In this document: piece after piece, positions 1-64,000 of the stretch | How positions within the stretch are numbered: position 1 is the stretch's first letter | Layout of the letters: each line of letters starts with the position of its first letter | Notes under the pieces: model-generated | The model's input: the letters and a program-made list of their open reading frames with translations, nothing else | Databases searched by the model: none | What the model was told of the DNA's origin: nothing | Program-made: the position numbers and the translations under genes | Assembly: GCA_958296195.1 (NCBI GenBank) | Contig: OY282455.1 | Span: 496,001 to 560,000, forward strand | Length of the DNA: 64,000 bases | Reading direction: 5' to 3' | DNA from: an uncultured Pseudomonadales bacterium | Lineage (GTDB): Bacteria; Pseudomonadota; Gammaproteobacteria; Pseudomonadales; Azotimanducaceae

Positions 1-27
1 TGACGCGCTCGTGGTTGGTGGCGGCCA

Positions 28-1596
28 TTATTGCAGTTCCCTCCACTGGTTTATTCTATCTTCCAGACCGTTCACCAGCTCGTGAATCTCATATCGATCT
101 CGGTCCGTTTCCTGTCGGGCCACGATCCTCGCCAGATTCGCCGCATCTCTGTTCAACCTGCGGGCAAACATTTCAACCTTCACCTTGTCGGGATTTCCCT
201 TTTCCAAAGTACCTGCCGTCAACTGCTCAACTTCACGCCTGCGCCCATCAATGTCTTGTGCAGACATCCCCAAAAGGGTTTCGTACTCCTTAGCTCTGTT
301 TGTGAGAGTCTGCCAAATCCACGCCTCGGGTGGCCCTTCACCCGGTAGAAACAGCGGGCGAAAGCTGTGGCCGTAGCCTTCGGCGATGCTGCTGAGATTT
401 TTCTCCCGATCTCGGGAATCACCGTCCAACACGAAAATGAAGCCAAACAATTTGCCGAATTTGCCCAGCGCCCGAATGTGCGCGGGAAACTCGTCCCTGC
501 CTGTATTTCGGCCAATAATGAAGTCATCCGGACGCATCTGCAGCCGCGGCTGCAACATGTCGAGCACACCAAGGAGTACACCCTCAGCCACCTCGTCCTC
601 GCACAATATGGAGAGCTGCTCGCGAGACTGGCCGTAGAGCGCCTTCTGAAAGATGTCCCTGTGTGGCGGCAGCTTTCGCACATCCAAGGTCTGTTCGTCT
701 CGGTCCAGGAAAAACCTGCCCTCCGGCGGCACACTGTCCAGCACCACGGGGCTGTGCGACGCCACGATGACCTGCAGCCTCTGGCGCAAGGCCAAGCGTT
801 GCAACTCCAGCATGAGTTGTTGTTGCGTGTAGGGATGTAGTCCCGTATCGATCTCGTCAATCAAGACAAGTGCATCCTGAAGTTTCGAGATGTCCTTGGA
901 CATCCGCAAAATGGTGCGTTCGCCGGAGGACATGTGGAACTCCGAATAGCGGGCTTCGTCGTTGTCCTTCACCTCTGCGAACAGAAGGTCGCGCCTTTCG
1001 GCGCTGATGACCGAAATCCGTTGGTAACGCTGAGGCAAAATGCGATCGGCAAAATTGAGCAAGTCCGGCGCTAGGGCCTCTGTAAGGTAAGTCTTGCGCA
1101 TAATCTGCAGAGCGCCACGCGCCTCGGCCGGATTGGTGAGATTGGCTAATGTGCGCAGATACACTTCTCGCGCCGGCTGCCGACCACCCTTGTGGCCCAT
1201 GAAACTCCGGTTCCAGGATTTGCCCCGCCGCCATGTCATCGACGCCCGTTGTCCATCATCAATGTAGTAGTAGGCGAACTCCACCCGGCCAATGTCATCT
1301 GACAGCGTTTTGCGCAGCCGGTCTGTGAAGTCCGGGAACAGTATGCTTGGTGTCAGATCCATTGATGAGGGGAGGAGCTGTCGATACGCGCAAGCACAAG
1401 TGAGCAGCACGGTGGTCTTGCCGCAGCCATTCGGCCCGGCCAAAACGGACACGGGGTAGTTGAAAGCTACCCGCAAGTCCTTGATTCCTCGAAAGCTCCT
1501 AATTTGAACTTCTTCAAGGTTGAAGGAGCGATGCGGCTTGCGCGCCTGCAACGCCGTCCACACTCGCTTGAGTTCCCGGTCGATCAAAGAAGGCAT
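28..1596 (-). CDS. OLD-like AAA ATPase with C-terminal TOPRIM-type domain
   Basis: A 522-aa protein with an SMC/RecF-like ATPase followed by a probable TOPRIM nuclease domain. Seen: an N-terminal RSFRGIKDL strand, Walker A GPNGCGKT at about residues 54-61, Walker B LVLIDEIDTGLHP near 240 and an ASHSP switch just after it. Beyond that come CEDEVAEG near 330 and a FVLDGDS acidic pair near 389, which fit the catalytic Glu and DxD of OLD-family TOPRIM domains. Known OLD and GajA-type proteins are ATP-regulated DNA nucleases in phage defence. It is the last visible gene of the minus-strand operon, 58 nt after the zinc-ribbon gene; no strong ribosome-binding site is visible before the ATG. The operon may continue beyond the left edge. 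Confidence 0.8.
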   Translation of the reverse strand: MPSLIDRELKRVWTALQARKPHRSFNLEEVQIRSFRGIKDLRVAFNYPVSVLAGPNGCGKTTVLLTCACAYRQLLPSSMDLTPSILFPDFTDRLRKTLSDDIGRVEFAYYYIDDGQRASMTWRRGKSWNRSFMGHKGGRQPAREVYLRTLANLTNPAEARGALQIMRKTYLTEALAPDLLNFADRILPQRYQRISVISAERRDLLFAEVKDNDEARYSEFHMSSGERTILRMSKDISKLQDALVLIDEIDTGLHPYTQQQLMLELQRLALRQRLQVIVASHSPVVLDSVPPEGRFFLDRDEQTLDVRKLPPHRDIFQKALYGQSREQLSILCEDEVAEGVLLGVLDMLQPRLQMRPDDFIIGRNTGRDEFPAHIRALGKFGKLFGFIFVLDGDSRDREKNLSSIAEGYGHSFRPLFLPGEGPPEAWIWQTLTNRAKEYETLLGMSAQDIDGRRREVEQLTAGTLEKGNPDKVKVEMFARRLNRDAANLARIVARQETDRDRYEIHELVNGLEDRINQWRELQ

Positions 1597-1654
1597 GTCG
1601 GTCTCGCCACCATCGCGCCACGGGCGGGAAAGACACTTTCATTGAGTGGAAATG

Positions 1655-2311
1655 TCATCCGATCACCTCGTAGCTGCTGCACACCCAAAGACACCCAACG
1701 CCCGCTACCGACTGTGAGCGCAAGCCTACCGCAATCGTCACGCCCTTGGCACTGCCGACTTGCGACAGCGCATTCGCCGGCACCCAAGCGGTGTAACTGT
1801 GCAGCTCGTCTCCTTCGGGCGAGGGTGCATGGACGGTGATTTTGCCCCAGCATCCTTTGCCGAGGGGACCGAGGAAGGCGGAGACCATCGTGGTTGCGGC
1901 GGGCAACTTCAACGCCGCTGCCACATCGACCTCCACCGCTTTTTCGCGCAGCACACCGACAATGGGGGCCGAGGCGTTGGCATCCGGTTTGATGGTCTTA
2001 ATGGGGTCTCGCCGTTGCTGACGGTGCCTTGCCCTTGTCACTACAGCAGCGTCTATGGTGCCCGAGGGTGGCCGTCGCACGGTGACGCCGGATGTCAGTT
2101 CGACGTTGATCGTGCCCAACTCGTCCGTCCACCGCGTCAGATTCCGCGTCCACGAGGTTTCGCAATCGTGGAGGGGCCAGGGTTCGCCCAAGGCGTCGAA
2201 GAACACTGCCGAGCCGCAGTTGCAGTGAAAGTAGAACACCCTCTCTCTGCAGTTCCGGCACTTGGTCGGGAACGTAACGGCGTTGCACCACCTGCCGTGG
2301 GTTGCGCTCAT
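1655..2311 (-). CDS. Hypothetical protein with N-terminal zinc-ribbon-like cysteines
   Basis: A 218-aa protein I do not recognise. Near the N-terminus it has KCRNC and FHCNCG, four Cys spaced like a treble-clef zinc ribbon, then DALGEPWPLHDC. The C-terminal half carries a small-domain pattern (KGVTIAVGL, a GPLGKGCWGKI loop) that could be a nucleic-acid-binding fold, which is only a guess. Its ATG overlaps the stop of the DUF4276 gene in an ATGA junction, so it is translationally coupled and probably part of the same complex or pathway. Cysteine-rich small partners are common beside OLD-type and methylase-type defence ATPases, but its function is unknown. Confidence 0.7.
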   Translation of the reverse strand: MSATHGRWCNAVTFPTKCRNCRERVFYFHCNCGSAVFFDALGEPWPLHDCETSWTRNLTRWTDELGTINVELTSGVTVRRPPSGTIDAAVVTRARHRQQRRDPIKTIKPDANASAPIVGVLREKAVEVDVAAALKLPAATTMVSAFLGPLGKGCWGKITVHAPSPEGDELHSYTAWVPANALSQVGSAKGVTIAVGLRSQSVAGVGCLWVCSSYEVIG

Positions 2312-2883
2312 GCGCAGGCCTTCGGTGCGTTTTCTGAGGGCAGGCGTTCAACGCCCGCGAGGAAGATTTGGTAGCTGCGGGAGCGGTTTTCTCGGGAGAG
2401 ATGCCGGCCTAGGCTTCTTGCGCCGGATCGCTTCTGGAATTCCGGTATGAGCGCTGACAAGGCTTCCGCTGGCTGAATCACGCTGTCCGGGTCGCGGAAT
2501 CGGCTTTTGCGCAATTCGCCGCGTATTTGCCTAGCTGCGCCCGGGAAAGCTCGCGTCAGCGCTTCGGCATCGCCGATGTACCAGGCTTCGAGTTCCCGGC
2601 AGACCACGCGGATGAAGGTGTCGGCGCGTCCACTCTGCTCGCACAACGTCGCCAACTTAGCCTTGATCGCTCGGCAGTCGCCGCTGTCCTGATCGCGCAT
2701 CACCATGAAGCGCACACCGGGCTCCCGCCAAGCTCGGAGCTTCTTGGGGATGCTCTTTTCCAGATCCGCCTTCCCCCTGTGAGGAACGCATTGAAACGAT
2801 AGATTAGGGAATAGCTGCGGCAACAGCTCATCAAGCAAGTTTGCCATAGAGGGTTCTTCGACCAGGAAAACCAGCTTAGTCAC
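2308..2883 (-). CDS. DUF4276 family protein
   Basis: About 191 aa. The opening strand TKLVFLVEEPSMANLLDELLP, the later FMVMRDQDSGDC and RELEAWYIGD match the DUF4276 family, a compact TOPRIM-like fold usually encoded next to an AAA ATPase of the AAA_21 type. The acidic residues in VEEPS and RDQDSGD are placed like a TOPRIM metal site. The start is set at the GTG at 2881-2883, which shares a base with the TAG stop of the preceding ATPase gene (TAGTG). A TTG 36 nt upstream is less likely. The ATPase/DUF4276 pair resembles split OLD systems, and this operon has both a split and a fused version. Confidence 0.75.
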   Translation of the reverse strand: MTKLVFLVEEPSMANLLDELLPQLFPNLSFQCVPHRGKADLEKSIPKKLRAWREPGVRFMVMRDQDSGDCRAIKAKLATLCEQSGRADTFIRVVCRELEAWYIGDAEALTRAFPGAARQIRGELRKSRFRDPDSVIQPAEALSALIPEFQKRSGARSLGRHLSRENRSRSYQIFLAGVERLPSENAPKACA

Positions 2884-4046
2884 TACGGGTCCACGCCCTT
2901 GAAAAGGCGCTGCATCCACAGTGCGCCGGGCAGATCGCCCTCCTCGGCCAATCGCTTTAGAAGCGGGTCTTCACTCGCCCGGTGGACGTGCGTGAACCCA
3001 TCCTCCTTTTCCAGCCAGAAGATCTCGTCCAGATTCGCAGCGTTAAGGAACTCGGGCGAATGAGTGGCAACCAACACCTGCCCGCCACGCCGGGCGTAGT
3101 CCCGAAACTCCTCCACCAAATCGCCCAGCAAGGCAGGATAAAGCTGATTTTCCGGTTCCTCCACGGCAACCAGCGGATGCGGCTTGGGATCGTGCAGCAG
3201 CAACAGGTAGGCGAACATCTTGATGGTGCCGTCCGAAACGTGCCGGGCGATGAACGGATCCTTGAAGCTGCCGTCCCGAAAGCGCAGCACCAAGCGGCCA
3301 TCTTCGGTGACCTTAGCCTCCACCGCATCGACTCCGGGAACGCGGGCGCGCATGGCCTCTAGGACGCGGCGGAACTGCTGGGGATGGTTTTCGTGCAGGT
3401 ATTGCGCCACTTGGGCCACGTTTTCGCCCAATGTGGAAAGATGTTCGGCATAGCCGGCCTCGGGACTTTCCCGTGCTTTATTGATGTGGAAGTTGGAGAT
3501 GTGCCAGTTTTCGATCAGTGACCGGAATTCGGAAATTAGGGGGAAGTCCTTGAGGTGGCCAAGAGCCTTTATCGCCAAAATGCTTGGGTCATCTAATTTG
3601 TAAGCGGCTTCTTCTACCTTGGAATCACCTTCAAAGTCGATGATTTCTCTAGTGACCACGCCATCGCCACGAAAGAACTGCAAAAGCCGTTCACTATCAT
3701 CCTCAAGATCTGTAGTGATGCACTCCCTGCGTACCACCACCCGGCTGGCCTCCTGCTCGATCTGCAAACTGTAGAAGAGAAATTGCTCATCTCCTCCGCG
3801 GTAGCCAATGATTATTTCAATGGGGCCGCTCTGACCGCGGCTCACCAATTCGCGAAATCCACCACGTTTGGCGGTGGCGGAGTGGACATCGCCAGCAAGT
3901 GCGTCCTTAAGAAAGGTGAACACGTCAAATAGCGTGGACTTCCCCGTGCCATTGGCTCCGGTCACTATGGATAGTGGGGACAGACCATCGAACTCCGAAT
4001 TCAGGAATACCCGGTAGTTGCTAATCTCTAGATACTCAATGGACAT
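2883..4046 (-). CDS. AAA family ATPase (AAA_21 type)
   Basis: A 387-aa ABC/SMC-like ATPase. It shows LEISNYRVF at the N-terminus, Walker A GANGTGKST at about 30-38, Walker B VAVEEPENQLYP near 292 and VATHSPEF after it. There is no obvious nuclease domain, so any catalytic activity probably comes from the coupled DUF4276 protein downstream. The ATG is preceded by AAGGAGC with good spacing and lies 12 nt after the methylase stop. The family occurs in abortive-infection and restriction loci as the sensor or motor of two-gene OLD-like systems. Cytoplasmic. Confidence 0.85.
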   Translation of the reverse strand: MSIEYLEISNYRVFLNSEFDGLSPLSIVTGANGTGKSTLFDVFTFLKDALAGDVHSATAKRGGFRELVSRGQSGPIEIIIGYRGGDEQFLFYSLQIEQEASRVVVRRECITTDLEDDSERLLQFFRGDGVVTREIIDFEGDSKVEEAAYKLDDPSILAIKALGHLKDFPLISEFRSLIENWHISNFHINKARESPEAGYAEHLSTLGENVAQVAQYLHENHPQQFRRVLEAMRARVPGVDAVEAKVTEDGRLVLRFRDGSFKDPFIARHVSDGTIKMFAYLLLLHDPKPHPLVAVEEPENQLYPALLGDLVEEFRDYARRGGQVLVATHSPEFLNAANLDEIFWLEKEDGFTHVHRASEDPLLKRLAEEGDLPGALWMQRLFKGVDP

Positions 4047-4058
4047 TGCTAAAGCTCC

Positions 4059-6947
4059 TTATACACCGTCAAGCGGCGCAAGCAGTTCCGTTTGCTCCGA
4101 TCTATCCTCGCGAGCCAGTCGAGCGATCTCCGGCCAGCTTTGCACCAGCGCGTTGTACCACAGGGCTTCGCGGGAGCGCTTGGTGCGTTCGGCGATGGCA
4201 TAGAGGCGGTAGGCGAGTTCGCGGGCGGTTTGCGCCACGCTGCCGAGTTTGCGCACTAGGGCTGCCGCGGCCTGCTCGCCGCCAGCATCATGGACGCGGA
4301 TCAGGTGATGCACGGTGAGCCAAGCCGACAGCCGTGCCGCAGCCTGCGGATCCCAATCCTGCGCTAAGGCTAGGGGGATAAGCAGCCGCACCTTGCCGCC
4401 CTTCGACTGGAGGATGCCAATGGTCTTCAGAAAGCCAACGCTGGTGTTTTTCGCCTTGGAGAGCGTCTCGGCAGCGCCGTAGTCGCCATCCTCAAAGCCG
4501 TGCTGCTCAAACCAGGCCAGCGCCCAGCGGGTGTCCGCGTCGAAATCGCCTTCTTGTGCGGTGAGCACCTCGTCGAGCGTCTCGTTGATAAACGCCAGCG
4601 CCTCCCGGACAGTGACCGGGTTGCCGGAGGCATCCACTACCTTCGCGTAGCGGGTGTACACAGCCATGCCGGGGCCGATGGCGGCCTGGGCTAAGTCCAC
4701 CGGGGCAATGCTGCCGGATTGCAGGTGAGCGAGGGAGGCGGGGAGTTCGGACTTGAGGGTGTTGATGAATTGGCGGCGCGTGGCGAGTGGCGCATCTTCG
4801 GGGCGCTTGCGGCAAACTAAAACGATGCTGGACGCGAGAGCATTGGCGTCCTTGCCGATCATCCTGTTGCTGAGTTCCGTGCGCATCGGCCAAGTGCCTG
4901 TAATGGCGAAGCCAGCGTGGATTACGGCATCCAAGAAAGTCTCCCAGCCAGTGCTGGTGATTCCAGTATCGCCCCTCCTTTCGGACTGCTTGAAGGCATA
5001 GTAGATGGTGACGGGGAAGGCGGGGTGAGTCTGCTCAGCAAGTCGTGATATAGCCAGTTCCATGCCATCAAGGAAGAATATCTCTGCTTGCTCCCTATTT
5101 TTATGTCGGTAGGTCGTGGCAACAAGTTCCTCAACTTTAGGCACGGCAAGAGTAGTAAAGAGATCAGGCAATGATGTACCTAATGAACGACGTAACCAGA
5201 CATAAAAGAAATCTGAAAGGTCAGCATAGCTAATATTGTCGTAATATGGTGGGTCCGTCGAAACGAGCTTGTTTTTACTAATCTCTTGATTAGTTGCATC
5301 AGCTTGGCGACTAACCCCTAGGGAACGCTGGTCTGCTAACCCAATGCCCCCAACGCTCTCAGCGGTCCACTCTACGGCCCCTAGGAAACTTCCTGTTCCA
5401 CTTAGTGTGGTATTTAGCTCAGCATAATCCCATGTCATAGGGAGGCTCTGCCGAGAAAAAGTATTCCGCGTGGAATCACGCTCTGTAAACCAGGTACATA
5501 TCGTCGAACCCCGATCCGCAAACTTGGAAATAGCAAAAGCCAAATAAATTGAAACCGCCTCTGGGTACCTATCGGTTCCACGACACATATCATCCAAGTG
5601 AGCGTTACCTATATCTCGTCCGATTTGATAGCGAGCTGTTCCAATCAAGTCCGAGAATATGGTCAATGCGGTCAATTGGCGAGGTGAAAAAATAGTGCCA
5701 AACGTATTCATACCATACAAAGGAAGTTGATCTCGACACTTGCCAAGAAGTTCCTGCTCAGGGCACCACTCGGGCGTTACGCTCTTTGCCACTTGCTCTT
5801 GTTCCGATGATGGCGGCAGATAGATACGCTGCCGGTTTCCCTCTGCAACCACGGCCATCAAACGTGAACCTAGACGATTAGCTTGCCCCTCAGCCTTGAT
5901 ATGCCCACCGGAAATCGGCATACCCGACATCAAGCAGCGGAAGTTCGAACCTCGACCTAGTTTTGTTCCGCTCTTCACCGCGTCATAGTCATCCGGTCTA
6001 TGAGCATGAACAACAAACCGGTAGTTTCTCTCTTCCAAAACGGGCTCAACATAAGCCTCCTTGCCCTTCTTCGTGGACAACATAAACGTCGTCGCCAGCG
6101 GCACATCCACATCCCGAAACGCTGGGTTCGGGCTTTTCACCGTCCGCGCCCACAACCAAGCGATTACGGTCAGTTTGCGCCCCACATAGGGTTGCAAGTC
6201 GGGCCGCTCCTTGGCCATTTCCGCCGTCACTTCGATCTTCGGATACAGATGCCCGATGCGCTTCTCAGCCTCGTCGCGCATCCACTTGCCGTAGTAGCGC
6301 ACATCCTCCGCCAGCCCTTGCGCCCCTTTCCACTGACACTGCGCCTCCAACGGGTTGTCCTTGGCTTTGGCCCGCCACTCCGGGTTCACCGGCGGCATTC
6401 CGGCGAACTTCGGCGGAATCTCGATCATCGCCTTGTTGATGAGCACCGCCACCGGGTTGAGGTCCGAAGCGTGCGCCTCCAACCCTAGCCGCTGCGCCTC
6501 CAACGGCAGTGTGCCCCCGCCGGCAAACGGGTCGTGAAACGCCGGCAGCCGCTCCGGGTCGAACAGTTCCGCCGCCCGCGGATGGTCTTGGTTCTCCGCG
6601 CAGGTGCGTCGCCAACTTATGCGGATTTCCTCCCGCGCCTCATCCAAAAGTTCCTCGTTGGTGGTGTTCTCCCACCGCACCATTTCCTCGATCAGCCGGA
6701 ACAGCCGTTGGCGCTCCTTCTCCTGCTCCACCTCGGTAGGAAAAAGTTCCGGCCACGAGGAAGGATCGTCCACCATCTGCGCAAAGATTACCGCCCGCGC
6801 CGCCGCCAACGGCCGCCGCGCCCACCACAGATGCAACGTACTCGGATGACCATGCCGAATGGACTTCTCCCGCGCCGACGCCTTGTTGATGGCGTCGAGC
6901 GGCAGGGCAACCTCAATGAGCTTCTTGCGAGGCTTGCTGCTAGTCAT
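4059..6947 (-). CDS. DUF1156 DNA adenine methylase (defence-associated)
   Basis: About 962 aa. The N-terminal KKLIEVALPLDAIN and the HGHPSTLHLWWARRPLAAARA signature are typical of DUF1156 (COG1743) proteins. The AdoMet motif DPFAGGGTLPLEA lies near residue 145 and the catalytic DPPYYDNISY near 562, so it is probably an N6-adenine methyltransferase. Such proteins accompany large helicases in DISARM-like and related antiphage loci, where methylation marks self DNA. The start is the ATG at 6945-6947, overlapping the PIN stop (ATGA); an in-frame start further upstream would run into the PIN gene. It is the likely modification subunit of this operon. Confidence 0.85.
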   Translation of the reverse strand: MTSSKPRKKLIEVALPLDAINKASAREKSIRHGHPSTLHLWWARRPLAAARAVIFAQMVDDPSSWPELFPTEVEQEKERQRLFRLIEEMVRWENTTNEELLDEAREEIRISWRRTCAENQDHPRAAELFDPERLPAFHDPFAGGGTLPLEAQRLGLEAHASDLNPVAVLINKAMIEIPPKFAGMPPVNPEWRAKAKDNPLEAQCQWKGAQGLAEDVRYYGKWMRDEAEKRIGHLYPKIEVTAEMAKERPDLQPYVGRKLTVIAWLWARTVKSPNPAFRDVDVPLATTFMLSTKKGKEAYVEPVLEERNYRFVVHAHRPDDYDAVKSGTKLGRGSNFRCLMSGMPISGGHIKAEGQANRLGSRLMAVVAEGNRQRIYLPPSSEQEQVAKSVTPEWCPEQELLGKCRDQLPLYGMNTFGTIFSPRQLTALTIFSDLIGTARYQIGRDIGNAHLDDMCRGTDRYPEAVSIYLAFAISKFADRGSTICTWFTERDSTRNTFSRQSLPMTWDYAELNTTLSGTGSFLGAVEWTAESVGGIGLADQRSLGVSRQADATNQEISKNKLVSTDPPYYDNISYADLSDFFYVWLRRSLGTSLPDLFTTLAVPKVEELVATTYRHKNREQAEIFFLDGMELAISRLAEQTHPAFPVTIYYAFKQSERRGDTGITSTGWETFLDAVIHAGFAITGTWPMRTELSNRMIGKDANALASSIVLVCRKRPEDAPLATRRQFINTLKSELPASLAHLQSGSIAPVDLAQAAIGPGMAVYTRYAKVVDASGNPVTVREALAFINETLDEVLTAQEGDFDADTRWALAWFEQHGFEDGDYGAAETLSKAKNTSVGFLKTIGILQSKGGKVRLLIPLALAQDWDPQAAARLSAWLTVHHLIRVHDAGGEQAAAALVRKLGSVAQTARELAYRLYAIAERTKRSREALWYNALVQSWPEIARLAREDRSEQTELLAPLDGV

Positions 6948-7426
6948 GGCGCCTCGCTGAACAGGTCGGGCTGGTCTAAGGCTCCCGGCCGGCATATCCT
7001 TAATGAGGTCGCCGGAATCTTTTGGTCCAAGTTCAGCAGCTTTTCGTCAGCGGTCTCCAACATATCGCAGTTGAGGTCTATCGCTACGGCTAGATGAATC
7101 GCGTCTCTCGGATGGATACTGTGCTCCCAGCAGAGTCGCTGAGCATCGTTTGATATTTTCCGATCGATCATCCTCCACTTGATGTAGTCATTCTCAAAGA
7201 AGGTGCGTACCTTGTCCCGCAACTTCTCAGCAAGCGGCATCGGAGACCCCTTCGGTCGGACAACCTCCACCTGAACCAGTGGCGATACGCAAACTTCCGT
7301 GCGTGACCGACTCGCCTCCTCTAGGATGCGTTCGCATGCCTGCGCATCATCCTCGTCGTTGAGCACGGCAAGAAAGCATGTCGAATCCCAATACCGCCGG
7401 ACATTGATGTTGCGTGACGCCACCAT
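6944..7426 (-). CDS. PIN domain protein
   Basis: 160 aa. The PIN-fold acidic residues can be followed: YWDSTCFLAVLNDED at the N-terminus, LVQVEV, HPRDAIHLAVAI and LETADEKLLNLD. PIN domains are metal-dependent RNases, usually VapC toxins, but here no small antitoxin gene sits beside it. Instead it is locked between an unknown gene and the DUF1156 methylase by TGATG and ATGA overlaps. This suggests a nuclease subunit of the defence operon rather than a free toxin. I place the start at the ATG at 7424-7426; a TTG one codon earlier is possible. Confidence 0.8.
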   Translation of the reverse strand: MVASRNINVRRYWDSTCFLAVLNDEDDAQACERILEEASRSRTEVCVSPLVQVEVVRPKGSPMPLAEKLRDKVRTFFENDYIKWRMIDRKISNDAQRLCWEHSIHPRDAIHLAVAIDLNCDMLETADEKLLNLDQKIPATSLRICRPGALDQPDLFSEAP

Positions 7427-8217
7427 CAATCATCCCTCACGAATCTGGCCCACTCTTTAATATCAACTTTGTACTCGGAGAACAGGCCACGGATGTCTCT
7501 CGCTTGCGGCAGGGGATCGGTTTGAAATGCTTGAACTGCATCGACCTTGATCGAGGTCGCGTCTCCCTGCGCGTTGTAGCTCACTTCGCCGCTCACGGAA
7601 ACACGTTTGCCGAAGTGCTTAATGGCTAGGTCGAGAGCGTCTCGGTCGCACTTGCACACCACCCGGCGGCTAGTGATGGCGTCGTAGATGTTGAACGCGA
7701 CAGAGTCGTGGATCGTCACCGCTTCAAGCGTACCTTCCAGAGAACCAAAGGCGACGAATGCGGTGCCAATAAGCTCGTCCACATGCGCCACAAGACGCTT
7801 CGAGACCGCTACTCGACGACGTGCCTTTCCGCTCCCACCGAAGATCGCCAAGCCGTTGGCGTCACCTTTTGCTGCATTCACAAGAGACTTCGCCCGTCTG
7901 AGCGCCTGGTCGGTGAAGTGGGGAGGACGCTGGGCCGTGTCTTCAACGACAGCCAATCCCTCCAAAGCAGACGCGATCACAGCACTGCCACCGTTTGCCG
8001 CCACGGAGGAATCGGCATACGGTCTCATGACGAGATTCGCGCTGCCCGTGTGCAGATCAGCAATAAGCCATTCCAAGCCTTGCTGACCCGTCACAGAAGT
8101 TTCGAGTTCCTTAAGCAAGTCCGTAAGCTTGTCCGCTACCGCAATGAACATGCGCACCGGAACAGCCTCTCCGGAGAGGTTGAATCCGATTTGTTTTTCG
8201 TCCTGTAGCTGATCCAT
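7426..8217 (-). CDS. Conserved hypothetical protein paired with PIN gene
   Basis: 263 aa (268 if the ATG at 8230-8232 is used). The ATG at 8215-8217 is preferred because a GGAG lies about 9 nt upstream. No family is recognised. The N-terminal part (VPVRMFIAVADKLTDLLKELE) looks helical, and the C-terminal part (GKRVSVSGEVSYNAQGD) resembles a small beta-barrel domain. It has no catalytic motif, signal peptide or membrane segment. It overlaps the PIN gene (TGATG) and is probably its partner or inhibitor, or a structural subunit of the defence operon. This is inference from gene order only. Confidence 0.7.
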   Translation of the reverse strand: MDQLQDEKQIGFNLSGEAVPVRMFIAVADKLTDLLKELETSVTGQQGLEWLIADLHTGSANLVMRPYADSSVAANGGSAVIASALEGLAVVEDTAQRPPHFTDQALRRAKSLVNAAKGDANGLAIFGGSGKARRRVAVSKRLVAHVDELIGTAFVAFGSLEGTLEAVTIHDSVAFNIYDAITSRRVVCKCDRDALDLAIKHFGKRVSVSGEVSYNAQGDATSIKVDAVQAFQTDPLPQARDIRGLFSEYKVDIKEWARFVRDD

Positions 8218-8297
8218 AGCGTCGAACTCCATGCTGGCGACTCAGAATCCCGGGTGCAACCCTGCCGGGGACTCGGTTCTGACCGCTTTCGGGGGCC

Positions 8298-8927
8298 TCA
8301 TGGGGCCGTTTGCCGCCTGGACAGGTCCAGTTCCGCCGGGTTCCGAGACATTGCGAATTCGTGCCCGGGCCTAGATGGTTCCATGAAGGTAATGGCCTCG
8401 TAGAAGTCACCCAAGGACACGAAAACGCCGTTGGCCTCTGCCCATCGACGCATGCGCTGGTTGCAGGCGTGCGACCAAGAGAGTATCTCCACCCGCCAGT
8501 CGCGCTTGCGCATCCTCTCCAAGGTGCTGTGAAAGCCAGTGCCTTCGTAATAGCCGGCACCATCCCCGGTCAGCACCACTGCGATGCCGGGGTCGCCGTT
8601 GAAATCCAAGGCATCCTCCAGCATTCGCAATTGCAGAAGCCGATCTGGAACTTCCTGCTCTCCCCTGGAAGAGTCACCCCGATCAAAGAGCTTGACCTTT
8701 ACCCCCATCGCCTCCATCCGGTTCCATAGCTGGCGCATTTCCGGCGGTACAGAGCCGACCGCCAAGGCTCTCTTCACCGGGCGGTCGGCGTGGGCAAGGC
8801 GGAGCAGGTTCCCAAACTCAATGCACACCCGATAGCGGGCATCCGGCCCTTCATCCCGCTCCACCGCCAGCCGTTGCGCTTCGTGGAAGATGTTGGAGTT
8901 GTCCCAGTAAACAAAAACGCTTTCCAT
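8298..8927 (-). CDS. NYN domain (PIN-like) nuclease
   Basis: About 209 aa. FVYWDNSNIFHEAQ at the N-terminus and VVLTGDGAGYYEG in the middle are the conserved Asp-bearing motifs of NYN/LabA-type PIN-like RNases, and RRWAEANGVFVSLGDFYEAI ends the domain. The ATG at 8925-8927 is chosen because AAGGTG lies 8 nt upstream and the domain starts immediately. It sits 154 nt after the helicase and about 80 nt before the next gene, on the same strand. NYN proteins cleave RNA. With the PIN gene downstream it gives this operon two candidate RNase effectors. Confidence 0.8.
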   Translation of the reverse strand: MESVFVYWDNSNIFHEAQRLAVERDEGPDARYRVCIEFGNLLRLAHADRPVKRALAVGSVPPEMRQLWNRMEAMGVKVKLFDRGDSSRGEQEVPDRLLQLRMLEDALDFNGDPGIAVVLTGDGAGYYEGTGFHSTLERMRKRDWRVEILSWSHACNQRMRRWAEANGVFVSLGDFYEAITFMEPSRPGHEFAMSRNPAELDLSRRQTAP

Positions 8928-9081
8928 AGCCCTGCACCTTGTTCGGCTCCGAGGCCCGATGTGGAGGTTGCGTGGGGATTCTAACTTAGAGAGTCGGCTA
9001 ACACCCAAGATTCACCATAGGCGGTGGTCGCTTGCCTCTAACCAATTGAAAGCACGACTCAATAGCACCCCGTAAATCCGC

Positions 9082-12000
9082 CTATCCCGGCCGCTCCCCC
9101 CGCGCCCACAACTCCTCCAGCTTGTAGTTCACGCTCACCGCCCCAAAGTCCGGCTCCCGCCCGAAGGGTTCCCGTACATAGCGCACTTCGTACCGCTCGT
9201 CCTCCCCGAAACGCACGATGGCGAGGATGAAGTCCTCCGGTTTGTTTAGGGCCGTCAGCACCTCGTTGCGGGTCACGGTGATGCTATCCGCGCCGGCCAC
9301 GCGGCCTTTCACCTCGATGAAGCGCAGCTTGCCGGTGTTGGGGACGCGGCTTTCGATGTCGTAGCCGAGTTTTTCCAACTCGCGGTCGGTGGGCTGGAAG
9401 CCGAGTTCGCGTTCCAGCGCCATGACGATGGCCCGCGCCCGGGCTGCGGAGGCTTGGGTGTCCGCTACCCGTGAAGGCGGGGCGCTGCCCGTCATGGCTG
9501 CGATCAATCCGGCCGGCACCACCACCAAGCCGCCGACCACGGTGGGCGGCAACGCGGAAATCTGCGCTTCCCGGTCCAGTTGCGCCATGCGCTGCTGCAA
9601 GCGCTGCTGCAAGCGCTCCTGCAGGTCGTCGGCGCGGCGGCGGGCTTCGGTGGAGTTAAGGCGGGCGCCGGCCTTGCCGGCTGCCTCTTGCAGCTTCAGC
9701 TCGCTGGCGCGGTGGTCCCAGTGGGCAATTTCCTTGGTCAGCCGCGCCTTGACAGCGGCGCGGGTCTTGTCAATCCAGGCCAAGCGCCGCTGCCGCACTT
9801 CCTTGATGTGCTCCGGCACGATCTGGGCGATGGCTTCGCGCCGCGCCGCTTCCTCCAGTTCGCGGGCGATCCAAGCGCATTCCGAGCCGGCGAGGATGTC
9901 GCTTGCCAAAGGTTCGCCCTCCGCAAGGGGGCGATAGTCCAGATAGGGCGCATGATGCAGATGGCGGCAGGCGCCTTGGGCGTCCATCTCCACATAGAGC
10001 ATGCGCTGCGAGAGGGTGCGCTCGTTGTCTCGGATGGTGTGCTCCAAGGTGAACAACACACGGGGTTCGGTGCCGGGGTCGCAGTCGTCCACCAGCACGG
10101 TGCCGCGTTGCAGCAGGTCTCGGTTGCGCTCCAGCGTCAAGTCCAGCACCGCGTCGAGCAGCGGATGGCCGGGGCAGACGAACGCCGCCGACGGCTTGGC
10201 GGCTTGGGTGAGCAAAGTCTTCTCGAAGGCGATGCGTTCGTAGCGGCGCAGCACGGATTCGCTGGTTCCGATCTGTCGGTCACGGTTGCGCACCGCGGCG
10301 GGCACATGGGTGATCTCGTAGCGGCGCGGCTCCCGCTGACGCGCCGCGCCGCCGAGTTGGCGGAAGGCTTCCAAGAAGAAAGATTCGACGTAATGCGGCT
10401 GCAGCCGTCGCGCTTCGGCCCGCTCCATGTCCTCGCGCACCCGGGCGACTTGGGCGGAATCCATCGCATCCTGCGCCAGGGCGCGTTCCTCGATCAGGGT
10501 CTGCAAATGGCGGCGGTCCACCGCTTCGCTGACGGCTTGCGACAGCCGCGCCCGCACTTCTGGGCGGTCGCCATAGCGGATGGCTTCGACCAGCAGGTCG
10601 CGCAAGGGGCGGCCCTCGAATTGCAGCTTGCCCAGCACATCGAACACCTGCCCGCCGAGGGCAAAGCGGGCCTGCTCCAGCTTGTCGAGCAGTGTGCGGT
10701 AAACATCGCCTTCGCGGGTTTCCGCCGCCATCAGGTTCCATAGATGGCAGACCTCCGTTTGGCCGATGCGGTGGATGCGCCCGAAACGCTGCTCCAAGCG
10801 GTTGGGGTTCCACGGCAGGTCGTAGTTCACCATCAGGTGGGCGCGCTGCAGGTTGATGCCTTCGCCGGCGGCGTCCGTAGCCAGCAGCACCTGCGCTTCG
10901 GGGTCGTGCAGGAAGGTTTCCTGGGACTTGCGGCGTTCCTCCCGGCCCATGCCGCCGTGAATGACGGCTACCGCGTTTGGACGGCCCAGCAAAGTGCCGA
11001 TGCGCCGCTGCAGTTCGTGCAAGGTGTCCCGGTGCTCCGTGAACACCACCAGCTTTTGGCGCGGCGAGGGCCGGGGCGGGGAGATGGGGCCGCTGCCGCG
11101 GTAATGCGCTCGCTCCTGCGCCACTGCGCTTGCTAGGCGGCTGGGCGCGAAAATCATGGCCAGCAGGTTGGAGAGTTCCTGCCATTTGGCGTCCTCGCCG
11201 CTGTTCCGCAGGTCCGCGGCCAGGGCTTCCAAGCGCCGCAGCGAGTCGATCTCCGCTTGCAGTTCGGCGATGCTGCCGGCGGCGGTGGCTTGGTCGAGCA
11301 CGGCGGCCTCCGCCGCCTCCACTTCATCGAAAGGCGCTTCGTCCAAGTCCTCCACATCCTCGGCATCCAGGGTGGGGCCATCGAGAAGTGCGCCGCGCTG
11401 CAGCAGGGACGCCTCCCGCAGTCGGCTTTCAAGGCGCTCTCGCCGCCGGCGCAACGACTGGTGGATGGCTGCCGGCGAGGACGCCAAGCGCCGCTGCAGA
11501 ATGGTCAGCGCGAAACCGACGGCACCGGCCCGCTTGTTGTTGTGCAGGGCTTCGGCGCGGTTGAACTCCTCCCGCACATAGTCCGTGACGGCCTTGTAGA
11601 GACGCGCCTCGGCGGCGGAGAGCTTATAGGGCACGGAGTGGGCGACGCGCTCCGGGAACAGCGGGCGGCCGTTGAACTTCAGCAGGTTCTCCTTGGACCT
11701 GCGGCGCATCAGGTCGGACACATCCACCTGATGTACGCCGTCGCGAAAGCGTCCCTCGAAACGGTCGCCGTCCAAGAGGGCGAGGAAGAGCTGGAAGTCC
11801 TCCTCCTTGCCGTTGTGCGGCGTGGCGGTCATCAGCAGGAAGTGGCGGGTGAGGCCGGAGAGCAGTTGGCCCAAGCGGTAGCGCTTGGTGTACTTGACCT
11901 CGCCACCGAAGAAGGTTGCGGACATCTTGTGCGCTTCGTCGCACACCACCAAGTCATAGCGGCAGTCCGGCGCAGCAAGCTGTGCTTGCAGGTCTTCGTT

Positions 12001-12630
12001 GCGGGCCAGTTTGTCCAGCCGGGCAATGGCTAGGTCGTTTTCCAGGAACCAATTGCCGGTGCGGGCCGTTTGCAGTTGGTCGTTGGTGAGAATGCTGAAC
12101 GGCAGTTGAAAGCGGCGATGCAGTTCGTCCTGCCATTGCTCCGCCAAGCTGCCGGGGCACACGACCAGGCAGCGCTGCAGGTCGCCGCGCACGACCAGTT
12201 CCTTCATCAGCAGCCCGGCCATGATGGTCTTGCCGGCACCGGGATCGTCCGCCAACAGGAAGCGCAACGGCTGGCGCGGCAGCATGGCCTCGTAAACGGC
12301 GGTGATCTGGTGCGGCAGCGGCTCCACCAAGGAGGTGTGGACGGCTAGTAGCGGGTCAAATAGGTGGGCAAGGCGAATTCGGTGGGCCTCGGCAACCAGC
12401 CGGTACTTGGCGCCGTCTCCGTCGAAACTCCACGGACGGCCTTGTGCGACCACTTCGAGACGAGCTTCGTCATCGCGGTAGAGAATTTCCTCAGCAACGC
12501 CGCCGGATGGCGACCGGTAGATGAGTGTCAGCGCATCCGAACCATGCCATTGCACGTTGACCACGGCGACCGGCGCGTCCGGGTACAGGCCGCGCACGGA
12601 AGTGTTCGGCGCTAGGTCTTCAAGTTTCAA
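9082..12630 (-). CDS. SNF2-like helicase with C-terminal DUF3883 (DrmD-like)
   Basis: 1182 aa, the size of DISARM DrmD helicases. Seen: an N-terminal LEDLAPNTSVRGLYPDAPV lead, Walker A ADDPGAGKT near 130, a CDEAH box near 235, and the SNF2 C-terminal signature with PWNPNRLEQRFGRIHRIGQ near 625. At about 1085-1165 there is a DUF3883 domain (LGYDIESR, FIEVKGR). ATP-driven translocation on DNA is expected. The only start that keeps the conserved N-terminus is the TTG at 12628-12630, inside the last codons of the Rieske gene. It heads the defence operon; how it is transcribed is unclear because no separate promoter is obvious. Confidence 0.85.
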   Translation of the reverse strand: MKLEDLAPNTSVRGLYPDAPVAVVNVQWHGSDALTLIYRSPSGGVAEEILYRDDEARLEVVAQGRPWSFDGDGAKYRLVAEAHRIRLAHLFDPLLAVHTSLVEPLPHQITAVYEAMLPRQPLRFLLADDPGAGKTIMAGLLMKELVVRGDLQRCLVVCPGSLAEQWQDELHRRFQLPFSILTNDQLQTARTGNWFLENDLAIARLDKLARNEDLQAQLAAPDCRYDLVVCDEAHKMSATFFGGEVKYTKRYRLGQLLSGLTRHFLLMTATPHNGKEEDFQLFLALLDGDRFEGRFRDGVHQVDVSDLMRRRSKENLLKFNGRPLFPERVAHSVPYKLSAAEARLYKAVTDYVREEFNRAEALHNNKRAGAVGFALTILQRRLASSPAAIHQSLRRRRERLESRLREASLLQRGALLDGPTLDAEDVEDLDEAPFDEVEAAEAAVLDQATAAGSIAELQAEIDSLRRLEALAADLRNSGEDAKWQELSNLLAMIFAPSRLASAVAQERAHYRGSGPISPPRPSPRQKLVVFTEHRDTLHELQRRIGTLLGRPNAVAVIHGGMGREERRKSQETFLHDPEAQVLLATDAAGEGINLQRAHLMVNYDLPWNPNRLEQRFGRIHRIGQTEVCHLWNLMAAETREGDVYRTLLDKLEQARFALGGQVFDVLGKLQFEGRPLRDLLVEAIRYGDRPEVRARLSQAVSEAVDRRHLQTLIEERALAQDAMDSAQVARVREDMERAEARRLQPHYVESFFLEAFRQLGGAARQREPRRYEITHVPAAVRNRDRQIGTSESVLRRYERIAFEKTLLTQAAKPSAAFVCPGHPLLDAVLDLTLERNRDLLQRGTVLVDDCDPGTEPRVLFTLEHTIRDNERTLSQRMLYVEMDAQGACRHLHHAPYLDYRPLAEGEPLASDILAGSECAWIARELEEAARREAIAQIVPEHIKEVRQRRLAWIDKTRAAVKARLTKEIAHWDHRASELKLQEAAGKAGARLNSTEARRRADDLQERLQQRLQQRMAQLDREAQISALPPTVVGGLVVVPAGLIAAMTGSAPPSRVADTQASAARARAIVMALERELGFQPTDRELEKLGYDIESRVPNTGKLRFIEVKGRVAGADSITVTRNEVLTALNKPEDFILAIVRFGEDERYEVRYVREPFGREPDFGAVSVNYKLEELWARGERPG

Positions 12631-13879
12631 GCGGGGCCATCGCCGTCAGGTACCAATCGACGAAGTCCAGGCAGGCGCTCTCGTGTTCTGGGTGGTAGGG
12701 GCCGGGCTCGAAGAAGCGGGAATTCACCCCCGCGCTGTTGCGCTCAATGATGTGCTTGTCCTCCACCGAGGTGCGGTCCCATAGCCAGATGAGGGCATCG
12801 CGGTCGTAGTCGCGGCCGGCCTCGGCGTCGCCACGCACGAACCAGACCACCTCCATGTCGGTGCTGGCGGGGCTGCGCGGCGTGAAGCGGTACAGGACGC
12901 AGTGGTCCGGGTAGTTCAGCATGAAGGCCAGGGGGCCGAACTGAAAGTCCCCGGCGGCGCCGTCATAGCCCTTGAAGTCGCCCATCAGGGGCGCCACTGG
13001 CCTGCCCCCCTTGCTGCCGGTCTGAAAACCATCGTAGAGGGCGTAGCGGCTGGTGTAGATGCAGGCGCCAAAGGCGGGCGCGGTGCCGTAGGCTTGGTAG
13101 AGGTCCAGCGCAATGCCCTGCACTCCCGTCTGAGCCTCCGCCCGTTCGTGCATGGCGGCGTTGATGCGCTCCACTTTTTCGCCTAGCTCCGCCAAGGTGT
13201 GCAGCTTGGCGTAGGCGCGGTGGGCGGTGGCGCAGTGGTAGCACTCCAGGTAGTTTTCCAACACCAGCTTCCAGTTGGCCTCCACGGGATACACTTGGCG
13301 GTGGGCGATCTTGGCGGTGGGCAGCCCGTAGGGGCGCAGGGCTGGCGCGATGCGGTTCAAAACGCTGTGGAAATCTGCGGCGGCGGAGTCCGCGTTGATG
13401 AATATCAGGCCCTCGAAAACCAAGCATTGCGCCCTTTTCAGGCCGTAGTCCGCCGGGTCGAAGCCCGGCTTGGCGGCCATGTCCCGGGCCGCCTTGAGGC
13501 TGCCGTCCAAGTTGTAAACCCAGCCGTGGTAGGGGCAGGCGAAGGTCTTGCGGTTGCCTTGCGCCGCCTCGCACAGGCGCGAGCCGCGGTGCCGGCAGAC
13601 ATTCATCAGGGCATGGACGGCGCCATCGCCGGCGCGGACCAGGATGATGGAGTCCTCCCCCAAGTCGAACAGGAAGTAGTCGCCGGGGTTGGGCAACTGA
13701 CTGACATGGCCGGCATAGAGCCAGCTCCTGTAGAGAATTTCGTCCAGTTCCTTGCGATACACCAATTGGGAGCGATAAAAATAGGCGTCCATCGCAAAGC
13801 CCGGCCTAGCCCGCTGCACCGCCACCTGCTCCGCCAGCCGCTGCAAGGAGTCCTCAGGCTCGGTTGCAATGCTCGTCAT
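12620..13879 (-). CDS. Rieske aromatic ring-hydroxylating-type oxygenase, alpha subunit
   Basis: 419 aa. The Rieske [2Fe-2S] site is clear: NVCRHRGSRLC followed by FACPYHGW (C-x-H ... C-x2-H). The mononuclear iron site shows as ENYLECYHCATAHR. Family members hydroxylate aromatics or demethylate/cleave quaternary amines such as carnitine and glycine betaine. The GcvT-like and COG1233 genes a few kb away on the same strand favour methylated-amine use, but the substrate is not determined. The reductase partner is not in the window. The gene's 3' end overlaps the helicase start by 11 nt, so a catabolic gene and a defence gene are fused head to tail. Confidence 0.9.
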   Translation of the reverse strand: MTSIATEPEDSLQRLAEQVAVQRARPGFAMDAYFYRSQLVYRKELDEILYRSWLYAGHVSQLPNPGDYFLFDLGEDSIILVRAGDGAVHALMNVCRHRGSRLCEAAQGNRKTFACPYHGWVYNLDGSLKAARDMAAKPGFDPADYGLKRAQCLVFEGLIFINADSAAADFHSVLNRIAPALRPYGLPTAKIAHRQVYPVEANWKLVLENYLECYHCATAHRAYAKLHTLAELGEKVERINAAMHERAEAQTGVQGIALDLYQAYGTAPAFGACIYTSRYALYDGFQTGSKGGRPVAPLMGDFKGYDGAAGDFQFGPLAFMLNYPDHCVLYRFTPRSPASTDMEVVWFVRGDAEAGRDYDRDALIWLWDRTSVEDKHIIERNSAGVNSRFFEPGPYHPEHESACLDFVDWYLTAMAPLET

Positions 13880-13965
13880 GTTGCCGACCTGCCGCCCCTA
13901 GGAATGTGCATTATCAAGGAAAGCAGGCAGGGGAGAAAGTCATGTACAGGTGTGGCGGGCGCAAA

Positions 13966-14508
13966 CTACCCCCAATACCAAGCAGTGAAGGCAAGGGTGT
14001 GAACTTGCTGGGCGGCGCTGCGGGCGGAGGCGGGAAACCAAGCCAACTCCCGGCCGGCACCGTCCCGAGATTGTGCTGAACGGGCGCGAACTCCCCTTAG
14101 GCCAGCAGCCTTGGCCCTCCCTCCAATAGGCTGGCATAGAGTGTGCGGGATCAAGACGCCGTCATTCGCGTAGGGAAAAGTTGGGGGCAGCCCAGCGGCG
14201 CGAACGCCCTCCGGCGTGTGCATGTCGGCTAAGGTCTGGGACCTCGGCAGGGTGCAGCCAACCAAAATTGGGCCACTGTCATCGCGCAGATCCTCTGGTT
14301 CATAAGGCCACTCGGCGATGAACGTGCGGAGGTTCAAACGAGCCGTGACTTGGTCCTCATTCAGGTAGAGAGCAGGAAAGCTGCGCGACGGGTTCCAGCG
14401 TCCGCCCTGCTCCTGCGCAAACCTAGGGTCCAAGGGGTTCGCCCAATCCCGCCTAGCGACGCGCCACCAAACATGGGCGTTGGGAAGCCTCTCCTGAATG
14501 AGTGTCAC
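13966..14508 (-). CDS. RES domain toxin
   Basis: 180 aa. HVWWRVAR at the N-terminus, GGRWNPSRSFPALYLNED with its conserved Arg/Tyr/Glu, and the C-terminal block fit the RES family. These toxins degrade NAD+ (NAD phosphorylase or glycohydrolase activity) and stop growth. The GTG start at 14506-14508 lies 2 nt after the antitoxin stop, so the pair is coupled with antitoxin first, the usual order for Xre-RES modules. Length is normal and no frame break is visible. Confidence 0.85.
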   Translation of the reverse strand: MTLIQERLPNAHVWWRVARRDWANPLDPRFAQEQGGRWNPSRSFPALYLNEDQVTARLNLRTFIAEWPYEPEDLRDDSGPILVGCTLPRSQTLADMHTPEGVRAAGLPPTFPYANDGVLIPHTLCQPIGGRAKAAGLRGVRARSAQSRDGAGRELAWFPASARSAAQQVHTLAFTAWYWG

Positions 14509-14510
14509 GG

Positions 14511-14960
14511 TCAGCGATGCGCCCGCTCAAACTGAAACATGTCGCGGCAGACAGCCAGCACCGTCGAGGTGTCGCCCTGCGCCAGCAAGTCCAGCAGGGA
14601 AACGCCGCCGCGGGACAGGACTGGCCTACGGACGACGGCCGGTATGCGGTCGCGCTTCAAGTAACGCACCAACAGGTCAGTGGCGGCGGCCAAATCTGCA
14701 AAAGCGGCGGTCCGGTCGGCTGGCGCACCCTGCCTCAGCCACTTGCCAACCGCTTGGCGACTGACGCCAAGCAGCCGCGCCGCCTCCGCTTGGCTGAGCC
14801 CCCAAGCCTGCAACACTTGCGCTAGGGATTCTCCAGCTCGCCGCCGGCCGAGGCTCTCGGCAAAGACGTCAAGCCAAGCTACCTTGTGCCTGTGCGCCAT
14901 GTAAACTTGCGCCGCAGCCTCCTCAGGGCCAAGCCCCTGCAACAATGCTTCGCTTCTCAA
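14511..14960 (-). CDS. Xre/MbcA-type antitoxin of RES pair
   Basis: 149 aa. A helix-turn-helix (LSQAEAARLLGVSRQAVGKWL) lies mid-protein and a C-terminal toxin-binding tail (IPAVVRRPVLSRGGVSLLDLLAQG) matches antitoxins of RES toxins. I place the start at the TTG at 14958-14960, because AGGAGGT sits 6-7 nt before it; a TTG at 14997-14999 would add 13 residues without a good ribosome-binding site. Only about 60 nt separate it from the target repeat of the first IS, so the IS may have replaced or modified its promoter. Expected to repress its own operon. Confidence 0.8.
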   Translation of the reverse strand: MRSEALLQGLGPEEAAAQVYMAHRHKVAWLDVFAESLGRRRAGESLAQVLQAWGLSQAEAARLLGVSRQAVGKWLRQGAPADRTAAFADLAAATDLLVRYLKRDRIPAVVRRPVLSRGGVSLLDLLAQGDTSTVLAVCRDMFQFERAHR

Positions 14961-15016
14961 CGAGGCGACCTCCTGTGCTTTTCGGCAATCATCTGTCAAC
15001 CGCTACTCAATGTCAA

Positions 15017-15031
15017 CCCACCAGCCCAAGG
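15017..15031. repeat. Target-site repeat copy 1 (left of first IS)
   Basis: CCCACCAGCCCAAGG, the first of three copies in the window (others at 16549-16564 and 18154-18169). It directly abuts the TGTTA terminus of the first IS element and reads as its left target-site duplication. Confidence 0.8.
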
Positions 15032-16548
15032 TGTTAAGAACAAATAAAGTGTCCGCTTTAAGAACACAGGAACTGTCCGGTTTTACTGTCGCCCGGTTTG
15101 ACAACCGGAGCGCATTGACATGGGCAAGGCGAGCTTGGCTCAGGAGAAGCGGGACATGGTGTTCGAGGAGGTTTACGGGGTTTGGACGGAGCGTCGGCTG
15201 ACGCAGGAGGATGCGGCGGAGCTTTTGGGGGTTTGCCCCCGGACGTTCCGGCGCTGGGCGGAGCGCTACGAGGGGGACGGGATCGACGGTCTTCGTGACC
15301 GGCGGCTGTCGGGGGCGTCGCACCGCGCGGCGCCGGTGGACGAGGTGATGCGGATGGTGGATCGGTACCGGACGCGGCATGAGGGCTGGAGCGTGAGGCA
15401 CTTTTACTCCTGGTACCGCCGCGACGGCGGTGAGCGCAGCTATGGCTGGGTGAAGGACAAGCTTCAGCAGGCGGGCGCCGTGCCCAGGTCGAAGGGCCGG
15501 GGCAGGCACCGCAAGCGTCGGGAGCGGGCGCCTTGGCCGGGGATGCTGCTGCATCAGGACGGCAGCAGCCACGAGTGGGTTGAGGGCCGGCGTTGGGACC
15601 TGATCGTGACGATGGACGACGCGACGAGCGAGCACCACTCGATGTTCCTGTGCGAGGAGGAGGGGCTGTGGAGCAGCTTTCGGGGCGTTCGGGAGACGAT
15701 CGGGGCCAAGGGCCTGTTCTGCTCGCTTTACACGGACCGGGGCTCGCACTACTGGACGACGCCGGAGGCGGGCGGGAAGGTGGACCGGGAGAACCCGACG
15801 CAGTTCGGCCGGGCGATGGCCCGTCTGGGGATCGAGATGATCCCGGCCTACTCGCCGGAGGCGCGGGGGCGCTCGGAGCGGGCGTTCGGCACCCACCAAG
15901 GCCGGCTGCCGAAGGAGTTGGCGCTGGCCGGGGCGACGGACCTGGAGTCCGCCAACCGCCACCTGGCGGAGGTCTACATGCCGGCCTTCAACGCGGAGTT
16001 CGCGCAGCCGGCGCGGGATTCGGGTTCGGCGTTCGTGCCCTGCCGGGACCCGGCGGCGCTGGACGACGTCCTGTGCGAGGTTCACGAGCGCACCGTGGGC
16101 CGGGACAACTGCGTGAGGTTCGAGGGGCTGGCCCTGCAGTTGCCGGCGGACCGGCATCGGCCCCACTACGCGAAGGTCAGGGTGAAGGTCCGCCGCCACG
16201 CCGACGGCACGCTGTCGGTCTGGCACGGCCCCCGCCGACTGGCCAAGCACGGTCCCAAGGGCGAGCCGGCGGCGGACGGCGAACTGGCCGCCGCCGCGTA
16301 GCGCCATGCCGAACGGTGCGCCCCCGATCCAGCCGCCGCCGGGCTTTGCGCCTCGGACTGCGGTCGCTGCGCTCCCTTCGCCCGAGGCGCAAAGCCCGAC
16401 TGAAACCCGAACGGCGCCGGCTTCAAGCGCCGGCCGTCCGGATGCAAACTTGCGCTGCGGGAAGCGCCAAAGCCTTGCCCGCGCCCACCGCAGCCAAACC
16501 GGACAGTTTATTTGTTCTAAAACCGGACACTTCTATTTGTTGCTAACA
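15032..16548 (+). mobile_element. IS1202-like (ISNCY) insertion sequence, element 1
   Basis: 1517 bp from TGTTAAGAACAAAT at the left to the imperfect inverted copy ending TAACA at the right. Each end holds two tandem subterminal motifs, GTGTCCG (outer) and ACTGTCCGG (inner), likely transposase binding sites. One transposase gene fills it. It is flanked by 15-bp direct repeats, so it looks like an intact recent insertion. The element sits between the RES antitoxin gene and a second related IS. Confidence 0.85.
15120..16301 (+). CDS. ISNCY/IS1202-type DDE transposase
   Basis: 393 aa, complete. An N-terminal helix-turn-helix (LTQEDAAELLGVCPRTFRRWAERY) precedes an rve-type DDE domain: Asp in LLHQDGSSHEW, Asp in LYTDRGSHYW and Glu in GRSERAFGTHQ. 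The C-terminus is a basic beta domain (FEGLALQLPADR). The ATG at 15120 follows a GGAG. It mobilises the surrounding element. A frameshifted relative lies at 42790-43122, so this family has moved in the genome more than once. Confidence 0.9.
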   Translation: MGKASLAQEKRDMVFEEVYGVWTERRLTQEDAAELLGVCPRTFRRWAERYEGDGIDGLRDRRLSGASHRAAPVDEVMRMVDRYRTRHEGWSVRHFYSWYRRDGGERSYGWVKDKLQQAGAVPRSKGRGRHRKRRERAPWPGMLLHQDGSSHEWVEGRRWDLIVTMDDATSEHHSMFLCEEEGLWSSFRGVRETIGAKGLFCSLYTDRGSHYWTTPEAGGKVDRENPTQFGRAMARLGIEMIPAYSPEARGRSERAFGTHQGRLPKELALAGATDLESANRHLAEVYMPAFNAEFAQPARDSGSAFVPCRDPAALDDVLCEVHERTVGRDNCVRFEGLALQLPADRHRPHYAKVRVKVRRHADGTLSVWHGPRRLAKHGPKGEPAADGELAAAA

Positions 16549-16564
16549 CCCACCAGCCCAAGGC
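16549..16564. repeat. Target-site repeat copy 2 (between the two IS)
   Basis: CCCACCAGCCCAAGGC, shared by the right end of element 1 and the left end of element 2. It is identical over 16 bp to the copy at 18154-18169. Confidence 0.8.
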
Positions 16565-18153
16565 TGTCAACGCAAAGTAGAAATGTCCCCTTTTGTGCAA
16601 AGTAGAAATGTCCCCTTTTGCCGGCGACGCAGCCCCTGAACGGCCGAGCCGCCGAGCCCGTCCGAGCAGCGTTTTCCACGGTCTTTCCACGGGCGCGGTC
16701 CCCCCACCCAAAAGAGCGGCGGTGGGAAGGCGGTGGCAAACGCGGCGCCGCCTCGGACGCGCCGTCCCCGGCCCGGCGCGGCCCTCATGCCGCGGCGCAC
16801 GCCGGCTTGAACGGCCGGCGCCACGGATGGTCCGGCGCCGGCTTCCAGTCCGGCCGCGCGGCCTGCGCCGCCTTCGCCTCGTCCACCCGGTCCCGGACGT
16901 CCTTCTCGCCAGCGACCGCGACCGCCGCCCCGCCTTCCGCCAGCACCCGGAACGCCAGCCTGCGCCCCTTGAGGAGCACCGACGCTGCGCCGCCGAAGCC
17001 CTTGCACACCGTCACCGCCGCGCCGCGGAGCCGGCGGCCCTTGCCCTCGCCGACCAGCTGGAACTCGCGCCGCTCGAACTTGAACGTCAGGTTCCTCGAC
17101 AGCTTGCGGACATGGTGCTCGCAGAGGATCAGGTCCAGCTCCTCCGCGCCGTGCAGCACCGGCCGGTGCGCGTCCTCCGCGTCGCGCGGAGCCGCCGCGA
17201 AGCGCCGGTTGAAGTCCGCCATGAACTCCGGCAAGTAGCTGTTCGCCGCCTCGATCCCGTCGATCCCGCGCAGCCGCATCTCCTTCACCAGCCGGTCCTG
17301 CAGCGTCAGGTTCGCCCGCTCCACCCGCCCCTTCGCCTGCGGCGTGCTCGCGTGGATCGGCTCGATGTCCAGCGTCTTGAGCGCCCGCGTGAACTGCGTC
17401 GGCGCGTCCTCCCCGTCCTTCCGGTTCACCCGGAACACGCTGTGGCGGTCCGAGTAGAGCGCCACCGGCCGGCCGTGCGCCGCCAGATGGTCTCGCAGCG
17501 TCTCCATGTACGCCTGCGTCGTCTCCGACCTGAAGAACCGCAGCGCCAGCAGCCGGCTGGTCGCGTCGTCGATGAACACGATCAGCGAGCAGCGCGGCCC
17601 CCGCCCCTCGAACCAGTCATGCGGCGAACCGTCCACCTGCACCAGCTCGCCGACCCGCGCCCGGCGCGGCCGGCTCTGGTGGACCCGCGCCTCCCGGCGC
17701 CGCTTCGGGCGCCAAAGCCCTTCCTCCGCCATCCACTTCCTCAGCGTCTCGCGCGACAGCGACAGGCCGTGCTCCTCGGACAGCTTCTCCGCCGCGAACG
17801 TCGGCCCGAAGTCCGCGTAGCGCTCCCGAACCAAGCGCAGCGCCTCCCGCCGCGCCTCCTCTCCAAACGCCCTGTTCGACGGCGCGCCCCGGCGCCTGGA
17901 CGCCATCCCCGCCGCGCCCCGTTCCCGGAGCCGCTTCGCCAGGCGCTTCACCTGCCTCACGCTCAGGCCCAAGCGCTCCGCAGCCTCACGCTGCTTCAGC
18001 CGCCTCTCCAAAACCGCCAGAACCACCGCCGCCCGGTCCGCTTCCTTCACCGTCATCAATCTCCCCTCCGCAACCAAACCGGCACCCTCCCGCCAAGCGA
18101 AAAGGGGACACTTTAAAGTTGCAGAAAGGGGACATTACGACTTTGCGCTAACA
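16565..18153 (-). mobile_element. IS1202-like (ISNCY) insertion sequence, element 2
   Basis: 1589 bp. The left end TGTCAACGCAAAGTAGAAATG and the right end (inverted TGTTAGCGCAAAGTCGTAATG) are imperfect inverted repeats. Each end carries two tandem TGTCCCCTTT motifs, the same two-site end design as element 1 with a different core. The element is flanked by perfect 16-bp direct repeats. The single transposase gene runs on the minus strand, opposite to element 1. Confidence 0.85.
16785..18056 (-). CDS. ISNCY/IS1202-type DDE transposase (element 2)
   Basis: 423 aa. The helix-turn-helix LKQREAAERLGLSVRQVKRLAKR is followed by an rve core with Asp in LVQVDGSPHDW, Asp in LYSDRHSVF and Glu in KGRVERANLT. 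It differs strongly from the element 1 transposase but has the same layout. The ATG at 18054-18056 has GGAGGGGAG 4 nt upstream; a TTG 21 nt earlier is a weaker alternative. No frame breaks, so probably functional. Confidence 0.9.
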   Translation of the reverse strand: MTVKEADRAAVVLAVLERRLKQREAAERLGLSVRQVKRLAKRLRERGAAGMASRRRGAPSNRAFGEEARREALRLVRERYADFGPTFAAEKLSEEHGLSLSRETLRKWMAEEGLWRPKRRREARVHQSRPRRARVGELVQVDGSPHDWFEGRGPRCSLIVFIDDATSRLLALRFFRSETTQAYMETLRDHLAAHGRPVALYSDRHSVFRVNRKDGEDAPTQFTRALKTLDIEPIHASTPQAKGRVERANLTLQDRLVKEMRLRGIDGIEAANSYLPEFMADFNRRFAAAPRDAEDAHRPVLHGAEELDLILCEHHVRKLSRNLTFKFERREFQLVGEGKGRRLRGAAVTVCKGFGGAASVLLKGRRLAFRVLAEGGAAVAVAGEKDVRDRVDEAKAAQAARPDWKPAPDHPWRRPFKPACAAA

Positions 18154-18169
18154 CCCACCAGCCCAAGGC
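18154..18169. repeat. Target-site repeat copy 3 (right of second IS)
   Basis: CCCACCAGCCCAAGGC, the right target duplication of element 2. It forms the left arm and loop of the hairpin at 18155-18179, which was probably the original insertion target. Confidence 0.8.
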
Positions 18170-18179
18170 GGGCTAGTGG
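18155..18179. other. Inverted repeat (hairpin) that was the IS target
   Basis: CCACCAGCCC and GGGCTAGTGG are complementary at 9 of 10 positions around an AAGGC loop. No T-run follows, so it is not a convincing intrinsic terminator. It lies about 180 bp downstream of the GcvT-like gene. Confidence 0.55.
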
Positions 18180-18356
18180 CAACGCAATTCATGCTGACAG
18201 GACAAGCAACCGGCGAGACGGTATCGTGCCGATTGGAGGCGCTCTGCGGCGGGTGGGGTTTTTGGTCATTCAGGTGTACTGCAATTTGATTTGGCCCCAG
18301 AGTGTGCTGCAAGGCGTGGGTGGAAGTGGGTTTCATCAAGTTTTCTGACAATTCCC

Positions 18357-19541
18357 TTAGAAATCCGGCGCTGGGGTTTGGCGGCGGCGGGGCGGGTCCC
18401 ACAGCGGCCCTTCAATGACCTTGCAGCGGGCTTTCAAGCGGGTCCAGTGGAGTTCGCGGCTGTAGTAGATCTCCGCGTAGAGCGCATCGTCCGGGCGGCC
18501 CCAAGGCATTTGCAGGGAGGCCAAGGCCAGGTTGCGCTTGGCCGATGGGCACCAAGCGGCGGAGGTGACGTGGCCCACCACCTTGCCGGACTTGTTCAGT
18601 ATGAAGGAGTCCGCCGCCGGCTTGTCGCCCTGCACATCCAGCTTGACGAAGCGGAAGCGGGAGCCCCGCTGCCGCTCCCGCAACAGAGCGCTGCGGCCGG
18701 TGAACGGCCCCTTGCCGAAATCGACCAGCCAGTCCAAGCCCAGTTCAAAGGGCGACCGGCCGCGGCCGGGGCGCAATACCTGATCCGCCGGCACGAAATC
18801 CTCCCCTGCTTGGATGAAGCCCGCCTCGATGCGGGCGAGGTCCAACGCCGCCATGCCGATGGGCCGGATCAAGTAGTCCCGCCCCGCTTTGAACAGGGCG
18901 TCCCACAGGGCCTGTGCATGATCCGGAGCGGTCCAGAGTTCGTAGCCCAGGTCCCCGGTGAAGCCGGTGCGGGATGCCAGCAACTCGCCGCCGTCAAAGG
19001 CGAAGCTGCGCAGAGCGAAGGGCTTGAGGTCCTGCATGCCGTCCAACCCCAAGGCCCGCAGGGCGGCGCAGGAGGTCGGCCCCTGCACGGCCAAGGCGGC
19101 CACCGCGGCGGTTTCGTCCTGAATGTCCACGTCAAAGCCCAGCGCCGACCAGTGCAGCCAATCCAAGCAGCGCTCTTGGGCGCAGAGCCGGTAGTCGCCT
19201 TCGCTTAGATGGAATAGGGTGCCGTCGTCCAACACCATACCGGCGTCGTCACACCAAACGCAGTAGCCCACCCGACCGGGGCCAATCTTGCCGACATCCC
19301 GAGTCAGCAGCCGGTTGAGGAAGGCCCCCGCGTCCGGGCCGCCAATGCGGTACTTGGTCATGGGCGACAGGTCGAAAACGCCGGCGGCGTTGCGCAGGGC
19401 GAAATACTCCTGCTCCACGTCCTCATAGGCGTTGGGTGTGGCGTAGCCCTTCCAGTGGCCCCAATCCTGTAATTGGCAGGCGCGGCGCACTCCGGCGGCA
19501 AAGGGGGTGTCCAGCAGCAGGGTTTCATCATGGGGCTTCAT
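18357..19541 (-). CDS. GcvT-family aminomethyltransferase
   Basis: 394 aa, within the usual range for GcvT-like proteins. Seen: NAYEDVEQEYFALRNAAGVFDLSPMTKYRI near the N-terminus, the folate-binding region (GFTGDLGYELW, IEAGF) and a C-terminal barrel (GKVVGHVTSAAW). Such proteins pass one-carbon units from methylated amines or sulfonium compounds to tetrahydrofolate. The exact substrate cannot be read. The ATG at 19539-19541 has GGAGG just upstream; the open frame runs further but shows no conserved sequence. It lies about 95 nt downstream of a COG1233 oxidoreductase on the same strand and is probably co-transcribed. Confidence 0.85.
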   Translation of the reverse strand: MKPHDETLLLDTPFAAGVRRACQLQDWGHWKGYATPNAYEDVEQEYFALRNAAGVFDLSPMTKYRIGGPDAGAFLNRLLTRDVGKIGPGRVGYCVWCDDAGMVLDDGTLFHLSEGDYRLCAQERCLDWLHWSALGFDVDIQDETAAVAALAVQGPTSCAALRALGLDGMQDLKPFALRSFAFDGGELLASRTGFTGDLGYELWTAPDHAQALWDALFKAGRDYLIRPIGMAALDLARIEAGFIQAGEDFVPADQVLRPGRGRSPFELGLDWLVDFGKGPFTGRSALLRERQRGSRFRFVKLDVQGDKPAADSFILNKSGKVVGHVTSAAWCPSAKRNLALASLQMPWGRPDDALYAEIYYSRELHWTRLKARCKVIEGPLWDPPRRRQTPAPDF

Positions 19542-19635
19542 GTTCCCTCCCGCCCGCGCATGGCCGGCAATCGACCGGCGCGGCGCACCCTGCCGGCGAA
19601 GGGCGTTTTCGGCAGCAGCGTTTCGCCGTAGGGCT

Positions 19636-21195
19636 TCACTTTGCCTCCTGCTCGCGGATGGCTTGTAGGGCTGCGTTGCGGCCGGCCAGACCGGATAGGC
19701 CGCCGCCGGGATGGGCGCTGGCACCGCACAGGTAAAGGCCCGACACCGGCGTGGCGTATCTGTGCGCTCCCGGCACCGGGCGCATGAACAGGGCTTGGTC
19801 CAGGGCGATTTCGCCGTGGTGCCAGTGGCCGCCGCGCAGGTTGAACTGCTTCTCCAAATCCGGCGGCGCCAGCAGTTCGGAGGCGAGGACCATGCCGCCG
19901 ATGCCCGGCGCGAAGGTTTCCAGCCGGTCCACGCAAGTTTGCAGAAAGGCCGCACGGCTGGCTTCCCAGCCGCCCCTCAACCGATGGGGTGCATATTGCA
20001 CCACCGCGGAGAGCACATGCTTGCCTACCGGGGCCAGCGCTGGGTCATGCAGCGTGGGAATGGAGACCTCCATGATGGGCGATGGGGAGCATTCGCCGTA
20101 CTTGGCGTGGTTGAAGGCAAGTTCGATGTCGTCCATGGAGGGCGTCAGAAGCAGCCGGGCACCGGCGTCGGTTGAGGCAAGGCCGCGGAACTCCGGCAGG
20201 CCGTCAAGCGCCAAATGCAGCTTGGCGGTGACGCCTTGGGCGCGGAAGTTATGCACCCGTCGCACGAACCCGGCGTCCAAGTTCGCCGGCCCCACCAAAT
20301 CCAGAAAGGTGGTTTTTAGATTCGCGTTGGACAGCACCAAGTTGGCCGTAAAGCCATTGCCATCCGCCAAGGTGACGCCGGCCACCCGGCCATCCTGCAA
20401 GTCAATGCGCACAACGCGGCAGCCGTAGCGGATTTCCGCGCCGGCCGCCTCGGCGGCTGTGGCGAAGGCTTCGCCGAGCGCACCCATGCCGCCCTGCACC
20501 ACCCTCGGCCCGCCGCCGCCGAGGCCATCGTTGAGGTGCCGGTGCAGATAGCCGTAAACGCTGTTCGGGGAGCGCGGCCCCATGTGCGAGCCCAGCACCG
20601 CATCCAAGCCAATGGCGGCCTTGAGCAATGGGTTCTCGAAGCGGTCGTTGGCGACGTCGTAGATGTTGATGGCGGCGATGCGCAGCAGTTCCCGCATGTC
20701 GGCCTTGCCGAGGCTGCGCAAATCCCAGCCCAGCCGCGCCAGCGCCAAGTTGTCCCCCCAGCCCCGTTCCGCGAGGCGTGGCGGCGTTCGGGCGCAAAAA
20801 CCGGCCAGCACCTTGGTGAAGCGCTGGGTTTGCCGATGGAACTCCGCATAGGCCACTGCATCCGCCGCGTCAACGCCTTCGACCTTGCCGCCGTAGATGG
20901 CCACCTGCCCGCCTGCCCCATCCAGCGCTACCGTTCTGAGGTCGGCGGCGGCGCATTTCAGGCCATGTAGCTCCAAGGCCAAGTCCTTGGCGACCTGGGG
21001 GTTCAGTATGTGCAGAAGATGGGCGGCGGAGACCCGGAAACCTTCGGCGAACTCCCAAGTGGCGGCCAAGCCGCCCGGATGGTCGTTGGCCTCCAGCACC
21101 AGCACCTTGCACCCGCTACGCGCCAGGTAGCCGGCGCAGGTCAAGCCGTTGTGGCCAGCGCCGATGACGATGGCGTCGTAGGCCGCTTCAGTCAT
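19636..21195 (-). CDS. COG1233-type FAD/NAD(P) oxidoreductase
   Basis: 519 aa. The dinucleotide-binding motif IVIGAGHNGLTCAGYLA starts near residue 8, followed by VLEANDHPGG. The C-terminal FAD motif GLYLCGASAHPGGG is typical of phytoene-desaturase-like oxidoreductases. The family includes desaturases and amine oxidases; no substrate can be assigned. The ATG at 21193-21195 places the Rossmann motif at the very start. A similar gene lies upstream at 21410-23029, so the two may act on successive intermediates or form a heteromer. Confidence 0.85.
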   Translation of the reverse strand: MTEAAYDAIVIGAGHNGLTCAGYLARSGCKVLVLEANDHPGGLAATWEFAEGFRVSAAHLLHILNPQVAKDLALELHGLKCAAADLRTVALDGAGGQVAIYGGKVEGVDAADAVAYAEFHRQTQRFTKVLAGFCARTPPRLAERGWGDNLALARLGWDLRSLGKADMRELLRIAAINIYDVANDRFENPLLKAAIGLDAVLGSHMGPRSPNSVYGYLHRHLNDGLGGGGPRVVQGGMGALGEAFATAAEAAGAEIRYGCRVVRIDLQDGRVAGVTLADGNGFTANLVLSNANLKTTFLDLVGPANLDAGFVRRVHNFRAQGVTAKLHLALDGLPEFRGLASTDAGARLLLTPSMDDIELAFNHAKYGECSPSPIMEVSIPTLHDPALAPVGKHVLSAVVQYAPHRLRGGWEASRAAFLQTCVDRLETFAPGIGGMVLASELLAPPDLEKQFNLRGGHWHHGEIALDQALFMRPVPGAHRYATPVSGLYLCGASAHPGGGLSGLAGRNAALQAIREQEAK

Positions 21196-21205
21196 TGGGA
21201 GGACC

Positions 21206-21289
21206 TCATGGCACGGCATCTATATAACCGGCCCAAGCCAAGCTGCTGTGGTTGGTGCCGACGATGGCGTTGTAAGCGGCCTCGATCAT
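21206..21289 (-). pseudogene. Vestigial copy of the 5' end of an oxidoreductase gene
   Basis: A 27-codon reading frame just upstream of the 19636-21195 gene. It reads MIEAAYNAIVGTNHSS then AWAGYIDA, clearly a decayed version of that gene's N-terminus (MTEAAYDAIVIGAGHNG then CAGYLA). It ends in TGA shortly before the real start codon. Probably the scar of a former tandem gene copy. Confidence 0.55.
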
Positions 21290-21409
21290 CAGAGTAACCC
21301 ACCGACACCCCGTGGGGCGCTTGTGGTCCTGGAGGGCTTTCCGGAACGCCTCGCGCTAGGCGGCCAGCCCAAGCCAAGCACTTGTGCTGGGCGTTGACAA
21401 CGGGCGGCT

Positions 21410-23029
21410 TCAGTCATTGGGGTAGCCCGGCGGCACCGTGTTGGGGCGGCGCAGATCGCGGAGAATTTCCCGGGCGGCGTTGGCGCCCGGCGCGGCCATC
21501 ACGCCGCCGCCGGGATGGGTGCCGGAACCGCACAGGTACAGGCCCGGCAATGGCCCGCGGTACTGGGCGTAGCCGGGGAAGGGGCGATTGAACAGCAGTT
21601 GGTCGAAGGTCAGTTCGCCTTGGAAGATGTTGCCCTCGGTCAGCCCCACTTCGTCCTCCAACTCCTTGGGGGTGCGCACCTCGCAGTCCAAAATCAGGCT
21701 CTTGAAGTCCGGGCTGTATTGGGCGATCTGGTCGATCACGGTTTGGCCAAAGGCGGCCCGGGCCTCCGGCGTCCAAGGGCCGCTGGCCAAGGTCGGCGGG
21801 CAATACTGCACGAACACCGTCATCATGTGCTTGCCCGGCGGTGCCATGGTTGGATCGACGGTTGAGGGGATCAGCATGTCCAGATAGGGATCCTGGGACC
21901 AGGTTCCGGCCTTCCAGTCGTCATAGGCCCGTTCCAGCCGCGCCAAGGAGTCCGAAAAGTGCATGTCCGCCAGCACCAACGGGCTGTGCTTCGGCAAGGC
22001 CGGGAAAGTTGGCAGGCCGTCCAACGCGATGTTCAGCTTGCCGGAGGAGCCGCGAATCTTGAAGTTCTTGGCGCGGGTGCGCACTTCCGCCGGCAGGTCC
22101 CCGGCGTCGAAGCACTGCAGGAAGGTGCGCTTGGGGTCCAGGTTGGAGACGACGATGCCGGCCCGATGCTCATCGCCGTTAGCCAGCGCCACCCCAACCG
22201 CCCGGCCCTTCTCCACGATGATGCGCCGCACATCCGCAGCGCAGAGGATTTCGCCGCCGTGGGCGAGGAAGCTGCTGGCGAGTGCGTTGGCCACCGCCCC
22301 CATGCCGCCCCGGGCGAAGCCCCAAGCGCCGACGCTGCCATCGACTTCGCCCATGTAGTGATGCAGCAGAACATAGGCGGTGCCCGGCGAATACACGCCC
22401 AAGGCCGTGCCGATGATGCCGCTGCCGGACATATGCGCCTTGATAACGTCCGTCTCGAAGTATTCGTCCAAAAAGTCGCCAATGCTCAGGGTCCAGAAGC
22501 GCAGGGTGTCGAGCAGGCCCTCCTCGCCCAGCTCGGTGAAGGCGGCGGCCAGCTCCAACAGGCCCTTGAGTTCTCGGGGCTTGAAGGAGGTGGGGTCCGG
22601 CGGCGTCTTCAGCAGAAATTGCCGTATCAGCCGGGTCTGTTTCATCACATCCACTTCAAAGCGCTGATGAGCGCTGGCGTCCCGCGGGGAGTGGCGGGCC
22701 ATCTCCCGAAGCTGACGCTCCTCGTCGGGGTAGTTGCCGAAGTAGTCCCCGTCCTGGGTGAAGGTGACGCCGCCGTGGTAGGGCACCACCTGCAGGCCAT
22801 GCTTCGGCAGCTCCAGATCCCGGGAGATCTCCGGCCGGAGCAGGGAGCAGACGTAGGAGCAGTTGGAGTAGGTCCAGCCGGGGTAAAGCTCCCGGCTGAC
22901 GCTGGCCCCGCCGATGTGGGGATTGCGCTCCAAGACCAACACATCCAGCCCCGCCTTGGCTAGATAGGCGGCGTTGCACAGGCCGTTGTGCCCGGCGCCG
23001 ATGACGATGGCGTCGTATTGCTTCATCAT
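21410..23029 (-). CDS. COG1233-type FAD/NAD(P) oxidoreductase
   Basis: 539 aa from the ATG at 23027-23029 (a second ATG follows immediately). It shows IVIGAGHNGLCNAAYLA, VLERNPHIGGASVS and the C-terminal GLYLCGSGTHPGGGV. It is a paralogue of the 19636-21195 protein at the level of motifs and domain order. The open frame continues about 130 codons upstream without recognisable domains, so the long form is rejected. No strong ribosome-binding site is visible. Probably the first gene of the oxidoreductase/GcvT run. Substrate unknown. Confidence 0.85.
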   Translation of the reverse strand: MMKQYDAIVIGAGHNGLCNAAYLAKAGLDVLVLERNPHIGGASVSRELYPGWTYSNCSYVCSLLRPEISRDLELPKHGLQVVPYHGGVTFTQDGDYFGNYPDEERQLREMARHSPRDASAHQRFEVDVMKQTRLIRQFLLKTPPDPTSFKPRELKGLLELAAAFTELGEEGLLDTLRFWTLSIGDFLDEYFETDVIKAHMSGSGIIGTALGVYSPGTAYVLLHHYMGEVDGSVGAWGFARGGMGAVANALASSFLAHGGEILCAADVRRIIVEKGRAVGVALANGDEHRAGIVVSNLDPKRTFLQCFDAGDLPAEVRTRAKNFKIRGSSGKLNIALDGLPTFPALPKHSPLVLADMHFSDSLARLERAYDDWKAGTWSQDPYLDMLIPSTVDPTMAPPGKHMMTVFVQYCPPTLASGPWTPEARAAFGQTVIDQIAQYSPDFKSLILDCEVRTPKELEDEVGLTEGNIFQGELTFDQLLFNRPFPGYAQYRGPLPGLYLCGSGTHPGGGVMAAPGANAAREILRDLRRPNTVPPGYPND

Positions 23030-23386
23030 TGGGGGGCGATCATAGGCAGTGGAGCAGACCCCTTCAAGGAAGGGCGCGGGGCCAGCCAAGGCCCCAAAAC
23101 TGCTCAGGCAAGGTGCGGCTGCCTGCCTGCCGCCAATTTCGTGAGCACTTGGCTCCTTCCGCCCAGCATGTTCGTAGCATACTGTCACACTACCGAGCCG
23201 CGGACGCGCCAGCCATGCCCCTAACCGGCATTCACAACGAGAAGGCAACGTAAGCCCCAGCACAAGATCGCCACGACCGTAGTGCAGACGGGACTTGCGG
23301 CCTTCGTTCTGCTGAATCGGGGCCTGCGGTCCGCTATACTGACTCATGCCGGCCGCGACAACCGATTGCAAGCGAGGGAAGATCAT
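23030..23386. other. Divergent intergenic region
   Basis: 357 bp between a minus-strand oxidoreductase and a plus-strand nuclease gene. It must hold promoters for both. Apart from a TATACT box at 23335-23340, nothing is recognised. Confidence 0.5.
23335..23340 (+). promoter_or_regulatory. Candidate -10 box
   Basis: TATACT, 47 bp before the ATG of the PD-(D/E)XK gene. No good -35 box is seen at 16-18 bp, so this is tentative. Confidence 0.3.
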
Positions 23387-24325
23387 ATGCCCACCGGACA
23401 CCCGAACGACAGAAGAGGAATCGGACCGCAATGCGAGAGCGACGACCCTTTCTTAAGACGAATGAGGTTACATCAGAGCTGGTACAGGGATCGGGTACTC
23501 CGCGTACCTTATGGGACCGGCCCTGGGAAAAACTCCACGACTTGTTTCGGCAACATACTGACCGAGAAATCCGCATGTGCAGGACTCAATTTCCTGACCC
23601 CCGACATCTATGCACTAGCCAAGCGGCGGATTGAGGAAGGCCGCGGAGTAGTGGAGCCGTTTCGACTGCTGCGAAACATGCTGTCGAGCCAGCCGATGTG
23701 TTTCAATCTGTTCGGTGAGCTCGCACTCGACCTAGACAACGCTGCCGAACTAGTGCAAGCCCTTTGGGGAACAAGCGCCACACGTGTGACGTGCATCCGC
23801 TTCGAGTGGGCGCCGGAACCCCGTGGCGAGTACCTGAATGACAGGACAGCGTTCGACGCGTTCATCGAATACGAAACGGACGAGGGGCGGATGGGTTTCA
23901 TCGGCATCGAGACCAAGCTCTGTGAACGATTTTCGCCGAAGAAATACGGTGAGAAGGAATGCGAGAAGAAATATCGACGCTGGATGACGAAGGATGCACC
24001 TTGGCGGACGGATGCGGGCTGCCAAGTGTCCAGGACAAGGCACAACCAGCTCTGGCGTGATCATCTGCTCGCATGGGCCATGCTGCGGCATCCCGATTCC
24101 AAGTATACGGAGGGAAGACTGACCGTCATGTATCACCCGGGAGACTGCCGCGGCCGGAAAGCAATCGAAGGATACCGTGGCCTCTTGCGCGACGAGGCGA
24201 CGTTCTCCGCGTTCGATCTGGCTACTGTGGTGGCCGCTTGGAAGCCATTGGCGGGAAAATGGCTGTCGAGGTTCGAACAACGGTACCTGACGCTGGAGAG
24301 TAGCGAAGACACCGAGGGCCGATGA
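23387..24325 (+). CDS. PD-(D/E)XK nuclease-like protein
   Basis: 312 aa. A nuclease core can be traced: FIEYETDEGRMGFIGIETK provides Asp and the ExK pair, with a preceding conserved Glu. The layout resembles PGN_0703-type restriction endonuclease-like proteins, an uncharacterised group. The start at 23387 is chosen because GAGGGAAG lies 8 nt upstream; the frame extends 35 codons further without a ribosome-binding site. No methylase partner is adjacent. The next 450 bp keep the same reading frame after its TGA, so the protein may once have been longer. Confidence 0.65.
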   Translation: MPTGHPNDRRGIGPQCESDDPFLRRMRLHQSWYRDRVLRVPYGTGPGKNSTTCFGNILTEKSACAGLNFLTPDIYALAKRRIEEGRGVVEPFRLLRNMLSSQPMCFNLFGELALDLDNAAELVQALWGTSATRVTCIRFEWAPEPRGEYLNDRTAFDAFIEYETDEGRMGFIGIETKLCERFSPKKYGEKECEKKYRRWMTKDAPWRTDAGCQVSRTRHNQLWRDHLLAWAMLRHPDSKYTEGRLTVMYHPGDCRGRKAIEGYRGLLRDEATFSAFDLATVVAAWKPLAGKWLSRFEQRYLTLESSEDTEGR

Positions 24326-24904
24326 GGTCCACAGTGGCCACTTCGGCTCTTCAGCTCCGTTCGGTGGGATGAATGGGCTGAAGCTGTTGGATGGCCTGTT
24401 GCCCCAGTCGCCAAATCAGAACTCCAGCTGATCCTCTCCGATCCGCACTTCTTCGTGGGCAATCCGTTGAACATGACGCCGCGCCGAGTGTGTACGCAGA
24501 ACAGCCATTACGACATGCTAGACCTCACCACTCTGCCGGACAACTACCTGCCGCGCACGAATTACGTTCCGGCTTGTGGTGCCGAGGAGCACCAGGCGCG
24601 AACGCCGCGGGTGGCTTGGTGCGAGCCGGGCGAGGATGAACCGCGCAAGGTGACAGATTACTACCGTCTAATTCACCGAGAGATGATTAGCGCGGCCCAA
24701 CCAGGAGGCGCCGATGACCGACAAGCCCCGCGTTCCGTTGCCCGCTGGCGGGTTGCTGATCCTAGAGCGGTGCCCCATTTAGGGCGCATTCGCACGACTA
24801 CCGTCGAACCTTCAATCCGCAGTTGCTGCAGCGATACACGCTGGGCGTTTGGTAGGCCACTTTTACCCCGGCAAAGACAGGGCCAGCCCACCTTTCGCCC
24901 GTAG
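24326..24904 (+). pseudogene. Coding-like remnant, function unknown
   Basis: After the TGA of the nuclease gene the same frame stays open to 24904 and reads like real protein (WDEWAEAVGWPVAP, LSDPHFFVGNPLNMTP, VTDYYRLIHREM) up to about 24700, then turns into low-quality sequence. There is no good start codon. It is either the separated C-terminal part of the preceding gene or a decayed second gene. I do not recognise a family. Confidence 0.35.
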
Positions 24905-25109
24905 GCACCAAGCGCCCGCGCTTGACTCGCACAAAGTAGGATTTGCCGCTGCTGTCGCAGTGCTTAGCTTGGGCGCACTTCTCTCGTTTGCGCAGGAGCC
25001 GTTGGTGCATCCATTTGCCCATCCATCGGGTGCGTAGGGCGAAAGCTTTAGGCCATACTTGAATTACAAAGCCTGCAATGCGCGCTAGACCTGAGATGAC
25101 TTCCAGCAT
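24798..25109 (-). CDS. Small hypothetical protein with C-terminal zinc-knuckle-like end
   Basis: 103 aa from the ATG at 25107-25109, with GGGAGA 9 nt upstream. It is basic and ends in SVYRCSNCGLKVRR, a half zinc ribbon. The N-terminal part (LEVISGLARIAGFVIQVW) could be an amphipathic or membrane helix. No family is recognised. The reading frame continues upstream to 25304 but with poor composition. It may be a genuine small accessory gene. Confidence 0.45.
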   Translation of the reverse strand: MLEVISGLARIAGFVIQVWPKAFALRTRWMGKWMHQRLLRKREKCAQAKHCDSSGKSYFVRVKRGRLVPTGERWAGPVFAGVKVAYQTPSVYRCSNCGLKVRR

Positions 25110-25430
25110 GGCTGCTCTCCCGTTGCGGATACTGATTCTAGCACAAGGGCAACCCGGCGGATGGCCGACACCTCCAATGGCGAGTTTGTTTCGTGCAGGC
25201 CGGACGCCAGATGCTCTTGGCGCATTAGCAGGTCCGCCAGCCCGCCAAGGCAGCGACGGCGGCCGCCGTCCATCGAACAGCCAATTGAAGGCGTTCGACA
25301 TCATGTCCGGCCTGAACCGCAGGCCGGGATGCCGCCCCCGTAGTCACCAAATCAATGAGTAGGGCCGCCCAGTGGGTGGATGGGCGGCTTCGTGGCGTGT
25401 GCGGCACCATGCCACATAGCTGTGCCTTCG
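25110..25430. other. Intergenic stretch, no gene recognised
   Basis: 320 bp between the small zinc-knuckle gene and the HEPN gene. The only structure seen is the hairpin at 25365-25387. Confidence 0.4.
25365..25387. terminator. Hairpin downstream of the HEPN gene
   Basis: CCGCCCA and TGGGCGG form a 7-bp stem around a 9-nt loop, about 45 bp past the stop of the minus-strand gene. No clear T-run follows, so termination is possible but unproven. Confidence 0.3.
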
Positions 25431-26873
25431 TTACTGCGCGGCGCCCTCTACCGCCCACGGCACGGCCTCAATGCGTGGTTCAGTGCCGCCGTCCTTGACG
25501 AGGTACTGGCTTTCGTATCCTAAACCGCGCAGCAAGAGCAATTCCGCTAGCTGCGTGTAGCACCGCCACGCAGTTATGACGCAGTCATCGCCCCACATCC
25601 TCCGCTTTTCTTCGCACCTGTAGAAATCCATGTGCGTCAATTGGTTGCGAAGGTGCCGCAGCCTTTCCGACAGGGTGCCTTGCAACTCTTCCCTTCCCCT
25701 AGGAACACTCAGCGTTTTCGGATCGGCGTGAGACAAGCCGACCTTCCAATAGGCGGGGATGTTTGTGTTGCAAAACCCCGCACGATCCACAGCCTGCTGC
25801 ATCAAGTCGGCATGCCCACCCGGATCCTTCTCCTGATCCTTCAACGCCAACTCAAGGATGCCGTGAGCGGCCAGCACCTGTATTTGCATGGCTGTCGATG
25901 AATCCATGGCATCCAAGTACATTTGCATCTTGACGAGGAAGAGCCTGTGGTTGTGCAGAAGCTCGTTGCAAAAGGCTGGAAAGATGTCGGCGGCGAGGCG
26001 TTTGTCCATCTTCCCGTGGAACCAGCCCCAGTGCCCTGGTGTCTGGCTAACGGAGTGTTGGGACACGCAAAACGGAGATCCGTAGCCCATCCCACTGATG
26101 ATCGGCACACCAACCTTGGTGCCCTTCAGGAAGGACAGGAACAGGTGCAAACTGGTTTGCAGGTGCGCGTCCTCCACATCCTGCATGGTGAACGATGCCC
26201 CGTCAGACCTATGAATTTCCCCGCAATGAGTCACGGCCAACCCCTGCCGCTCGTTCCATGGCGCTCCTCGTTTTTTGGGCTGGCGCACTTCGACAATTTG
26301 AATGCGCCATCCATCCCATTCCCATGCGGCGCAATCAATCGTTGTGAAATTACAGTCGGGCGGCTCGCTGTCGCACAGAATGATTTCAGCGGGTGTGCCA
26401 TACGCAACAGGGCCTCCCCTGCCTAATTTGGGGCCGTTGACAACGGGAAAGACCGCTCTGTCAATGGGGATGTTATTGCCGTGTTCGATGCCGCCCCTTT
26501 CGGGGACGCATCGAATCCAGCCGCCTCTGTGACCGTCGGCATCAGCAGATCCAGCTACATGAACGGACAGGAACGCGTTGATGTTGATGGTGGCTCCGCC
26601 CCGCACTTGAAAGGCGATAGGTACGCACTTGCCCCCGTTGCCAATGCAGGCAAGCGCCGATTTGAAGCCCGCATCATCGCCCGCCACAATTTCTATTTCC
26701 CCGCCGGGTTTGCGCAATGAATAACGCAGTCGCCCGTGAAAATCGATGCGGCTTGCCTTGTCCCCACTGACGGTGCCAGCGGCCACATCTATGAACGGTT
26801 TGTCATGCGGGCCTAGGAACGGGTTGCTGGCCGCCATGCGTGCGGGTGTTGATTCAGTTTTGCATTTGGACAT
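25431..26873 (-). CDS. Large protein with C-terminal HEPN-type RNase motif (ApeA-like architecture)
   Basis: 480 aa. Near residue 405 it carries LRHLRNQLTHMD, where R-N-Q-L-T-H is an R-x4-H HEPN catalytic motif in a helical C-terminal region. The N-terminal 250 residues look beta-rich (IDFHGRLRYSL, CVPIAFQVRGG) and could be a sensor domain. Known antiphage ApeA proteins have this overall plan: a long N-terminal domain plus C-terminal HEPN RNase that cuts tRNA. Sequence identity to ApeA could not be tested. It is a single gene flanked by remnants and so probably a standalone abortive-infection effector. Confidence 0.55.
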   Translation of the reverse strand: MSKCKTESTPARMAASNPFLGPHDKPFIDVAAGTVSGDKASRIDFHGRLRYSLRKPGGEIEIVAGDDAGFKSALACIGNGGKCVPIAFQVRGGATININAFLSVHVAGSADADGHRGGWIRCVPERGGIEHGNNIPIDRAVFPVVNGPKLGRGGPVAYGTPAEIILCDSEPPDCNFTTIDCAAWEWDGWRIQIVEVRQPKKRGAPWNERQGLAVTHCGEIHRSDGASFTMQDVEDAHLQTSLHLFLSFLKGTKVGVPIISGMGYGSPFCVSQHSVSQTPGHWGWFHGKMDKRLAADIFPAFCNELLHNHRLFLVKMQMYLDAMDSSTAMQIQVLAAHGILELALKDQEKDPGGHADLMQQAVDRAGFCNTNIPAYWKVGLSHADPKTLSVPRGREELQGTLSERLRHLRNQLTHMDFYRCEEKRRMWGDDCVITAWRCYTQLAELLLLRGLGYESQYLVKDGGTEPRIEAVPWAVEGAAQ

Positions 26874-26968
26874 GATTGTTGCTCTGGTGGGTGGAATCTG
26901 AATTTACTGCATTTTAATCGCTAGCTTTGGATGCCCTAGGCGCCGCCGCATATCGGATTGCCGCCACA

Positions 26969-27115
26969 TCAGCCACCTGACCGACTGGTCGAACCCCGGC
27001 AAATGCCCTGGGCAAGCGGCAGAACGTCTTCGCGAGAGCGCGGCTCCAACGCCAAGTCAGCCACGCGGAGCGGCCCTTCGGTGGAAAGTTGGTGTTCTAA
27101 CCTCCACAGTGCCAT
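26969..27115 (-). other. Short coding-like reading frame (48 aa)
   Basis: It reads MALWRLEHQLSTEGPLRVAD then LALEPRSREDVLPLAQG, with protein-like composition, in the 305-bp gap upstream of the HEPN gene. It is too short to assign and may be a remnant of a transposase or other gene. Confidence 0.25.
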
Positions 27116-27225
27116 CGCGCCAATAGGTTGCTTTTTAAGGAAATTTGGGTTTTCGGACTAGGAAGGGAACGGGCAAAAAATGACGAAAAATTGCGAACGG
27201 CTATCGCGGCACCCGCCAGCGCCCC

Positions 27226-27529
27226 AGCGACCATTGCTTCACACCGTACAACTGCCCGTACTACGCGCACTGCACCCGCGACATGGCCCAGGCCGGACCA
27301 CGGCATCACGGAACTGCCCCGGCTGGGCGGCGCCCTCCGCTCTGACTTGGATGAGGCCGGCATTGACGAAATCAAGGACATCCCGGACAGGTTCCCCCTC
27401 AACCGTCTGCAGCGGATTGCGCGCACGGCGGTGCGGCAAGGGCGCATCCAAGTGCATGGCAACCTAGGGAACGCGCTGGCCGCCATCAAGCCGCTCAAGC
27501 GGCGGCTTACGGCTGCGAATCATGCATAG
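27226..27529 (+). pseudogene. Frameshifted C-terminal remnant of a DUF2779 nuclease-family protein
   Basis: One frame reads FTPYNCPYYAHCTRDMAQ, a cysteine cluster. A second frame then continues PDHGITELPRLGGALRSDL, GIDEIKDIPDRFPL and RIARTAVRQGRIQV, which matches the linker of DUF2779 (RecB/Cas4-like) proteins. The shift happens at the GCC-GGA around 27285-27300. Both nuclease and exonuclease ends are missing, so it is a decayed fragment. Confidence 0.5.
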
Positions 27530-27570
27530 GCGGCATCCGCTAAATTGGATGGCAAGTTGGCTGTCACCTA

Positions 27571-28476
27571 TCAAACGTTTTCTTGCTGCCGCTGGGCGTA
27601 CTTGGCTAAGTCCTCCGCGGTTACGGCATCCGGTGGGACTAACCGATAGTGCTTCTCTGACGCAATCCTGATGTCATCGTCGTCCTGCACGAACTCGAAA
27701 AGTGCAATTTGGTCACTCTGCATCAGTTGGGTGCCCACCGGGCGGCAGACTAGCGATGGCAGCTTGTCAGCGCACAGCGCGATGTCTTGCTCTATTTGGA
27801 CCCGGTTGAGTTTGTCGTTGCCGCCTTTAGCTTGGATGGGCACAACGTAATGCGAGCCGCTCTTGTCCACACCCACATATACTTCATCCGTCTCTACCTG
27901 GCCCATGTCTTTAACGGTAGTTCGGAAGTGGTTTTGGAGTGAGTAGCAGGTTATGCCGAGGAAGATATCGATCAGCCTATTGTAACGGACCCGCGCCAAC
28001 ACGGCCTGTTCATCGCTGAAAGCGTACTTTGCAATGATTCCGGGCGTTGCATCGGGTATTTTTGTAACCGCAAGATTCGGATTGGGACTGATCTCCACTT
28101 CCGAGACTAGAACAAATCGATATTTACTTCGCCCTGCTGGCCGAATAATCCAAGTTTCTCCCTTTGGTGCCTGCACCAAGATGCTTTCCGGAAGGATTGC
28201 TCGATAGCGAAAACTGTAAATCACATCTCCCAAATTCTTGGGCAGGCTGATGCCCAACTCAGACGCGAAATTGGCGATGTCCTGCCGTTCAAAAGCAACT
28301 TCGCGTTGGCCCTGCTTGTACTTGGCAAGAAAAATCGCCTCGATTATGGCAGCGTAGCGGTTTTGGGTGGAAATGGGCCTGCCCTCCGCATCAATGCTTC
28401 GGCCATTCCAGCAGGACGACTTCTTCGCGGAGTTGTTCGCCGGTGACGGTGGACGGCCTTGTTCTGAACAAGTCAA
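27571..28476 (-). CDS. Type II restriction endonuclease (PD-(D/E)XK type)
   Basis: Up to 301 aa. The core VETDEVYVGVDKSGSHYVV then PIQAKGGND gives a Glu/Asp...QAK active site like other Type II enzymes. The methylase gene lies immediately upstream and overlaps, which strengthens the call. Start is uncertain: the TTG at 28474-28476 lies well inside the methylase gene, and conserved sequence seems to begin near ISTQNRYAAIIEAIF at about 28374, where GGAGGGCAGG precedes a possible ATT start. Recognition site unknown. Confidence 0.7.
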   Translation of the reverse strand: MTCSEQGRPPSPANNSAKKSSCWNGRSIDAEGRPISTQNRYAAIIEAIFLAKYKQGQREVAFERQDIANFASELGISLPKNLGDVIYSFRYRAILPESILVQAPKGETWIIRPAGRSKYRFVLVSEVEISPNPNLAVTKIPDATPGIIAKYAFSDEQAVLARVRYNRLIDIFLGITCYSLQNHFRTTVKDMGQVETDEVYVGVDKSGSHYVVPIQAKGGNDKLNRVQIEQDIALCADKLPSLVCRPVGTQLMQSDQIALFEFVQDDDDIRIASEKHYRLVPPDAVTAEDLAKYAQRQQENV

Positions 28477-29746
28477 TGCCCATGACCCTGTAATTCAACG
28501 ACTGGGCCAAGTTGGCAAGCAATTTTCCGGTTCGGATCATCACTCTTAGGTAGGATGCCTGGTCGCCCACGACGTAGGCGAGCCTCGCACCTGGTTTGAG
28601 GGCTGGGCGAAGGGATGCCAGGTGGCGGAGCATTCCACCGAAGTACAGTTGGGTTACTCGGGGGTAAAGCCGCTCGAAGCCGGATGTTTTGCCTAGTTCC
28701 ATTCGGCGCCTTTCGATCGCGCTGGCGATTTCCTGTATCTCATTGTTGTTCGCAATCTCAAGATCGTCCTTGTCGGATTTATAGACGCCTCTGGTGTTGG
28801 AGCGGACCAAGCCCTGCTTCAATGACCGCAATTCCTGTTTGTTGAGAATCAAGCCCAAAATGACCGATTCAAGCCGGGTGGTGCGGGTGTAGTCCTTCTC
28901 GTTGGGATAGGGGGGAGATGTGATCACGACATCGACGGATTCGGGCCTCAGCACTGCGCCGACGCTGCGGGAATCCGCCTTTAATACCTCGGCGGGGACC
29001 TGGTGGCGGCCGGCGTTCATGTCCAGATCCCGTGCGATCGTCTGGATGTTGCGGCACCAAACCTCCAATACGGGGGCGTCCTCCTTGCGTTTGCCGACGC
29101 CCACTTCCGGACCGAACTTTAGGTTACCGACGCCGTGTACCAATGCGTTGGCAAGTGCGAGCCGTCCGTATCGCTGTTGTTGAGGGGTACCGAAGCGGTC
29201 GATCGCGTCGAGAAGCACCAGCGTCCTGTGGAGGGGAAGGGGACTGATGGAATCCTTCAAGAGCAGGCAGGACTGTTCGGCGGGAAGGCCGCGCAGCGGT
29301 GGCCGATTAGCGCCATTCACGGCAAACAGGGGCAGGCCGCCGCATTCGTCCATGCCCTGCCGCCTGAGCGTTTCCCCTGCCGATGACCTGACCTTTTCGG
29401 CATAGTCCGAGAGCTTGGCGCATTCGGCGGACCAATCGACTTTCACTGCGCTGGCGAAATGCGCCATTGGGTTGGACTCGATGCCCAGGCTGGCGATGCC
29501 GAGCTTCTTGCACTCGACCAAGGTGGTGCCGGTGCCGCAGAACGGGTCGAGAACCGTGCAGGAGGGGTCAACGCCGAACCTGTCCAAGTAATCCTGAACC
29601 ATGTGCGGCGGGAACGACAGGACGAAGCGATACCAGTCATGCACGGCCCGATCTTCGGGCCGCAGCTTGTTCCGGCTGTTTTGGGAGGCCCTATTGGTCA
29701 AGGCAGCGGCTTGCATGGGCCGCAGTATAGTCGTTAGCCGGTTCAT
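28391..29746 (-). CDS. Type II DNA methyltransferase, probably N4-cytosine
   Basis: 451 aa. Motif I DPFCGTGTTLVECKK lies near residue 70 and catalytic motif IV TSPPYPNEKDYTRT near 275. The SPPY form and order (motif I before motif IV) favour N4-cytosine methylation, though adenine cannot be excluded. It protects DNA from the partner endonuclease encoded just downstream. The region between the motifs probably holds target-recognition sequence (GPEVGVGKRKEDAPVLEVW). The ATG at 29744-29746 is in place; length is normal for the class. Confidence 0.85.
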   Translation of the reverse strand: MNRLTTILRPMQAAALTNRASQNSRNKLRPEDRAVHDWYRFVLSFPPHMVQDYLDRFGVDPSCTVLDPFCGTGTTLVECKKLGIASLGIESNPMAHFASAVKVDWSAECAKLSDYAEKVRSSAGETLRRQGMDECGGLPLFAVNGANRPPLRGLPAEQSCLLLKDSISPLPLHRTLVLLDAIDRFGTPQQQRYGRLALANALVHGVGNLKFGPEVGVGKRKEDAPVLEVWCRNIQTIARDLDMNAGRHQVPAEVLKADSRSVGAVLRPESVDVVITSPPYPNEKDYTRTTRLESVILGLILNKQELRSLKQGLVRSNTRGVYKSDKDDLEIANNNEIQEIASAIERRRMELGKTSGFERLYPRVTQLYFGGMLRHLASLRPALKPGARLAYVVGDQASYLRVMIRTGKLLANLAQSLNYRVMGIDLFRTRPSTVTGEQLREEVVLLEWPKH

Positions 29747-30149
29747 GTCAGTATGGCCCTGCTTGAATTTGCCCTTTTCCTCTTAAGTGGCCCGAATGCC
29801 GGCCCCGCGTTTTCCACCGTCTGCCCACCAACGCCGTTCAAGCGTGACCGACCTTCCGTTCCAAATTAACATTCGGCCCCTACTTCTTTCGGCAACGCTG
29901 CGGTTGGGCGGAGAGGAGGGAGGGATTTTAACCTAAAACGGGGCACATCGCCGTGCGCCGCCCATTCAAAATGCGAAACCTAACCAACAGGCGGGCGAAT
30001 CGTCAGATGATTGATTTTAATGGAGTTTCTGGATTGCGGCGCAGCGGGAGAGCGGGGAGTTCGGAGCGAAAAAGCCTAAAAATTCGGAACGGCTATATCA
30101 ATACTTGTGTTGCCACGGCCTTCAGTGACACAGGACAACTGCTCGATTT
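29747..30149. other. Intergenic stretch, no gene recognised
   Basis: About 400 bp upstream of the minus-strand methylase. No coding frame, RNA or repeat is recognised; the methylase promoter should lie here. Confidence 0.4.
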
Positions 30150-30500
30150 CGCTGCCCGTCCACCGTCCTCAATTTCTTCCTGAAGGCATCAGAGTCTGGC
30201 CTCGCCAACCTCTCTTGGCTGAGCCACCTCCCGACCCTCACCGAAGACTGCGACCCGCACATCCGGGCCGCCTTAAGAATCAGGGCCTTGCGCCTATGCC
30301 GCCTCACCAACCGCTACGCCGACCTGTGGTAGGATACCTGTATGTCTCCGCAGCCATCAGCCAACGGCACCACGATGATCGCCATCGACACCTTCCGCCA
30401 AGACCCGCACCTCCCCAACGACTGACCGCAGCTAACCCCAGAATGGCACCGAGACCACGCCCTACGCACCGATTACGCCCGTCGGCAAGCGTTGTAACAG
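30150..30500 (+). pseudogene. Decayed C-terminal part of an Eco57I-like DNA methylase
   Basis: Pieces of one protein appear in shifted frames. First comes ADL W-type sequence (LRLCRLTNRYADLW, stop) at 30195-30333, then MIAIDTFRQDPHLPND, then LTPEWHRDHALRTDYARRQAL ending in TAA at about 30496. The last block is the characteristic end of large Eco57I-class restriction-modification methylases. At least one frameshift and two stops show it is dead. Confidence 0.5.
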
Positions 30501-30503
30501 CCA

Positions 30504-32798
30504 ATGCCTGACTACGATTTTCGCTCGCTTTCCCCTCACGACTTCGAGTGCATCAGTCGCGATCTTCTCCAAGAGGAGCTGGGGACCTATCTTGAGAGCT
30601 TCACTAGCGGCCCTGATTCGGGTATCGACCTTCGCCACTATGTTGGCCCAACCAAAGTTGTTCTCCAATGCAAGCACTACGCAGACTCCCCCTTTAGTAC
30701 CTTGCTTGCTCGTATCCGCAGGGAACGAAAAAACCAGATAGCTCGTTTCCCCACCCGCATTCGGTACATCTTGACGACGTCTCTAGGACTAACGCCGGCT
30801 CGCAAAAAAGAACTTTTCGATGTCCTAGATCCATACTGCAAGAACACGGCAGACATATATGGCAAGGATGACCTTAACAACCTGCTCTCAAAACACCCAT
30901 CCATTGAGTTAAACCACCACAAGCTGTGGCTAACAAGCACATCAGTCCTCCGGCGCATCCTAGACACCGGCATCATCTCCGACTCTTCGGATCACCTAGA
31001 CGATGTACGTAGCCGCCTATCCCGTTATGTCCCGAACGACAGCCTTAACCGTGCGATGGAACTACTAGATGGAGGGCACTTTTGCATAATTTCTGGCATA
31101 CCAGGTATCGGAAAAACGACGCTAGCCGAAGCTCTGCTTGCCTACCTTGTCGATAGACAAGGCTTCAGTTTTTTCCGGATTACGAATAGGCTGGAAGAAA
31201 TAAAGTCAATAAAGAATAGGTCGGAAAAGCAAGTGTTCTACTTTGACGACTTTTTGGGACGAACCAATCTTGTTGAGCTGGAACGGAACGAAGATCGAAA
31301 CCTCGTTGATTTGATGAACGAAGTGAGCAAGAATGATCGCTGGCGCCTTGTGCTTACAACTAGAGAGTATATCTTGAACGCTGCGAGGTACCGATACGAA
31401 GCATTCGACCAACTTCCGAAGGGTCTCGCCACATGTATCGTGAATCTAGATGACTACACGCCTTTCATCAGGGCGAAAATTCTCTACAACCATGTCTACT
31501 TCTCTGACTTGCCGACAAATCACAAACTTGCACTCTTGGAGGATGGCACATACCGCAAGATCATTGATCACAAAAACTATGTGCCCCGAATGATTCAGTT
31601 TATGACTGACAGTCCACACTTGCGAGGTATAGACTCTAAAGAGTACGTCACGGACTTCATGGAGAATCTGAGCAACCCAGTCCGCATTTGGAAACATGCA
31701 TTTGAAAATCAGATCTCCAGGGCGTCGAGACACTTGCTTCTAGTTCTCGCCGTACTTCCCGATCGGGTATGTGAGGAGGACGCGAAGGAGTGCTTTTGGC
31801 GCTTCTATGACTACAGACGTCAAAAGTATGGATTCGCAGTAGCTTCAGGAGATTGGAACCATGCACTAGATGAGCTAGACGGCAGCTTTCTATCGACGAC
31901 AAAGATTGGCGGCTACATCTCCATTCGGTTTCACAACCCGTCCGTAGAAGGCTTCATGCAGAGTCATCTGGGCCGAGCGCAGGGCGATGTCAACGACTTG
32001 CTAGCCTCGGCGATCGTCTTCGAGCAATATGTTAGGCTTTGGAATAGCACTAATGATCGCTTGAAGGACGACCACGTTAGGCAGTCGTGGCTCAAAATGT
32101 TCACACGACAGACTGTAGATTTCGTGCCAGGCCGCTCTGCCAGGAGAGTCGTCGAGGATATTGTAGGCCAATACCAAGGAACTACTACGGTTACCGCTGA
32201 GGCACAGGTTCGCTTTCTAGTGAAAGTGGTTAAGGTTATCGGAACCGATGTCGGCGAAACGGTCGGGCCCGCATTAGGTAATCTCTCGCACCGGTGGCAA
32301 GAAGGGCGCGGCGACAGGGAGAACCTATTGGGGTTGCTTATGGACTTACCGAAGAACTTGCTGGACTCCGATATGGAACCGATATTGTCGGCGCGGGATT
32401 TCCTTCTAGACGCTCGCGATACAATCGAGGATTTCGGCATCAGTGCTGAGTTCTACGAGGCATTTCCAGGATTGGTTTCTGACGAAGTGCTAGGAGAGTT
32501 GGCGGAGCGATTTTACGCGGTAGCGTTGAATTGGATAGATTACTATGATGGTGCGTCAGAGGGTGTGCTTGTCGAGTTGGCGGACATGATCGAGAATGTT
32601 GGACATGTGCTGGATGTGGACGTAGGCGATGTCATAGCTGAAATCAACGAAAAGGTGGGTGAGTTGCAGGAAAGGGCAAGCGAAGAGTTGGGTGATTGGC
32701 GAGCGAGCCGCTGGGACCGTAATAGGGCGGAGTATTCTGCTGCGGAAGACGTTGATCAGATGTTCTCACAATTGCGGGATCATCTGGCCAATTTGTGA
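30504..32798 (+). CDS. Mrr-like nuclease fused to STAND NTPase (Avs-like)
   Basis: 764 aa. The N-terminal domain (SPHDFECISRDLLQEEL, TSGPDSGIDLR, VVLQCKHYADS) is an Mrr-type PD-(D/E)XK nuclease. It is followed by a STAND NTPase with GIPGIGKTTLAEAL near 199, Walker B VFYFDDF near 243 and sensor LVLTTRE. The C-terminal third is helical and probably senses a target. Antiviral STAND (Avs) proteins with this order detect phage proteins and cleave DNA. The ATG at 30504 starts the Mrr domain directly. AT-richer, different codon use from neighbours suggests recent transfer. Confidence 0.8.
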   Translation: MPDYDFRSLSPHDFECISRDLLQEELGTYLESFTSGPDSGIDLRHYVGPTKVVLQCKHYADSPFSTLLARIRRERKNQIARFPTRIRYILTTSLGLTPARKKELFDVLDPYCKNTADIYGKDDLNNLLSKHPSIELNHHKLWLTSTSVLRRILDTGIISDSSDHLDDVRSRLSRYVPNDSLNRAMELLDGGHFCIISGIPGIGKTTLAEALLAYLVDRQGFSFFRITNRLEEIKSIKNRSEKQVFYFDDFLGRTNLVELERNEDRNLVDLMNEVSKNDRWRLVLTTREYILNAARYRYEAFDQLPKGLATCIVNLDDYTPFIRAKILYNHVYFSDLPTNHKLALLEDGTYRKIIDHKNYVPRMIQFMTDSPHLRGIDSKEYVTDFMENLSNPVRIWKHAFENQISRASRHLLLVLAVLPDRVCEEDAKECFWRFYDYRRQKYGFAVASGDWNHALDELDGSFLSTTKIGGYISIRFHNPSVEGFMQSHLGRAQGDVNDLLASAIVFEQYVRLWNSTNDRLKDDHVRQSWLKMFTRQTVDFVPGRSARRVVEDIVGQYQGTTTVTAEAQVRFLVKVVKVIGTDVGETVGPALGNLSHRWQEGRGDRENLLGLLMDLPKNLLDSDMEPILSARDFLLDARDTIEDFGISAEFYEAFPGLVSDEVLGELAERFYAVALNWIDYYDGASEGVLVELADMIENVGHVLDVDVGDVIAEINEKVGELQERASEELGDWRASRWDRNRAEYSAAEDVDQMFSQLRDHLANL

Positions 32799-32852
32799 TT
32801 GGTGGCCGGGTGATCTGGCGCTTTGTCGGAGCGGCGGCAAGTGCGGGTACAA

Positions 32853-32950
32853 GAGCTTATAGGTGTTGACCTGTCCGCCACCGTTGGCAACGAACGCAGC
32901 AGATCGGAGAGCTTGGGAGCTACCTATTCGCACGAGAGCAACTGGCCTCG
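32853..32950 (+). pseudogene. Possible helicase motif remnant
   Basis: It reads ELIGVDLSATVGNERSRSES, resembling the LISVGTSATVGDEASGAD stretch of the decayed helicase at 33440-34234. Probably a second scar of the same gene, but short. Confidence 0.25.
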
Positions 32951-33058
32951 CAAGCAGGTGCATGGCGCATGTCCTAATAGATCTCGGCGTGGCAGAGTTG
33001 TCCGTCCTATGAAGCCGCCGCCCATTAGAGCCCTCGGGACTTGCACCAGACTACACAC

Positions 33059-33368
33059 ATGGACACCTCAACCCGCATCACCACAAACCCGCAACAGCGG
33101 GAAGGGGCGCGTACATCCTCAGGATGGGCATTCAGGTGACGGATGTGCTCGATTTGCTAGGGGCAGGCCTATCCGCAAGAGGCGATTGTGGACGAGCTGC
33201 CGGACTTGGAAGCGGAGGACATCCGTGCCTGCCTCGAGTTTGCGCACCGTCGTATGGATCATCCCGTGCTGGTCGTCTGGGTGGACGCCCACCTTTCGCC
33301 AAGAATCGCCCATTGGCTGTCATCACAATTCGCGGTCGCTTGTCTCGCGCCCGCTCGCCCACTCCGGC
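33059..33368 (+). pseudogene. Broken DUF433 antitoxin / DUF5615 toxin pair
   Basis: Three frames combine to a DUF433-like antitoxin: MDTSTRITTNPQQREG, then YILRMGIQVTDVLDLLG, then AIVDELPDLEAEDIRACLEF. It runs directly into VVWVDAHLSPRIAHWLSSQF, the N-terminus of a DUF5615 PIN-like toxin that stops being recognisable after about 20 codons. Two frameshifts and loss of most of the toxin make it inactive. Confidence 0.55.
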
Positions 33369-33439
33369 TGAAGTCTGCATGCACCCTCCGTCGCCCCATT
33401 CTGTGCGACCATCCCACCCACCATGAAACTGCCCCAACC

Positions 33440-34234
33440 CGCACAACCCCCTCCGTCGTAGCCCAGGAAGTCACCCGCGCCCTGCAAGACTTCCTCGCCA
33501 CCGGCTTCGGCCCTTCCAACCCCGCGCTCGCCCACGTTCTAGATGACTTCCTCGCCGAGGACGAGAACCTCGTCAAAGGCCCCTACCTCTCCATCGCCCT
33601 ACCTTCCAAGCTGGCACCTGAAGGCGGCGAGCCGTTCCCGGAAATCCCACTCGGCTTCACGCCCTATCGCCATCAGCGCGTCGCCCACCAGCGCCTTCAC
33701 TCCGCCACGCCGCACGGCGGGCGCTCCACCATCGTCGCCACCGGCACGGGTTCCGGCAAGACGGAGTGCTTCCTGTGGCCGATTCTGGATCATTGCCGGC
33801 GGCATGCCGGCGAGGAGGGCGTGAAGGCCATTCTGGTCTATCCGATGAACGCGCTGGCGTTCGATCAGGCAATACTGGACTTTCTGATGATTCGTCCTGC
33901 GGACGCCCGCCTTTAGCGGCGCAACCAGCCAAGTACGCTGCGCTATCTGGTGGTGGACGAGCTGCACACGTTCGATGGGCCGCAAGGCACGGATCTGGCC
34001 TGCCTGATCCGGCGCTTGAAGAATCGGTTGCGTGTGCCTCGGCAATTGCCGCCGCCCGCGCCGGACCAACAGCCACAGCAAGGGCTGATCTCTGTCGGCA
34101 CCTCCGCCACCGTTGGCGACGAAGCCAGCGGCGCGGATTTGTTCGGCCAGCACTTCGACGAGGACGCCATCCTGCGGGAAGAACGTCAGAGCATTGATGA
34201 AGTGCTCGGCTGTGCGATTATCCAGCGCCATCTT
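33440..34234 (+). pseudogene. N-terminal half of a DEAD/DEAH helicase (YprA/DUF1998 type), broken
   Basis: Seen: IPLGFTPYRHQRVAHQRL, Walker A IVATGTGSGKTECFLWP, AILVYPMNALA, then after an internal deletion ILDFLMIRP. An in-frame TAG at 33914-33916 follows, and then the same frame continues with LRYLVVDELHTFDGPQGTD (motif II) and ISVGTSATVGDE. About 70 residues between MNALA and ILDFLMIRP seem missing. At about 34234 it joins unrelated helicase sequence in another frame. Related fragments at 36284-36470 and 36576-36856 carry the rest of the gene. Confidence 0.6.
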
Positions 34235-35304
34235 GCGCCATCGCCGGCGGCACCAGCGCCGAACGCTTCGACGCGGACTTGACTCCAGCGGAAAACGAAG
34301 GCGACAGCCTGCTGGCCCTGTTCACCGGCGCCAGTCGTGCGACGGCGGATGCGGCGCCGACCGTCGAGACGGACAAGCCGCCGCTCTCGCTCTATGCCAA
34401 CGACCTTGCCTATTGCGAAGCCGCCCTGCATCGGCTGCGCGAAAAGGATGGCGGCCTGCGTTTCGAGAAGGACGCGAACGGCTGCGCACTCACGCTGGAC
34501 GCACCGGAAGACCTGCGGCACCGCTTCGCCCAACTGCCTCCCGAAGTGAAACCCGAACACTGGCGTTTCGTGCTCACCACCGACGCCGCACGAATGCGCT
34601 ACGCCATCGCCCGGAGCCGCCGCGACGAGCGCACTTGGCCGGCCGAACACTACCTGTGGCGCTTGAACCCCGTGGTGGAATGGCTGAACGACCGCATGGC
34701 GGCTACCTTCGGCCGTCACGAAGCGCCGATTCTGGCGGAGGTTCCTGGCCTCTCCTCCGCCGAGACCGCCTTCGTGCTCGCAGGGCTAGTGCCGAATCGG
34801 CGCGGCCATCCCCTAGTTCAGGAGTGGGTGGTGGTTCGCCACGACGCCAATGGCTTCACCCAGCCACAGCCCTTCGACAAATTTCTCCACCGCACTGGCC
34901 TTGGCCGGCAAGCCATGCCCAACCGCCGCCTGCCTCTGGACGTCGCCGCGCTTGAAAAGCTGCTGCCGGGCGCGGTGGCGGCGGCGTACGCTTGGTTCAA
35001 GGAGCGGCGCAACGCCTTTGAGGACGACATCAACGCCAAACTCAACACGGCGTTGGCGGAACTCGAAGAACTCAAACGCCGCAAGCTGCGCCAGCTTGAA
35101 GCGCGGCTGGCGCATTCCAATTTGGCCGAACCGCTCAAACGCGCCCGCTACCAGAACGGTCAGCAGGACATGGAATCGATCTTCACCGAATACCTGCAAT
35201 GGATCGAAGACGCGATGACCACGGAAAACAGTCCGTGGGTGCAGGTCGTGGCCGCGTTGGTCGGCAACGCCGTAGTCTCCCCTACCGGGTCCCGACGCCG
35301 TTGA
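34235..35304 (+). pseudogene. C-terminal portion of an SNF2-type helicase, 5' truncated
   Basis: The frame beginning AGGTSAERFDADLTPAE stays open for about 350 codons (LYANDLAYCEAALHRL, WPAEHYLWRLNPVVEWLNDR, coiled LEELKRRKLRQLEARLA, WIEDAMTTE). It looks like the end of a large defence helicase, but no Walker motifs remain. It is fused to the other helicase fragment at 34234, evidently by a deletion. It could still be translated from the TTG at 34279, but a standalone function is doubtful. Confidence 0.5.
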
Positions 35305-35310
35305 GTCCTG

Positions 35311-35721
35311 ATGAGGAGTCGCTACAATGCCGTCATGCTTGTTTCCCATGAAAAATTGCTCCAGTTGCTGGGCCGCTGCCCGCAAATCCGGCTAGCCATA
35401 CTATTTGGCTCGCATGCTGCCGGCACTCCCTCCGCAGACAGCGACATTGACTTGGCGCTGCTGGGCGACGGCCCGTTGCCAAGCGGCCTCAAGCTCGAAC
35501 TCATGGGCACCATAGGCGCGGAATTTGGCCGTCCGGTCGATATCATCGATTTGCACAGCGCCGGCGAACCGCTTTTGGGAGAGATTTTCAAAGGAAAAAG
35601 GCTGTTGGGCGATGACGAAACCTACGCCAAGTTGTTGACAAGGCATCTCATCGACAGCGCCGACTTCCTTCCGCTGCGGGAGAGAATCCTCGCAGAGAGG
35701 CGGGCGGCATGGATCGGCTAA
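35311..35721 (+). CDS. mntA: MntA-type nucleotidyltransferase antitoxin
   Basis: Up to 136 aa. FGSHAAGTPSADSDIDLAL is the minimal nucleotidyltransferase GS-x-D-x-D signature. In MntA/HepT modules this enzyme adds AMP groups to the HEPN toxin and silences it. The HepT gene overlaps its 3' end by 13 nt. Start is either the ATG at 35311 or that at 35335; the shorter form begins at the usual family start. The pair stands among decayed helicase genes, on the same strand, and appears intact. Confidence 0.85.
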   Translation: MRSRYNAVMLVSHEKLLQLLGRCPQIRLAILFGSHAAGTPSADSDIDLALLGDGPLPSGLKLELMGTIGAEFGRPVDIIDLHSAGEPLLGEIFKGKRLLGDDETYAKLLTRHLIDSADFLPLRERILAERRAAWIG

Positions 35722-36131
35722 TTGTTTCGGAAAAACTGGAGTCTCTGCGCCGCTGCCTAAACCGCATCCAGCAGAAGACACCCCTTGAAGAAGAAACTTT
35801 GTCGCAAGATCCAGACGTTCAGGACATTCTGGTTGTGAACTTGACCCGAGCGGTGCAACTTTGCGTGGATATCGGCAGCCATATCGTTAGCGAGTCCAGC
35901 GCTTCGGCACCCAAGACTATGAGCGAAGTCTTCGAGATACTCGAAAATCTTGGGGCGATCACGCCGCCAACCTGCAAAGCTCTGCAACAGGCCGTTGGTT
36001 TCCGAAACATCGCCGTCCACAACTACGATTCCATCGACTGGGAAATCGTATGGACGATCTGCAACAAGTCCTTGGCGGACTTCGGACGGTTCTCTTCGGA
36101 AATTGCCTCCTACGCCAACATGACCGAATGA
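35709..36131 (+). CDS. hepT: HepT-type HEPN toxin (DUF86)
   Basis: 140 aa, all-helical, with the HEPN RNase motif in GFRNIAVHNY (R-x4-H). This is the AMPylation-controlled tRNA nuclease of MntA/HepT systems. The ATG overlaps the antitoxin end, so translation is coupled. Normal length, intact motif, so likely active. Confidence 0.85.
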   Translation: MDRLIVSEKLESLRRCLNRIQQKTPLEEETLSQDPDVQDILVVNLTRAVQLCVDIGSHIVSESSASAPKTMSEVFEILENLGAITPPTCKALQQAVGFRNIAVHNYDSIDWEIVWTICNKSLADFGRFSSEIASYANMTE

Positions 36132-36164
36132 TTCCCAAAGGGAGTCACCAATAGCTTTTGCATT

Positions 36165-36288
36165 AACGTTCCAAGCGTAGTCGCAAGGGGCCAAGTGGAC
36201 GCAAAGCTGGGCGCGATCACTTCTCCTTAGAGCAATCTCAGAAGCCGACCACGCCGCTGGGTATGGGCGGATGGTCGCCGACGGTGGC
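36165..36288. repeat. 124-bp direct repeat, copy 1
   Basis: Matches 37959-38082 without gaps, with 6 mismatches. On the minus strand it contains a copy of the last 15 or so codons of the aminotransferase gene (GDHPPIPSGVVGF, stop). It lies between hepT and a helicase remnant. Confidence 0.85.
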
Positions 36289-36470
36289 ACCAAAGCATCG
36301 ATGAAGTGCCCGGCGGCGTGATCATCCAGCGCCATCTTACGCCCCCGCTAGTGGGCCTTGCCGACTGCACGGATCCCGCTCGCTATGCGGACGCTGAAAG
36401 CTACCTGAAGGCGCAGCACGAACTGCTCTACTGCGCCTGTTTAACCTGCTGCAATTCCTCCCCACGCTTG
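36284..36470 (+). pseudogene. Middle fragment of the decayed DEAD/DEAH helicase
   Basis: QSIDEVPGGVIIQRHL continues the QSIDEVLG reading of the fragment ending near 34220. Then DPARYADAESYLKAQHELLY follows and, in another frame, LFNLLQFLPTLGG. It is a frameshifted piece of the same helicase, now beside repeat copy 1. Confidence 0.5.
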
Positions 36471-36575
36471 GTGGATCACCCACCAAGGCGTGCAGGGGGG
36501 CGGCTACCCGGGTTTCGCCCCGCCGGCCAACCACCGCCGGACGACGGGCCGCCAACCAAGTCCACCGCGTAGGGC

Positions 36576-36856
36576 ATGGCGATGGAACTGGCCGTCAAAG
36601 CGCTGCACGGCGCGATGCAGCACTGGGCGACGAACGGCCCGCCAGCCCTGGAGGTAGGGTTCAAGCTTGCCGACGAAGCTGGCCGTGTGCTGACCAAGGC
36701 CGATCTCGCTTGGGCGAGGCACCGGGTGGCCGTGCTCCACAACGAGTAAGCCGAGAAGGCAACCCCGTTCGAGCAGGCCAGCTAGCAGGTTTGCTCGGTC
36801 GGCGATGACGGCGAAGGAGCCGAGCGCATCATCAACAGCGTCCTAGGCCAACCATA
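36576..36856 (+). pseudogene. C-terminal fragment of the decayed DEAD/DEAH helicase
   Basis: One frame reads ALEVGFKLADEAGRVLTKAD, LAWARHRVAVLHNE, then TAA at 36747, PFEQAS, TAG, and QVCSVGDDGEGAERI to a natural stop at 36856. This matches the end of DUF1998-type helicases. Two internal stops show decay. Confidence 0.45.
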
Positions 36857-36910
36857 GCGCTGGCGGTGCGCCCTGTGGTAGATTGCCTCCGTGGAGACTT
36901 GGAGGCACAG

Positions 36911-37123
36911 ATGAGCAATCGTAAGCAGTCCAACGAAGATACCGTGACAGTGCATGTCACCCCGAGTGGCGGCCGCTATGTAAATCCCGGAGAGCTTCTG
37001 CGTAGCACGGGCGCTCAGGAAATAATGGCGAAGATGGACCGCATCTTGCGCGATGAACACCGCGTACGCCAAGATGGGGAACGCCCGGCAAGTGGCCCGC
37101 AAAGGTCATCTCGCGAGCCGTGA
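36911..37123 (+). CDS. Small hypothetical protein
   Basis: 70 aa. The ATG at 36911 has TTGGAGGC upstream. It begins MSNRKQSNEDTVTVHVTPSG and is polar, without a recognised domain. It overlaps the next gene by GTGA, so it is the first gene of a two-gene operon with a membrane protein. Together they sit inside the 124-bp repeat bracket. Confidence 0.55.
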   Translation: MSNRKQSNEDTVTVHVTPSGGRYVNPGELLRSTGAQEIMAKMDRILRDEHRVRQDGERPASGPQRSSREP

Positions 37124-37836
37124 ACCTCGGCCTCCTCCTGATTCCCGCTCTAGGCGGGTACTACCTTCTCTCCCGCACACTCTTATGGCGGTACTGGGTC
37201 GCTAGGCAAGCGGGTTACAAGCTGTTCTTTTCCGCCGCCATCGCCGGCGTCGTGCTCCTGGTCTTGGCGCGATTGATTGCGGTTATCTGGCCGAGCGATC
37301 TAGGTGCCCCAATCCTGGCTTGGTGGCGCCACTATGCGCCATTCGACTACGCAGGCACTGTCGCGATCAGCGCCGCATTGGCGGTGATTATCCCCTTGGT
37401 AGCTAATCTCTTCCTAGACAAGAACAAATGCGCAATGCAGGCTGCAAACGCGCAAGGCGATCTAATCGAGTGCTTGATGCAAGAAGCCCTAGATTCTGGC
37501 TACTTGGTCGAGATCTCGACCAAAAGCAGTAAGAGCTACATCGGATTCGCGCAACATAGCAGCGTAACCACCAGCGAGGAGTCGGACATCGCCATCACGC
37601 CGATTGCCAGCGGCTATCGAGACGGCAAGACCCGAGACCTTGTGATTACAACGAACTACCTGCCCGTGTTGCTTGGCAGGAGCCCAGACAAACGGGATTT
37701 TCGCGAGCACTTCCGCGTGGTGATTCCGCTTGCCGAGATCACTTCCGCGCACCGCTTCGATCCTGATGCCTACGAACTTTTTCGCCAGACCAAAACGGCC
37801 AGCAAGAACCAACCAGACGCCGAATCAGCGACCTGA
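37120..37836 (+). CDS. Predicted membrane protein, unknown function
   Basis: 238 aa. Three hydrophobic stretches occur in the first 105 residues (LGLLLIPALGGYYLLS, FSAAIAGVVLLVLARLI, TVAISAALAVIIPLV), then a soluble domain of about 130 residues. The soluble part (GYLVEISTKSSKSYIGFAQ, VVIPLAEITSAHRF) looks beta-rich. GTG start overlapping the previous stop. No family recognised. Such small soluble/membrane pairs occur in both prophage remnants and defence modules; neither can be shown here. Confidence 0.6.
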   Translation: MNLGLLLIPALGGYYLLSRTLLWRYWVARQAGYKLFFSAAIAGVVLLVLARLIAVIWPSDLGAPILAWWRHYAPFDYAGTVAISAALAVIIPLVANLFLDKNKCAMQAANAQGDLIECLMQEALDSGYLVEISTKSSKSYIGFAQHSSVTTSEESDIAITPIASGYRDGKTRDLVITTNYLPVLLGRSPDKRDFREHFRVVIPLAEITSAHRFDPDAYELFRQTKTASKNQPDAESAT

Positions 37837-37958
37837 ACGGGAGTCAGCCACCGTGCCCAACAACATGGCCATGTCCGTGAACTTCCTGTCCGCCTTCCAT
37901 CTGCACGCCGGGCGAGATGGAACGCATTGAGGTGACCAATCTGGACTGTTGGGTAATG

Positions 37959-38082
37959 AACGTTCCAAGCGTAGTCGCAAGGGGCCAAGTGGACGGAAAG
38001 CTGGGCGCGATCACTTCTCCTTAAAGCGATCTCAGAAGCCGACCACGCCGCTGGGCATGGGCGGATAATCGCCGACGGTGGC
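37959..38082. repeat. 124-bp direct repeat, copy 2
   Basis: It spans the 3' end of the intact aminotransferase gene and 70 bp beyond. About 95 percent identical to 36165-36288. Copy 2 is the native one because it is continuous with the gene. Confidence 0.85.
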
Positions 38083-39429
38083 GCCGTGGCGCTGCACTTG
38101 GTCGATGGACTCCTCCATAAGATCGAGGCCGCGCCGCAGTACCGTTTCGTCCATGTTCAGGGCGGGGTACATGCGCACTTGGCGCTCCAATTCGCAGATC
38201 GCCCAGACGCCGCGCTTGAGCATCTCGTCGCGGACGGTGCGGGCCACATGCTCGTCGTCCTCCTGACCCTCCTGCGCATTGAAGGAGACGCCCATCAGCA
38301 AGCCGAGGGTGCGCACCTGGCCGACGATGGGGTAGCGGGCCGGCCAGTCCGCCATGCGCTTGGCGGCGATTTCGCCTAGATGGGCGGCGGAGGCCACGAT
38401 GTTGTCCCGTTCGTAGATCTCCAAGGTTTTCAAGGCGGCGGCGCAACCGGCCGGGGTGCCGGCGAAGGTGCTGCCGCCGCTGGCTCGGGGGTTGTCCCCC
38501 AAGATGTCGTCCTTGGCGGCCACGCCGGCGCAGGGTTCGATGCCGCCGGAAAGGTTCTTGCCGGCCACCAAGATGTCCGGCACCAGGCCGTAGTGCTCCA
38601 CCGACCACATCTTGCCGGTGCGCCCCAAGCCGGTGAGCACTTCGTCCGCGATCATCAGCCAGCCGTGCTTGTCGCATAGGCGGCGGATGCCCTGCATGAA
38701 CGTCAGGCTGGGAATCCAATTGCCGCCCTCGGCCAAGCCGGGTTCGATGAGAATGGCGGCGATGTTCTCCGGCGGAACCAGATATTCGGGAATGTGGGTG
38801 TCCAGATACCAAAGGCAGTAGTCAACGTACTGCTCTTCGGTCATGTTGGCGGGAACGCCCTCGGAGTAGGGATAGGGCGCCTTGATCACACCGCCGGCCC
38901 AGCCCTCCATGTAGAGGTTGTTGGCGCTGCCGTAGCCGCTGATCATCTTGGTGCCCAAGCTCTCGCCGTGGAAGGCGGAGGTGAAGCTGATGACGTAGCG
39001 CCGCTGCATGTGGCACAACGCCAGATGCACCGCGGCTTCCGCAGCTTCGGTGCCGGAGACCTCAAAACTGAAGCGCGGCAACGCCTGGCCCGGCATCAAC
39101 GCCGCCAACTTCTCCGCCAAGGGGATGCGCAGGGGATGCTCCCAGTGGTAGCCGTAACGCCGCTGCGCCTGATGCACCGCTTCGATGATCTCCGGGTGGC
39201 AGTTGCCAAGAGGGTTGGTGGCCCAGCCGTTCTGAAAGTCGATGTAGCGATTGCCGTCCAGATCCCAAACGTAGTCCCCCTCCGCCCGGTCCACGATGAC
39301 CTGAGCTGGCGCCACATGGCCTTCGGCGGCGCTGCGCTGGCTGGCGGCCTCATACCGCTTGCCGTCACGCAGATGGGGCAGGCCCCGCGCCAGCAGCGCC
39401 CGGCTGCGGGGACCGGGAAGATCGTACAT
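38032..39429 (-). CDS. Class III (PLP) aminotransferase
   Basis: 465 aa. The PLP fold is clear: VSGTEAAEAAVHLAL, AFHGESLGTKMISGYGS, IADEVLTGLGRTGKMW with the conserved Asp, and Lys in LVAGKNLSGGIEP. The GSTFAGTPAGCAAAL block completes the pattern. Members use 4-aminobutyrate, diaminobutyrate, taurine, beta-alanine or similar omega-amino donors; the substrate is not resolved. The ATG has AGGAGG 5 nt upstream. It stands alone, divergent from a TonB receptor gene. Confidence 0.88.
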   Translation of the reverse strand: MYDLPGPRSRALLARGLPHLRDGKRYEAASQRSAAEGHVAPAQVIVDRAEGDYVWDLDGNRYIDFQNGWATNPLGNCHPEIIEAVHQAQRRYGYHWEHPLRIPLAEKLAALMPGQALPRFSFEVSGTEAAEAAVHLALCHMQRRYVISFTSAFHGESLGTKMISGYGSANNLYMEGWAGGVIKAPYPYSEGVPANMTEEQYVDYCLWYLDTHIPEYLVPPENIAAILIEPGLAEGGNWIPSLTFMQGIRRLCDKHGWLMIADEVLTGLGRTGKMWSVEHYGLVPDILVAGKNLSGGIEPCAGVAAKDDILGDNPRASGGSTFAGTPAGCAAALKTLEIYERDNIVASAAHLGEIAAKRMADWPARYPIVGQVRTLGLLMGVSFNAQEGQEDDEHVARTVRDEMLKRGVWAICELERQVRMYPALNMDETVLRRGLDLMEESIDQVQRHGATVGDYPPMPSGVVGF

Positions 39430-39783
39430 GTCACCCTCCTATGGTGGCCTAGAGGCGAACCCCTCGGTGGGAACGGCGCATCCGCCCAGCCCCAAAACGG
39501 CTGGGGAGAACAACGCCAGCCGAAATTGGCGAGTGATGATAGGCCGCGGCACAGTCTGGTTCAAGCAGAGGCACCGGGTCCAGCCAAGGCACCGAAACCA
39601 AGTTTTCGCCAGGCCGCCATTTAATGGCGCTATTGCTAGGGCCACATCAAGCGCAAGCTAAGTCAGCCCGACAGGAAGTCTAATCCGGTTGGGCTTTCGC
39701 CTTGCATACGGACATTGCTTGAACTCCAAGAGTTTCGTGACTGCTAAAATGACTTCCTGGTTCAGTGCAGCCTAGAGGGAAAT
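39430..39783. other. Divergent intergenic region
   Basis: 354 bp between the aminotransferase and the TonB receptor gene. It must carry both promoters; only an extended -10 box for the receptor is seen. Confidence 0.5.
39742..39750 (+). promoter_or_regulatory. Candidate extended -10 promoter of TonB receptor gene
   Basis: TGCTAAAAT is an extended -10 (TGnTAAAAT), 33 bp before the ATG at 39784. A TTGAAC lies 20 bp upstream, which is longer than ideal, as expected for an extended -10 promoter. Confidence 0.4.
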
Positions 39784-42698
39784 ATGGTTGAGAAACCAAG
39801 GCCGACAGCGCTCCATCGCGGACCTTGGCGCATGAAGAAGCTGAGCCTTGCGGTGTCGGCTGCGGTGACCGCAGCAGCAGCCGGCGCCCAAACCGAAGAT
39901 GCGCAGCGCAGCGTGGAAACCATCATCGTCACCGCCACCAAGCGCGCCGAGAGTGCGCAAGACGTGAGCATTCCCGTGCAGGCGATGACCGGCGAGGCGA
40001 TGCGGGAACTCGGCATCGAGACCTTTGACGAATACGTGGAGTTCCTGCCCAACTTGCTCAGCGCCGGCAACGGCCCGGGCAAGAAGGAGCTGTACATCCG
40101 CGGCAACGCCACGGAGCAGTCCGGGGTGACCGTCTCCACCCAGCAAGGCTCCGCTCCGGGCGTCGCACTCTATGTGGACGAACAGCCGGTGTCCTTCGGC
40201 GGGCGCAATCTGGACGTGTACGCCGCGGACCTCGAACGCATTGAAGTCCTGGCGGGGCCGCAAGGCACGTTGTTCGGCGCCAGCTCGCAGTCCGGCAACT
40301 TGCGCCTCATCACCCGCAAGCCGGACCCCGCCGGTTTTGCCGCCGGCTTCAACAGCCGCTACGGGTTCACCGACGGCGGGGCCGAAAGCGCCGCAGTCAC
40401 AGCCGCTACGGGTTCACCGACGGCGGGGCCGAAAGCGCCGCAGTCGATGCCTTCCTGAACTGGCCCGTCACGGATGCGCTCGCCGTGCGCCTAACCATCT
40501 ATAGCGACAAGCAGGGCGGCTGGGTTGACAACGTTCCCGCCACTTTCACTCCGTCCGCGGAGGTGGTGGACCGCAACAACGCCGGCTACGGTCCCCGGCT
40601 GGCGGAAGCCGACGCCATAGCCAGCGCCCGCAACGACGGGCTGGTGCAGAAGGACTGGAACGACGCCTCCTATCGGGGCGGACGCATCGGCTTGCTGTAC
40701 GGCGTCAACGACGACTGGGAGGCGCTGGTGCAGCACACCACCCAAACCTTGGAGGCGGAGGGCAGCTTCCTCATCGACCCCAGCCTGGGCAGGGCGCATG
40801 CGTCCACCACCTTCACCCCGGACTTCAACCGCGACGAGTTCGGCTTAACCACTTGGACGTTGAACGGGCGCTTGGCCAACTTGGACCTGGTGTACACAGG
40901 CGGGCACCTCTCCCGCGAAGTGGACAGCATCGTGGACTACACCCACTACAACAGCGGCGGCGGCTACATCACCTACTACCTGTGCAGCGGCAACATCCAA
41001 GAACCGACCGATCCCAACAACTGCTACGACCCCACCAAGCAGTACGTGGATGACACGACGAACACCCGCACCACACACGAATTCAGAGTCGCAACGGACC
41101 CCAGCCGACGCTGGCGACTGCTCGGCGGCCTGTACATAAACGACACGAAGACCACCCATGTGGGTGACTATCACGATGGCGCGGTCAATGCGGCGCACGC
41201 CGAGCACATCAACAACTTCAACAACGACAACTCCGGCGACGGCTTTCTGCTCGGCAACACCGCCCTGCCCACGCCTGGCGTCAATTCGTCCGGCCCGCGC
41301 GCCTCGTCGGTCACGTTCTTCAACGACTACACCCGCACCGAGGAGGAGTTGGCATTCTTCGGGGAGGCGGCGTTCGACCTGACCGATCAATGGACCCTGT
41401 CGCTCAGCGCCCGCCGCTACGACCTGACTTCCGGCCTGCAGGGCGCCTCCAACTTCTCCTTCGGCTGCCGCTACGGCATCGGGCCGAATGCGCAAGGAAC
41501 CGCCGACGGCCGCTGCAACGGCACCGACTTCAGCAACGACGTGACGCTGCGGCTGCGGCTGCTCGGCCAGTATGCGGACAGCGGTGACGACAGCCTGATC
41601 CTCAACGCCCGCAGCCCCAACGGTGAGGACGGTTCGCCACGCGACCTGTTTCGCGGCGGCGGCAGCAACCAAGCCACCCTCGACGCCATCAAGAGCGGCA
41701 GTCTAAGCCTTGCCGGAATGCAGCCGGACGGCACGATCAACGAGGTGGACACCATCATCCACGCCACCCTGACTTGGCTGCCGACTGATGATTTGCTGGT
41801 GTTCGCCACCTTTTCGGAAGGCTATCGCCCGGCCACGCTGAACCGCAACGGCGGCCAGTTCGCCAACGCCCAAACCGGCGTGTTCGAGAACTACGCGGTG
41901 CCGCCAGTGGCGCTAACCGACCGTTTGTACAACTACGAACTGGGCATGAAGGGGGATTTTCTGGACGGCCTGCTGCGGGTGAACGCCACCGCCTATCGGT
42001 CCGAGATCGAAGATATGCAGGTTTCCCGCTACGACCCGCTGAACGTGGCGTTCAACTACTTCATCGAAAACGTGGGCGACGCCCGGGTGCAGGGGTTGGA
42101 AGTGGACTTCCAATGGCTGCCGACCCAAGCCTTGACGCTCACCGGCGCCTTCAGCGTCTTGGATACGCGGCTGCAGCGGGTAAATCCGCAGTTGGTCGGC
42201 GTTTCCGTGCCGGTGGGGGCGGACCTGCCGTTGTCGCCCAAGTTTTCCGGCAACTTGCGGGTCCGCTACGACTTTCCGCTCAACCGCTGGGGCGCCGACG
42301 CCTTCCTCACGGCCAGCGTCACCCACCGCGGCCGCAGCCTCTCCGGCTTGGTCGGCAAGGCGGAGTACATGGACGACACGCTGTTCCACCAAACCGGGCG
42401 CCACTCCGGTCTGCAGATCCACAACGAGGGCGGCGCCTTCGGCAACATCACCATTCCGGACGCCAGCGCCGAAGGCGGGCGGCGCCTGCCCTTGAACTCC
42501 CGCTTCGTCAATCCGGCGGCGACCACCTTCAACGTCTCCGTCGGCCTGACGAAGGACGATTGGCGGGCGGAACTGTTCGTTGACAACCTAGGCAACGAAA
42601 AGGCGCCCATCGTGCAGGTCGGCGGTCGCTACACACCCGTGGTCACCATGCAGCGGCCACGCAGCCTGGGGGTTAGGCTGTCCTATGATTTGGAGTGA
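39784..42698 (+). pseudogene. TonB-dependent outer-membrane receptor, frameshifted by a tandem duplication
   Basis: Signal sequence (KKLSLAVSAAVTAAAAGAQ), TonB-box-like ETIIVTATKRAES, plug domain (PNLLSAGNGPGKKELYIRG, VDEQPVSFGGRNLDVYAADL) and a long beta-barrel ending in VRLSYDLE. The N-terminal frame (39784-40458) and the C-terminal frame (40485-42698) are separated only by a 47-bp tandem duplication at 40352-40445. With one copy removed the gene is a single 955-codon frame. GAGGGAAAT precedes the ATG. TonB receptors import siderophores, vitamins or other substrates; the ligand is unknown. It may be reversible, since deletion of one repeat would restore it. Confidence 0.85.
40352..40445 (+). 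repeat. 47-bp perfect tandem duplication
   Basis: Two exact copies, 40352-40398 and 40399-40445, beginning ACAGCCGCTACGGG and ending GCCGCAGTC. Because 47 is not a multiple of three, the second copy shifts the receptor frame. Confidence 0.95.
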
Positions 42699-42789
42699 AG
42701 GCAGAACATTGCCGGTCGGGCAACCAAGACATCTGAACGAACGTTTCGCCGTTGCGGTGATTAGGCAAGAACGATTCGCCTTGCCCATG

Positions 42790-43122
42790 ACAATGAGGGA
42801 CTTGGTGGTCGCGATGGACGACACCACGAGTGAGTGCCGCTCCATGCTCCTCGTTGACGAGGAGGGGACCGCGAGCAGTTCCCGCGGCGTTCGGGAGGTG
42901 GTCGCCTCAAAGGGCGCCCTCCGCTCCCTGCACACGGACAAGGCGTCCCACTGCTGGTTCACGCCGGAGGCGGGCGGCAAGATGTACAAGGGGTGCCCCA
43001 CGCAGTTCGGGCGGGGCCATGCCGCAGCTCGGCGTCGAGATGATCCCGGCCTGCTCGCCGGAGGCCCGGGGCGCTCGGAGCGCATGTTCAGCACCTTACG
43101 GGGCCGGCTGCCGAAAGCCTGA
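42790..43122 (+). pseudogene. ISNCY transposase remnant
   Basis: It matches the middle of the element 1 transposase: RDLVVAMDDTTSECRSM, LHTDKASHCWFTPEAGGK, CPTQFGR, then after a frameshift EMIPACSPEAR, then RSERMFSTLRGRLPK. The N- and C-terminal parts are missing. A degraded copy of the same IS family. Confidence 0.7.
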
Positions 43123-43285
43123 AGCCTAGAGTCTTGCGCATTGGCGCCGGCGCTGCTGACTGGCCTTGCCGGTCAAGCCAGACACCGGTTTGCGGCGGTT
43201 AGACTGGCCTATACTGCTCCTATGGGCCACCTTGATGCTGATCTGACACGCAAACACAACATAAAGTTTTCGGGAGCTCTCTGAA

Positions 43286-45082
43286 GTGTCTTGGGAGAAG
43301 TCCGGCACCGTTTACGAGGCGTTTCGGGCCAGCGCCCAAGCCTCGCCGGAGGCGCCGTTTCTGCGCATTGTGGCGGATGCGGCACGGCGCTACGGCATCG
43401 AACCGGGAACCCTGAGCTACGGTGCCGCCCTGCGGGAGGTGGAGCACCTGGCTTCCATGTATCGCACGGCCAACCTTGGCCCCGGCTGTCGCGTTGCCCT
43501 GCTGCTGGGCAACCGCCCGGATTTCTTCCTGCACTGGCTGGCGCTGAACGCGGTCGGCGTCTCCGTGGTGCCCTTGAACCCGGATTGGGGCGCCGCCGAG
43601 GCGCAATACGTTCTTGAGCACAGCGGCGCAGTGCTAGTGGTTGCCGAAGCCAAGCGGCGCAAGGATCTCGATAACGCCGCCGTGCATCTGTCCCAGCCGC
43701 CGAAGGTTGTCGATTCGACGATGGTTCGGGTTGGCGACTTTGCGAACCGCTTGGGCAGCAAGTCCTCCCGCCGATTCGACCAGCCGGTTGATGAGTCGTT
43801 GCCTCGAGGCGACGCGAATGCAACGCATGGCAAGGAAGAGGTCAACTTGCCCAAGGGCGGGAGCGGGCCATCCAGCGGAGGAAGGCTTGCTCCCGGTGCC
43901 ATCCATCTCGAAAGCCCAAGTCACCCGGCCGCTGCCGCGGAAACGGAGTGCGCCCTGCTGTACACCTCCGGCACCACCGGCAAGCCCAAGGGCTGTGTGT
44001 TGACGAACCAGTACTTTCTTTGGAGCGGGGAATGGTATCGGCGCTTGGGCGGGCTGTGCGAACTGCATCCGGGCCGGGATTGCCTGATAACGCCCCTGCC
44101 CATGCACCACATGAACGCCATGGCCTGCTCCAGCATGGTGATGCTGATGACCGGCGGCTGCATCGCCCCCTTGGACCGTTTCCATCCCTCCACTTGGTGG
44201 GCCAGCGTGCGCGAGGCGGAGGCGACCATCATCCACTATTTGGGCGTCATGCCGGCCATGCTGCTGGAGCGGGACCCTGATACTTTGGACGCCCGCCACA
44301 AGGTGCGCTTCGGCTTCGGCGCCGGGGTGAGCGCCGCCCACCACATCACCTTCGAGCAGCGCTTCGGCTTCCCCTTGGTGGAGGCTTGGGCGATGACGGA
44401 GACCGGCTGCGCCGCGGCGATCATCGCCAATGCGGAACCACGCAAGGTGGGCACGGCTTGCTTCGGTCGGCCTCCGTCGGAAGTCGATTGGCGCATCGTC
44501 AACGACGAAGGCGAGGATTGCACCTTGGGCGCAACCGGCGAACTGTTGGTGCGCCGCACCGGGGAGCAGCCGCGCTTCGGTTTTTTCCGGGAATATCTGC
44601 ACGACCCGCAAGCCACCAAGGCCGCTTGGAAGGGCGGCTATTTCCATACCGGGGACTTGGTGCGCCAAGACGAGGACGGCCTGCTGCACTTTGTCGATCG
44701 CAAGAAGAACCTCATCCGCCGCAGTGGCGAGAACATTGCCGCCGTGGAAGTGGAGGCCGTCATCGCCGAACATTCGCAAGTGGCCGCCGTGGGCGTGGCC
44801 GCGGTGCCCGACGCCATCCGGGGGGACGAAGTGATGGCGTTGGTGGTGCCCAAGCCAGCGCCCAATTCGGATGCAGATGACGAAACGAATCTGGCGCGGG
44901 CCATCGTCGCCCACTGCCGTCAGCGCTTGGCCTACTACAAGGCACCCGGCTACGTCGCCTTCTGCGCACGCCTGCCGCTGACCGCCACGGAAAAGGTGCA
45001 GCGCACCGATCTGAAAGCCTTGGCCCAAGCCAGGTTGGCCGCCGGAACTTGCGTGGACACTCGGGATTTGAAGCGGCGGTAA
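43286..45082 (+). CDS. ATP-dependent acyl-CoA ligase (AMP-binding)
   Basis: 598 aa. The adenylation signature LLYTSGTTGKPKGCVLT, AWAMTETGCAAA and YFHTGDLVRQDEDG, plus C-terminal Lys in TEKVQRTDL, are intact. The closest family look is the carnitine/crotonobetaine-CoA ligase (CaiC-like) group. GTG start with GGGAG upstream. Unusual: about 85 residues of polar, low-order sequence (roughly 120-205, including KSSRRFDQPVDESLPRGD) lie between the N-terminal part and the adenylation core and seem absent from ordinary family members. Metabolically it fits the oxygenase cluster, but its substrate is inferred. Confidence 0.85.
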   Translation: MSWEKSGTVYEAFRASAQASPEAPFLRIVADAARRYGIEPGTLSYGAALREVEHLASMYRTANLGPGCRVALLLGNRPDFFLHWLALNAVGVSVVPLNPDWGAAEAQYVLEHSGAVLVVAEAKRRKDLDNAAVHLSQPPKVVDSTMVRVGDFANRLGSKSSRRFDQPVDESLPRGDANATHGKEEVNLPKGGSGPSSGGRLAPGAIHLESPSHPAAAAETECALLYTSGTTGKPKGCVLTNQYFLWSGEWYRRLGGLCELHPGRDCLITPLPMHHMNAMACSSMVMLMTGGCIAPLDRFHPSTWWASVREAEATIIHYLGVMPAMLLERDPDTLDARHKVRFGFGAGVSAAHHITFEQRFGFPLVEAWAMTETGCAAAIIANAEPRKVGTACFGRPPSEVDWRIVNDEGEDCTLGATGELLVRRTGEQPRFGFFREYLHDPQATKAAWKGGYFHTGDLVRQDEDGLLHFVDRKKNLIRRSGENIAAVEVEAVIAEHSQVAAVGVAAVPDAIRGDEVMALVVPKPAPNSDADDETNLARAIVAHCRQRLAYYKAPGYVAFCARLPLTATEKVQRTDLKALAQARLAAGTCVDTRDLKRR

Positions 45083-45212
45083 GCCGCATTGCAAGCGAAG
45101 ATGCCTGCGTCCTGAGTCGGGCCAGTCGCCAATTGCAGGGAAGTTTTCGGGAATTCACCCAATTTGTAGCTGTAAATCGTCCACATAGTGGTTGATTTCC
45201 AGCCACATAGCG
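44987..45212. repeat. Large direct repeat, copy 1 (about 226 bp)
   Basis: It covers the last 32 codons of the ligase gene, a GCGGC-GGTAA-GCCGC hairpin at its stop and 130 bp of leader. Copy 2 is at 46171-46398. Roughly 80-85 percent identical by eye. Confidence 0.75.
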
Positions 45213-45285
45213 CTGTTGGAGATGACATTCTTGGTGCGGCCGTTGCTGGCTTGGCCGGCAAACTTCGGCAAGCGACTAGGCTGAC
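45212..45285 (+). pseudogene. Internal fragment of a DUF4143 ATPase gene
   Basis: Reads LLEMTFLVRPLLAWPANFGK, nearly matching LLEMTFLVRPLPAWFANIGK of the intact ATPase at 47233-47303. It follows directly after repeat copy 1, so it is an ATPase copy with its front and back deleted. Confidence 0.65.
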
Positions 45286-45464
45286 GCCGTGTTATCCATC
45301 CCGAATTGGTCAAGCACTAAATCGCCGGCCACCGCTAGTGAGTGACCGATGGTGCCACGGCGCAAGGCTGTTTTCACTTGAGGGGGATAAGGCAAGGGGG
45401 CTGGACATTCCGGGTGGGTCGCGCTAGCCTCCACCTAACCACTTGGATAACTTCATCTGCACCT

Positions 45465-45746
45465 ATGCAAGTTTACGCGGTAATCAAGGTCGCGGCCCCC
45501 AGCTTGGTTAAGGCTAAAATCGCTGCGCGGTACGCTGGCGACTGCTACGAGGTCGATGACGAGACTTTCTTTGTCGCCACTCAAGGGGAGACGACAAGGC
45601 AAGTAGCCACAAATATAGGCCTTGGAGAGGGTAACCCAGAAGAGCTGGCCTCGGGAATTGTTATACCAGTCACCAGCTATTGGGGGCGTTACAGTCCAGA
45701 CTTGTGGGAATGGATCAACGTCAAGCAGCGCTCTAATGGTGGATAA
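45465..45746 (+). CDS. Small hypothetical protein
   Basis: 93 aa, start MQVYAVIKVAAPSLVKAKIA at 45465. It looks like a compact alpha/beta domain (DDETFFVATQGETTRQVATN). Its stop overlaps the next gene by 11 nt. No family recognised. Found between two copies of a large direct repeat, so it may be cargo. Confidence 0.55.
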   Translation: MQVYAVIKVAAPSLVKAKIAARYAGDCYEVDDETFFVATQGETTRQVATNIGLGEGNPEELASGIVIPVTSYWGRYSPDLWEWINVKQRSNGG

Positions 45747-46068
45747 GGAAAAGAGTGTAAGCCCAGAAGAGACCGGCATTGATCGGCGATCAACCACGCC
45801 TGTTGATGTTGTTGGTGAAGCGGGTTTTCTTTTTACGCAGCAGGTCTTTGAAATCTCTCAGACGCTGGGTCGAGCCATGGAAAGGCTGGACACCCATAGT
45901 GAAAAACTAGACCGAATGGAGCAAGCTGTGGGTCAATTAACCGAAAAGGTTGACGGCATCTCTCAGGATTTCAGGATCATCAAGCACTTTTGGTGGATCG
46001 GCTTAGTTGTGACGGGTGCCTTGCTTAAGGCAGGATACGATACTTTCATCAAGCTGGTTGTTGGTTGA
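45736..46068 (+). CDS. Small coiled-coil protein with C-terminal membrane anchor
   Basis: 110 aa. The middle (RAMERLDTHSEKLDRMEQAV) is a heptad coiled coil and the C-terminus (HFWWIGLVVTGALLKAGYDT) is one membrane helix. Translationally coupled to the 93-aa gene upstream. Such tail-anchored coiled-coil proteins can be regulators or effector subunits; no role can be assigned. Confidence 0.55.
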   Translation: MVDKEKSVSPEETGIDRRSTTPVDVVGEAGFLFTQQVFEISQTLGRAMERLDTHSEKLDRMEQAVGQLTEKVDGISQDFRIIKHFWWIGLVVTGALLKAGYDTFIKLVVG

Positions 46069-46170
46069 AGTTCTGGTGTCCCCTCATCTAGGCTACGGAA
46101 TTGAAAGGGATGAGTGGAACACCTCTTTTTGGCGCCACACGAGGAATTCAGGCGTTGGTTGTTTACTGCG

Positions 46171-46398
46171 TACGGAAAAGGTGCAGCGCACCGAACTGAA
46201 AGCCTTGACCCAAGCTAGGCTGGCCGCTGGAACTTATGTGGACACTCGGGATTTGAAGCGGCGGTAAGCCGCATTGCAAGCTAAGATGCCCCGTGGCCTG
46301 AATTGGGTCTGTCGCTGATTGCGGGGAAGTTTGCGGGTATTCGCCCAATTTTTGGCCGTAAATCGTCCATATAGTGGTTGATTTCCAGCCACATAGCG
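46171..46398. repeat. Large direct repeat, copy 2
   Basis: It repeats the ligase 3' end (EKVQRTELKALTQARLA to RDLKRR, stop) and the leader that runs into the intact ATPase gene. It is a stray copy of a coding end without the rest of the ligase gene. Confidence 0.75.
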
Positions 46399-46413
46399 GT
46401 ACGATTCCGGCGC

Positions 46414-47715
46414 ATGATTCCCCGCCATGCAACAGAGCGCATCCTAGAAGGGTTGGAGGACACGCCCGTCGTTTACGTTCAGGGTGCCCGCCAAGCCGGT
46501 AAAAGCACACTGGTGCAAAGCATCGCTGAGCACAACATAGCTAAGCAGCAGCACCCCAAGCCATACCTCACTCTAGAGACTACCACGGAGAGGGTGACTT
46601 TTACGCGCCGCGTCCCGTACCTAACACTAGACACTGCGGCCGTTCTTGCTGCCGCCAGCAGCGACGCCGAGGGATTTGTCGCTGGGCTGGAACGGCCAGT
46701 GGTGCTTGACGAAGCGCAACGAGCCCCAGCCTTGGCGCTGGCGATCAAGGCCGCGGTCGATGCCAACCGCCGCCCCGGCCAATTCCTGTTGACGGGATCG
46801 GCAAGTGTGCGCTCCCTGCCGAAACTGGCCGAATCTCTCGCCGGGCGCATGGAGTTGCACACGCTTTGGCCCTTCTCCCAAGGGGAGATAGCCGGCGTTC
46901 GGGAGACTTTCATTGACCGCATGTTCGCTGCGGACCTTGTCACGCCCGAAACCGCTGTGGAGACCGAAAATGCCCTCATAGAGCGGATTTGCACCGGCGG
47001 CTACCCGGAAGTTCACACCCGCAAAAGTGCCTCCCGCCGCCAAGCCTGGTTCGACGCCTACATCGACGCCATCCTGCAGCGCGACGTGCGGGACTTGGCG
47101 AACATTGAGCGGCTGACCGACATGCCAAGGCTGCTCGCCCTTTTGGCGTCCAGGGTTGGCCAATTGATCAACTATGCAGATTTGTCCCGCGCCCTCGCCG
47201 TTCCGCAGACCAGCCTGAAACGCTACATGACGCTGTTGGAGATGACATTCCTGGTGCGGCCCTTGCCGGCTTGGTTCGCCAACATCGGCAAGCGGCTGAC
47301 CAAGGCACCGAAGCTGATGCTTGCCGACACTGGGCTGCTTGCCCACCTGATGGAAGCCGACGCCGCACGGCTGCGGCGGGACCGGACATTGCTGGGCCAC
47401 ATGCTGGAGAACTTCGTGGCAATGGAACTGACCAAACAACTCGGTTGGTCAGAGCGACGCTGCAAGTTGTTCCACTTTCGCACCGATGCCGGCGCGGAGG
47501 TGGACCTCGTGCTGGAAGACCGGATGGGCCATCTGGTGGGCATTGAAGTGAAATGCACCCATACCTTGCAGAAGCGGGATTTTCGTGGCCTTGAAACGCT
47601 GGCGGAGTTGACCGGCCAGCGGTTTGTCCGGGGCGTGGTTCTATATGTGGGCACAACCGCAGTGCCGTTTGGGAAGGGGCTTTATGCGCTGCCTGTTTCC
47701 CAACTTTGGGCATGA
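46414..47715 (+). CDS. AAA_14/DUF4143 family ATPase
   Basis: 433 aa. Walker A VQGARQAGKSTLVQ near 25, an extra TTERVTFTRRVPYLTLDTAA insertion-like repeat, Walker B RPVVLDEAQRAP, and the C-terminal nuclease-like DUF4143 part (FHFRTDAGAEVDLVLED, GIEVKCT). DUF4143 proteins are common accessory ATPases, sometimes with PD-(D/E)XK C-termini as the EVD...EVK here. The start at 46414 begins the conserved part. Physiological role not established; likely a mobile or defence-linked gene given its repeats. Confidence 0.75.
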   Translation: MIPRHATERILEGLEDTPVVYVQGARQAGKSTLVQSIAEHNIAKQQHPKPYLTLETTTERVTFTRRVPYLTLDTAAVLAAASSDAEGFVAGLERPVVLDEAQRAPALALAIKAAVDANRRPGQFLLTGSASVRSLPKLAESLAGRMELHTLWPFSQGEIAGVRETFIDRMFAADLVTPETAVETENALIERICTGGYPEVHTRKSASRRQAWFDAYIDAILQRDVRDLANIERLTDMPRLLALLASRVGQLINYADLSRALAVPQTSLKRYMTLLEMTFLVRPLPAWFANIGKRLTKAPKLMLADTGLLAHLMEADAARLRRDRTLLGHMLENFVAMELTKQLGWSERRCKLFHFRTDAGAEVDLVLEDRMGHLVGIEVKCTHTLQKRDFRGLETLAELTGQRFVRGVVLYVGTTAVPFGKGLYALPVSQLWA

Positions 47716-47878
47716 GCTCAAAAGGCGACGTTTGGTCCGTTCCGGTGGCCTAGAGATTATGTGGATGCTGATCTCCGATTGGCAGCGAGGCCATCCGCCA
47801 CCTTGATGTCAATTCAGCCGGCGAGAAAGCTGTGGGGCTGCCGGTCGCGGGAGCTTCTGCTGGAATATACTAGGAGGC

Positions 47879-48766
47879 ATGAAGCACGGTCACTCAGGAA
47901 AAGCGCCTCCCGCACAGCCCACGGAGCGCCGCAGCCTTCTTTATGGGCATCCACCGTTGGACTTTGGGTTCCTGCGGCGAATGGACCTGGATGCCGAAGT
48001 GCAGCGCTTGGCGGAGTTGGATGTGCTCACCAAATGGACGTCTTCTATCGCTCAATACGCAAGGTACACCATTGTCGAGTTCGAAATACATTTCATGTTG
48101 TCCGAAGGGGCTGTCGCCACGTCCCGACCGTATGCTGAGTACCACGCCGTCCACGGGTGGGCCATGGCCATGGTGTGCGCAGACGAAATGGCGCAGAGGG
48201 GTGCAGTGGATTCTGAATCCTTGGCCCGCCTGTGTCGTCTGGCGCTGCACACTGGCGGCGACCAACCCCCGCCCCTGCCTGCCGATTTGGGATGGTGGGT
48301 GGAGGGCACCAATGCTTGGATTCGCCGCGACTTGGATGCTGAATCCGCCATTGCCTCGCAAGCTGAACTGTGCCTCGCCTTATGCGCTGCTTGGCCCGGC
48401 GCATGGCCGGCCGCGCACATCGCCTCGCAAATCCCCCGCATGGCGGCGGGATTGCCGGCCGCTATGCTTGCTATCGACGATGTGTACTGGAAGCATCAAG
48501 ACGCGCTGCGAGACTGTTTGCGCTCCGCCAATGCATGGCGTCGATGGAACGGATCCTTCCACCCAGCTAGCGGCGCGGTGCGGACCTACGGTGACTTTCT
48601 GCGCAGCGGACAGGCGGGCTTGGATGCGTCCGTTGAATGTTGGGCTGGGTTGCAGGAGAGGCGCTACGCGGACGCACGGAAGGCCCGAGAAAACGGCTTG
48701 GCTGACGCTTGGCTGCCGGCTCCGGATTGGCCAAATGCTGATTCGCGCACCGATTTAGGGGTTTGA
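47879..48766 (+). CDS. Hypothetical protein coupled to Fic gene
   Basis: 295 aa, start MKHGHSGKAPPAQPTERRSL at 47879. Tryptophan-rich and mostly helical by appearance (LGWWVEGTNAWIRRDLDAES, VYWKHQDALRDCL). No domain recognised. One base separates its stop from the Fic start, so it is likely a dedicated partner: an antitoxin, target or regulator. The usual Fic antitoxin motif is inside the Fic protein itself, so this partner is not needed for inhibition in the standard model. Confidence 0.6.
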   Translation: MKHGHSGKAPPAQPTERRSLLYGHPPLDFGFLRRMDLDAEVQRLAELDVLTKWTSSIAQYARYTIVEFEIHFMLSEGAVATSRPYAEYHAVHGWAMAMVCADEMAQRGAVDSESLARLCRLALHTGGDQPPPLPADLGWWVEGTNAWIRRDLDAESAIASQAELCLALCAAWPGAWPAAHIASQIPRMAAGLPAAMLAIDDVYWKHQDALRDCLRSANAWRRWNGSFHPASGAVRTYGDFLRSGQAGLDASVECWAGLQERRYADARKARENGLADAWLPAPDWPNADSRTDLGV

Positions 48767-48767
48767 C

Positions 48768-49589
48768 ATGCGTTTTCTAGATGGCACGGCTCTTTCTGAT
48801 GCACAAAAGCTGAAAGTGCTTGCGCGTTTAAGGACCCTGTGGACGCACCATTCCACTGCCTTGGAGGGAAACAGCCTGACCGAAGGGGACACAAGGCTTG
48901 TTTTGGAAGAAGGTGTCACCATATCCGGCAAACCCATAAAAGATCACGAAGAGGTTGTTGGGCACGTCAAGGCACTGGAAGCGATGGCCGAAATCTGCGA
49001 TAGGTCGCCGCCATTTCTTGCCATGGAAGATCTGCACAGAATGCACACGCTGATAGTCGGGGAGAGTTCCATCTCATCCTTGCAGCCAGTGGGTGAATGG
49101 AAGCGCATGCCGAACGGTGTAAGTATGCCCACCACGAGTGGCGGCATGGCCTTCTTGGAATTTTCAAGTCCCGACCATGTGCCCACGCTGATGCCCGAAT
49201 GGCTAGAGCAAGCCAACACAGCACTTCGCGGCAGCGTTAACATGCAGGATGCGCCCGACATCTACGCTAAAATTCATTTGGGCTTCACACAGATTCATCC
49301 TTACTATGACGGAAACGGGCGCATGGCGAGAATCCTCTCCAACATCCCCTTGCTTGCATTTGGCTTGCCTCCCTTGATAATCGACCGGGAGCGCCGCAAT
49401 GAATACTTGGCATCTCTGGCAGAGTACAGCTTAAGCATATCGCCCCTCTCCCCAGAATCTGGAGTTTGGCCAACGGCAGGCCACTCAGCCCCCTTTTTTG
49501 CGTTCTGCAGGCAATCTTACGAGCTTACTGCGGCCATTATTCAAAATGCCGTTGATGCGGAGAGAGGGGCTGACACCGGCGCAAAGTGA
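48768..49589 (+). CDS. Fic family AMPylator, self-inhibited class
   Basis: 273 aa. The active site IHPYYDGNGRMARIL (HPF-x-DGNGR form) lies near residue 175. The inhibitory helix S-T-A-L-E-G-N occurs at about 28-34, the class with an internal inhibitory motif near the N-terminus. Fic proteins transfer AMP to target proteins. The start is 1 nt after the upstream gene's stop. Intact and likely functional. Confidence 0.85.
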   Translation: MRFLDGTALSDAQKLKVLARLRTLWTHHSTALEGNSLTEGDTRLVLEEGVTISGKPIKDHEEVVGHVKALEAMAEICDRSPPFLAMEDLHRMHTLIVGESSISSLQPVGEWKRMPNGVSMPTTSGGMAFLEFSSPDHVPTLMPEWLEQANTALRGSVNMQDAPDIYAKIHLGFTQIHPYYDGNGRMARILSNIPLLAFGLPPLIIDRERRNEYLASLAEYSLSISPLSPESGVWPTAGHSAPFFAFCRQSYELTAAIIQNAVDAERGADTGAK

Positions 49590-50499
49590 ACCCATCATTC
49601 TTTTCGCCTGTAGCAACAGTCGTGTTGCCTAGGGTGGACTCCGGAGTTTGTTTGTTGAGCGGGCTGGAGAACTTCCTGCCTGCTCTTATACAGACTGAAC
49701 GCTATCTCATAAATGCTTCTTTGCCAGAATCAAGGGTGCATCGAGCTTGAGAAACGCCAGGATATTTCCGACCTTCCATTCCAACGCCTTATCCCCACAG
49801 CGCCCTGCCGTCCTGCGTGCCCGCCTTCCGGCAACCAGCCTGATACGGCGCTATCCGTGCGACGCCCAGAGCTTTGCCCTCGATGTCCAACGGACCGCTG
49901 CCGTACATACGCCTTGTCCCCGATGAGCTGCTCCAACCTTACCTCGGTGGCACAGGAGCCAATCAGACCGAGGACGGGCTTTGTTCGGTGCAACACAGCA
50001 CCTCCCTCGAATTCCGCCAAGGGCGTCCCCCGCCCGGCTAGGCAATTCTGGAAGCAAGGGTTTGATGAATGCTCATTGGGTGCCTGTGACATCTTGGGCT
50101 ATGGGCGTCTCCGACTGCTTTCATAACGGGGGAAAGCACCTTACCATAACTTCGATCATTTACGAGATGGTTTCTAGCCCAAGCGGAGAATCCAACCAAG
50201 GCTGGGCGCGATGGTTTTACCAGGCCGTTTATCAGGCGAAGTTTCATTGTGCGTCAACTTGACCGACACCGCTAGGCTACTATGTAGCCAAAGTGTTAAA
50301 AAGCGAGGGTAGCACACGTCAATGCTGCGTCGTAGCTGATCGGAGTCACGAGGTTCTGGATGAGGTTTACAAAGCTGCGAAGGCAGCGAACCCAAGCACC
50401 TAGTGGGACCTTGGGGATTGGCCTAGCTTTTGGAGAAGCAATATCGGGCTGTGGTTGTGGAAAAACCGCCCCAGCCTTTCCGCGGTCGAAAGCTGTAGT
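49590..50499. other. Long gap with transposase remnant
   Basis: 910 bp after the Fic gene. It holds an IS5-type transposase scar at 49700-50090; the remaining 400 bp shows no recognised gene. Confidence 0.45.
49700..50090 (-). pseudogene. IS5-family transposase remnant
   Basis: Minus-strand pieces in several frames match the end of IS5 transposases: VLGLIGSCATEVRLEQLIGDKAY, then GSGPLDIEGKALGVARIAPY and GTQDGRAL, then NILAFLKLDAPLILAKKHL with stop. Frameshifts throughout; no N-terminal half. Confidence 0.6.
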
Positions 50500-51765
50500 C
50501 TATGTGTATGGGCTTGGCGGCAAGTTGACTGTATTTCCTTCGGGAAACCGAACGCGATAAAGTTCAGTCAGGTGACCTAATTCATCATTTGAAAGAGGTT
50601 TGCCCATATAATAGGACATAAATCTAGAAGCAAAGTTGACCGCCGTCTTGCCGCTTACAACCCGTGATCCAAGCAACAAAATATTTTGCCACATTGGATT
50701 GTCGTTTTTCCAATCGAGTTCGTTAACCCGATCAAGAACAATGTCCCAGGAAAGCCTCGAACCGTCCAGCATATCCGAATTGAGTAGCTGAACAATTGCC
50801 TGCACTAATGCTAATTGGGTGACTGGTTTCCCAAGAAGCAGAGTCCTCCTGATATCTCTGCGGCCTTGGTCGCCACTTTCCTCACCGTCTATTAGTGCCT
50901 TATCGAATATCGTCACACCCTTCAAAATCCGCTCCCAATAATCTTTGGCTGTTGATCGATATAGCCTTTGCTGTGCTTCACTTGGCAAGGCCACAGTACT
51001 TATCTTGCCCAAATTCTCTTCAAGAATATTCTTCGTGGATTCGTATATAGTAGATAAGGTGGTAAATTGGGGCGCGGAGTCAGAAAGTGTGTTGCTTTTG
51101 TAGTTAACGAGCCGGCTGCCGATCAATTCGTTGGATATCTCTCTAGTGATTACTGCAATAACATCGTCATCAGCAGTAATCAAGTTTTCTGTCTTAGTCG
51201 TGGGTTTAGCATATCGATTTACCTTGTTAAATATCTTTCGCCCCTTACTAGGATCGTGCCTAATCATGATCAACAGTACGTCATCGTTAGCCAAGTCGGT
51301 ATTTGGACTAACTCCTTCTATAGAATTTCCTCTCTCGTCTTTACCCGAGAGAGCAAATTGGATAGCAGCTAGCCTATGCTGTCCATCTAGTGGAACCAAC
51401 ATTTCCCCGCCGGAAAGGGTAAGAAAACCGAATGCTTGTGCTGCTGTTTGATAAAGCTGTGGGACTTTTTTGCTCGGCAACACGTCGTCCATTGGTTCGA
51501 ATTTCATGCCTTCAGGATTCAGAACATCAACAATTAGCGCCCCAAAGAATCGGTCTGGATCATTGGCTAGATATGGCGCAATTAGCTTTGTGACGCGATT
51601 GAAATTTATCTCCCTTTGGAAGCGCTCTTGCACTTCTAGATCGTTCCAGTCGGGCATTTCTTTAGGAATTGTCAGTTGACTTGCTACAAGGTTCGCCTTC
51701 ATCGTTATCATGAAGTACTCCGTTGAGCCGAACTTTCCTCTCATTGCGGGGTGTACACTAGCCAT
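50500..51765 (-). CDS. DndB-like DGQHR-domain protein
   Basis: 421 aa. MLVPLDGQHRLAAIQFAL is the DGQHR motif of DndB-type proteins, and RKIFNKVNRYAKPTTKTENL follows as usual. DndB is a regulator or DNA-binding partner of phosphorothioate (DNA-sulfur) systems. The ATG overlaps the GIY-YIG gene's stop by 8 nt, and GGAG precedes it. Last gene of the minus-strand sulfur operon. AT-richer than the neighbours, which fits transfer. Confidence 0.8.
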   Translation of the reverse strand: MASVHPAMRGKFGSTEYFMITMKANLVASQLTIPKEMPDWNDLEVQERFQREINFNRVTKLIAPYLANDPDRFFGALIVDVLNPEGMKFEPMDDVLPSKKVPQLYQTAAQAFGFLTLSGGEMLVPLDGQHRLAAIQFALSGKDERGNSIEGVSPNTDLANDDVLLIMIRHDPSKGRKIFNKVNRYAKPTTKTENLITADDDVIAVITREISNELIGSRLVNYKSNTLSDSAPQFTTLSTIYESTKNILEENLGKISTVALPSEAQQRLYRSTAKDYWERILKGVTIFDKALIDGEESGDQGRRDIRRTLLLGKPVTQLALVQAIVQLLNSDMLDGSRLSWDIVLDRVNELDWKNDNPMWQNILLLGSRVVSGKTAVNFASRFMSYYMGKPLSNDELGHLTELYRVRFPEGNTVNLPPSPYT

Positions 51766-52147
51766 ATGCTTGACTCCAGTAAGTTGGATTTGGAGTGTAG
51801 CTTGGATATCGCTCCACGTTGGTTCTTGGCTGCAAGTAATGAATCAGTGACTTCTCCAAGTCATTGGCTTGCGGCCTATCACAAAGGATGGTCGTAAACT
51901 GGATTTCGCCGTCTAGTGCAGCGATCCATCGGGACAGTTCCCTGTTGTGAGAATCACTGTAGTGCTTCGTTAGGCGTTCTCTCATTCCACTTCCATAGTG
52001 GTCAGCCTTTCCCACATATATAAATATATGTTTGAAGAAAAACACATATACACCAAATCTACTTTTTGGAATTGCTAAGATGTTCTGCAAGGTAAACCTC
52101 CTTCCGTTTTTCCTGAGTTCCTTCGAGAATGTTTGAGAAAATTGCAT
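51758..52147 (-). CDS. GIY-YIG nuclease domain protein
   Basis: 129 aa. GVYVFFFKHIFIYVGKADHYG and MRERLTKHYSDSHNRELSRW carry the GIY (here GVY) and YVG strands with the conserved Arg and later Glu (LEKSL). Metal-dependent DNA cleavage is expected. The ATG at 52145-52147 has AAGGGAAGAG upstream; a start 20 codons earlier is less likely. It lies inside a DNA-sulfur operon and might be its restriction nuclease. Confidence 0.75.
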   Translation of the reverse strand: MQFSQTFSKELRKNGRRFTLQNILAIPKSRFGVYVFFFKHIFIYVGKADHYGSGMRERLTKHYSDSHNRELSRWIAALDGEIQFTTILCDRPQANDLEKSLIHYLQPRTNVERYPSYTPNPTYWSQAYG

Positions 52148-52185
52148 TTCTCTTCCCTTGAGGAAAAATCGTGGTATAGCATACC

Positions 52186-53004
52186 CTACAGTGTGCAAAC
52201 CAGACAAGCTGGATCATCTTCGTTTTCGAGCATGATACGGTCTTGCCATGCCAAAATTTTTGTGCTGCGTTTGTTAGCCGCGCTAGATCTGATTTCATCC
52301 TTGTGCTGAAGCACTTCGTTCAGGGTCATCCCCTGCACCCAAGTAAACAGCTTCCCCGTCTCCGGATCAACCTTTTCGTACTGCTTTGCCTGCTCAAACA
52401 GGTCTGGGTGGTTCTCCGCCAGCCCAATCCACTCATCCCGCCGCTGGAAGAAGCAGAAGTAGCACCCGGAGCGGCTTCGCCAACGGTAGTAGTCGGGGAT
52501 GCCGACTGAATCCTCAAGGATGCGGAACACGTCGGCCTTGACGATGCCGTCGTCAATGAAGGGGTAATCCGCCTTGATGTTGGGTTTGTGGCTGATGTAG
52601 CCCTGCCGGTGCTCATCGGCGCGGATGCCGATGTAGCTGACGCAGGGGTCGGTGCCGACGAATGCCTCTAGCGGCTCGATCTTCATTACGCGGGTACACC
52701 ACCTTGCGTGGGGGGCGGGGAGGAAGCCGTTGAAGCGTTTAAGGTGGTGGTCAAAGCTCCGGCCGCTGCTCAGGCGCTCAATGGGCTTGGCTAGGTAGTC
52801 CTCTAGCCGGTCCAGGTAGTCGTAAACCTCCCGGAGTTCGGAGCCGGTGTCGCAGAAGAAGTACTCGATGTCCGCATCACGGCCCTGATCTTTCAGATAG
52901 ATGGCCAGTGCAGCGCTGTCCTTGCCGCCAGAGAGGCCAAGGATGTGGCGTGTGCGCTGCACCTCGACCGTGGTGGTGCCGTTAGCCAACTTCTCTGAGT
53001 TCAC
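52186..53004 (-). CDS. PAPS-reductase-family DNA sulfuration protein (DndC/SspD-like)
   Basis: 272 aa. The ATP-PPase loop LGLSGGKDSAAL is at about 23-34; cysteines in ARWCTRVMK and GCYFCFFQRR could bind an Fe-S cluster as in DndC. These enzymes activate the DNA backbone with ATP for replacing oxygen by sulfur. The GTG at 53002-53004 has GGGAGAAAAG upstream and overlaps the ATPase gene by 23 nt. A cysteine desulfurase partner (DndA/SspA) is not in the window; a host IscS may serve. Confidence 0.85.
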   Translation of the reverse strand: MNSEKLANGTTTVEVQRTRHILGLSGGKDSAALAIYLKDQGRDADIEYFFCDTGSELREVYDYLDRLEDYLAKPIERLSSGRSFDHHLKRFNGFLPAPHARWCTRVMKIEPLEAFVGTDPCVSYIGIRADEHRQGYISHKPNIKADYPFIDDGIVKADVFRILEDSVGIPDYYRWRSRSGCYFCFFQRRDEWIGLAENHPDLFEQAKQYEKVDPETGKLFTWVQGMTLNEVLQHKDEIRSSAANKRSTKILAWQDRIMLENEDDPACLVCTL

Positions 53005-56000
53005 CTTTTCTCCCGGATGCGGACTGCTGGAGTCGCCGGGCGCTGAGCACCTCTTGGGCGACGCTGGCAACCACCGCTAGTGATAGGTCATCATCGTTCA
53101 TTTCGGCAAGTATGCCCTCAATACGGCCCCGTGCGCTAGCTATAGCCGATTCCGTGCGCCTAGTCAAAGGAACGACTTCGTCCACTTCGCCAAGACCTTT
53201 GCTCAGGGTCTTGAGCAGGATGACCTCGATTTCGCCATCCTGTTTGGCTACGGACTCATAGTGCAGCCTCAGCTTCTCCAAGTCCACTAGGCGGCGAGAA
53301 AATTCCGCAAGGCGGTACTCAGCGGTGTCCCGGTCTTGGTCTGTCCACTTGGCGGCGGGCTTGTGGCTGAGGAAGTTCAGGATGCCGTCAAACCATTCCT
53401 CGTCAGCCAAACGCCGGTCCGTCATGCGGCGGATGAAGCTCTTAAGCCCCTTGGTGTCCACCGTGTACTCATCAAGCCCTCTATATCGGCCCGGCAGCAA
53501 AGCCCGCAACTCGTCAATGGGGGTTCCGTCAGGGAGGCCGAAGCAGCCGCATAGCGCCGACTGCATGTAGGTAAGCAGTGCTGCTTGGGCGTTTTTCAGT
53601 TCACGAAGGCAGTTGATGAGCTTTTCGGCGAAACCGGACAGATCAGCGTCCGCGTCAAAGCCGCAGGCCTTGGGCAGCTCGTCAAAGAGGAGCTTTTCTG
53701 GTGACTTGGAGAGGAAGAACGCTTGTCGCACCCGCAAGGTGGTTGCGGAGAGCCGGCGGGTCTTTTGGGTGTAGTCATCCAAGTCCAAGACAAACCGGGT
53801 GAGCGGCTTGGCGATGCCCAGCACCGTCAAGGAGATTCGGGCCTCGGTGAAGAGAGCTTTGCTGTACTCGTTGAACAACATGGCCCGCACGCCCTCAATG
53901 CGGAATCTCTGGAAGGCGAACAAGTCGGGCCGCCGCACCATGCGTTCCAGATGCTCAAAAGTGAGCCTAGGCGAGTAGGTGCCCTCGTCATAGAGGGCGA
54001 TTTCATGCTGATGCACTAAGTAGTAGTGAAGGAAGATAACTGGGAATACTCCCCGCTTTAGCCCAAAAGGAGGGCTTGCCAGATCGTTCATTAGGCGTTC
54101 GGCGGATACCGGGTTCACTTCCGAGGCTGCGAACAACTCATCGAACCGATTCCAAACGGGGCGCAGCTTGAGCGGATCATCTTTGCTTAGCTCAACAAAG
54201 GCCCAACCTGTCTCGGTCTTTTGGTGCAGGCACCCCCCTTTAAGCACCGAACGGTAGATGGCTTTCTCCGGCGGATACTTCTCGAACCCCAGATCCGGTT
54301 GCGCCTCTTGGTTGAGCATGTGTTGGAACAGCTTGTTTCTTGCTGCCGCGGCTTGGGATGAGAGCCGGTCTCGGTTGATCAACTCATTGGAAATGGTCGG
54401 CGTATGGCTGTAGATGCTGTCCATCACCTTGGAAAGCATCCCTTGAAGGGCACTCGCGTTAGGGATATCCAGCTTTTCATCATGCCAATACCAGTCGGAA
54501 AGGGTTGGCTGTCTGGTCAGGGAGTTGAGTGCCTTGCGTTCCGCCACGTGCGCAGTCTTCAGCCGCTCCTTGATTTCCCGCGCTGCAACGGGGTCTGACG
54601 CCAATTCCTGTGCGCCGCGTTGCACACCTTCCAGTGCGAGCGCGTCCCGAATTACGGAGCGCAGCGCACCGCCATTGCGATGCAACGCCCACACATCATT
54701 TTCTGCGCCGCCTTTTCGCGCTTCGTGAAAGGCGGCCTCATCGTCTTGACTTTCGGCAAGGAAGAACACAAGGCGGGGCGTTTCACTGTTGGTTTCAAAC
54801 AACGTGCGGGATCGGACATCGACGTAGGCAACCTCAAAATAGCGGAGTGAGCCAGTCCGAATTGAATGCCTGCGGGCGACAATCGGCAAGGACTCCCCGC
54901 GCTCGCTTATGGCCGCGGCAAGCTCAAAGTGGCCGAGTTTTTCCTCTTCAACACGGGTCTGCTCATCAATGTTGAAGTCTGTTCCCTGCCACACCCGGTA
55001 TTCGTCGCTGAACTTGCGGTACTGAACAATGGAAGTGCGAAGCGGGCGATCCAAGGCTTCACGAAACGCCTTTTTGGACGAAAAGAGTTGGCTAAGAACG
55101 CTTTCCGAGGCTCTTGGCGCTTCGTTTCCGGCGGCCAGATTCAATAGGCCGATTGTTTTGACTAGGCGGATTGACAGCTTGTTCGCATTTGCGGCGTCCC
55201 GCTCAGCCCGATCCACCGCCGTGACTACTTCAGCCCAGCGCCGATGCGTGACCGGGTCGGCCAGCACGGCCGGCTGGTTTTGAACAAAATAGTCGTAAAC
55301 CTCACTCGGCGGCATCCATTCGCCGACTTTCAGCGAGCGGACGGCATCCCCAAATCCGTGCGGTTCGCGGCTGCCCAAGTAGCTGAACAAGGTTCTTTCG
55401 TTCTGCGCGAACCTTTGGCAGAGCACGGGCAGCACTAGAAGGGAAACGGGATGCAAGGGATAGCAGGCGGCAAACAGTTCCGCCGCTTGGTTCTCATCAA
55501 GCGCACCTGGCAGAGCCTTGGCCCTGCTAAGAGCGCGGGCCATTTTCGCTATGCGCTTGCGGATGGGTTCGCACTCCGCTTCCGTCAGCGAATTGGAAAA
55601 AGCCGCAGCCATGATGCGCAGGGTTTGATCGGTGGTTTCGACAAAGGAGACGCTTTGGAAGCGGCCTTGCACCTTCGCCCAGTCATTTCTCAGCTTCTCG
55701 CCCAACCCTCGTGCATAGAGGTCGAACGCCTGATGGAGCAGGACGAAGAGCATCAGGTTGGCCTTCCTGCCCCGAAAGGCCCTCTCCGCCAAGCCTTGCA
55801 GCAGGAACACGCCACCAGCGTCTTGGCGGGCCTCGTGCTCCAGGAATTTGCCCAATTCGTCAATGACGATGAGCAAGCCGCCAGCACCCCTTCTTTCCAG
55901 GGCGTCCTGAAGTGCGTCAACCAGATCCAAAACTCGGCTGTCGGTGTTGTCCCCTTGTTCTTTCGCCCGCCGGATATCTCTAAGTACGGCGGGTCTCTGG

Positions 56001-56437
56001 CCGGGCCGGCCTGCCCAAAACTTGGTTCCCGCTTCCTCCAACGCCGCCAACAAGCGATTGGACAGGGGTTCCTCGCTGCCGGTCAAAACCACCCGACACC
56101 AAGGCTTCTGCTTGCGGAAGCGTTGGGCTAGGCTGCGCGACTCCCGCCCGAGCACTTTTGCCGCCGCTGCCTTGATCTGGTCTTGGTCTGCGACGCCGCC
56201 GAGCAACTCGTGCAAGAACAGGCCGAAGGAGGATTTACCGCAACCGTATGGGCCTATCAGGCTCCAAGCCCGAGGTTGATCCTTGGAACCGCAGGCGACG
56301 CAGACATCCTCCAGCAAGCGCATGCCTCGGGACGTAGGCAGATAGGCTTCAGTGATTGACAGCGAACCCCGGTCCCGCTCCAAATTGGTGGAGCGGGTGT
56401 AACGGGTGTTGACCGTGATTTTGTCCACCAAGCTCAT
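52982..56437 (-). CDS. Large P-loop ATPase of DNA-sulfur system (SspC-like)
   Basis: 1151 aa. Walker A IGPYGCGKSSFGLFLHEL at about 61-78 and Walker B GLLIVIDELGKFLE near 200 are clear; the rest is large and helical. The order DUF4007 gene, large ATPase, PAPS-reductase fits SspB-SspC-SspD of single-strand phosphorothioation. The ATG at 56435-56437 overlaps the DUF4007 stop (ATGA). It is alternatively a BREX-like ATPase, but a methylase or protease of that system is absent. Confidence 0.75.
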   Translation of the reverse strand: MSLVDKITVNTRYTRSTNLERDRGSLSITEAYLPTSRGMRLLEDVCVACGSKDQPRAWSLIGPYGCGKSSFGLFLHELLGGVADQDQIKAAAAKVLGRESRSLAQRFRKQKPWCRVVLTGSEEPLSNRLLAALEEAGTKFWAGRPGQRPAVLRDIRRAKEQGDNTDSRVLDLVDALQDALERRGAGGLLIVIDELGKFLEHEARQDAGGVFLLQGLAERAFRGRKANLMLFVLLHQAFDLYARGLGEKLRNDWAKVQGRFQSVSFVETTDQTLRIMAAAFSNSLTEAECEPIRKRIAKMARALSRAKALPGALDENQAAELFAACYPLHPVSLLVLPVLCQRFAQNERTLFSYLGSREPHGFGDAVRSLKVGEWMPPSEVYDYFVQNQPAVLADPVTHRRWAEVVTAVDRAERDAANANKLSIRLVKTIGLLNLAAGNEAPRASESVLSQLFSSKKAFREALDRPLRTSIVQYRKFSDEYRVWQGTDFNIDEQTRVEEEKLGHFELAAAISERGESLPIVARRHSIRTGSLRYFEVAYVDVRSRTLFETNSETPRLVFFLAESQDDEAAFHEARKGGAENDVWALHRNGGALRSVIRDALALEGVQRGAQELASDPVAAREIKERLKTAHVAERKALNSLTRQPTLSDWYWHDEKLDIPNASALQGMLSKVMDSIYSHTPTISNELINRDRLSSQAAAARNKLFQHMLNQEAQPDLGFEKYPPEKAIYRSVLKGGCLHQKTETGWAFVELSKDDPLKLRPVWNRFDELFAASEVNPVSAERLMNDLASPPFGLKRGVFPVIFLHYYLVHQHEIALYDEGTYSPRLTFEHLERMVRRPDLFAFQRFRIEGVRAMLFNEYSKALFTEARISLTVLGIAKPLTRFVLDLDDYTQKTRRLSATTLRVRQAFFLSKSPEKLLFDELPKACGFDADADLSGFAEKLINCLRELKNAQAALLTYMQSALCGCFGLPDGTPIDELRALLPGRYRGLDEYTVDTKGLKSFIRRMTDRRLADEEWFDGILNFLSHKPAAKWTDQDRDTAEYRLAEFSRRLVDLEKLRLHYESVAKQDGEIEVILLKTLSKGLGEVDEVVPLTRRTESAIASARGRIEGILAEMNDDDLSLAVVASVAQEVLSARRLQQSASGRKGELREVG

Positions 56438-57351
56438 GCGGCAAGTTGACCGTGCCGGCGGGCGTAATAGTCTTTGAGGATTTCGAGGGGTTCCAGTTCT
56501 TCCAGTTTGTAAACCTGATAGACTCCGGCGGTCCGCCCCATGCGCAGAGTGCCGGGAAAGGCGCTGCACAGGGCTTCGAGCTTGCAGACCAAGCCATCTT
56601 CCGTCATGCGGAACACCGCGCCGGGTGCGCAATGCTTTTTATCGCTGTACATAAGCTGCTCGACCGCGAGCTGATTTGCACTGACGTAGCCGAACAGCTC
56701 CGCTACGGCGAAAGCGAAGATGCCCAAGGGCAGCTCGTCCCGATCCATCGGAGACGCCCGCCAAGTGCGGGTGTCCAAGCGCTCTTGCAGGCTGAGCGTC
56801 GCCAGCGGCGAATCAAGGGCATCCTCGAGCGGCAGGCGGGCGTTGGCCTTGGTGCGGCTATACATCCGCAAAACCAAATTGGCGTCGTTTTTCAGGGTGG
56901 CTGCGGCCGTCCTAGTCGATATGTTCTGTCTAACAAAGTCGTTAAGGGCCGCCACAACCTCTGCTGTCGTGAACTCAACCTTATGGAAATGATTGAAAAA
57001 CCAGTAAATTGAGGTGGCCATAGCCGGATTGGTCGCCAGCAGCCAGTGCAGCAGCCAGATGGTGCCCTCGTCCTCAAGGTAGGGGTCGCCCGCATCACCA
57101 AAGGCCACTTCGCCTGTGGACCTAAGTTCCAGCGAGTTTCTTCCACCTCGGCTTACAACTTGGGCGGCCTGAAGCCAATAGCGAATCGACGAGACCATGT
57201 TCTTGCCGACGCCGAGAGTGACAGTTGCATCTTCGCGGGTGAATATGCCTAGGTCCTTGCGTAGGGCATCAAGCCCCTTGGCAATCCAGCCAAAACGGAG
57301 GGGAAAGGACTCGTGGCGACCGAAAGAAACGGTGCTGCCATTGAGCTCCAT
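56434..57351 (-). CDS. DUF4007 protein (SspB-like)
   Basis: 305 aa if it starts at the ATG at 57349-57351, which places the family start VSFGRHESFPLRFGWIAKG at the N-terminus; ATG at 57409-57411 would add 20 residues. DUF4007 proteins sit with SspC and SspD-type genes, where the SspB component is reported to nick DNA. First gene of the operon and coupled to the large ATPase. The SspB link is from gene order and my recollection of the family, not a search. Confidence 0.75.
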   Translation of the reverse strand: MELNGSTVSFGRHESFPLRFGWIAKGLDALRKDLGIFTREDATVTLGVGKNMVSSIRYWLQAAQVVSRGGRNSLELRSTGEVAFGDAGDPYLEDEGTIWLLHWLLATNPAMATSIYWFFNHFHKVEFTTAEVVAALNDFVRQNISTRTAAATLKNDANLVLRMYSRTKANARLPLEDALDSPLATLSLQERLDTRTWRASPMDRDELPLGIFAFAVAELFGYVSANQLAVEQLMYSDKKHCAPGAVFRMTEDGLVCKLEALCSAFPGTLRMGRTAGVYQVYKLEELEPLEILKDYYARRHGQLAA

Positions 57352-57591
57352 GGGCCATCTGTCCCCAATGTGGTGGGCAAGTGCAACCATAGTGGTATCA
57401 ACGTACAACATCAAGACATTTTGGCGATATCAGCCATCGACGCCGCGTACTTTGGCAGATCGGCCTTTTTTTACCGCTAGCCGTTGCGAACTCCCCTGTG
57501 CGAGAAGTCGCCCAGGGCCGCAGCCAACAGCCACGCTCTACAGTAAAATCGCCCCCCACGCCGTAGGGCGGGCAGCAACAGGGAGCAACCC

Positions 57592-58026
57592 ATGGCAGAG
57601 TACGTTCCATCCCCGGTCAAGTGGGCGGCGGATCAGGTGGCGCTTTATGAAAGCAGTGGCGGCACTGAGGGCATCACGCTGCTCGATACCGGCTTGCCGG
57701 TCATCATCGTCACCCACAGGGGCAACAAGACCGGTGCCGTGCGCAAGACGCCGTTGATGCGGGTCAAGGACGGGGGCGGCTATGTGCTGGTCGGTTCCCG
57801 AGGCGGGGCGCCGGCCCACCCGGTGTGGGTACACAACCTACGCACGGACCCTAGCGTCCAGATTCAAGACAAGACCGAGGTTTTCTCCATGCGCGTCCGG
57901 GAGGTGCAGGGCGCCGACGAAAGGGCGCGGCTTTGGGCGCTGGCGGTGGAGGCGTTTCCGCCCTACAAGGACTACAGGAACAAAACCGAGCGCCTCATTC
58001 CGGTTTTCCTGGCCGAGCCCGCCTGA
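57592..58026 (+). CDS. Nitroreductase/deazaflavin-type oxidoreductase (DDN-like)
   Basis: 144 aa, the usual small split-barrel size. LPVIIVTHRGNKTGAVRKTPLMRV and YVLVGSRGGAPAHPVWVHNLR are the family core. Relatives bind F420 or flavin-type cofactors and reduce nitro or quinone compounds; the cofactor is not shown here. GGGAG precedes the ATG. Stands alone beside the defence operon. Confidence 0.85.
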   Translation: MAEYVPSPVKWAADQVALYESSGGTEGITLLDTGLPVIIVTHRGNKTGAVRKTPLMRVKDGGGYVLVGSRGGAPAHPVWVHNLRTDPSVQIQDKTEVFSMRVREVQGADERARLWALAVEAFPPYKDYRNKTERLIPVFLAEPA

Positions 58027-58235
58027 TTGGGATGACGGCCTAGATATCCCACCCCGCCAGTGGTTGGTGGCTAAGGCACCTTTGGCGGCTTGGCCTTGAG
58101 GCGTGGTGGTGGGGGCGTTGTAGCCGCCCGCCACCATGTTGGTGAGGAGGCGAACGCCGACGGCAAAACGCCGCCGATGCGGAGCCACCGAGAAGCGCTT
58201 TTGACCCTACATCGGCAAGGGGCTATGGTGCGCTC

Positions 58236-59801
58236 ATGAGTATCCCCGACAGGGACGCCGCCAAGCGCAAGCTGCCCATCGGCATCCAGACCTTCCGCCT
58301 GATCCGGGAGGAGGGCTGCTACTACGTGGACAAGACCGCCCACATCCAGCGGTTGGTCGATGCCGGCCGGCACTACTTTCTGTCCCGCCCGCGGCGCTTC
58401 GGCAAGAGCCTGCTGCTGGACACCATCAAGGAGCTGTTCGAGGGCGGCGAGGAACTGTTCCGGGGGCTGGCCATCCACGGTCATTGGGACTGGGCGCCGC
58501 GCCCGGTGGTGCGGCTGGACTTCGGCAGCGGCGACTTCGAGCAGCCCGGCTGGTTGTCGGAGGACTTGACGCTGCAGCTGGAGGCCATTGAGAGGAGCGC
58601 CGGCATCGCCGCCGGCAGCGGCAGCGCTCCGGCCCGCTTTCGCCGGCTGATTGCGGATCTCCGCGAACGCAGCGGTCGGCGGGTGGCGGTCTTGGTCGAT
58701 GAGTACGACAAGCCGATCCTGGACGCGTTGGGAACGCCGGAGGTGGCGCGCGCCAACCGCAGCTTCCTGCGCGGCCTGTACTCCGTCATCAAGTCCTGCG
58801 ACGCGCACATCGAGTTCACTTTGCTGACGGGAGTGAGCAAGTTCGCAAAAGTCAGCATCTTCTCCGGCCTGAACAACCTCAAGGACATCACCCTGGACCC
58901 GCGCTACTCCGCCATCTGCGGCTACACGGAGCAGGACTTGGATGAAGTGTTCGCGCCGGAGCTTCCCGGCTTGGACCGCGCCGAGGTGCGCCGCTGGTAC
59001 AACGGCTACAGCTGGCTTGGCGCGGAGAAGGTGTACAACCCCTTCGACATCCTGCTGCTGTTCGACAGCCGCCGCTTCAAGGCGCACTGGTTCGAGACCG
59101 GCTCGCCGAAGTTCCTCATCGACACCCTGCTGCGGCGCGGCGTCCCCACCCCGGACCTGGAGGGCATGGTTGGCACGGAGGCGCTGCTGTCGGCCTTCGA
59201 CATTGACGAGATGTCCGTCGAGGCGCTGCTGTTCCAGACCGGCTACCTGACCATCACCGGCGAGGACGCGGAGAACGGCTTGTCCCAATACCGGCTGGGC
59301 TACCCGAACCGCGAGGTGCGCCAAAGCCTGAACGAGCGCCTGCTCGTGGCACTGCTGCCAGACGCCGCGCGGCGGCTGGCGCAGAAGACGTCGCTGCGCC
59401 GGCTGCTGGCGGACAACGACTTCGCCGGCCTGGAGGCCCTGCTGCGGGCCGTCTTCGCCGGCGTTCCCCACCAATGGCACACCCGGAACAACATCCGGGA
59501 CTACGAGGGCTACTACGCCAGCGTGGTCTATTCGTACTTCGCGTCGCAGGGCCTGGACTTGGTTGCGGAGGAGAGCGCCAGCGGCGGCCGCTCGGACATG
59601 GTGGTGCGCTCTGAAAGCGGCGTTTACGTTTTCGAGTTCAAGTCGGTGGAGAGGGGTTCCGGGCGGGCGCTGGCCCAAATCAAGGATAGAGGATATGCCG
59701 ACAAGTACCGGCGCTTGGGCCGGCCGGTGCATCTGATCGGCGTGGAGTTCAGCCGGGAGGACCGCAACATCGCCGCCTTTGAGGTGGAGCGGGCCGCATA
59801 G
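58236..59801 (+). CDS. AAA-ATPase-like protein with C-terminal PD-(D/E)XK nuclease
   Basis: 521 aa. The N-terminal KLPIGIQTFRLIREEGCYYV and RPRRFGKSLLLDTIKELFEG are the ATPase-like family start, VLVDEYDKPILDAL the Walker B. The C-terminus (SGGRSDMVVRSESGVYVFEFK) gives the D...ExK nuclease site. These proteins are repeated in many genomes, often mobile; role unclear. ATG at 58236. Complete. Confidence 0.85.
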   Translation: MSIPDRDAAKRKLPIGIQTFRLIREEGCYYVDKTAHIQRLVDAGRHYFLSRPRRFGKSLLLDTIKELFEGGEELFRGLAIHGHWDWAPRPVVRLDFGSGDFEQPGWLSEDLTLQLEAIERSAGIAAGSGSAPARFRRLIADLRERSGRRVAVLVDEYDKPILDALGTPEVARANRSFLRGLYSVIKSCDAHIEFTLLTGVSKFAKVSIFSGLNNLKDITLDPRYSAICGYTEQDLDEVFAPELPGLDRAEVRRWYNGYSWLGAEKVYNPFDILLLFDSRRFKAHWFETGSPKFLIDTLLRRGVPTPDLEGMVGTEALLSAFDIDEMSVEALLFQTGYLTITGEDAENGLSQYRLGYPNREVRQSLNERLLVALLPDAARRLAQKTSLRRLLADNDFAGLEALLRAVFAGVPHQWHTRNNIRDYEGYYASVVYSYFASQGLDLVAEESASGGRSDMVVRSESGVYVFEFKSVERGSGRALAQIKDRGYADKYRRLGRPVHLIGVEFSREDRNIAAFEVERAA

Positions 59802-59820
59802 AACGGTGGCGGACTAGCCG

Positions 59821-60594
59821 CTAAGGTGGCTTGGCTTCAGATCTGGGGTTCGTTGCGGCTGGGTCTTCCACGAAGGACCCCAAGCCCTTGCCCACGAACT
59901 CCGCCCAAGCGTCGATAATCCGGTCCAGGTTGCCGTCGTAGCGGCGGTCCGCTGCCATGCTGGTGAATTGGCTGCGGTAGGTCAGGCCGATATTGACGCC
60001 GGCGATGTTGATGTTGCCTATGCGCCAAGCTCCGTCCTGTCCCAAGGTTGTGGTGTAGATCACGGGATAGATGCCCGTGCCGGTGCGAATTTCCGTCCTC
60101 ACGGCGCGGCGGCGCGGGTGCTTGGGCGGGCCGTCCGGGGGCAGCACCACCACCTCCCCGTCGGTGAAATCCGCCAAGGCTAGGGCGTAGGCGCGGATCA
60201 GGCTCCACTTGAAGGTCTCGGCGAAGCGGCGGCGCTGCTCCGGGGTGGCCTGTCTGTAGTGCGCGGCCATGACGCCACGGGCGAAGCCCTGGAAGTCCAC
60301 CGCTGGGGCCAGCAACGCATCCACCTCGGTGAAGAACCGCTCCGGGTCTTCCTGAGCGTAGCCTTGGCTTGCGCGGATTAGGGCGGCTAGATACTTGGCG
60401 GTTTGGGCCACTAGCTGATGCGGGGGGGACTCGAATTCCGCTGCTTGCGCCGCCGTCCCAGCCAAGCCCAGGGTCAGCAGCGCCGCCGCAACCAGCGTTC
60501 TTGCCCAAAGCGCAACCGAGCAAAAGAGCCGATTTTGCGGGGCCGCGCCGCGGATTCTTGACAGCCCTTGGCGGCGCTCCGCTAACACCGCCAT
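59821..60594 (-). CDS. mlaC: MlaC-family phospholipid-binding periplasmic protein
   Basis: 257 aa. A long basic N-terminus then a hydrophobic signal (LVAAALLTLGLAGTAAQA) precedes the MlaC domain: LIRASQGYAQEDPERFFTEVD, FKWSLIRAYALALADF, AWRIGNINIAGVNIGLTYRS. MlaC carries phospholipids between the outer-membrane MlaA and the inner-membrane MlaFEDB. Here mlaFED is not adjacent on this side. Start ATG at 60592-60594; the reading frame extends further without domain. Divergent from yrbG. Confidence 0.8.
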   Translation of the reverse strand: MAVLAERRQGLSRIRGAAPQNRLFCSVALWARTLVAAALLTLGLAGTAAQAAEFESPPHQLVAQTAKYLAALIRASQGYAQEDPERFFTEVDALLAPAVDFQGFARGVMAAHYRQATPEQRRRFAETFKWSLIRAYALALADFTDGEVVVLPPDGPPKHPRRRAVRTEIRTGTGIYPVIYTTTLGQDGAWRIGNINIAGVNIGLTYRSQFTSMAADRRYDGNLDRIIDAWAEFVGKGLGSFVEDPAATNPRSEAKPP

Positions 60595-60979
60595 GTTTTC
60601 GACCTTGTCGCCATTGCAACCATTGGGTTCCGGCAGAAAAGCCAAGACTACACTTTTCAAGCCACCCTTGCCGCCGTCACCGTCGCTTGCTGCGCCAATA
60701 TCCCGGTCGCCGCCGCGTACCGGGTCACGGCGGCGGCGCCGCGGATTCCCTAGCTTGGGGACGAGAGGTCGTTGGCCAGCGCCGCAAATTGCCGGACGAG
60801 GGCCGATTGCCCCGCCCGCCTCCCCAACCACATTGGCGGCAGCGTTTGTGGCGAAGGTCGGGTTTTTGGCAAAAAAGACCGGCGTTTTGGCAAAAAGCCG
60901 TGGGGTTGCTGACTAATCGGCAAACACAGACTAAAGTTGAGCTTCCCGACAATGCCTTTGGCAGGACCCTTCAATCCCC
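60595..60979. other. Divergent intergenic region mlaC/yrbG
   Basis: 385 bp with no recognised gene. It contains the two TTTTGGCAAAAA copies at 60864-60896. Confidence 0.5.
60864..60896. repeat. Paired TTTTGGCAAAAA sites
   Basis: Two exact copies, 60864-60875 and 60885-60896, spaced 21 bp start to start (two helical turns). Each is near-palindromic. Could be an operator in the mlaC/yrbG promoter region. Confidence 0.45.
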
Positions 60980-61948
60980 ATGTGGCTTCCGCTGCTCGCG
61001 CTGATAGTCGGCTTCATGGCCCTGGTTTGGAGCGCGGACAAGTTTTTGTCCGGCGCGGCAAGCACGGCGAGCAATCTGGGCGTCTCCAAAATGGTCATCG
61101 GCTTGACGGTGGTTTCCGTCGGCACCTCGGCGCCGGAAATCCTCGTCGCCATGGCGGCGACCTTGGAGGGCAATCCACTGCTCGCGGTGGGCAACGCCAT
61201 CGGCTCCAACATCGCCAACATCGGCCTAGTGCTGGGCGTCACCGCCATTGTTGCGCCGCTGCCGTTCTCCAAGCGGGTGCGGCGCACGGAGTTGCCTTGG
61301 CTGCTCGGCGCCACCTTGCTGGCGCTGTTGCTGGTGTTTGACTTGGAGCTTGGCTTCTTCGACGGCGTACTGCTGCTCGCCGGGCTGGCACTGATTCTCT
61401 ATCTGCTGATGTTCGGCAAGTCGGCCTCCCACCCGGACTTTGCGGAGACCATCCGCGAGGATCTGAAGGCGCTGCCGCAAATGAAGGCTTGGCAGAGCGC
61501 CGCTTGGCTGCTGGGCGGCTTGGTGCTGTTGGTGCTCAGCGCCGAACTGCTGGTGTGGGCGGCCACGGACATCGCCACGCGCTTGGGCGTTAGCGACATG
61601 CTGATCGGGCTGACCATCGTGGCGGTTGGCACCAGCCTGCCGGAGCTCGCGGCCACGGTGGGGTCCGCCATCAAGGGGCATACGGACATCGCCATCGGCA
61701 ACGTGGTTGGCTCCAACATCCTGAACATCCTGGCCGTGCTGTCAGTGCCCGGCTTGTTGACCACAACGCATCTGGAGGCGGTGGCCCTGTGGCGGGACTT
61801 CGGCGCCATGCTGGCGCTGACCGTGCTGCTCGCCCTGTTCGCCTACGCCGTCGGCTCCCGCCCGGTGATCACCCGGTTTGAAGGCTCGGTGATGCTGCTG
61901 TTTTGGATTGGCTACAACGCCTTGCTGGTGCAGCAGGCGATGCACTGA
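60980..61948 (+). CDS. yrbG: Calcium/sodium (cation/proton) antiporter, YrbG type
   Basis: 322 aa. Two inverted alpha-repeats carry GTSAPEILVAMAATLEG with VGNAIGSNIANIGLVLG, and GTSLPELAATVGSAIKG with IGNVVGSNILNILAVLS. The eleven or so hydrophobic segments show a membrane antiporter. E. coli YrbG lies at the head of the kdsD-kdsC-lptCAB cluster. Here the next gene is lptC 45 bp downstream; kdsD and kdsC are absent. Confidence 0.88.
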   Translation: MWLPLLALIVGFMALVWSADKFLSGAASTASNLGVSKMVIGLTVVSVGTSAPEILVAMAATLEGNPLLAVGNAIGSNIANIGLVLGVTAIVAPLPFSKRVRRTELPWLLGATLLALLLVFDLELGFFDGVLLLAGLALILYLLMFGKSASHPDFAETIREDLKALPQMKAWQSAAWLLGGLVLLVLSAELLVWAATDIATRLGVSDMLIGLTIVAVGTSLPELAATVGSAIKGHTDIAIGNVVGSNILNILAVLSVPGLLTTTHLEAVALWRDFGAMLALTVLLALFAYAVGSRPVITRFEGSVMLLFWIGYNALLVQQAMH

Positions 61949-61993
61949 TGCGCCGGCCTTGGGGCAAGCCTTAGGAACCGCGGTCTTGGCCTC

Positions 61994-62599
61994 ATGAAGC
62001 AATTGGTTGCCGGGGCGCTGCTGGCGGTTGGCCTGCTGCTTTTGGCCTTCTACTTTGCGCCTTGGCGCGGTGCGGTGGCGCCGCGGCAACCGCCGCCGGA
62101 ACTGCGCGAGGAGCCGGACCTGTATCTGGAGGAGGCTGTCATCGATCAGTATCGGGACGATGGTACACTGCACTATCGGCTGGCGGCGCAGCGCACCCTG
62201 CACTTTGAGGCCAGTCAGCTCACCCGCGTGGAGCGTCCCGACTTCACCCTGTACAGCCCGCCGCAACCGCCTTGGCGGGTGTACGCCAAGCAGGGCCTCA
62301 TGCGGCAGCGGCGCGGCGTCGATAAGGTTGTGGAGGAAACCATTGTTCTGCGCGAAGACGTGGTGCTTCAGCAAGTCCGCGGGGAGACGGACGCCACCAC
62401 TATCCGAACCTCTGAGCTGCGCCTGTATCCTGAACGCCGCCACGCCGAGACAGACCGGAGTGTTATGATCGAAAGCCATGCCGGCCGCACGGCCGCCCAA
62501 GGGTTGGAGGCTGACTTGGAAAGCAGGTTTCTAAGGCTGAAGTCAAACGCAGATGGGCTCGTTCACACCATTATTCCGCCGGAGCTTTTCGTCCGCTAG
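61994..62599 (+). CDS. lptC: LPS export protein LptC
   Basis: 201 aa. One N-terminal membrane anchor (VAGALLAVGLLLLAFYFAPW) then a beta-jellyroll (DGTLHYRLAAQRTLHF, AETDRSVMIESHAGRTAAQG). LptC links LptBFG to LptA in LPS transport. Its 3' end overlaps lptA by 47 nt. Typical length. Confidence 0.85.
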   Translation: MKQLVAGALLAVGLLLLAFYFAPWRGAVAPRQPPPELREEPDLYLEEAVIDQYRDDGTLHYRLAAQRTLHFEASQLTRVERPDFTLYSPPQPPWRVYAKQGLMRQRRGVDKVVEETIVLREDVVLQQVRGETDATTIRTSELRLYPERRHAETDRSVMIESHAGRTAAQGLEADLESRFLRLKSNADGLVHTIIPPELFVR

Positions 62600-63089
62600 C
62601 CCGCCCGGCGCTTGGGCGAGCGTCTGTTTCTGGCTGTTGGCTGCGGTTCCGGCTTGGGCACTGAGGGCGGATTCCGAGCAGCCCATCCACATCAGGTCGG
62701 CTTCTGCGGAATTTGACGAGCCCAACGGCCAAGCGGTTTACGGCGGCGGCGTGGAGGTTCAGCAAGGCACGCTGCGCGTGACCGGGGAGCGTCTGCTGGT
62801 CGATTATCAGGACGCCAAGGTGCGGCGGATCGTCGCCACTGGCGACCCAGCCCGCTATCAGCAGACGTTGGACCAGGAAGGGGGGCTGGTCAAGGGCGCA
62901 GCCTCGACCATCGTTTACCACGCCGGCCAAGACCGCATTGACTTCCAAGGCGCTGCGCGGTTGACGCAGGCCGGCAACGCGGTCACCGGGGAACTCATTC
63001 GCTACCACATCGTCTTGGAGGCGGTTAATGGTGAAGCCACGGAGCAGGGGCCGGTGCGCGTGACCCTTTTGCCGGCGGCCGGCGGCTAA
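62553..63089 (+). CDS. lptA: LPS export protein LptA
   Basis: 178 aa. Signal peptide-like N-terminus ([15 protein letters not shown]) and the OstA-like jellyroll ([40 protein letters not shown]). LptA forms the periplasmic LPS bridge. It starts inside lptC and is followed by lptB after 4 nt. Confidence 0.88.
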
Positions 63090-63093
63090 GCCC

Positions 63094-63819
63094 GTGGCGA
63101 CGCTGCAAGCCCGCAACCTTCGCAAAGCCTACCGCAGCAGGGTGGCGGTGGATGGCGTCAGCCTCGAGGTCTCAAGCGGGGAGATCGTGGGGCTGCTGGG
63201 TCCAAACGGCGCCGGCAAGACCACCTGCTTCTACATGATCGTCGGCCTTCTAAGCACCGAAGGCGGCGAAATCACATTGGATGAACAGCCGCTCACCAAG
63301 GCGCCCATGCATGTTCGGGCCAAGGCCGGCATTGGCTATTTGCCCCAGGAGGCCAGCGTGTTCCGCAAGCTCTCCGCTGAGGACAACATCAAGGCCATCC
63401 TCGAATTGCGGCCCGACTTGGACAAGCCAGCGCAGCGGGCGCGGCTGGAGGAGCTGTTGGCGGAGTTCAATCTTGGCGCGGTGCGCAAATCCTTGGGCGA
63501 GCGCCTGTCCGGTGGCGAGCGGCGGCGTCTGGAGATCGCCCGGGCGCTGGCCGGCAAGCCGCAGTTCCTGTTGTTGGACGAGCCTTTCGCCGGCGTGGAC
63601 CCCATCTCCGTCGGCGACATCAAGCAGCAGATCCGCGATCTGGCGGCCCGCAACATCGGCGTTCTGATCACCGACCACAACGTCCGCGACACCTTGGACA
63701 TTTGCAACCGGGCCTACATCGTCAACGAGGGCCATCTGCTCGCTGCCGGCGACTCCGAGGCGATACTTTCCCACGAGACCGTTCGCAACGTTTATTTGGG
63801 CGAGGGCTTCAAGCTTTGA
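63094..63819 (+). CDS. lptB: LPS export ABC transporter ATPase LptB
   Basis: 241 aa. Walker [19 protein letters not shown] signature [16 protein letters not shown], Walker [20 protein letters not shown] start. It powers LPS extraction with LptFG. Complete and typical. Confidence 0.95.
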
Positions 63820-63877
63820 CGAACTTGTATGGGGTGATTGGCGGTCGAGCCTGCTTGGCGACGGCGGCGCAAAGGCG

Positions 63878-64000
63878 ATGAAGCCGGCCCTAGGGCTGCA
63901 GCTAGGCCAGCAGCAGGTCATCACGCCGCAACTGCAGCAGGCATTCCGCATGCTGCAGCTGTCCGCCCATGACTTGGAAATGGAGGCGCAGGCGGCCTTG
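63878..64000 (+). CDS. rpoN: RNA polymerase sigma-54 factor, N-terminal fragment
   Basis: 41 codons at the window edge: [20 protein letters not shown] and [18 protein letters not shown]. The glutamine-rich region I of sigma-54 is unmistakable. It continues outside the window. Follows lptB as in many gammaproteobacteria. Confidence 0.92.

Follow-up and report, generated by a model that had tools for sequence, protein, structure and literature searches.

The left end of the window, which is the whole 64,000-nucleotide stretch of DNA analysed here, carries a run of minus-strand genes that the sequence-only reading had described as a nine-gene defence operon with little or no spacing. All nine minus-strand ORFs appear at 28-12630 in the ORF listing of the window. 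Reading from right to left, the first is HmaA (9082..12630), a Swi2/Snf2 helicase with a C-terminal NOV_C domain, which we take to be the newer name of DUF3883, and a PD-(D/E)XK-like FIEVKGR motif. The gap between HmaA and HmaB holds a predicted NYN-domain nuclease of 209 aa as stand-alone cargo (8298..8927; Pfam NYN, 1.3e-7), a 268-aa protein of an undescribed family, putatively an antitoxin or regulator (7426..8232), and a PIN-domain protein, a putative RNase toxin (6944..7428; Pfam PIN, 3e-13). HmaB (4059..6947) is a DUF1156 DNA methylase, followed by an AAA_21 ATPase of the OLD/ABC type (2883..4046), a DUF4276 protein with TOPRIM-like motifs (E..DxD; 2308..2883), a 218-aa protein with an N-terminal CxxC...CxC zinc-ribbon-like motif (1655..2311) and an OLD-like ABC ATPase with C-terminal TOPRIM-like motifs (28..1596). 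PADLOC and Pfam scores are far beyond chance, Pfam bears out the earlier calls of SNF2/NOV_C helicase, NYN, PIN, DUF1156, AAA and DUF4276, and the motifs fit the OLD-like and zinc-ribbon calls.

The operon had been suspected to run off the left edge of the window, where a search for DUF499 was proposed. Indeed, a DUF499 ATPase gene, HmaC, lies there (G000:C1:492708-496028), so that the count of nine becomes ten. Only its start falls in the window (1..28, minus strand; remainder at G000:C1:492708-496000), and its start codon is most likely the ATG in TAATG, a junction in which it overlaps the OLD-like stop. Junctions and alignments place the likely starts of HmaB, the NYN gene and the DUF4276 gene at 6947, 8927 and 2883. 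The tight spacing is confirmed for most junctions, namely 268-aa to PIN (TGATG), PIN to HmaB (ATGA), HmaB to AAA (12 bp), AAA to DUF4276 (TAGTG) and DUF4276 to zinc ribbon (ATGA), and does not hold for HmaA to NYN (154 bp), NYN to 268-aa (65 bp) and zinc ribbon to OLD (58 bp). The two gaps that flank the NYN gene leave room for a promoter of its own, and shared transcription of the operon thus stays putative. A tmRNA call at 2027-2503 on the plus strand is antisense to the zinc-ribbon and DUF4276 genes and was taken as spurious.

The three core proteins are matched over nearly the full length of their PADLOC models: HmaA by PDLC00659 (1620 bits, residues 1-1180; Pfam SNF2, Helicase_C and NOV_C), HmaB by PDLC00660 (1448 bits; Pfam DUF1156, 2.7e-32) and HmaC, in ORF L002:12708-16046, at 1121 bits over residues 172-1111 (Pfam HEPN_Swt1, 3.4e-35, and DUF499, 3.2e-30). 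Because HmaA, HmaB and HmaC are all matched, on one strand and in the order A-B-C, the backbone is, by profile comparison, a complete Hma system, equivalent to the Type-1 DUF499-centred BREX-related (BR) systems, and is neither DISARM nor a new system. The description as a defence operon stands. The suggestion of a distinct system rather than a known type does not, as HmaA and HmaB score at least four times higher on the Hma models than on the best model of any other system and HmaC completes the trio. A DISARM variant would account for the pairing of a DrmD-like SNF2 helicase with a methylase, a resemblance noted from the outset, and HmaA does match DrmD models (395 bits in PADLOC, 353 bits in NCBIfam). 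The HmaA model scores far higher, however, the left-hand gene is HmaC, and among the matches listed there is no DrmB or DrmC, the sole DrmA match being a helicase cross-match of HmaA itself (214 bits). For practical purposes DISARM is refuted, and we give it a negligible probability.

Comparison with published systems shows both agreement and departure. In the parts of PMC8565338 drawn on here, Hma has the same three core proteins in A-B-C order on a single strand, whereas the present locus bears cargo in both the A-B and the B-C gaps. The Type-1 BR systems, as outlined in the portions of PMC12839542 drawn on here, share the Swt1-HEPN-DUF499 fusion, the DUF1156 methylase and a helicase with a C-terminal PD-(D/E)XK-like motif, and embedded OLD/TOPRIM and PIN effectors are reported for BR systems in those same portions. 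Differences are that NYN does not occur in the main text of that paper (0 occurrences) and that the 268-aa protein paired with PIN here lacks a family name. The two sources also diverge on HmaB, which is given as an m5C methylase in the consulted part of PMC8565338 and as an amino (adenine) methylase in that of PMC12839542. The DPPY motif at residue 565 suggests that HmaB here may be an amino (adenine) methylase, contrary to the former.

In the gap between HmaB and HmaC, the ATPase matches PDLC04144 (HEC-01; 486 bits, residues 1-387) and the DUF4276 protein matches PDLC04143 (190 bits; Pfam DUF4276, 2.5e-9). Together they are, by these scores, HEC-01, an adjacent pair joined by the TAGTG junction inside Hma. 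The HEC systems (Hma-embedded candidates) reportedly stem from a 2024 preprint by Payne et al., cited in PMC12111858. PARIS fits poorly, with 486 bits for HEC-01 versus 104 bits for AriA, and AriB is absent from the 13 matches of the DUF4276 protein. The OLD-like protein, with CEDE and LDGD motifs, resembles HEC-04 as a single ATPase-TOPRIM gene between Hma genes, but is only a distant match to it (137 bits, residues 26-459, positions 26-432 of a 494-position model that has no stated cut-off). The zinc-ribbon protein has no family at E <= 0.01 in Pfam, PADLOC or NCBIfam; a relative at 52% identity lies within another Hma locus (L184), with a different partner. Treating the OLD and zinc-ribbon genes as one module was ruled out: relatives occur in 13 of 50 genomes for OLD, away from Hma (E <= 1e-30), and in 2 of 50 for the zinc ribbon (E <= 1e-8), with zero genomes in common.

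The 268-aa protein has no match in PADLOC or NCBIfam, and its one Pfam match, DUF5818 at 0.023, falls short of the cut-off; none of 12 family members has a Pfam match at E <= 0.01, and a single-sequence structure model reached a pLDDT of 35. Relatives of the protein are directly followed by a PIN gene at L039, L140 and L141, which together with the window supplied the 268-aa and PIN profiles and so match them by construction, and others are found directly upstream of a PIN gene at 10 of 11 further places, two of those ten weakly (L196, E 1.3e-5; L201, E 2.6e-5). The PIN gene is partial at L198, in two pieces at L192 and missing at L202, while the 268-aa profile was matched in the C-terminal part only at L194, L195, L199 and L200. 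Residues D15, E55, D109 and D128 of PIN are invariant in an alignment of four sequences (A5). We see in the two genes a candidate undescribed pair resembling a toxin-antitoxin module. VapBC is a module of this type and likewise has two coupled genes, with PIN downstream and four conserved acids; unlike its small DNA-binding antitoxin, the upstream partner here measures about 250-320 aa in its complete copies and carries no known domain. Two further 268-aa matches were dropped as chance, both missed by the profile: one at G152, which lies in an ankyrin-like ORF and rechecked at E 0.009, and one at G124, which contains several stops and gave nothing at E 0.1 when rechecked. A single-protein search of genome contigs gave 45 pattern-matching stretches, 0 of them confirmed, and three queries found no member of the family in plasmids.

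Relatives of the NYN nuclease number 142 in genome contigs, and the best 80 of these come from genomes of 13 phyla at 57-84% identity. Many of these genomes are apparently sponge-associated, an origin that we take from isolate and species names. Neither HmaA nor HmaB lies near the best 80 of the 142 in flanks of up to 10 kb (many shorter), and a single weak HmaC-like gene (27%) was seen. A second copy in the bacterium's own genome (56%) adjoins a Type ISP enzyme. A general tie of NYN to restriction systems was rejected, as the best 80 loci give one weak ISP, one weak HmaC and three weak AAA relatives. Apart from NYN itself and antisense ORFs, no neighbour cluster has a median distance below 300 bp in more than 5 loci, and the gene is dispersed over unrelated sites. 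Viral contigs yielded one relative (L203, 46%).

How far this gene set recurs was judged against 30 other Hma loci, many of them cut by contig ends, so that absences apply to the retrieved sequence. NYN was searched with the single sequence, the 268-aa protein and PIN also with profiles. In these often incomplete loci, NYN, the 268-aa protein, PIN and this OLD gene occur in 0 of 30, while the zinc ribbon, the HEC-01 pair and a 25% AAA relative occur in one each. The set thus does not recur among these loci, which is an outcome that the sequence-only reading had itself named as refuting, and the claim of novelty fails in this sample. A distinct ten-gene system, in which NYN, 268-aa, PIN, DUF4276, zinc ribbon and OLD would be obligate with the helicase and methylase, could draw on the close and in part overlapping gene junctions that prevail in the operon and on the intact motifs of its two RNase-like and two TOPRIM-like components. 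We rejected it for this non-recurrence; NYN, 268-aa/PIN and OLD are moreover found elsewhere without Hma, and bare A-B-C operons exist in annotated plasmids of Meiothermus and Rhodococcus. Such a system is very improbable.

Carrying genes between core genes is a known habit of Hma. More than 300 bp separates A from B in 11 of 13, and B from C in 12 of 18, of the cases among the 30 loci in which the two follow each other on one strand. Nine of ten such embedded proteins scanned matched AAA, SMC_N, DUF3226, SDH protease, PDDEXK_9 or DUF4145 families, and one had no match. Other cargo is seen in plasmids of Rhizobium (AAA with retron-type HNH) and Gloeocapsa (DUF29, AAA, DUF4435), which with the two cargo-free examples make up 4 of 54 plasmid records with HmaB. 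Septu embedded in Hma is described in the consulted part of PMC12255303. L178 has core genes at 64-71% identity and HEC-01, with no other cargo of the window operon. By locus comparison, Hma is a carrier with exchanged cargo, and we are highly confident that the locus is a complete Hma backbone with seven inserted, separable non-core genes.

What the locus does we infer from its sequence and from published models, including any anti-phage activity. HmaB would mark self DNA by adenine-type methylation, HmaC would recognise unmarked incoming DNA and assemble the complex, and HmaA would translocate and then cut with its C-terminal nuclease; if all else fails, RNA may be cleaved by the HEPN domain of HmaC. 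The cargo, with NYN and the 268-aa/PIN pair in the A-B gap and HEC-01, zinc-ribbon and HEC-04-like proteins in the B-C gap, is probably transcribed with the operon and would serve as separate backup effectors of the abortive type, with the 268-aa partner keeping the PIN toxin in check.

Whether the undescribed cargo serves defence is a separate question. The 268-aa, NYN, PIN and zinc-ribbon proteins are unmatched in the defence library, so that embedding alone speaks for such a role, which we nonetheless favour somewhat. Alternatively, these genes could be selfish passengers, toxin-antitoxin and nuclease genes from mobile elements that have no defence role; this is compatible with the Hma backbone and competes only with the effector part. 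In all 3 relatives that do not belong to the NYN-bearing set, the 268-aa/PIN pair has as a neighbour a transposase, or pieces of one, that presumably belongs to the IS1595 family (L140 and L141 match the transposase profile by construction, and have no Hma genes among the listed ORFs near the pair), and the spread of NYN across unrelated sites points the same way. Against this, IS1595-like genes are absent from the 11 further places, nothing transposase-like was noticed in the ORF listing of the operon, the core genes are not disrupted by the cargo, and antiviral activity is reported for Hma-embedded candidates in the consulted parts of PMC12111858 and PMC12988326. We regard passengers without a defence role as possible, if rather unlikely. 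Our preferred reading, a complete Hma backbone with defence cargo, has a bolder extension that we offer tentatively and consider doubtful: that 268-aa/PIN forms a new toxin-antitoxin-like defence module of two genes, which mobile elements bear in some genomes and which was recruited here as an embedded Hma backup effector, and that NYN is a stand-alone anti-phage gene circulating among sponge symbionts of the 13 phyla.

With the operon settled as a known backbone, this cluster is mostly ordinary; of its inserted genes, a pair and a nuclease gene come from poorly known families. Two new leads come out of it: a protein family without a name whose members pair with PIN nucleases, and an NYN nuclease found widely in bacteria that apparently live with sponges. 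Should one or the other confer protection against phages, more embedded defences would be known, and if the spread of NYN reflects real transfer, the gene would be a marker of gene exchange inside one kind of host-associated community. To the right of the operon the minus-strand run goes on, with a Rieske oxygenase gene that shares 11 bp with the start of HmaA and is itself preceded by a RES/Xre pair.

The locus is an ordinary Hma backbone carrying an unusual cargo set, and only the cargo families are new. Against the PADLOC defence models, the helicase scored 1620 bits for HmaA, the DUF1156 methylase 1448 bits for HmaB, and a tenth gene, found left of the window, 1121 bits for HmaC; these three are the Hma system described in PMC8565338, which PMC12839542 redescribes as a Type-1 DUF499-centred BREX-related system. 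Pfam domains are SNF2, Helicase_C and NOV_C in HmaA, DUF1156 in HmaB, and Swt1-HEPN and DUF499 in HmaC. The core motifs look intact in the translated genes, with GAGKT, DEAH and a C-terminal FIEVKGR in HmaA, DPPY in HmaB, and GGGKT and RNKWAH in HmaC. The possibility raised by the sequence-only reading, that this is a distinct system, is therefore set aside, as the backbone scores as Hma throughout. Its allusion to DISARM arose because the helicase resembles DrmD, but that match (395 bits) falls far behind the HmaA match and DISARM was rejected; neither DrmB nor DrmC is among the PADLOC matches listed.

The window (forward strand, 496001-560000) lies within a single 4.3-Mb contig, and the nine minus-strand genes read at window 28-12630 are present as described. 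Most junctions do overlap or nearly touch, but the tight spacing is broken by three real gaps, of 154 bp between HmaA and the NYN gene, 65 bp between NYN and the gene for a 268-aa protein, and 58 bp between the zinc-ribbon and OLD-like genes. The suspicion that the operon continues past the left edge was borne out by the tenth gene (HmaC, with DUF499), listed at 1112 aa, which most likely starts at an ATG overlapping the OLD-like stop (TAATG). Beyond it lie tRNA genes (Thr, Tyr, Gly, Thr) and, read by eye, tuf and the rpoB operon. About 95 bp separate the end of the operon from tRNA-Thr(tgt) in this tRNA cluster (L002:12538-12708), a possible insertion site.

Between HmaB and HmaC, the AAA and DUF4276 genes are identified by their PADLOC matches (486 and 190 bits) as the HEC-01 pair, and the OLD-like gene, at 137 bits, as HEC-04-like. 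HEC denotes Hma-embedded candidate, and PMC12111858, citing a preprint, describes HEC-04 as an ABC ATPase-TOPRIM fusion reported active on T4 and T5. No family was found for the zinc-ribbon gene; in another Hma locus, L184, a 52% identical relative occupies the HmaB-HmaC interval and is followed by an ATPase/PDDEXK_9 gene where our operon has OLD. One of 80 NYN loci has a weak relative (31%) immediately downstream of its NYN gene (L100:10688-11056).

Searching with HmaB gave matches in 16 of 398 genomes from the phylum (E <= 1e-100). Of 50 genomes that carry NYN, 16 matched at E <= 1e-50, two of them (G666, G678) being only 32-33% identical. From these we fetched 30 Hma loci (16 and 14, respectively), many of which end at contig ends. 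HmaA is followed by HmaB on one strand in 13 of the 30, with a gap above 300 bp in 11, and HmaB by HmaC in 18, with such a gap in 12; room for cargo is therefore usual in Hma. HmaC lies upstream of HmaB in five. Nine of ten embedded proteins scanned in other loci had a Pfam family. The NYN, 268-aa, PIN and OLD genes were found in none of the 30 (E <= 1e-6; many loci end at contig ends), nor were 268-aa and PIN found there by profile, so the idea of the same NYN/PIN/OLD set recurring beside helicase-methylase pairs gained no example. The zinc ribbon (L184), the HEC-01 pair (L178) and a 25% AAA relative (L189) each occur in one. Among 54 plasmid records with HmaB, four were inspected: two are bare A-B-C and two hold other cargo.

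At E <= 0.1, neither PADLOC nor NCBIfam has a family that matches the NYN nuclease. Its relatives number 142 in genome_contigs, and the best 80 (57-84% protein identity, nearly full length) span 13 named phyla by record title, with one title unplaced. The flanks of these 80 loci, which extend to at most 10 kb and are often shorter, contain no HmaA or HmaB match and, in one locus, a weak HmaC relative; the NYN sites in L060-L139 are unrelated genomic places. A quick tree was built from 79 rows (the window copy, a second copy from the source genome and 77 of the 80 loci); on it, phylum labels change 30 times, against a minimum of 12 and 45.2 for shuffled labels. Phyla are thus partly clustered yet well mixed, to which binning errors and paralogues may contribute. 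Many record titles carry isolate names that we take to be known from sponge studies, and two give the names of sponge symbionts (Synechococcus spongiarum and Entotheonella). With sponge origin read from names, the distribution looks like transfer within sponge communities. PMC8163846 reports that sponge MAGs are enriched in restriction-modification and toxin-antitoxin genes, in keeping with a sponge link. The one paper found on sponge symbionts and NYN domains concerns, by its title, polymorphic toxins. Within 252 same-class genomes, NYN matched only the source genome and three others, one of which (G183) reached 69%. The second source copy (L035:9015-9692, at 376 kb of the contig; 56% identical) has its nearest tree relatives in Chloroflexota. 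Some 0.5 kb downstream of this copy is the gene for a Type ISP restriction-modification enzyme of 1580 aa, and the gene after that has a GMT-wHTH match below the cut-off.

For the 268-aa and PIN proteins, too, PADLOC and NCBIfam gave no family at E <= 0.1, and Pfam matched none of 12 members of the 268-aa family (E <= 0.01). Four acids are invariant across four PIN relatives. The 268-aa family occurs at L039, L140 and L141, each with a PIN gene directly after it (Pfam-confirmed only for L039), and at 11 places in 8 of the 50 NYN-bearing genomes, with no Hma in the 6-14 kb fetched around these; two further matches were dropped as chance. With profiles built from the window, L039, L140 and L141, a same-strand PIN match follows at 10 of the 11 places (eight at E < 1e-7, two weak), and at E <= 0.01 the PIN profile matches nowhere else in 202 loci, which total 2.40 Mb with overlaps counted. 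Transposase genes or pieces, which we take to be IS1595-like, adjoin the pair at all three of L039, L140 and L141 versus none of the 11 places, as though such elements had carried it along at those three. Among the papers listed for IS1595 with PIN or toxin-antitoxin, no title concerns the pair.

OLD relatives (43-62% identical) occur in 13 of the 50 NYN-bearing genomes. HmaB is matched in six of these 13 as well: in G666 at only 32% identity and on a different contig, and in G672, G687, G688, G704 and G705 with at least hundreds of kb separating the best HmaB match from the OLD places. Methylase relatives (33-34%) lie about 159 kb from an OLD place in G688 and 23 kb in G705.

Under the published Hma model, HmaB would mark self DNA, HmaC would sense, HmaA would degrade and HEPN would act as a last resort. 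The cargo most likely consists of separate, putative abortive-type effectors that would be expressed with the core and be dispensable to it. Alternatively, the NYN gene, scattered over unrelated places, and the 268-aa/PIN pair, with its transposase neighbours at three loci and none at 11, may be selfish cargo. Co-expressed effectors on which the core does not depend are the reading we favor.

Upstream, a Rieske oxygenase alpha-subunit gene (window 12620-13879) shares 11 bp with the start of HmaA; a 32% relative (L178:16228-17544) is found a few genes upstream of HmaA in L178, a related Hma locus. The oxygenase gene is preceded by a RES-domain and an Xre-like HTH gene (window 13966-14999), 2 bp apart on the operon strand and likely a RES/Xre toxin-antitoxin pair. 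A plus-strand gene at window 15120-16301 encodes 393 aa with HTH domains, presumably an IS481-type transposase, and a gene at L140:11619-12818 is similar to it by eye.
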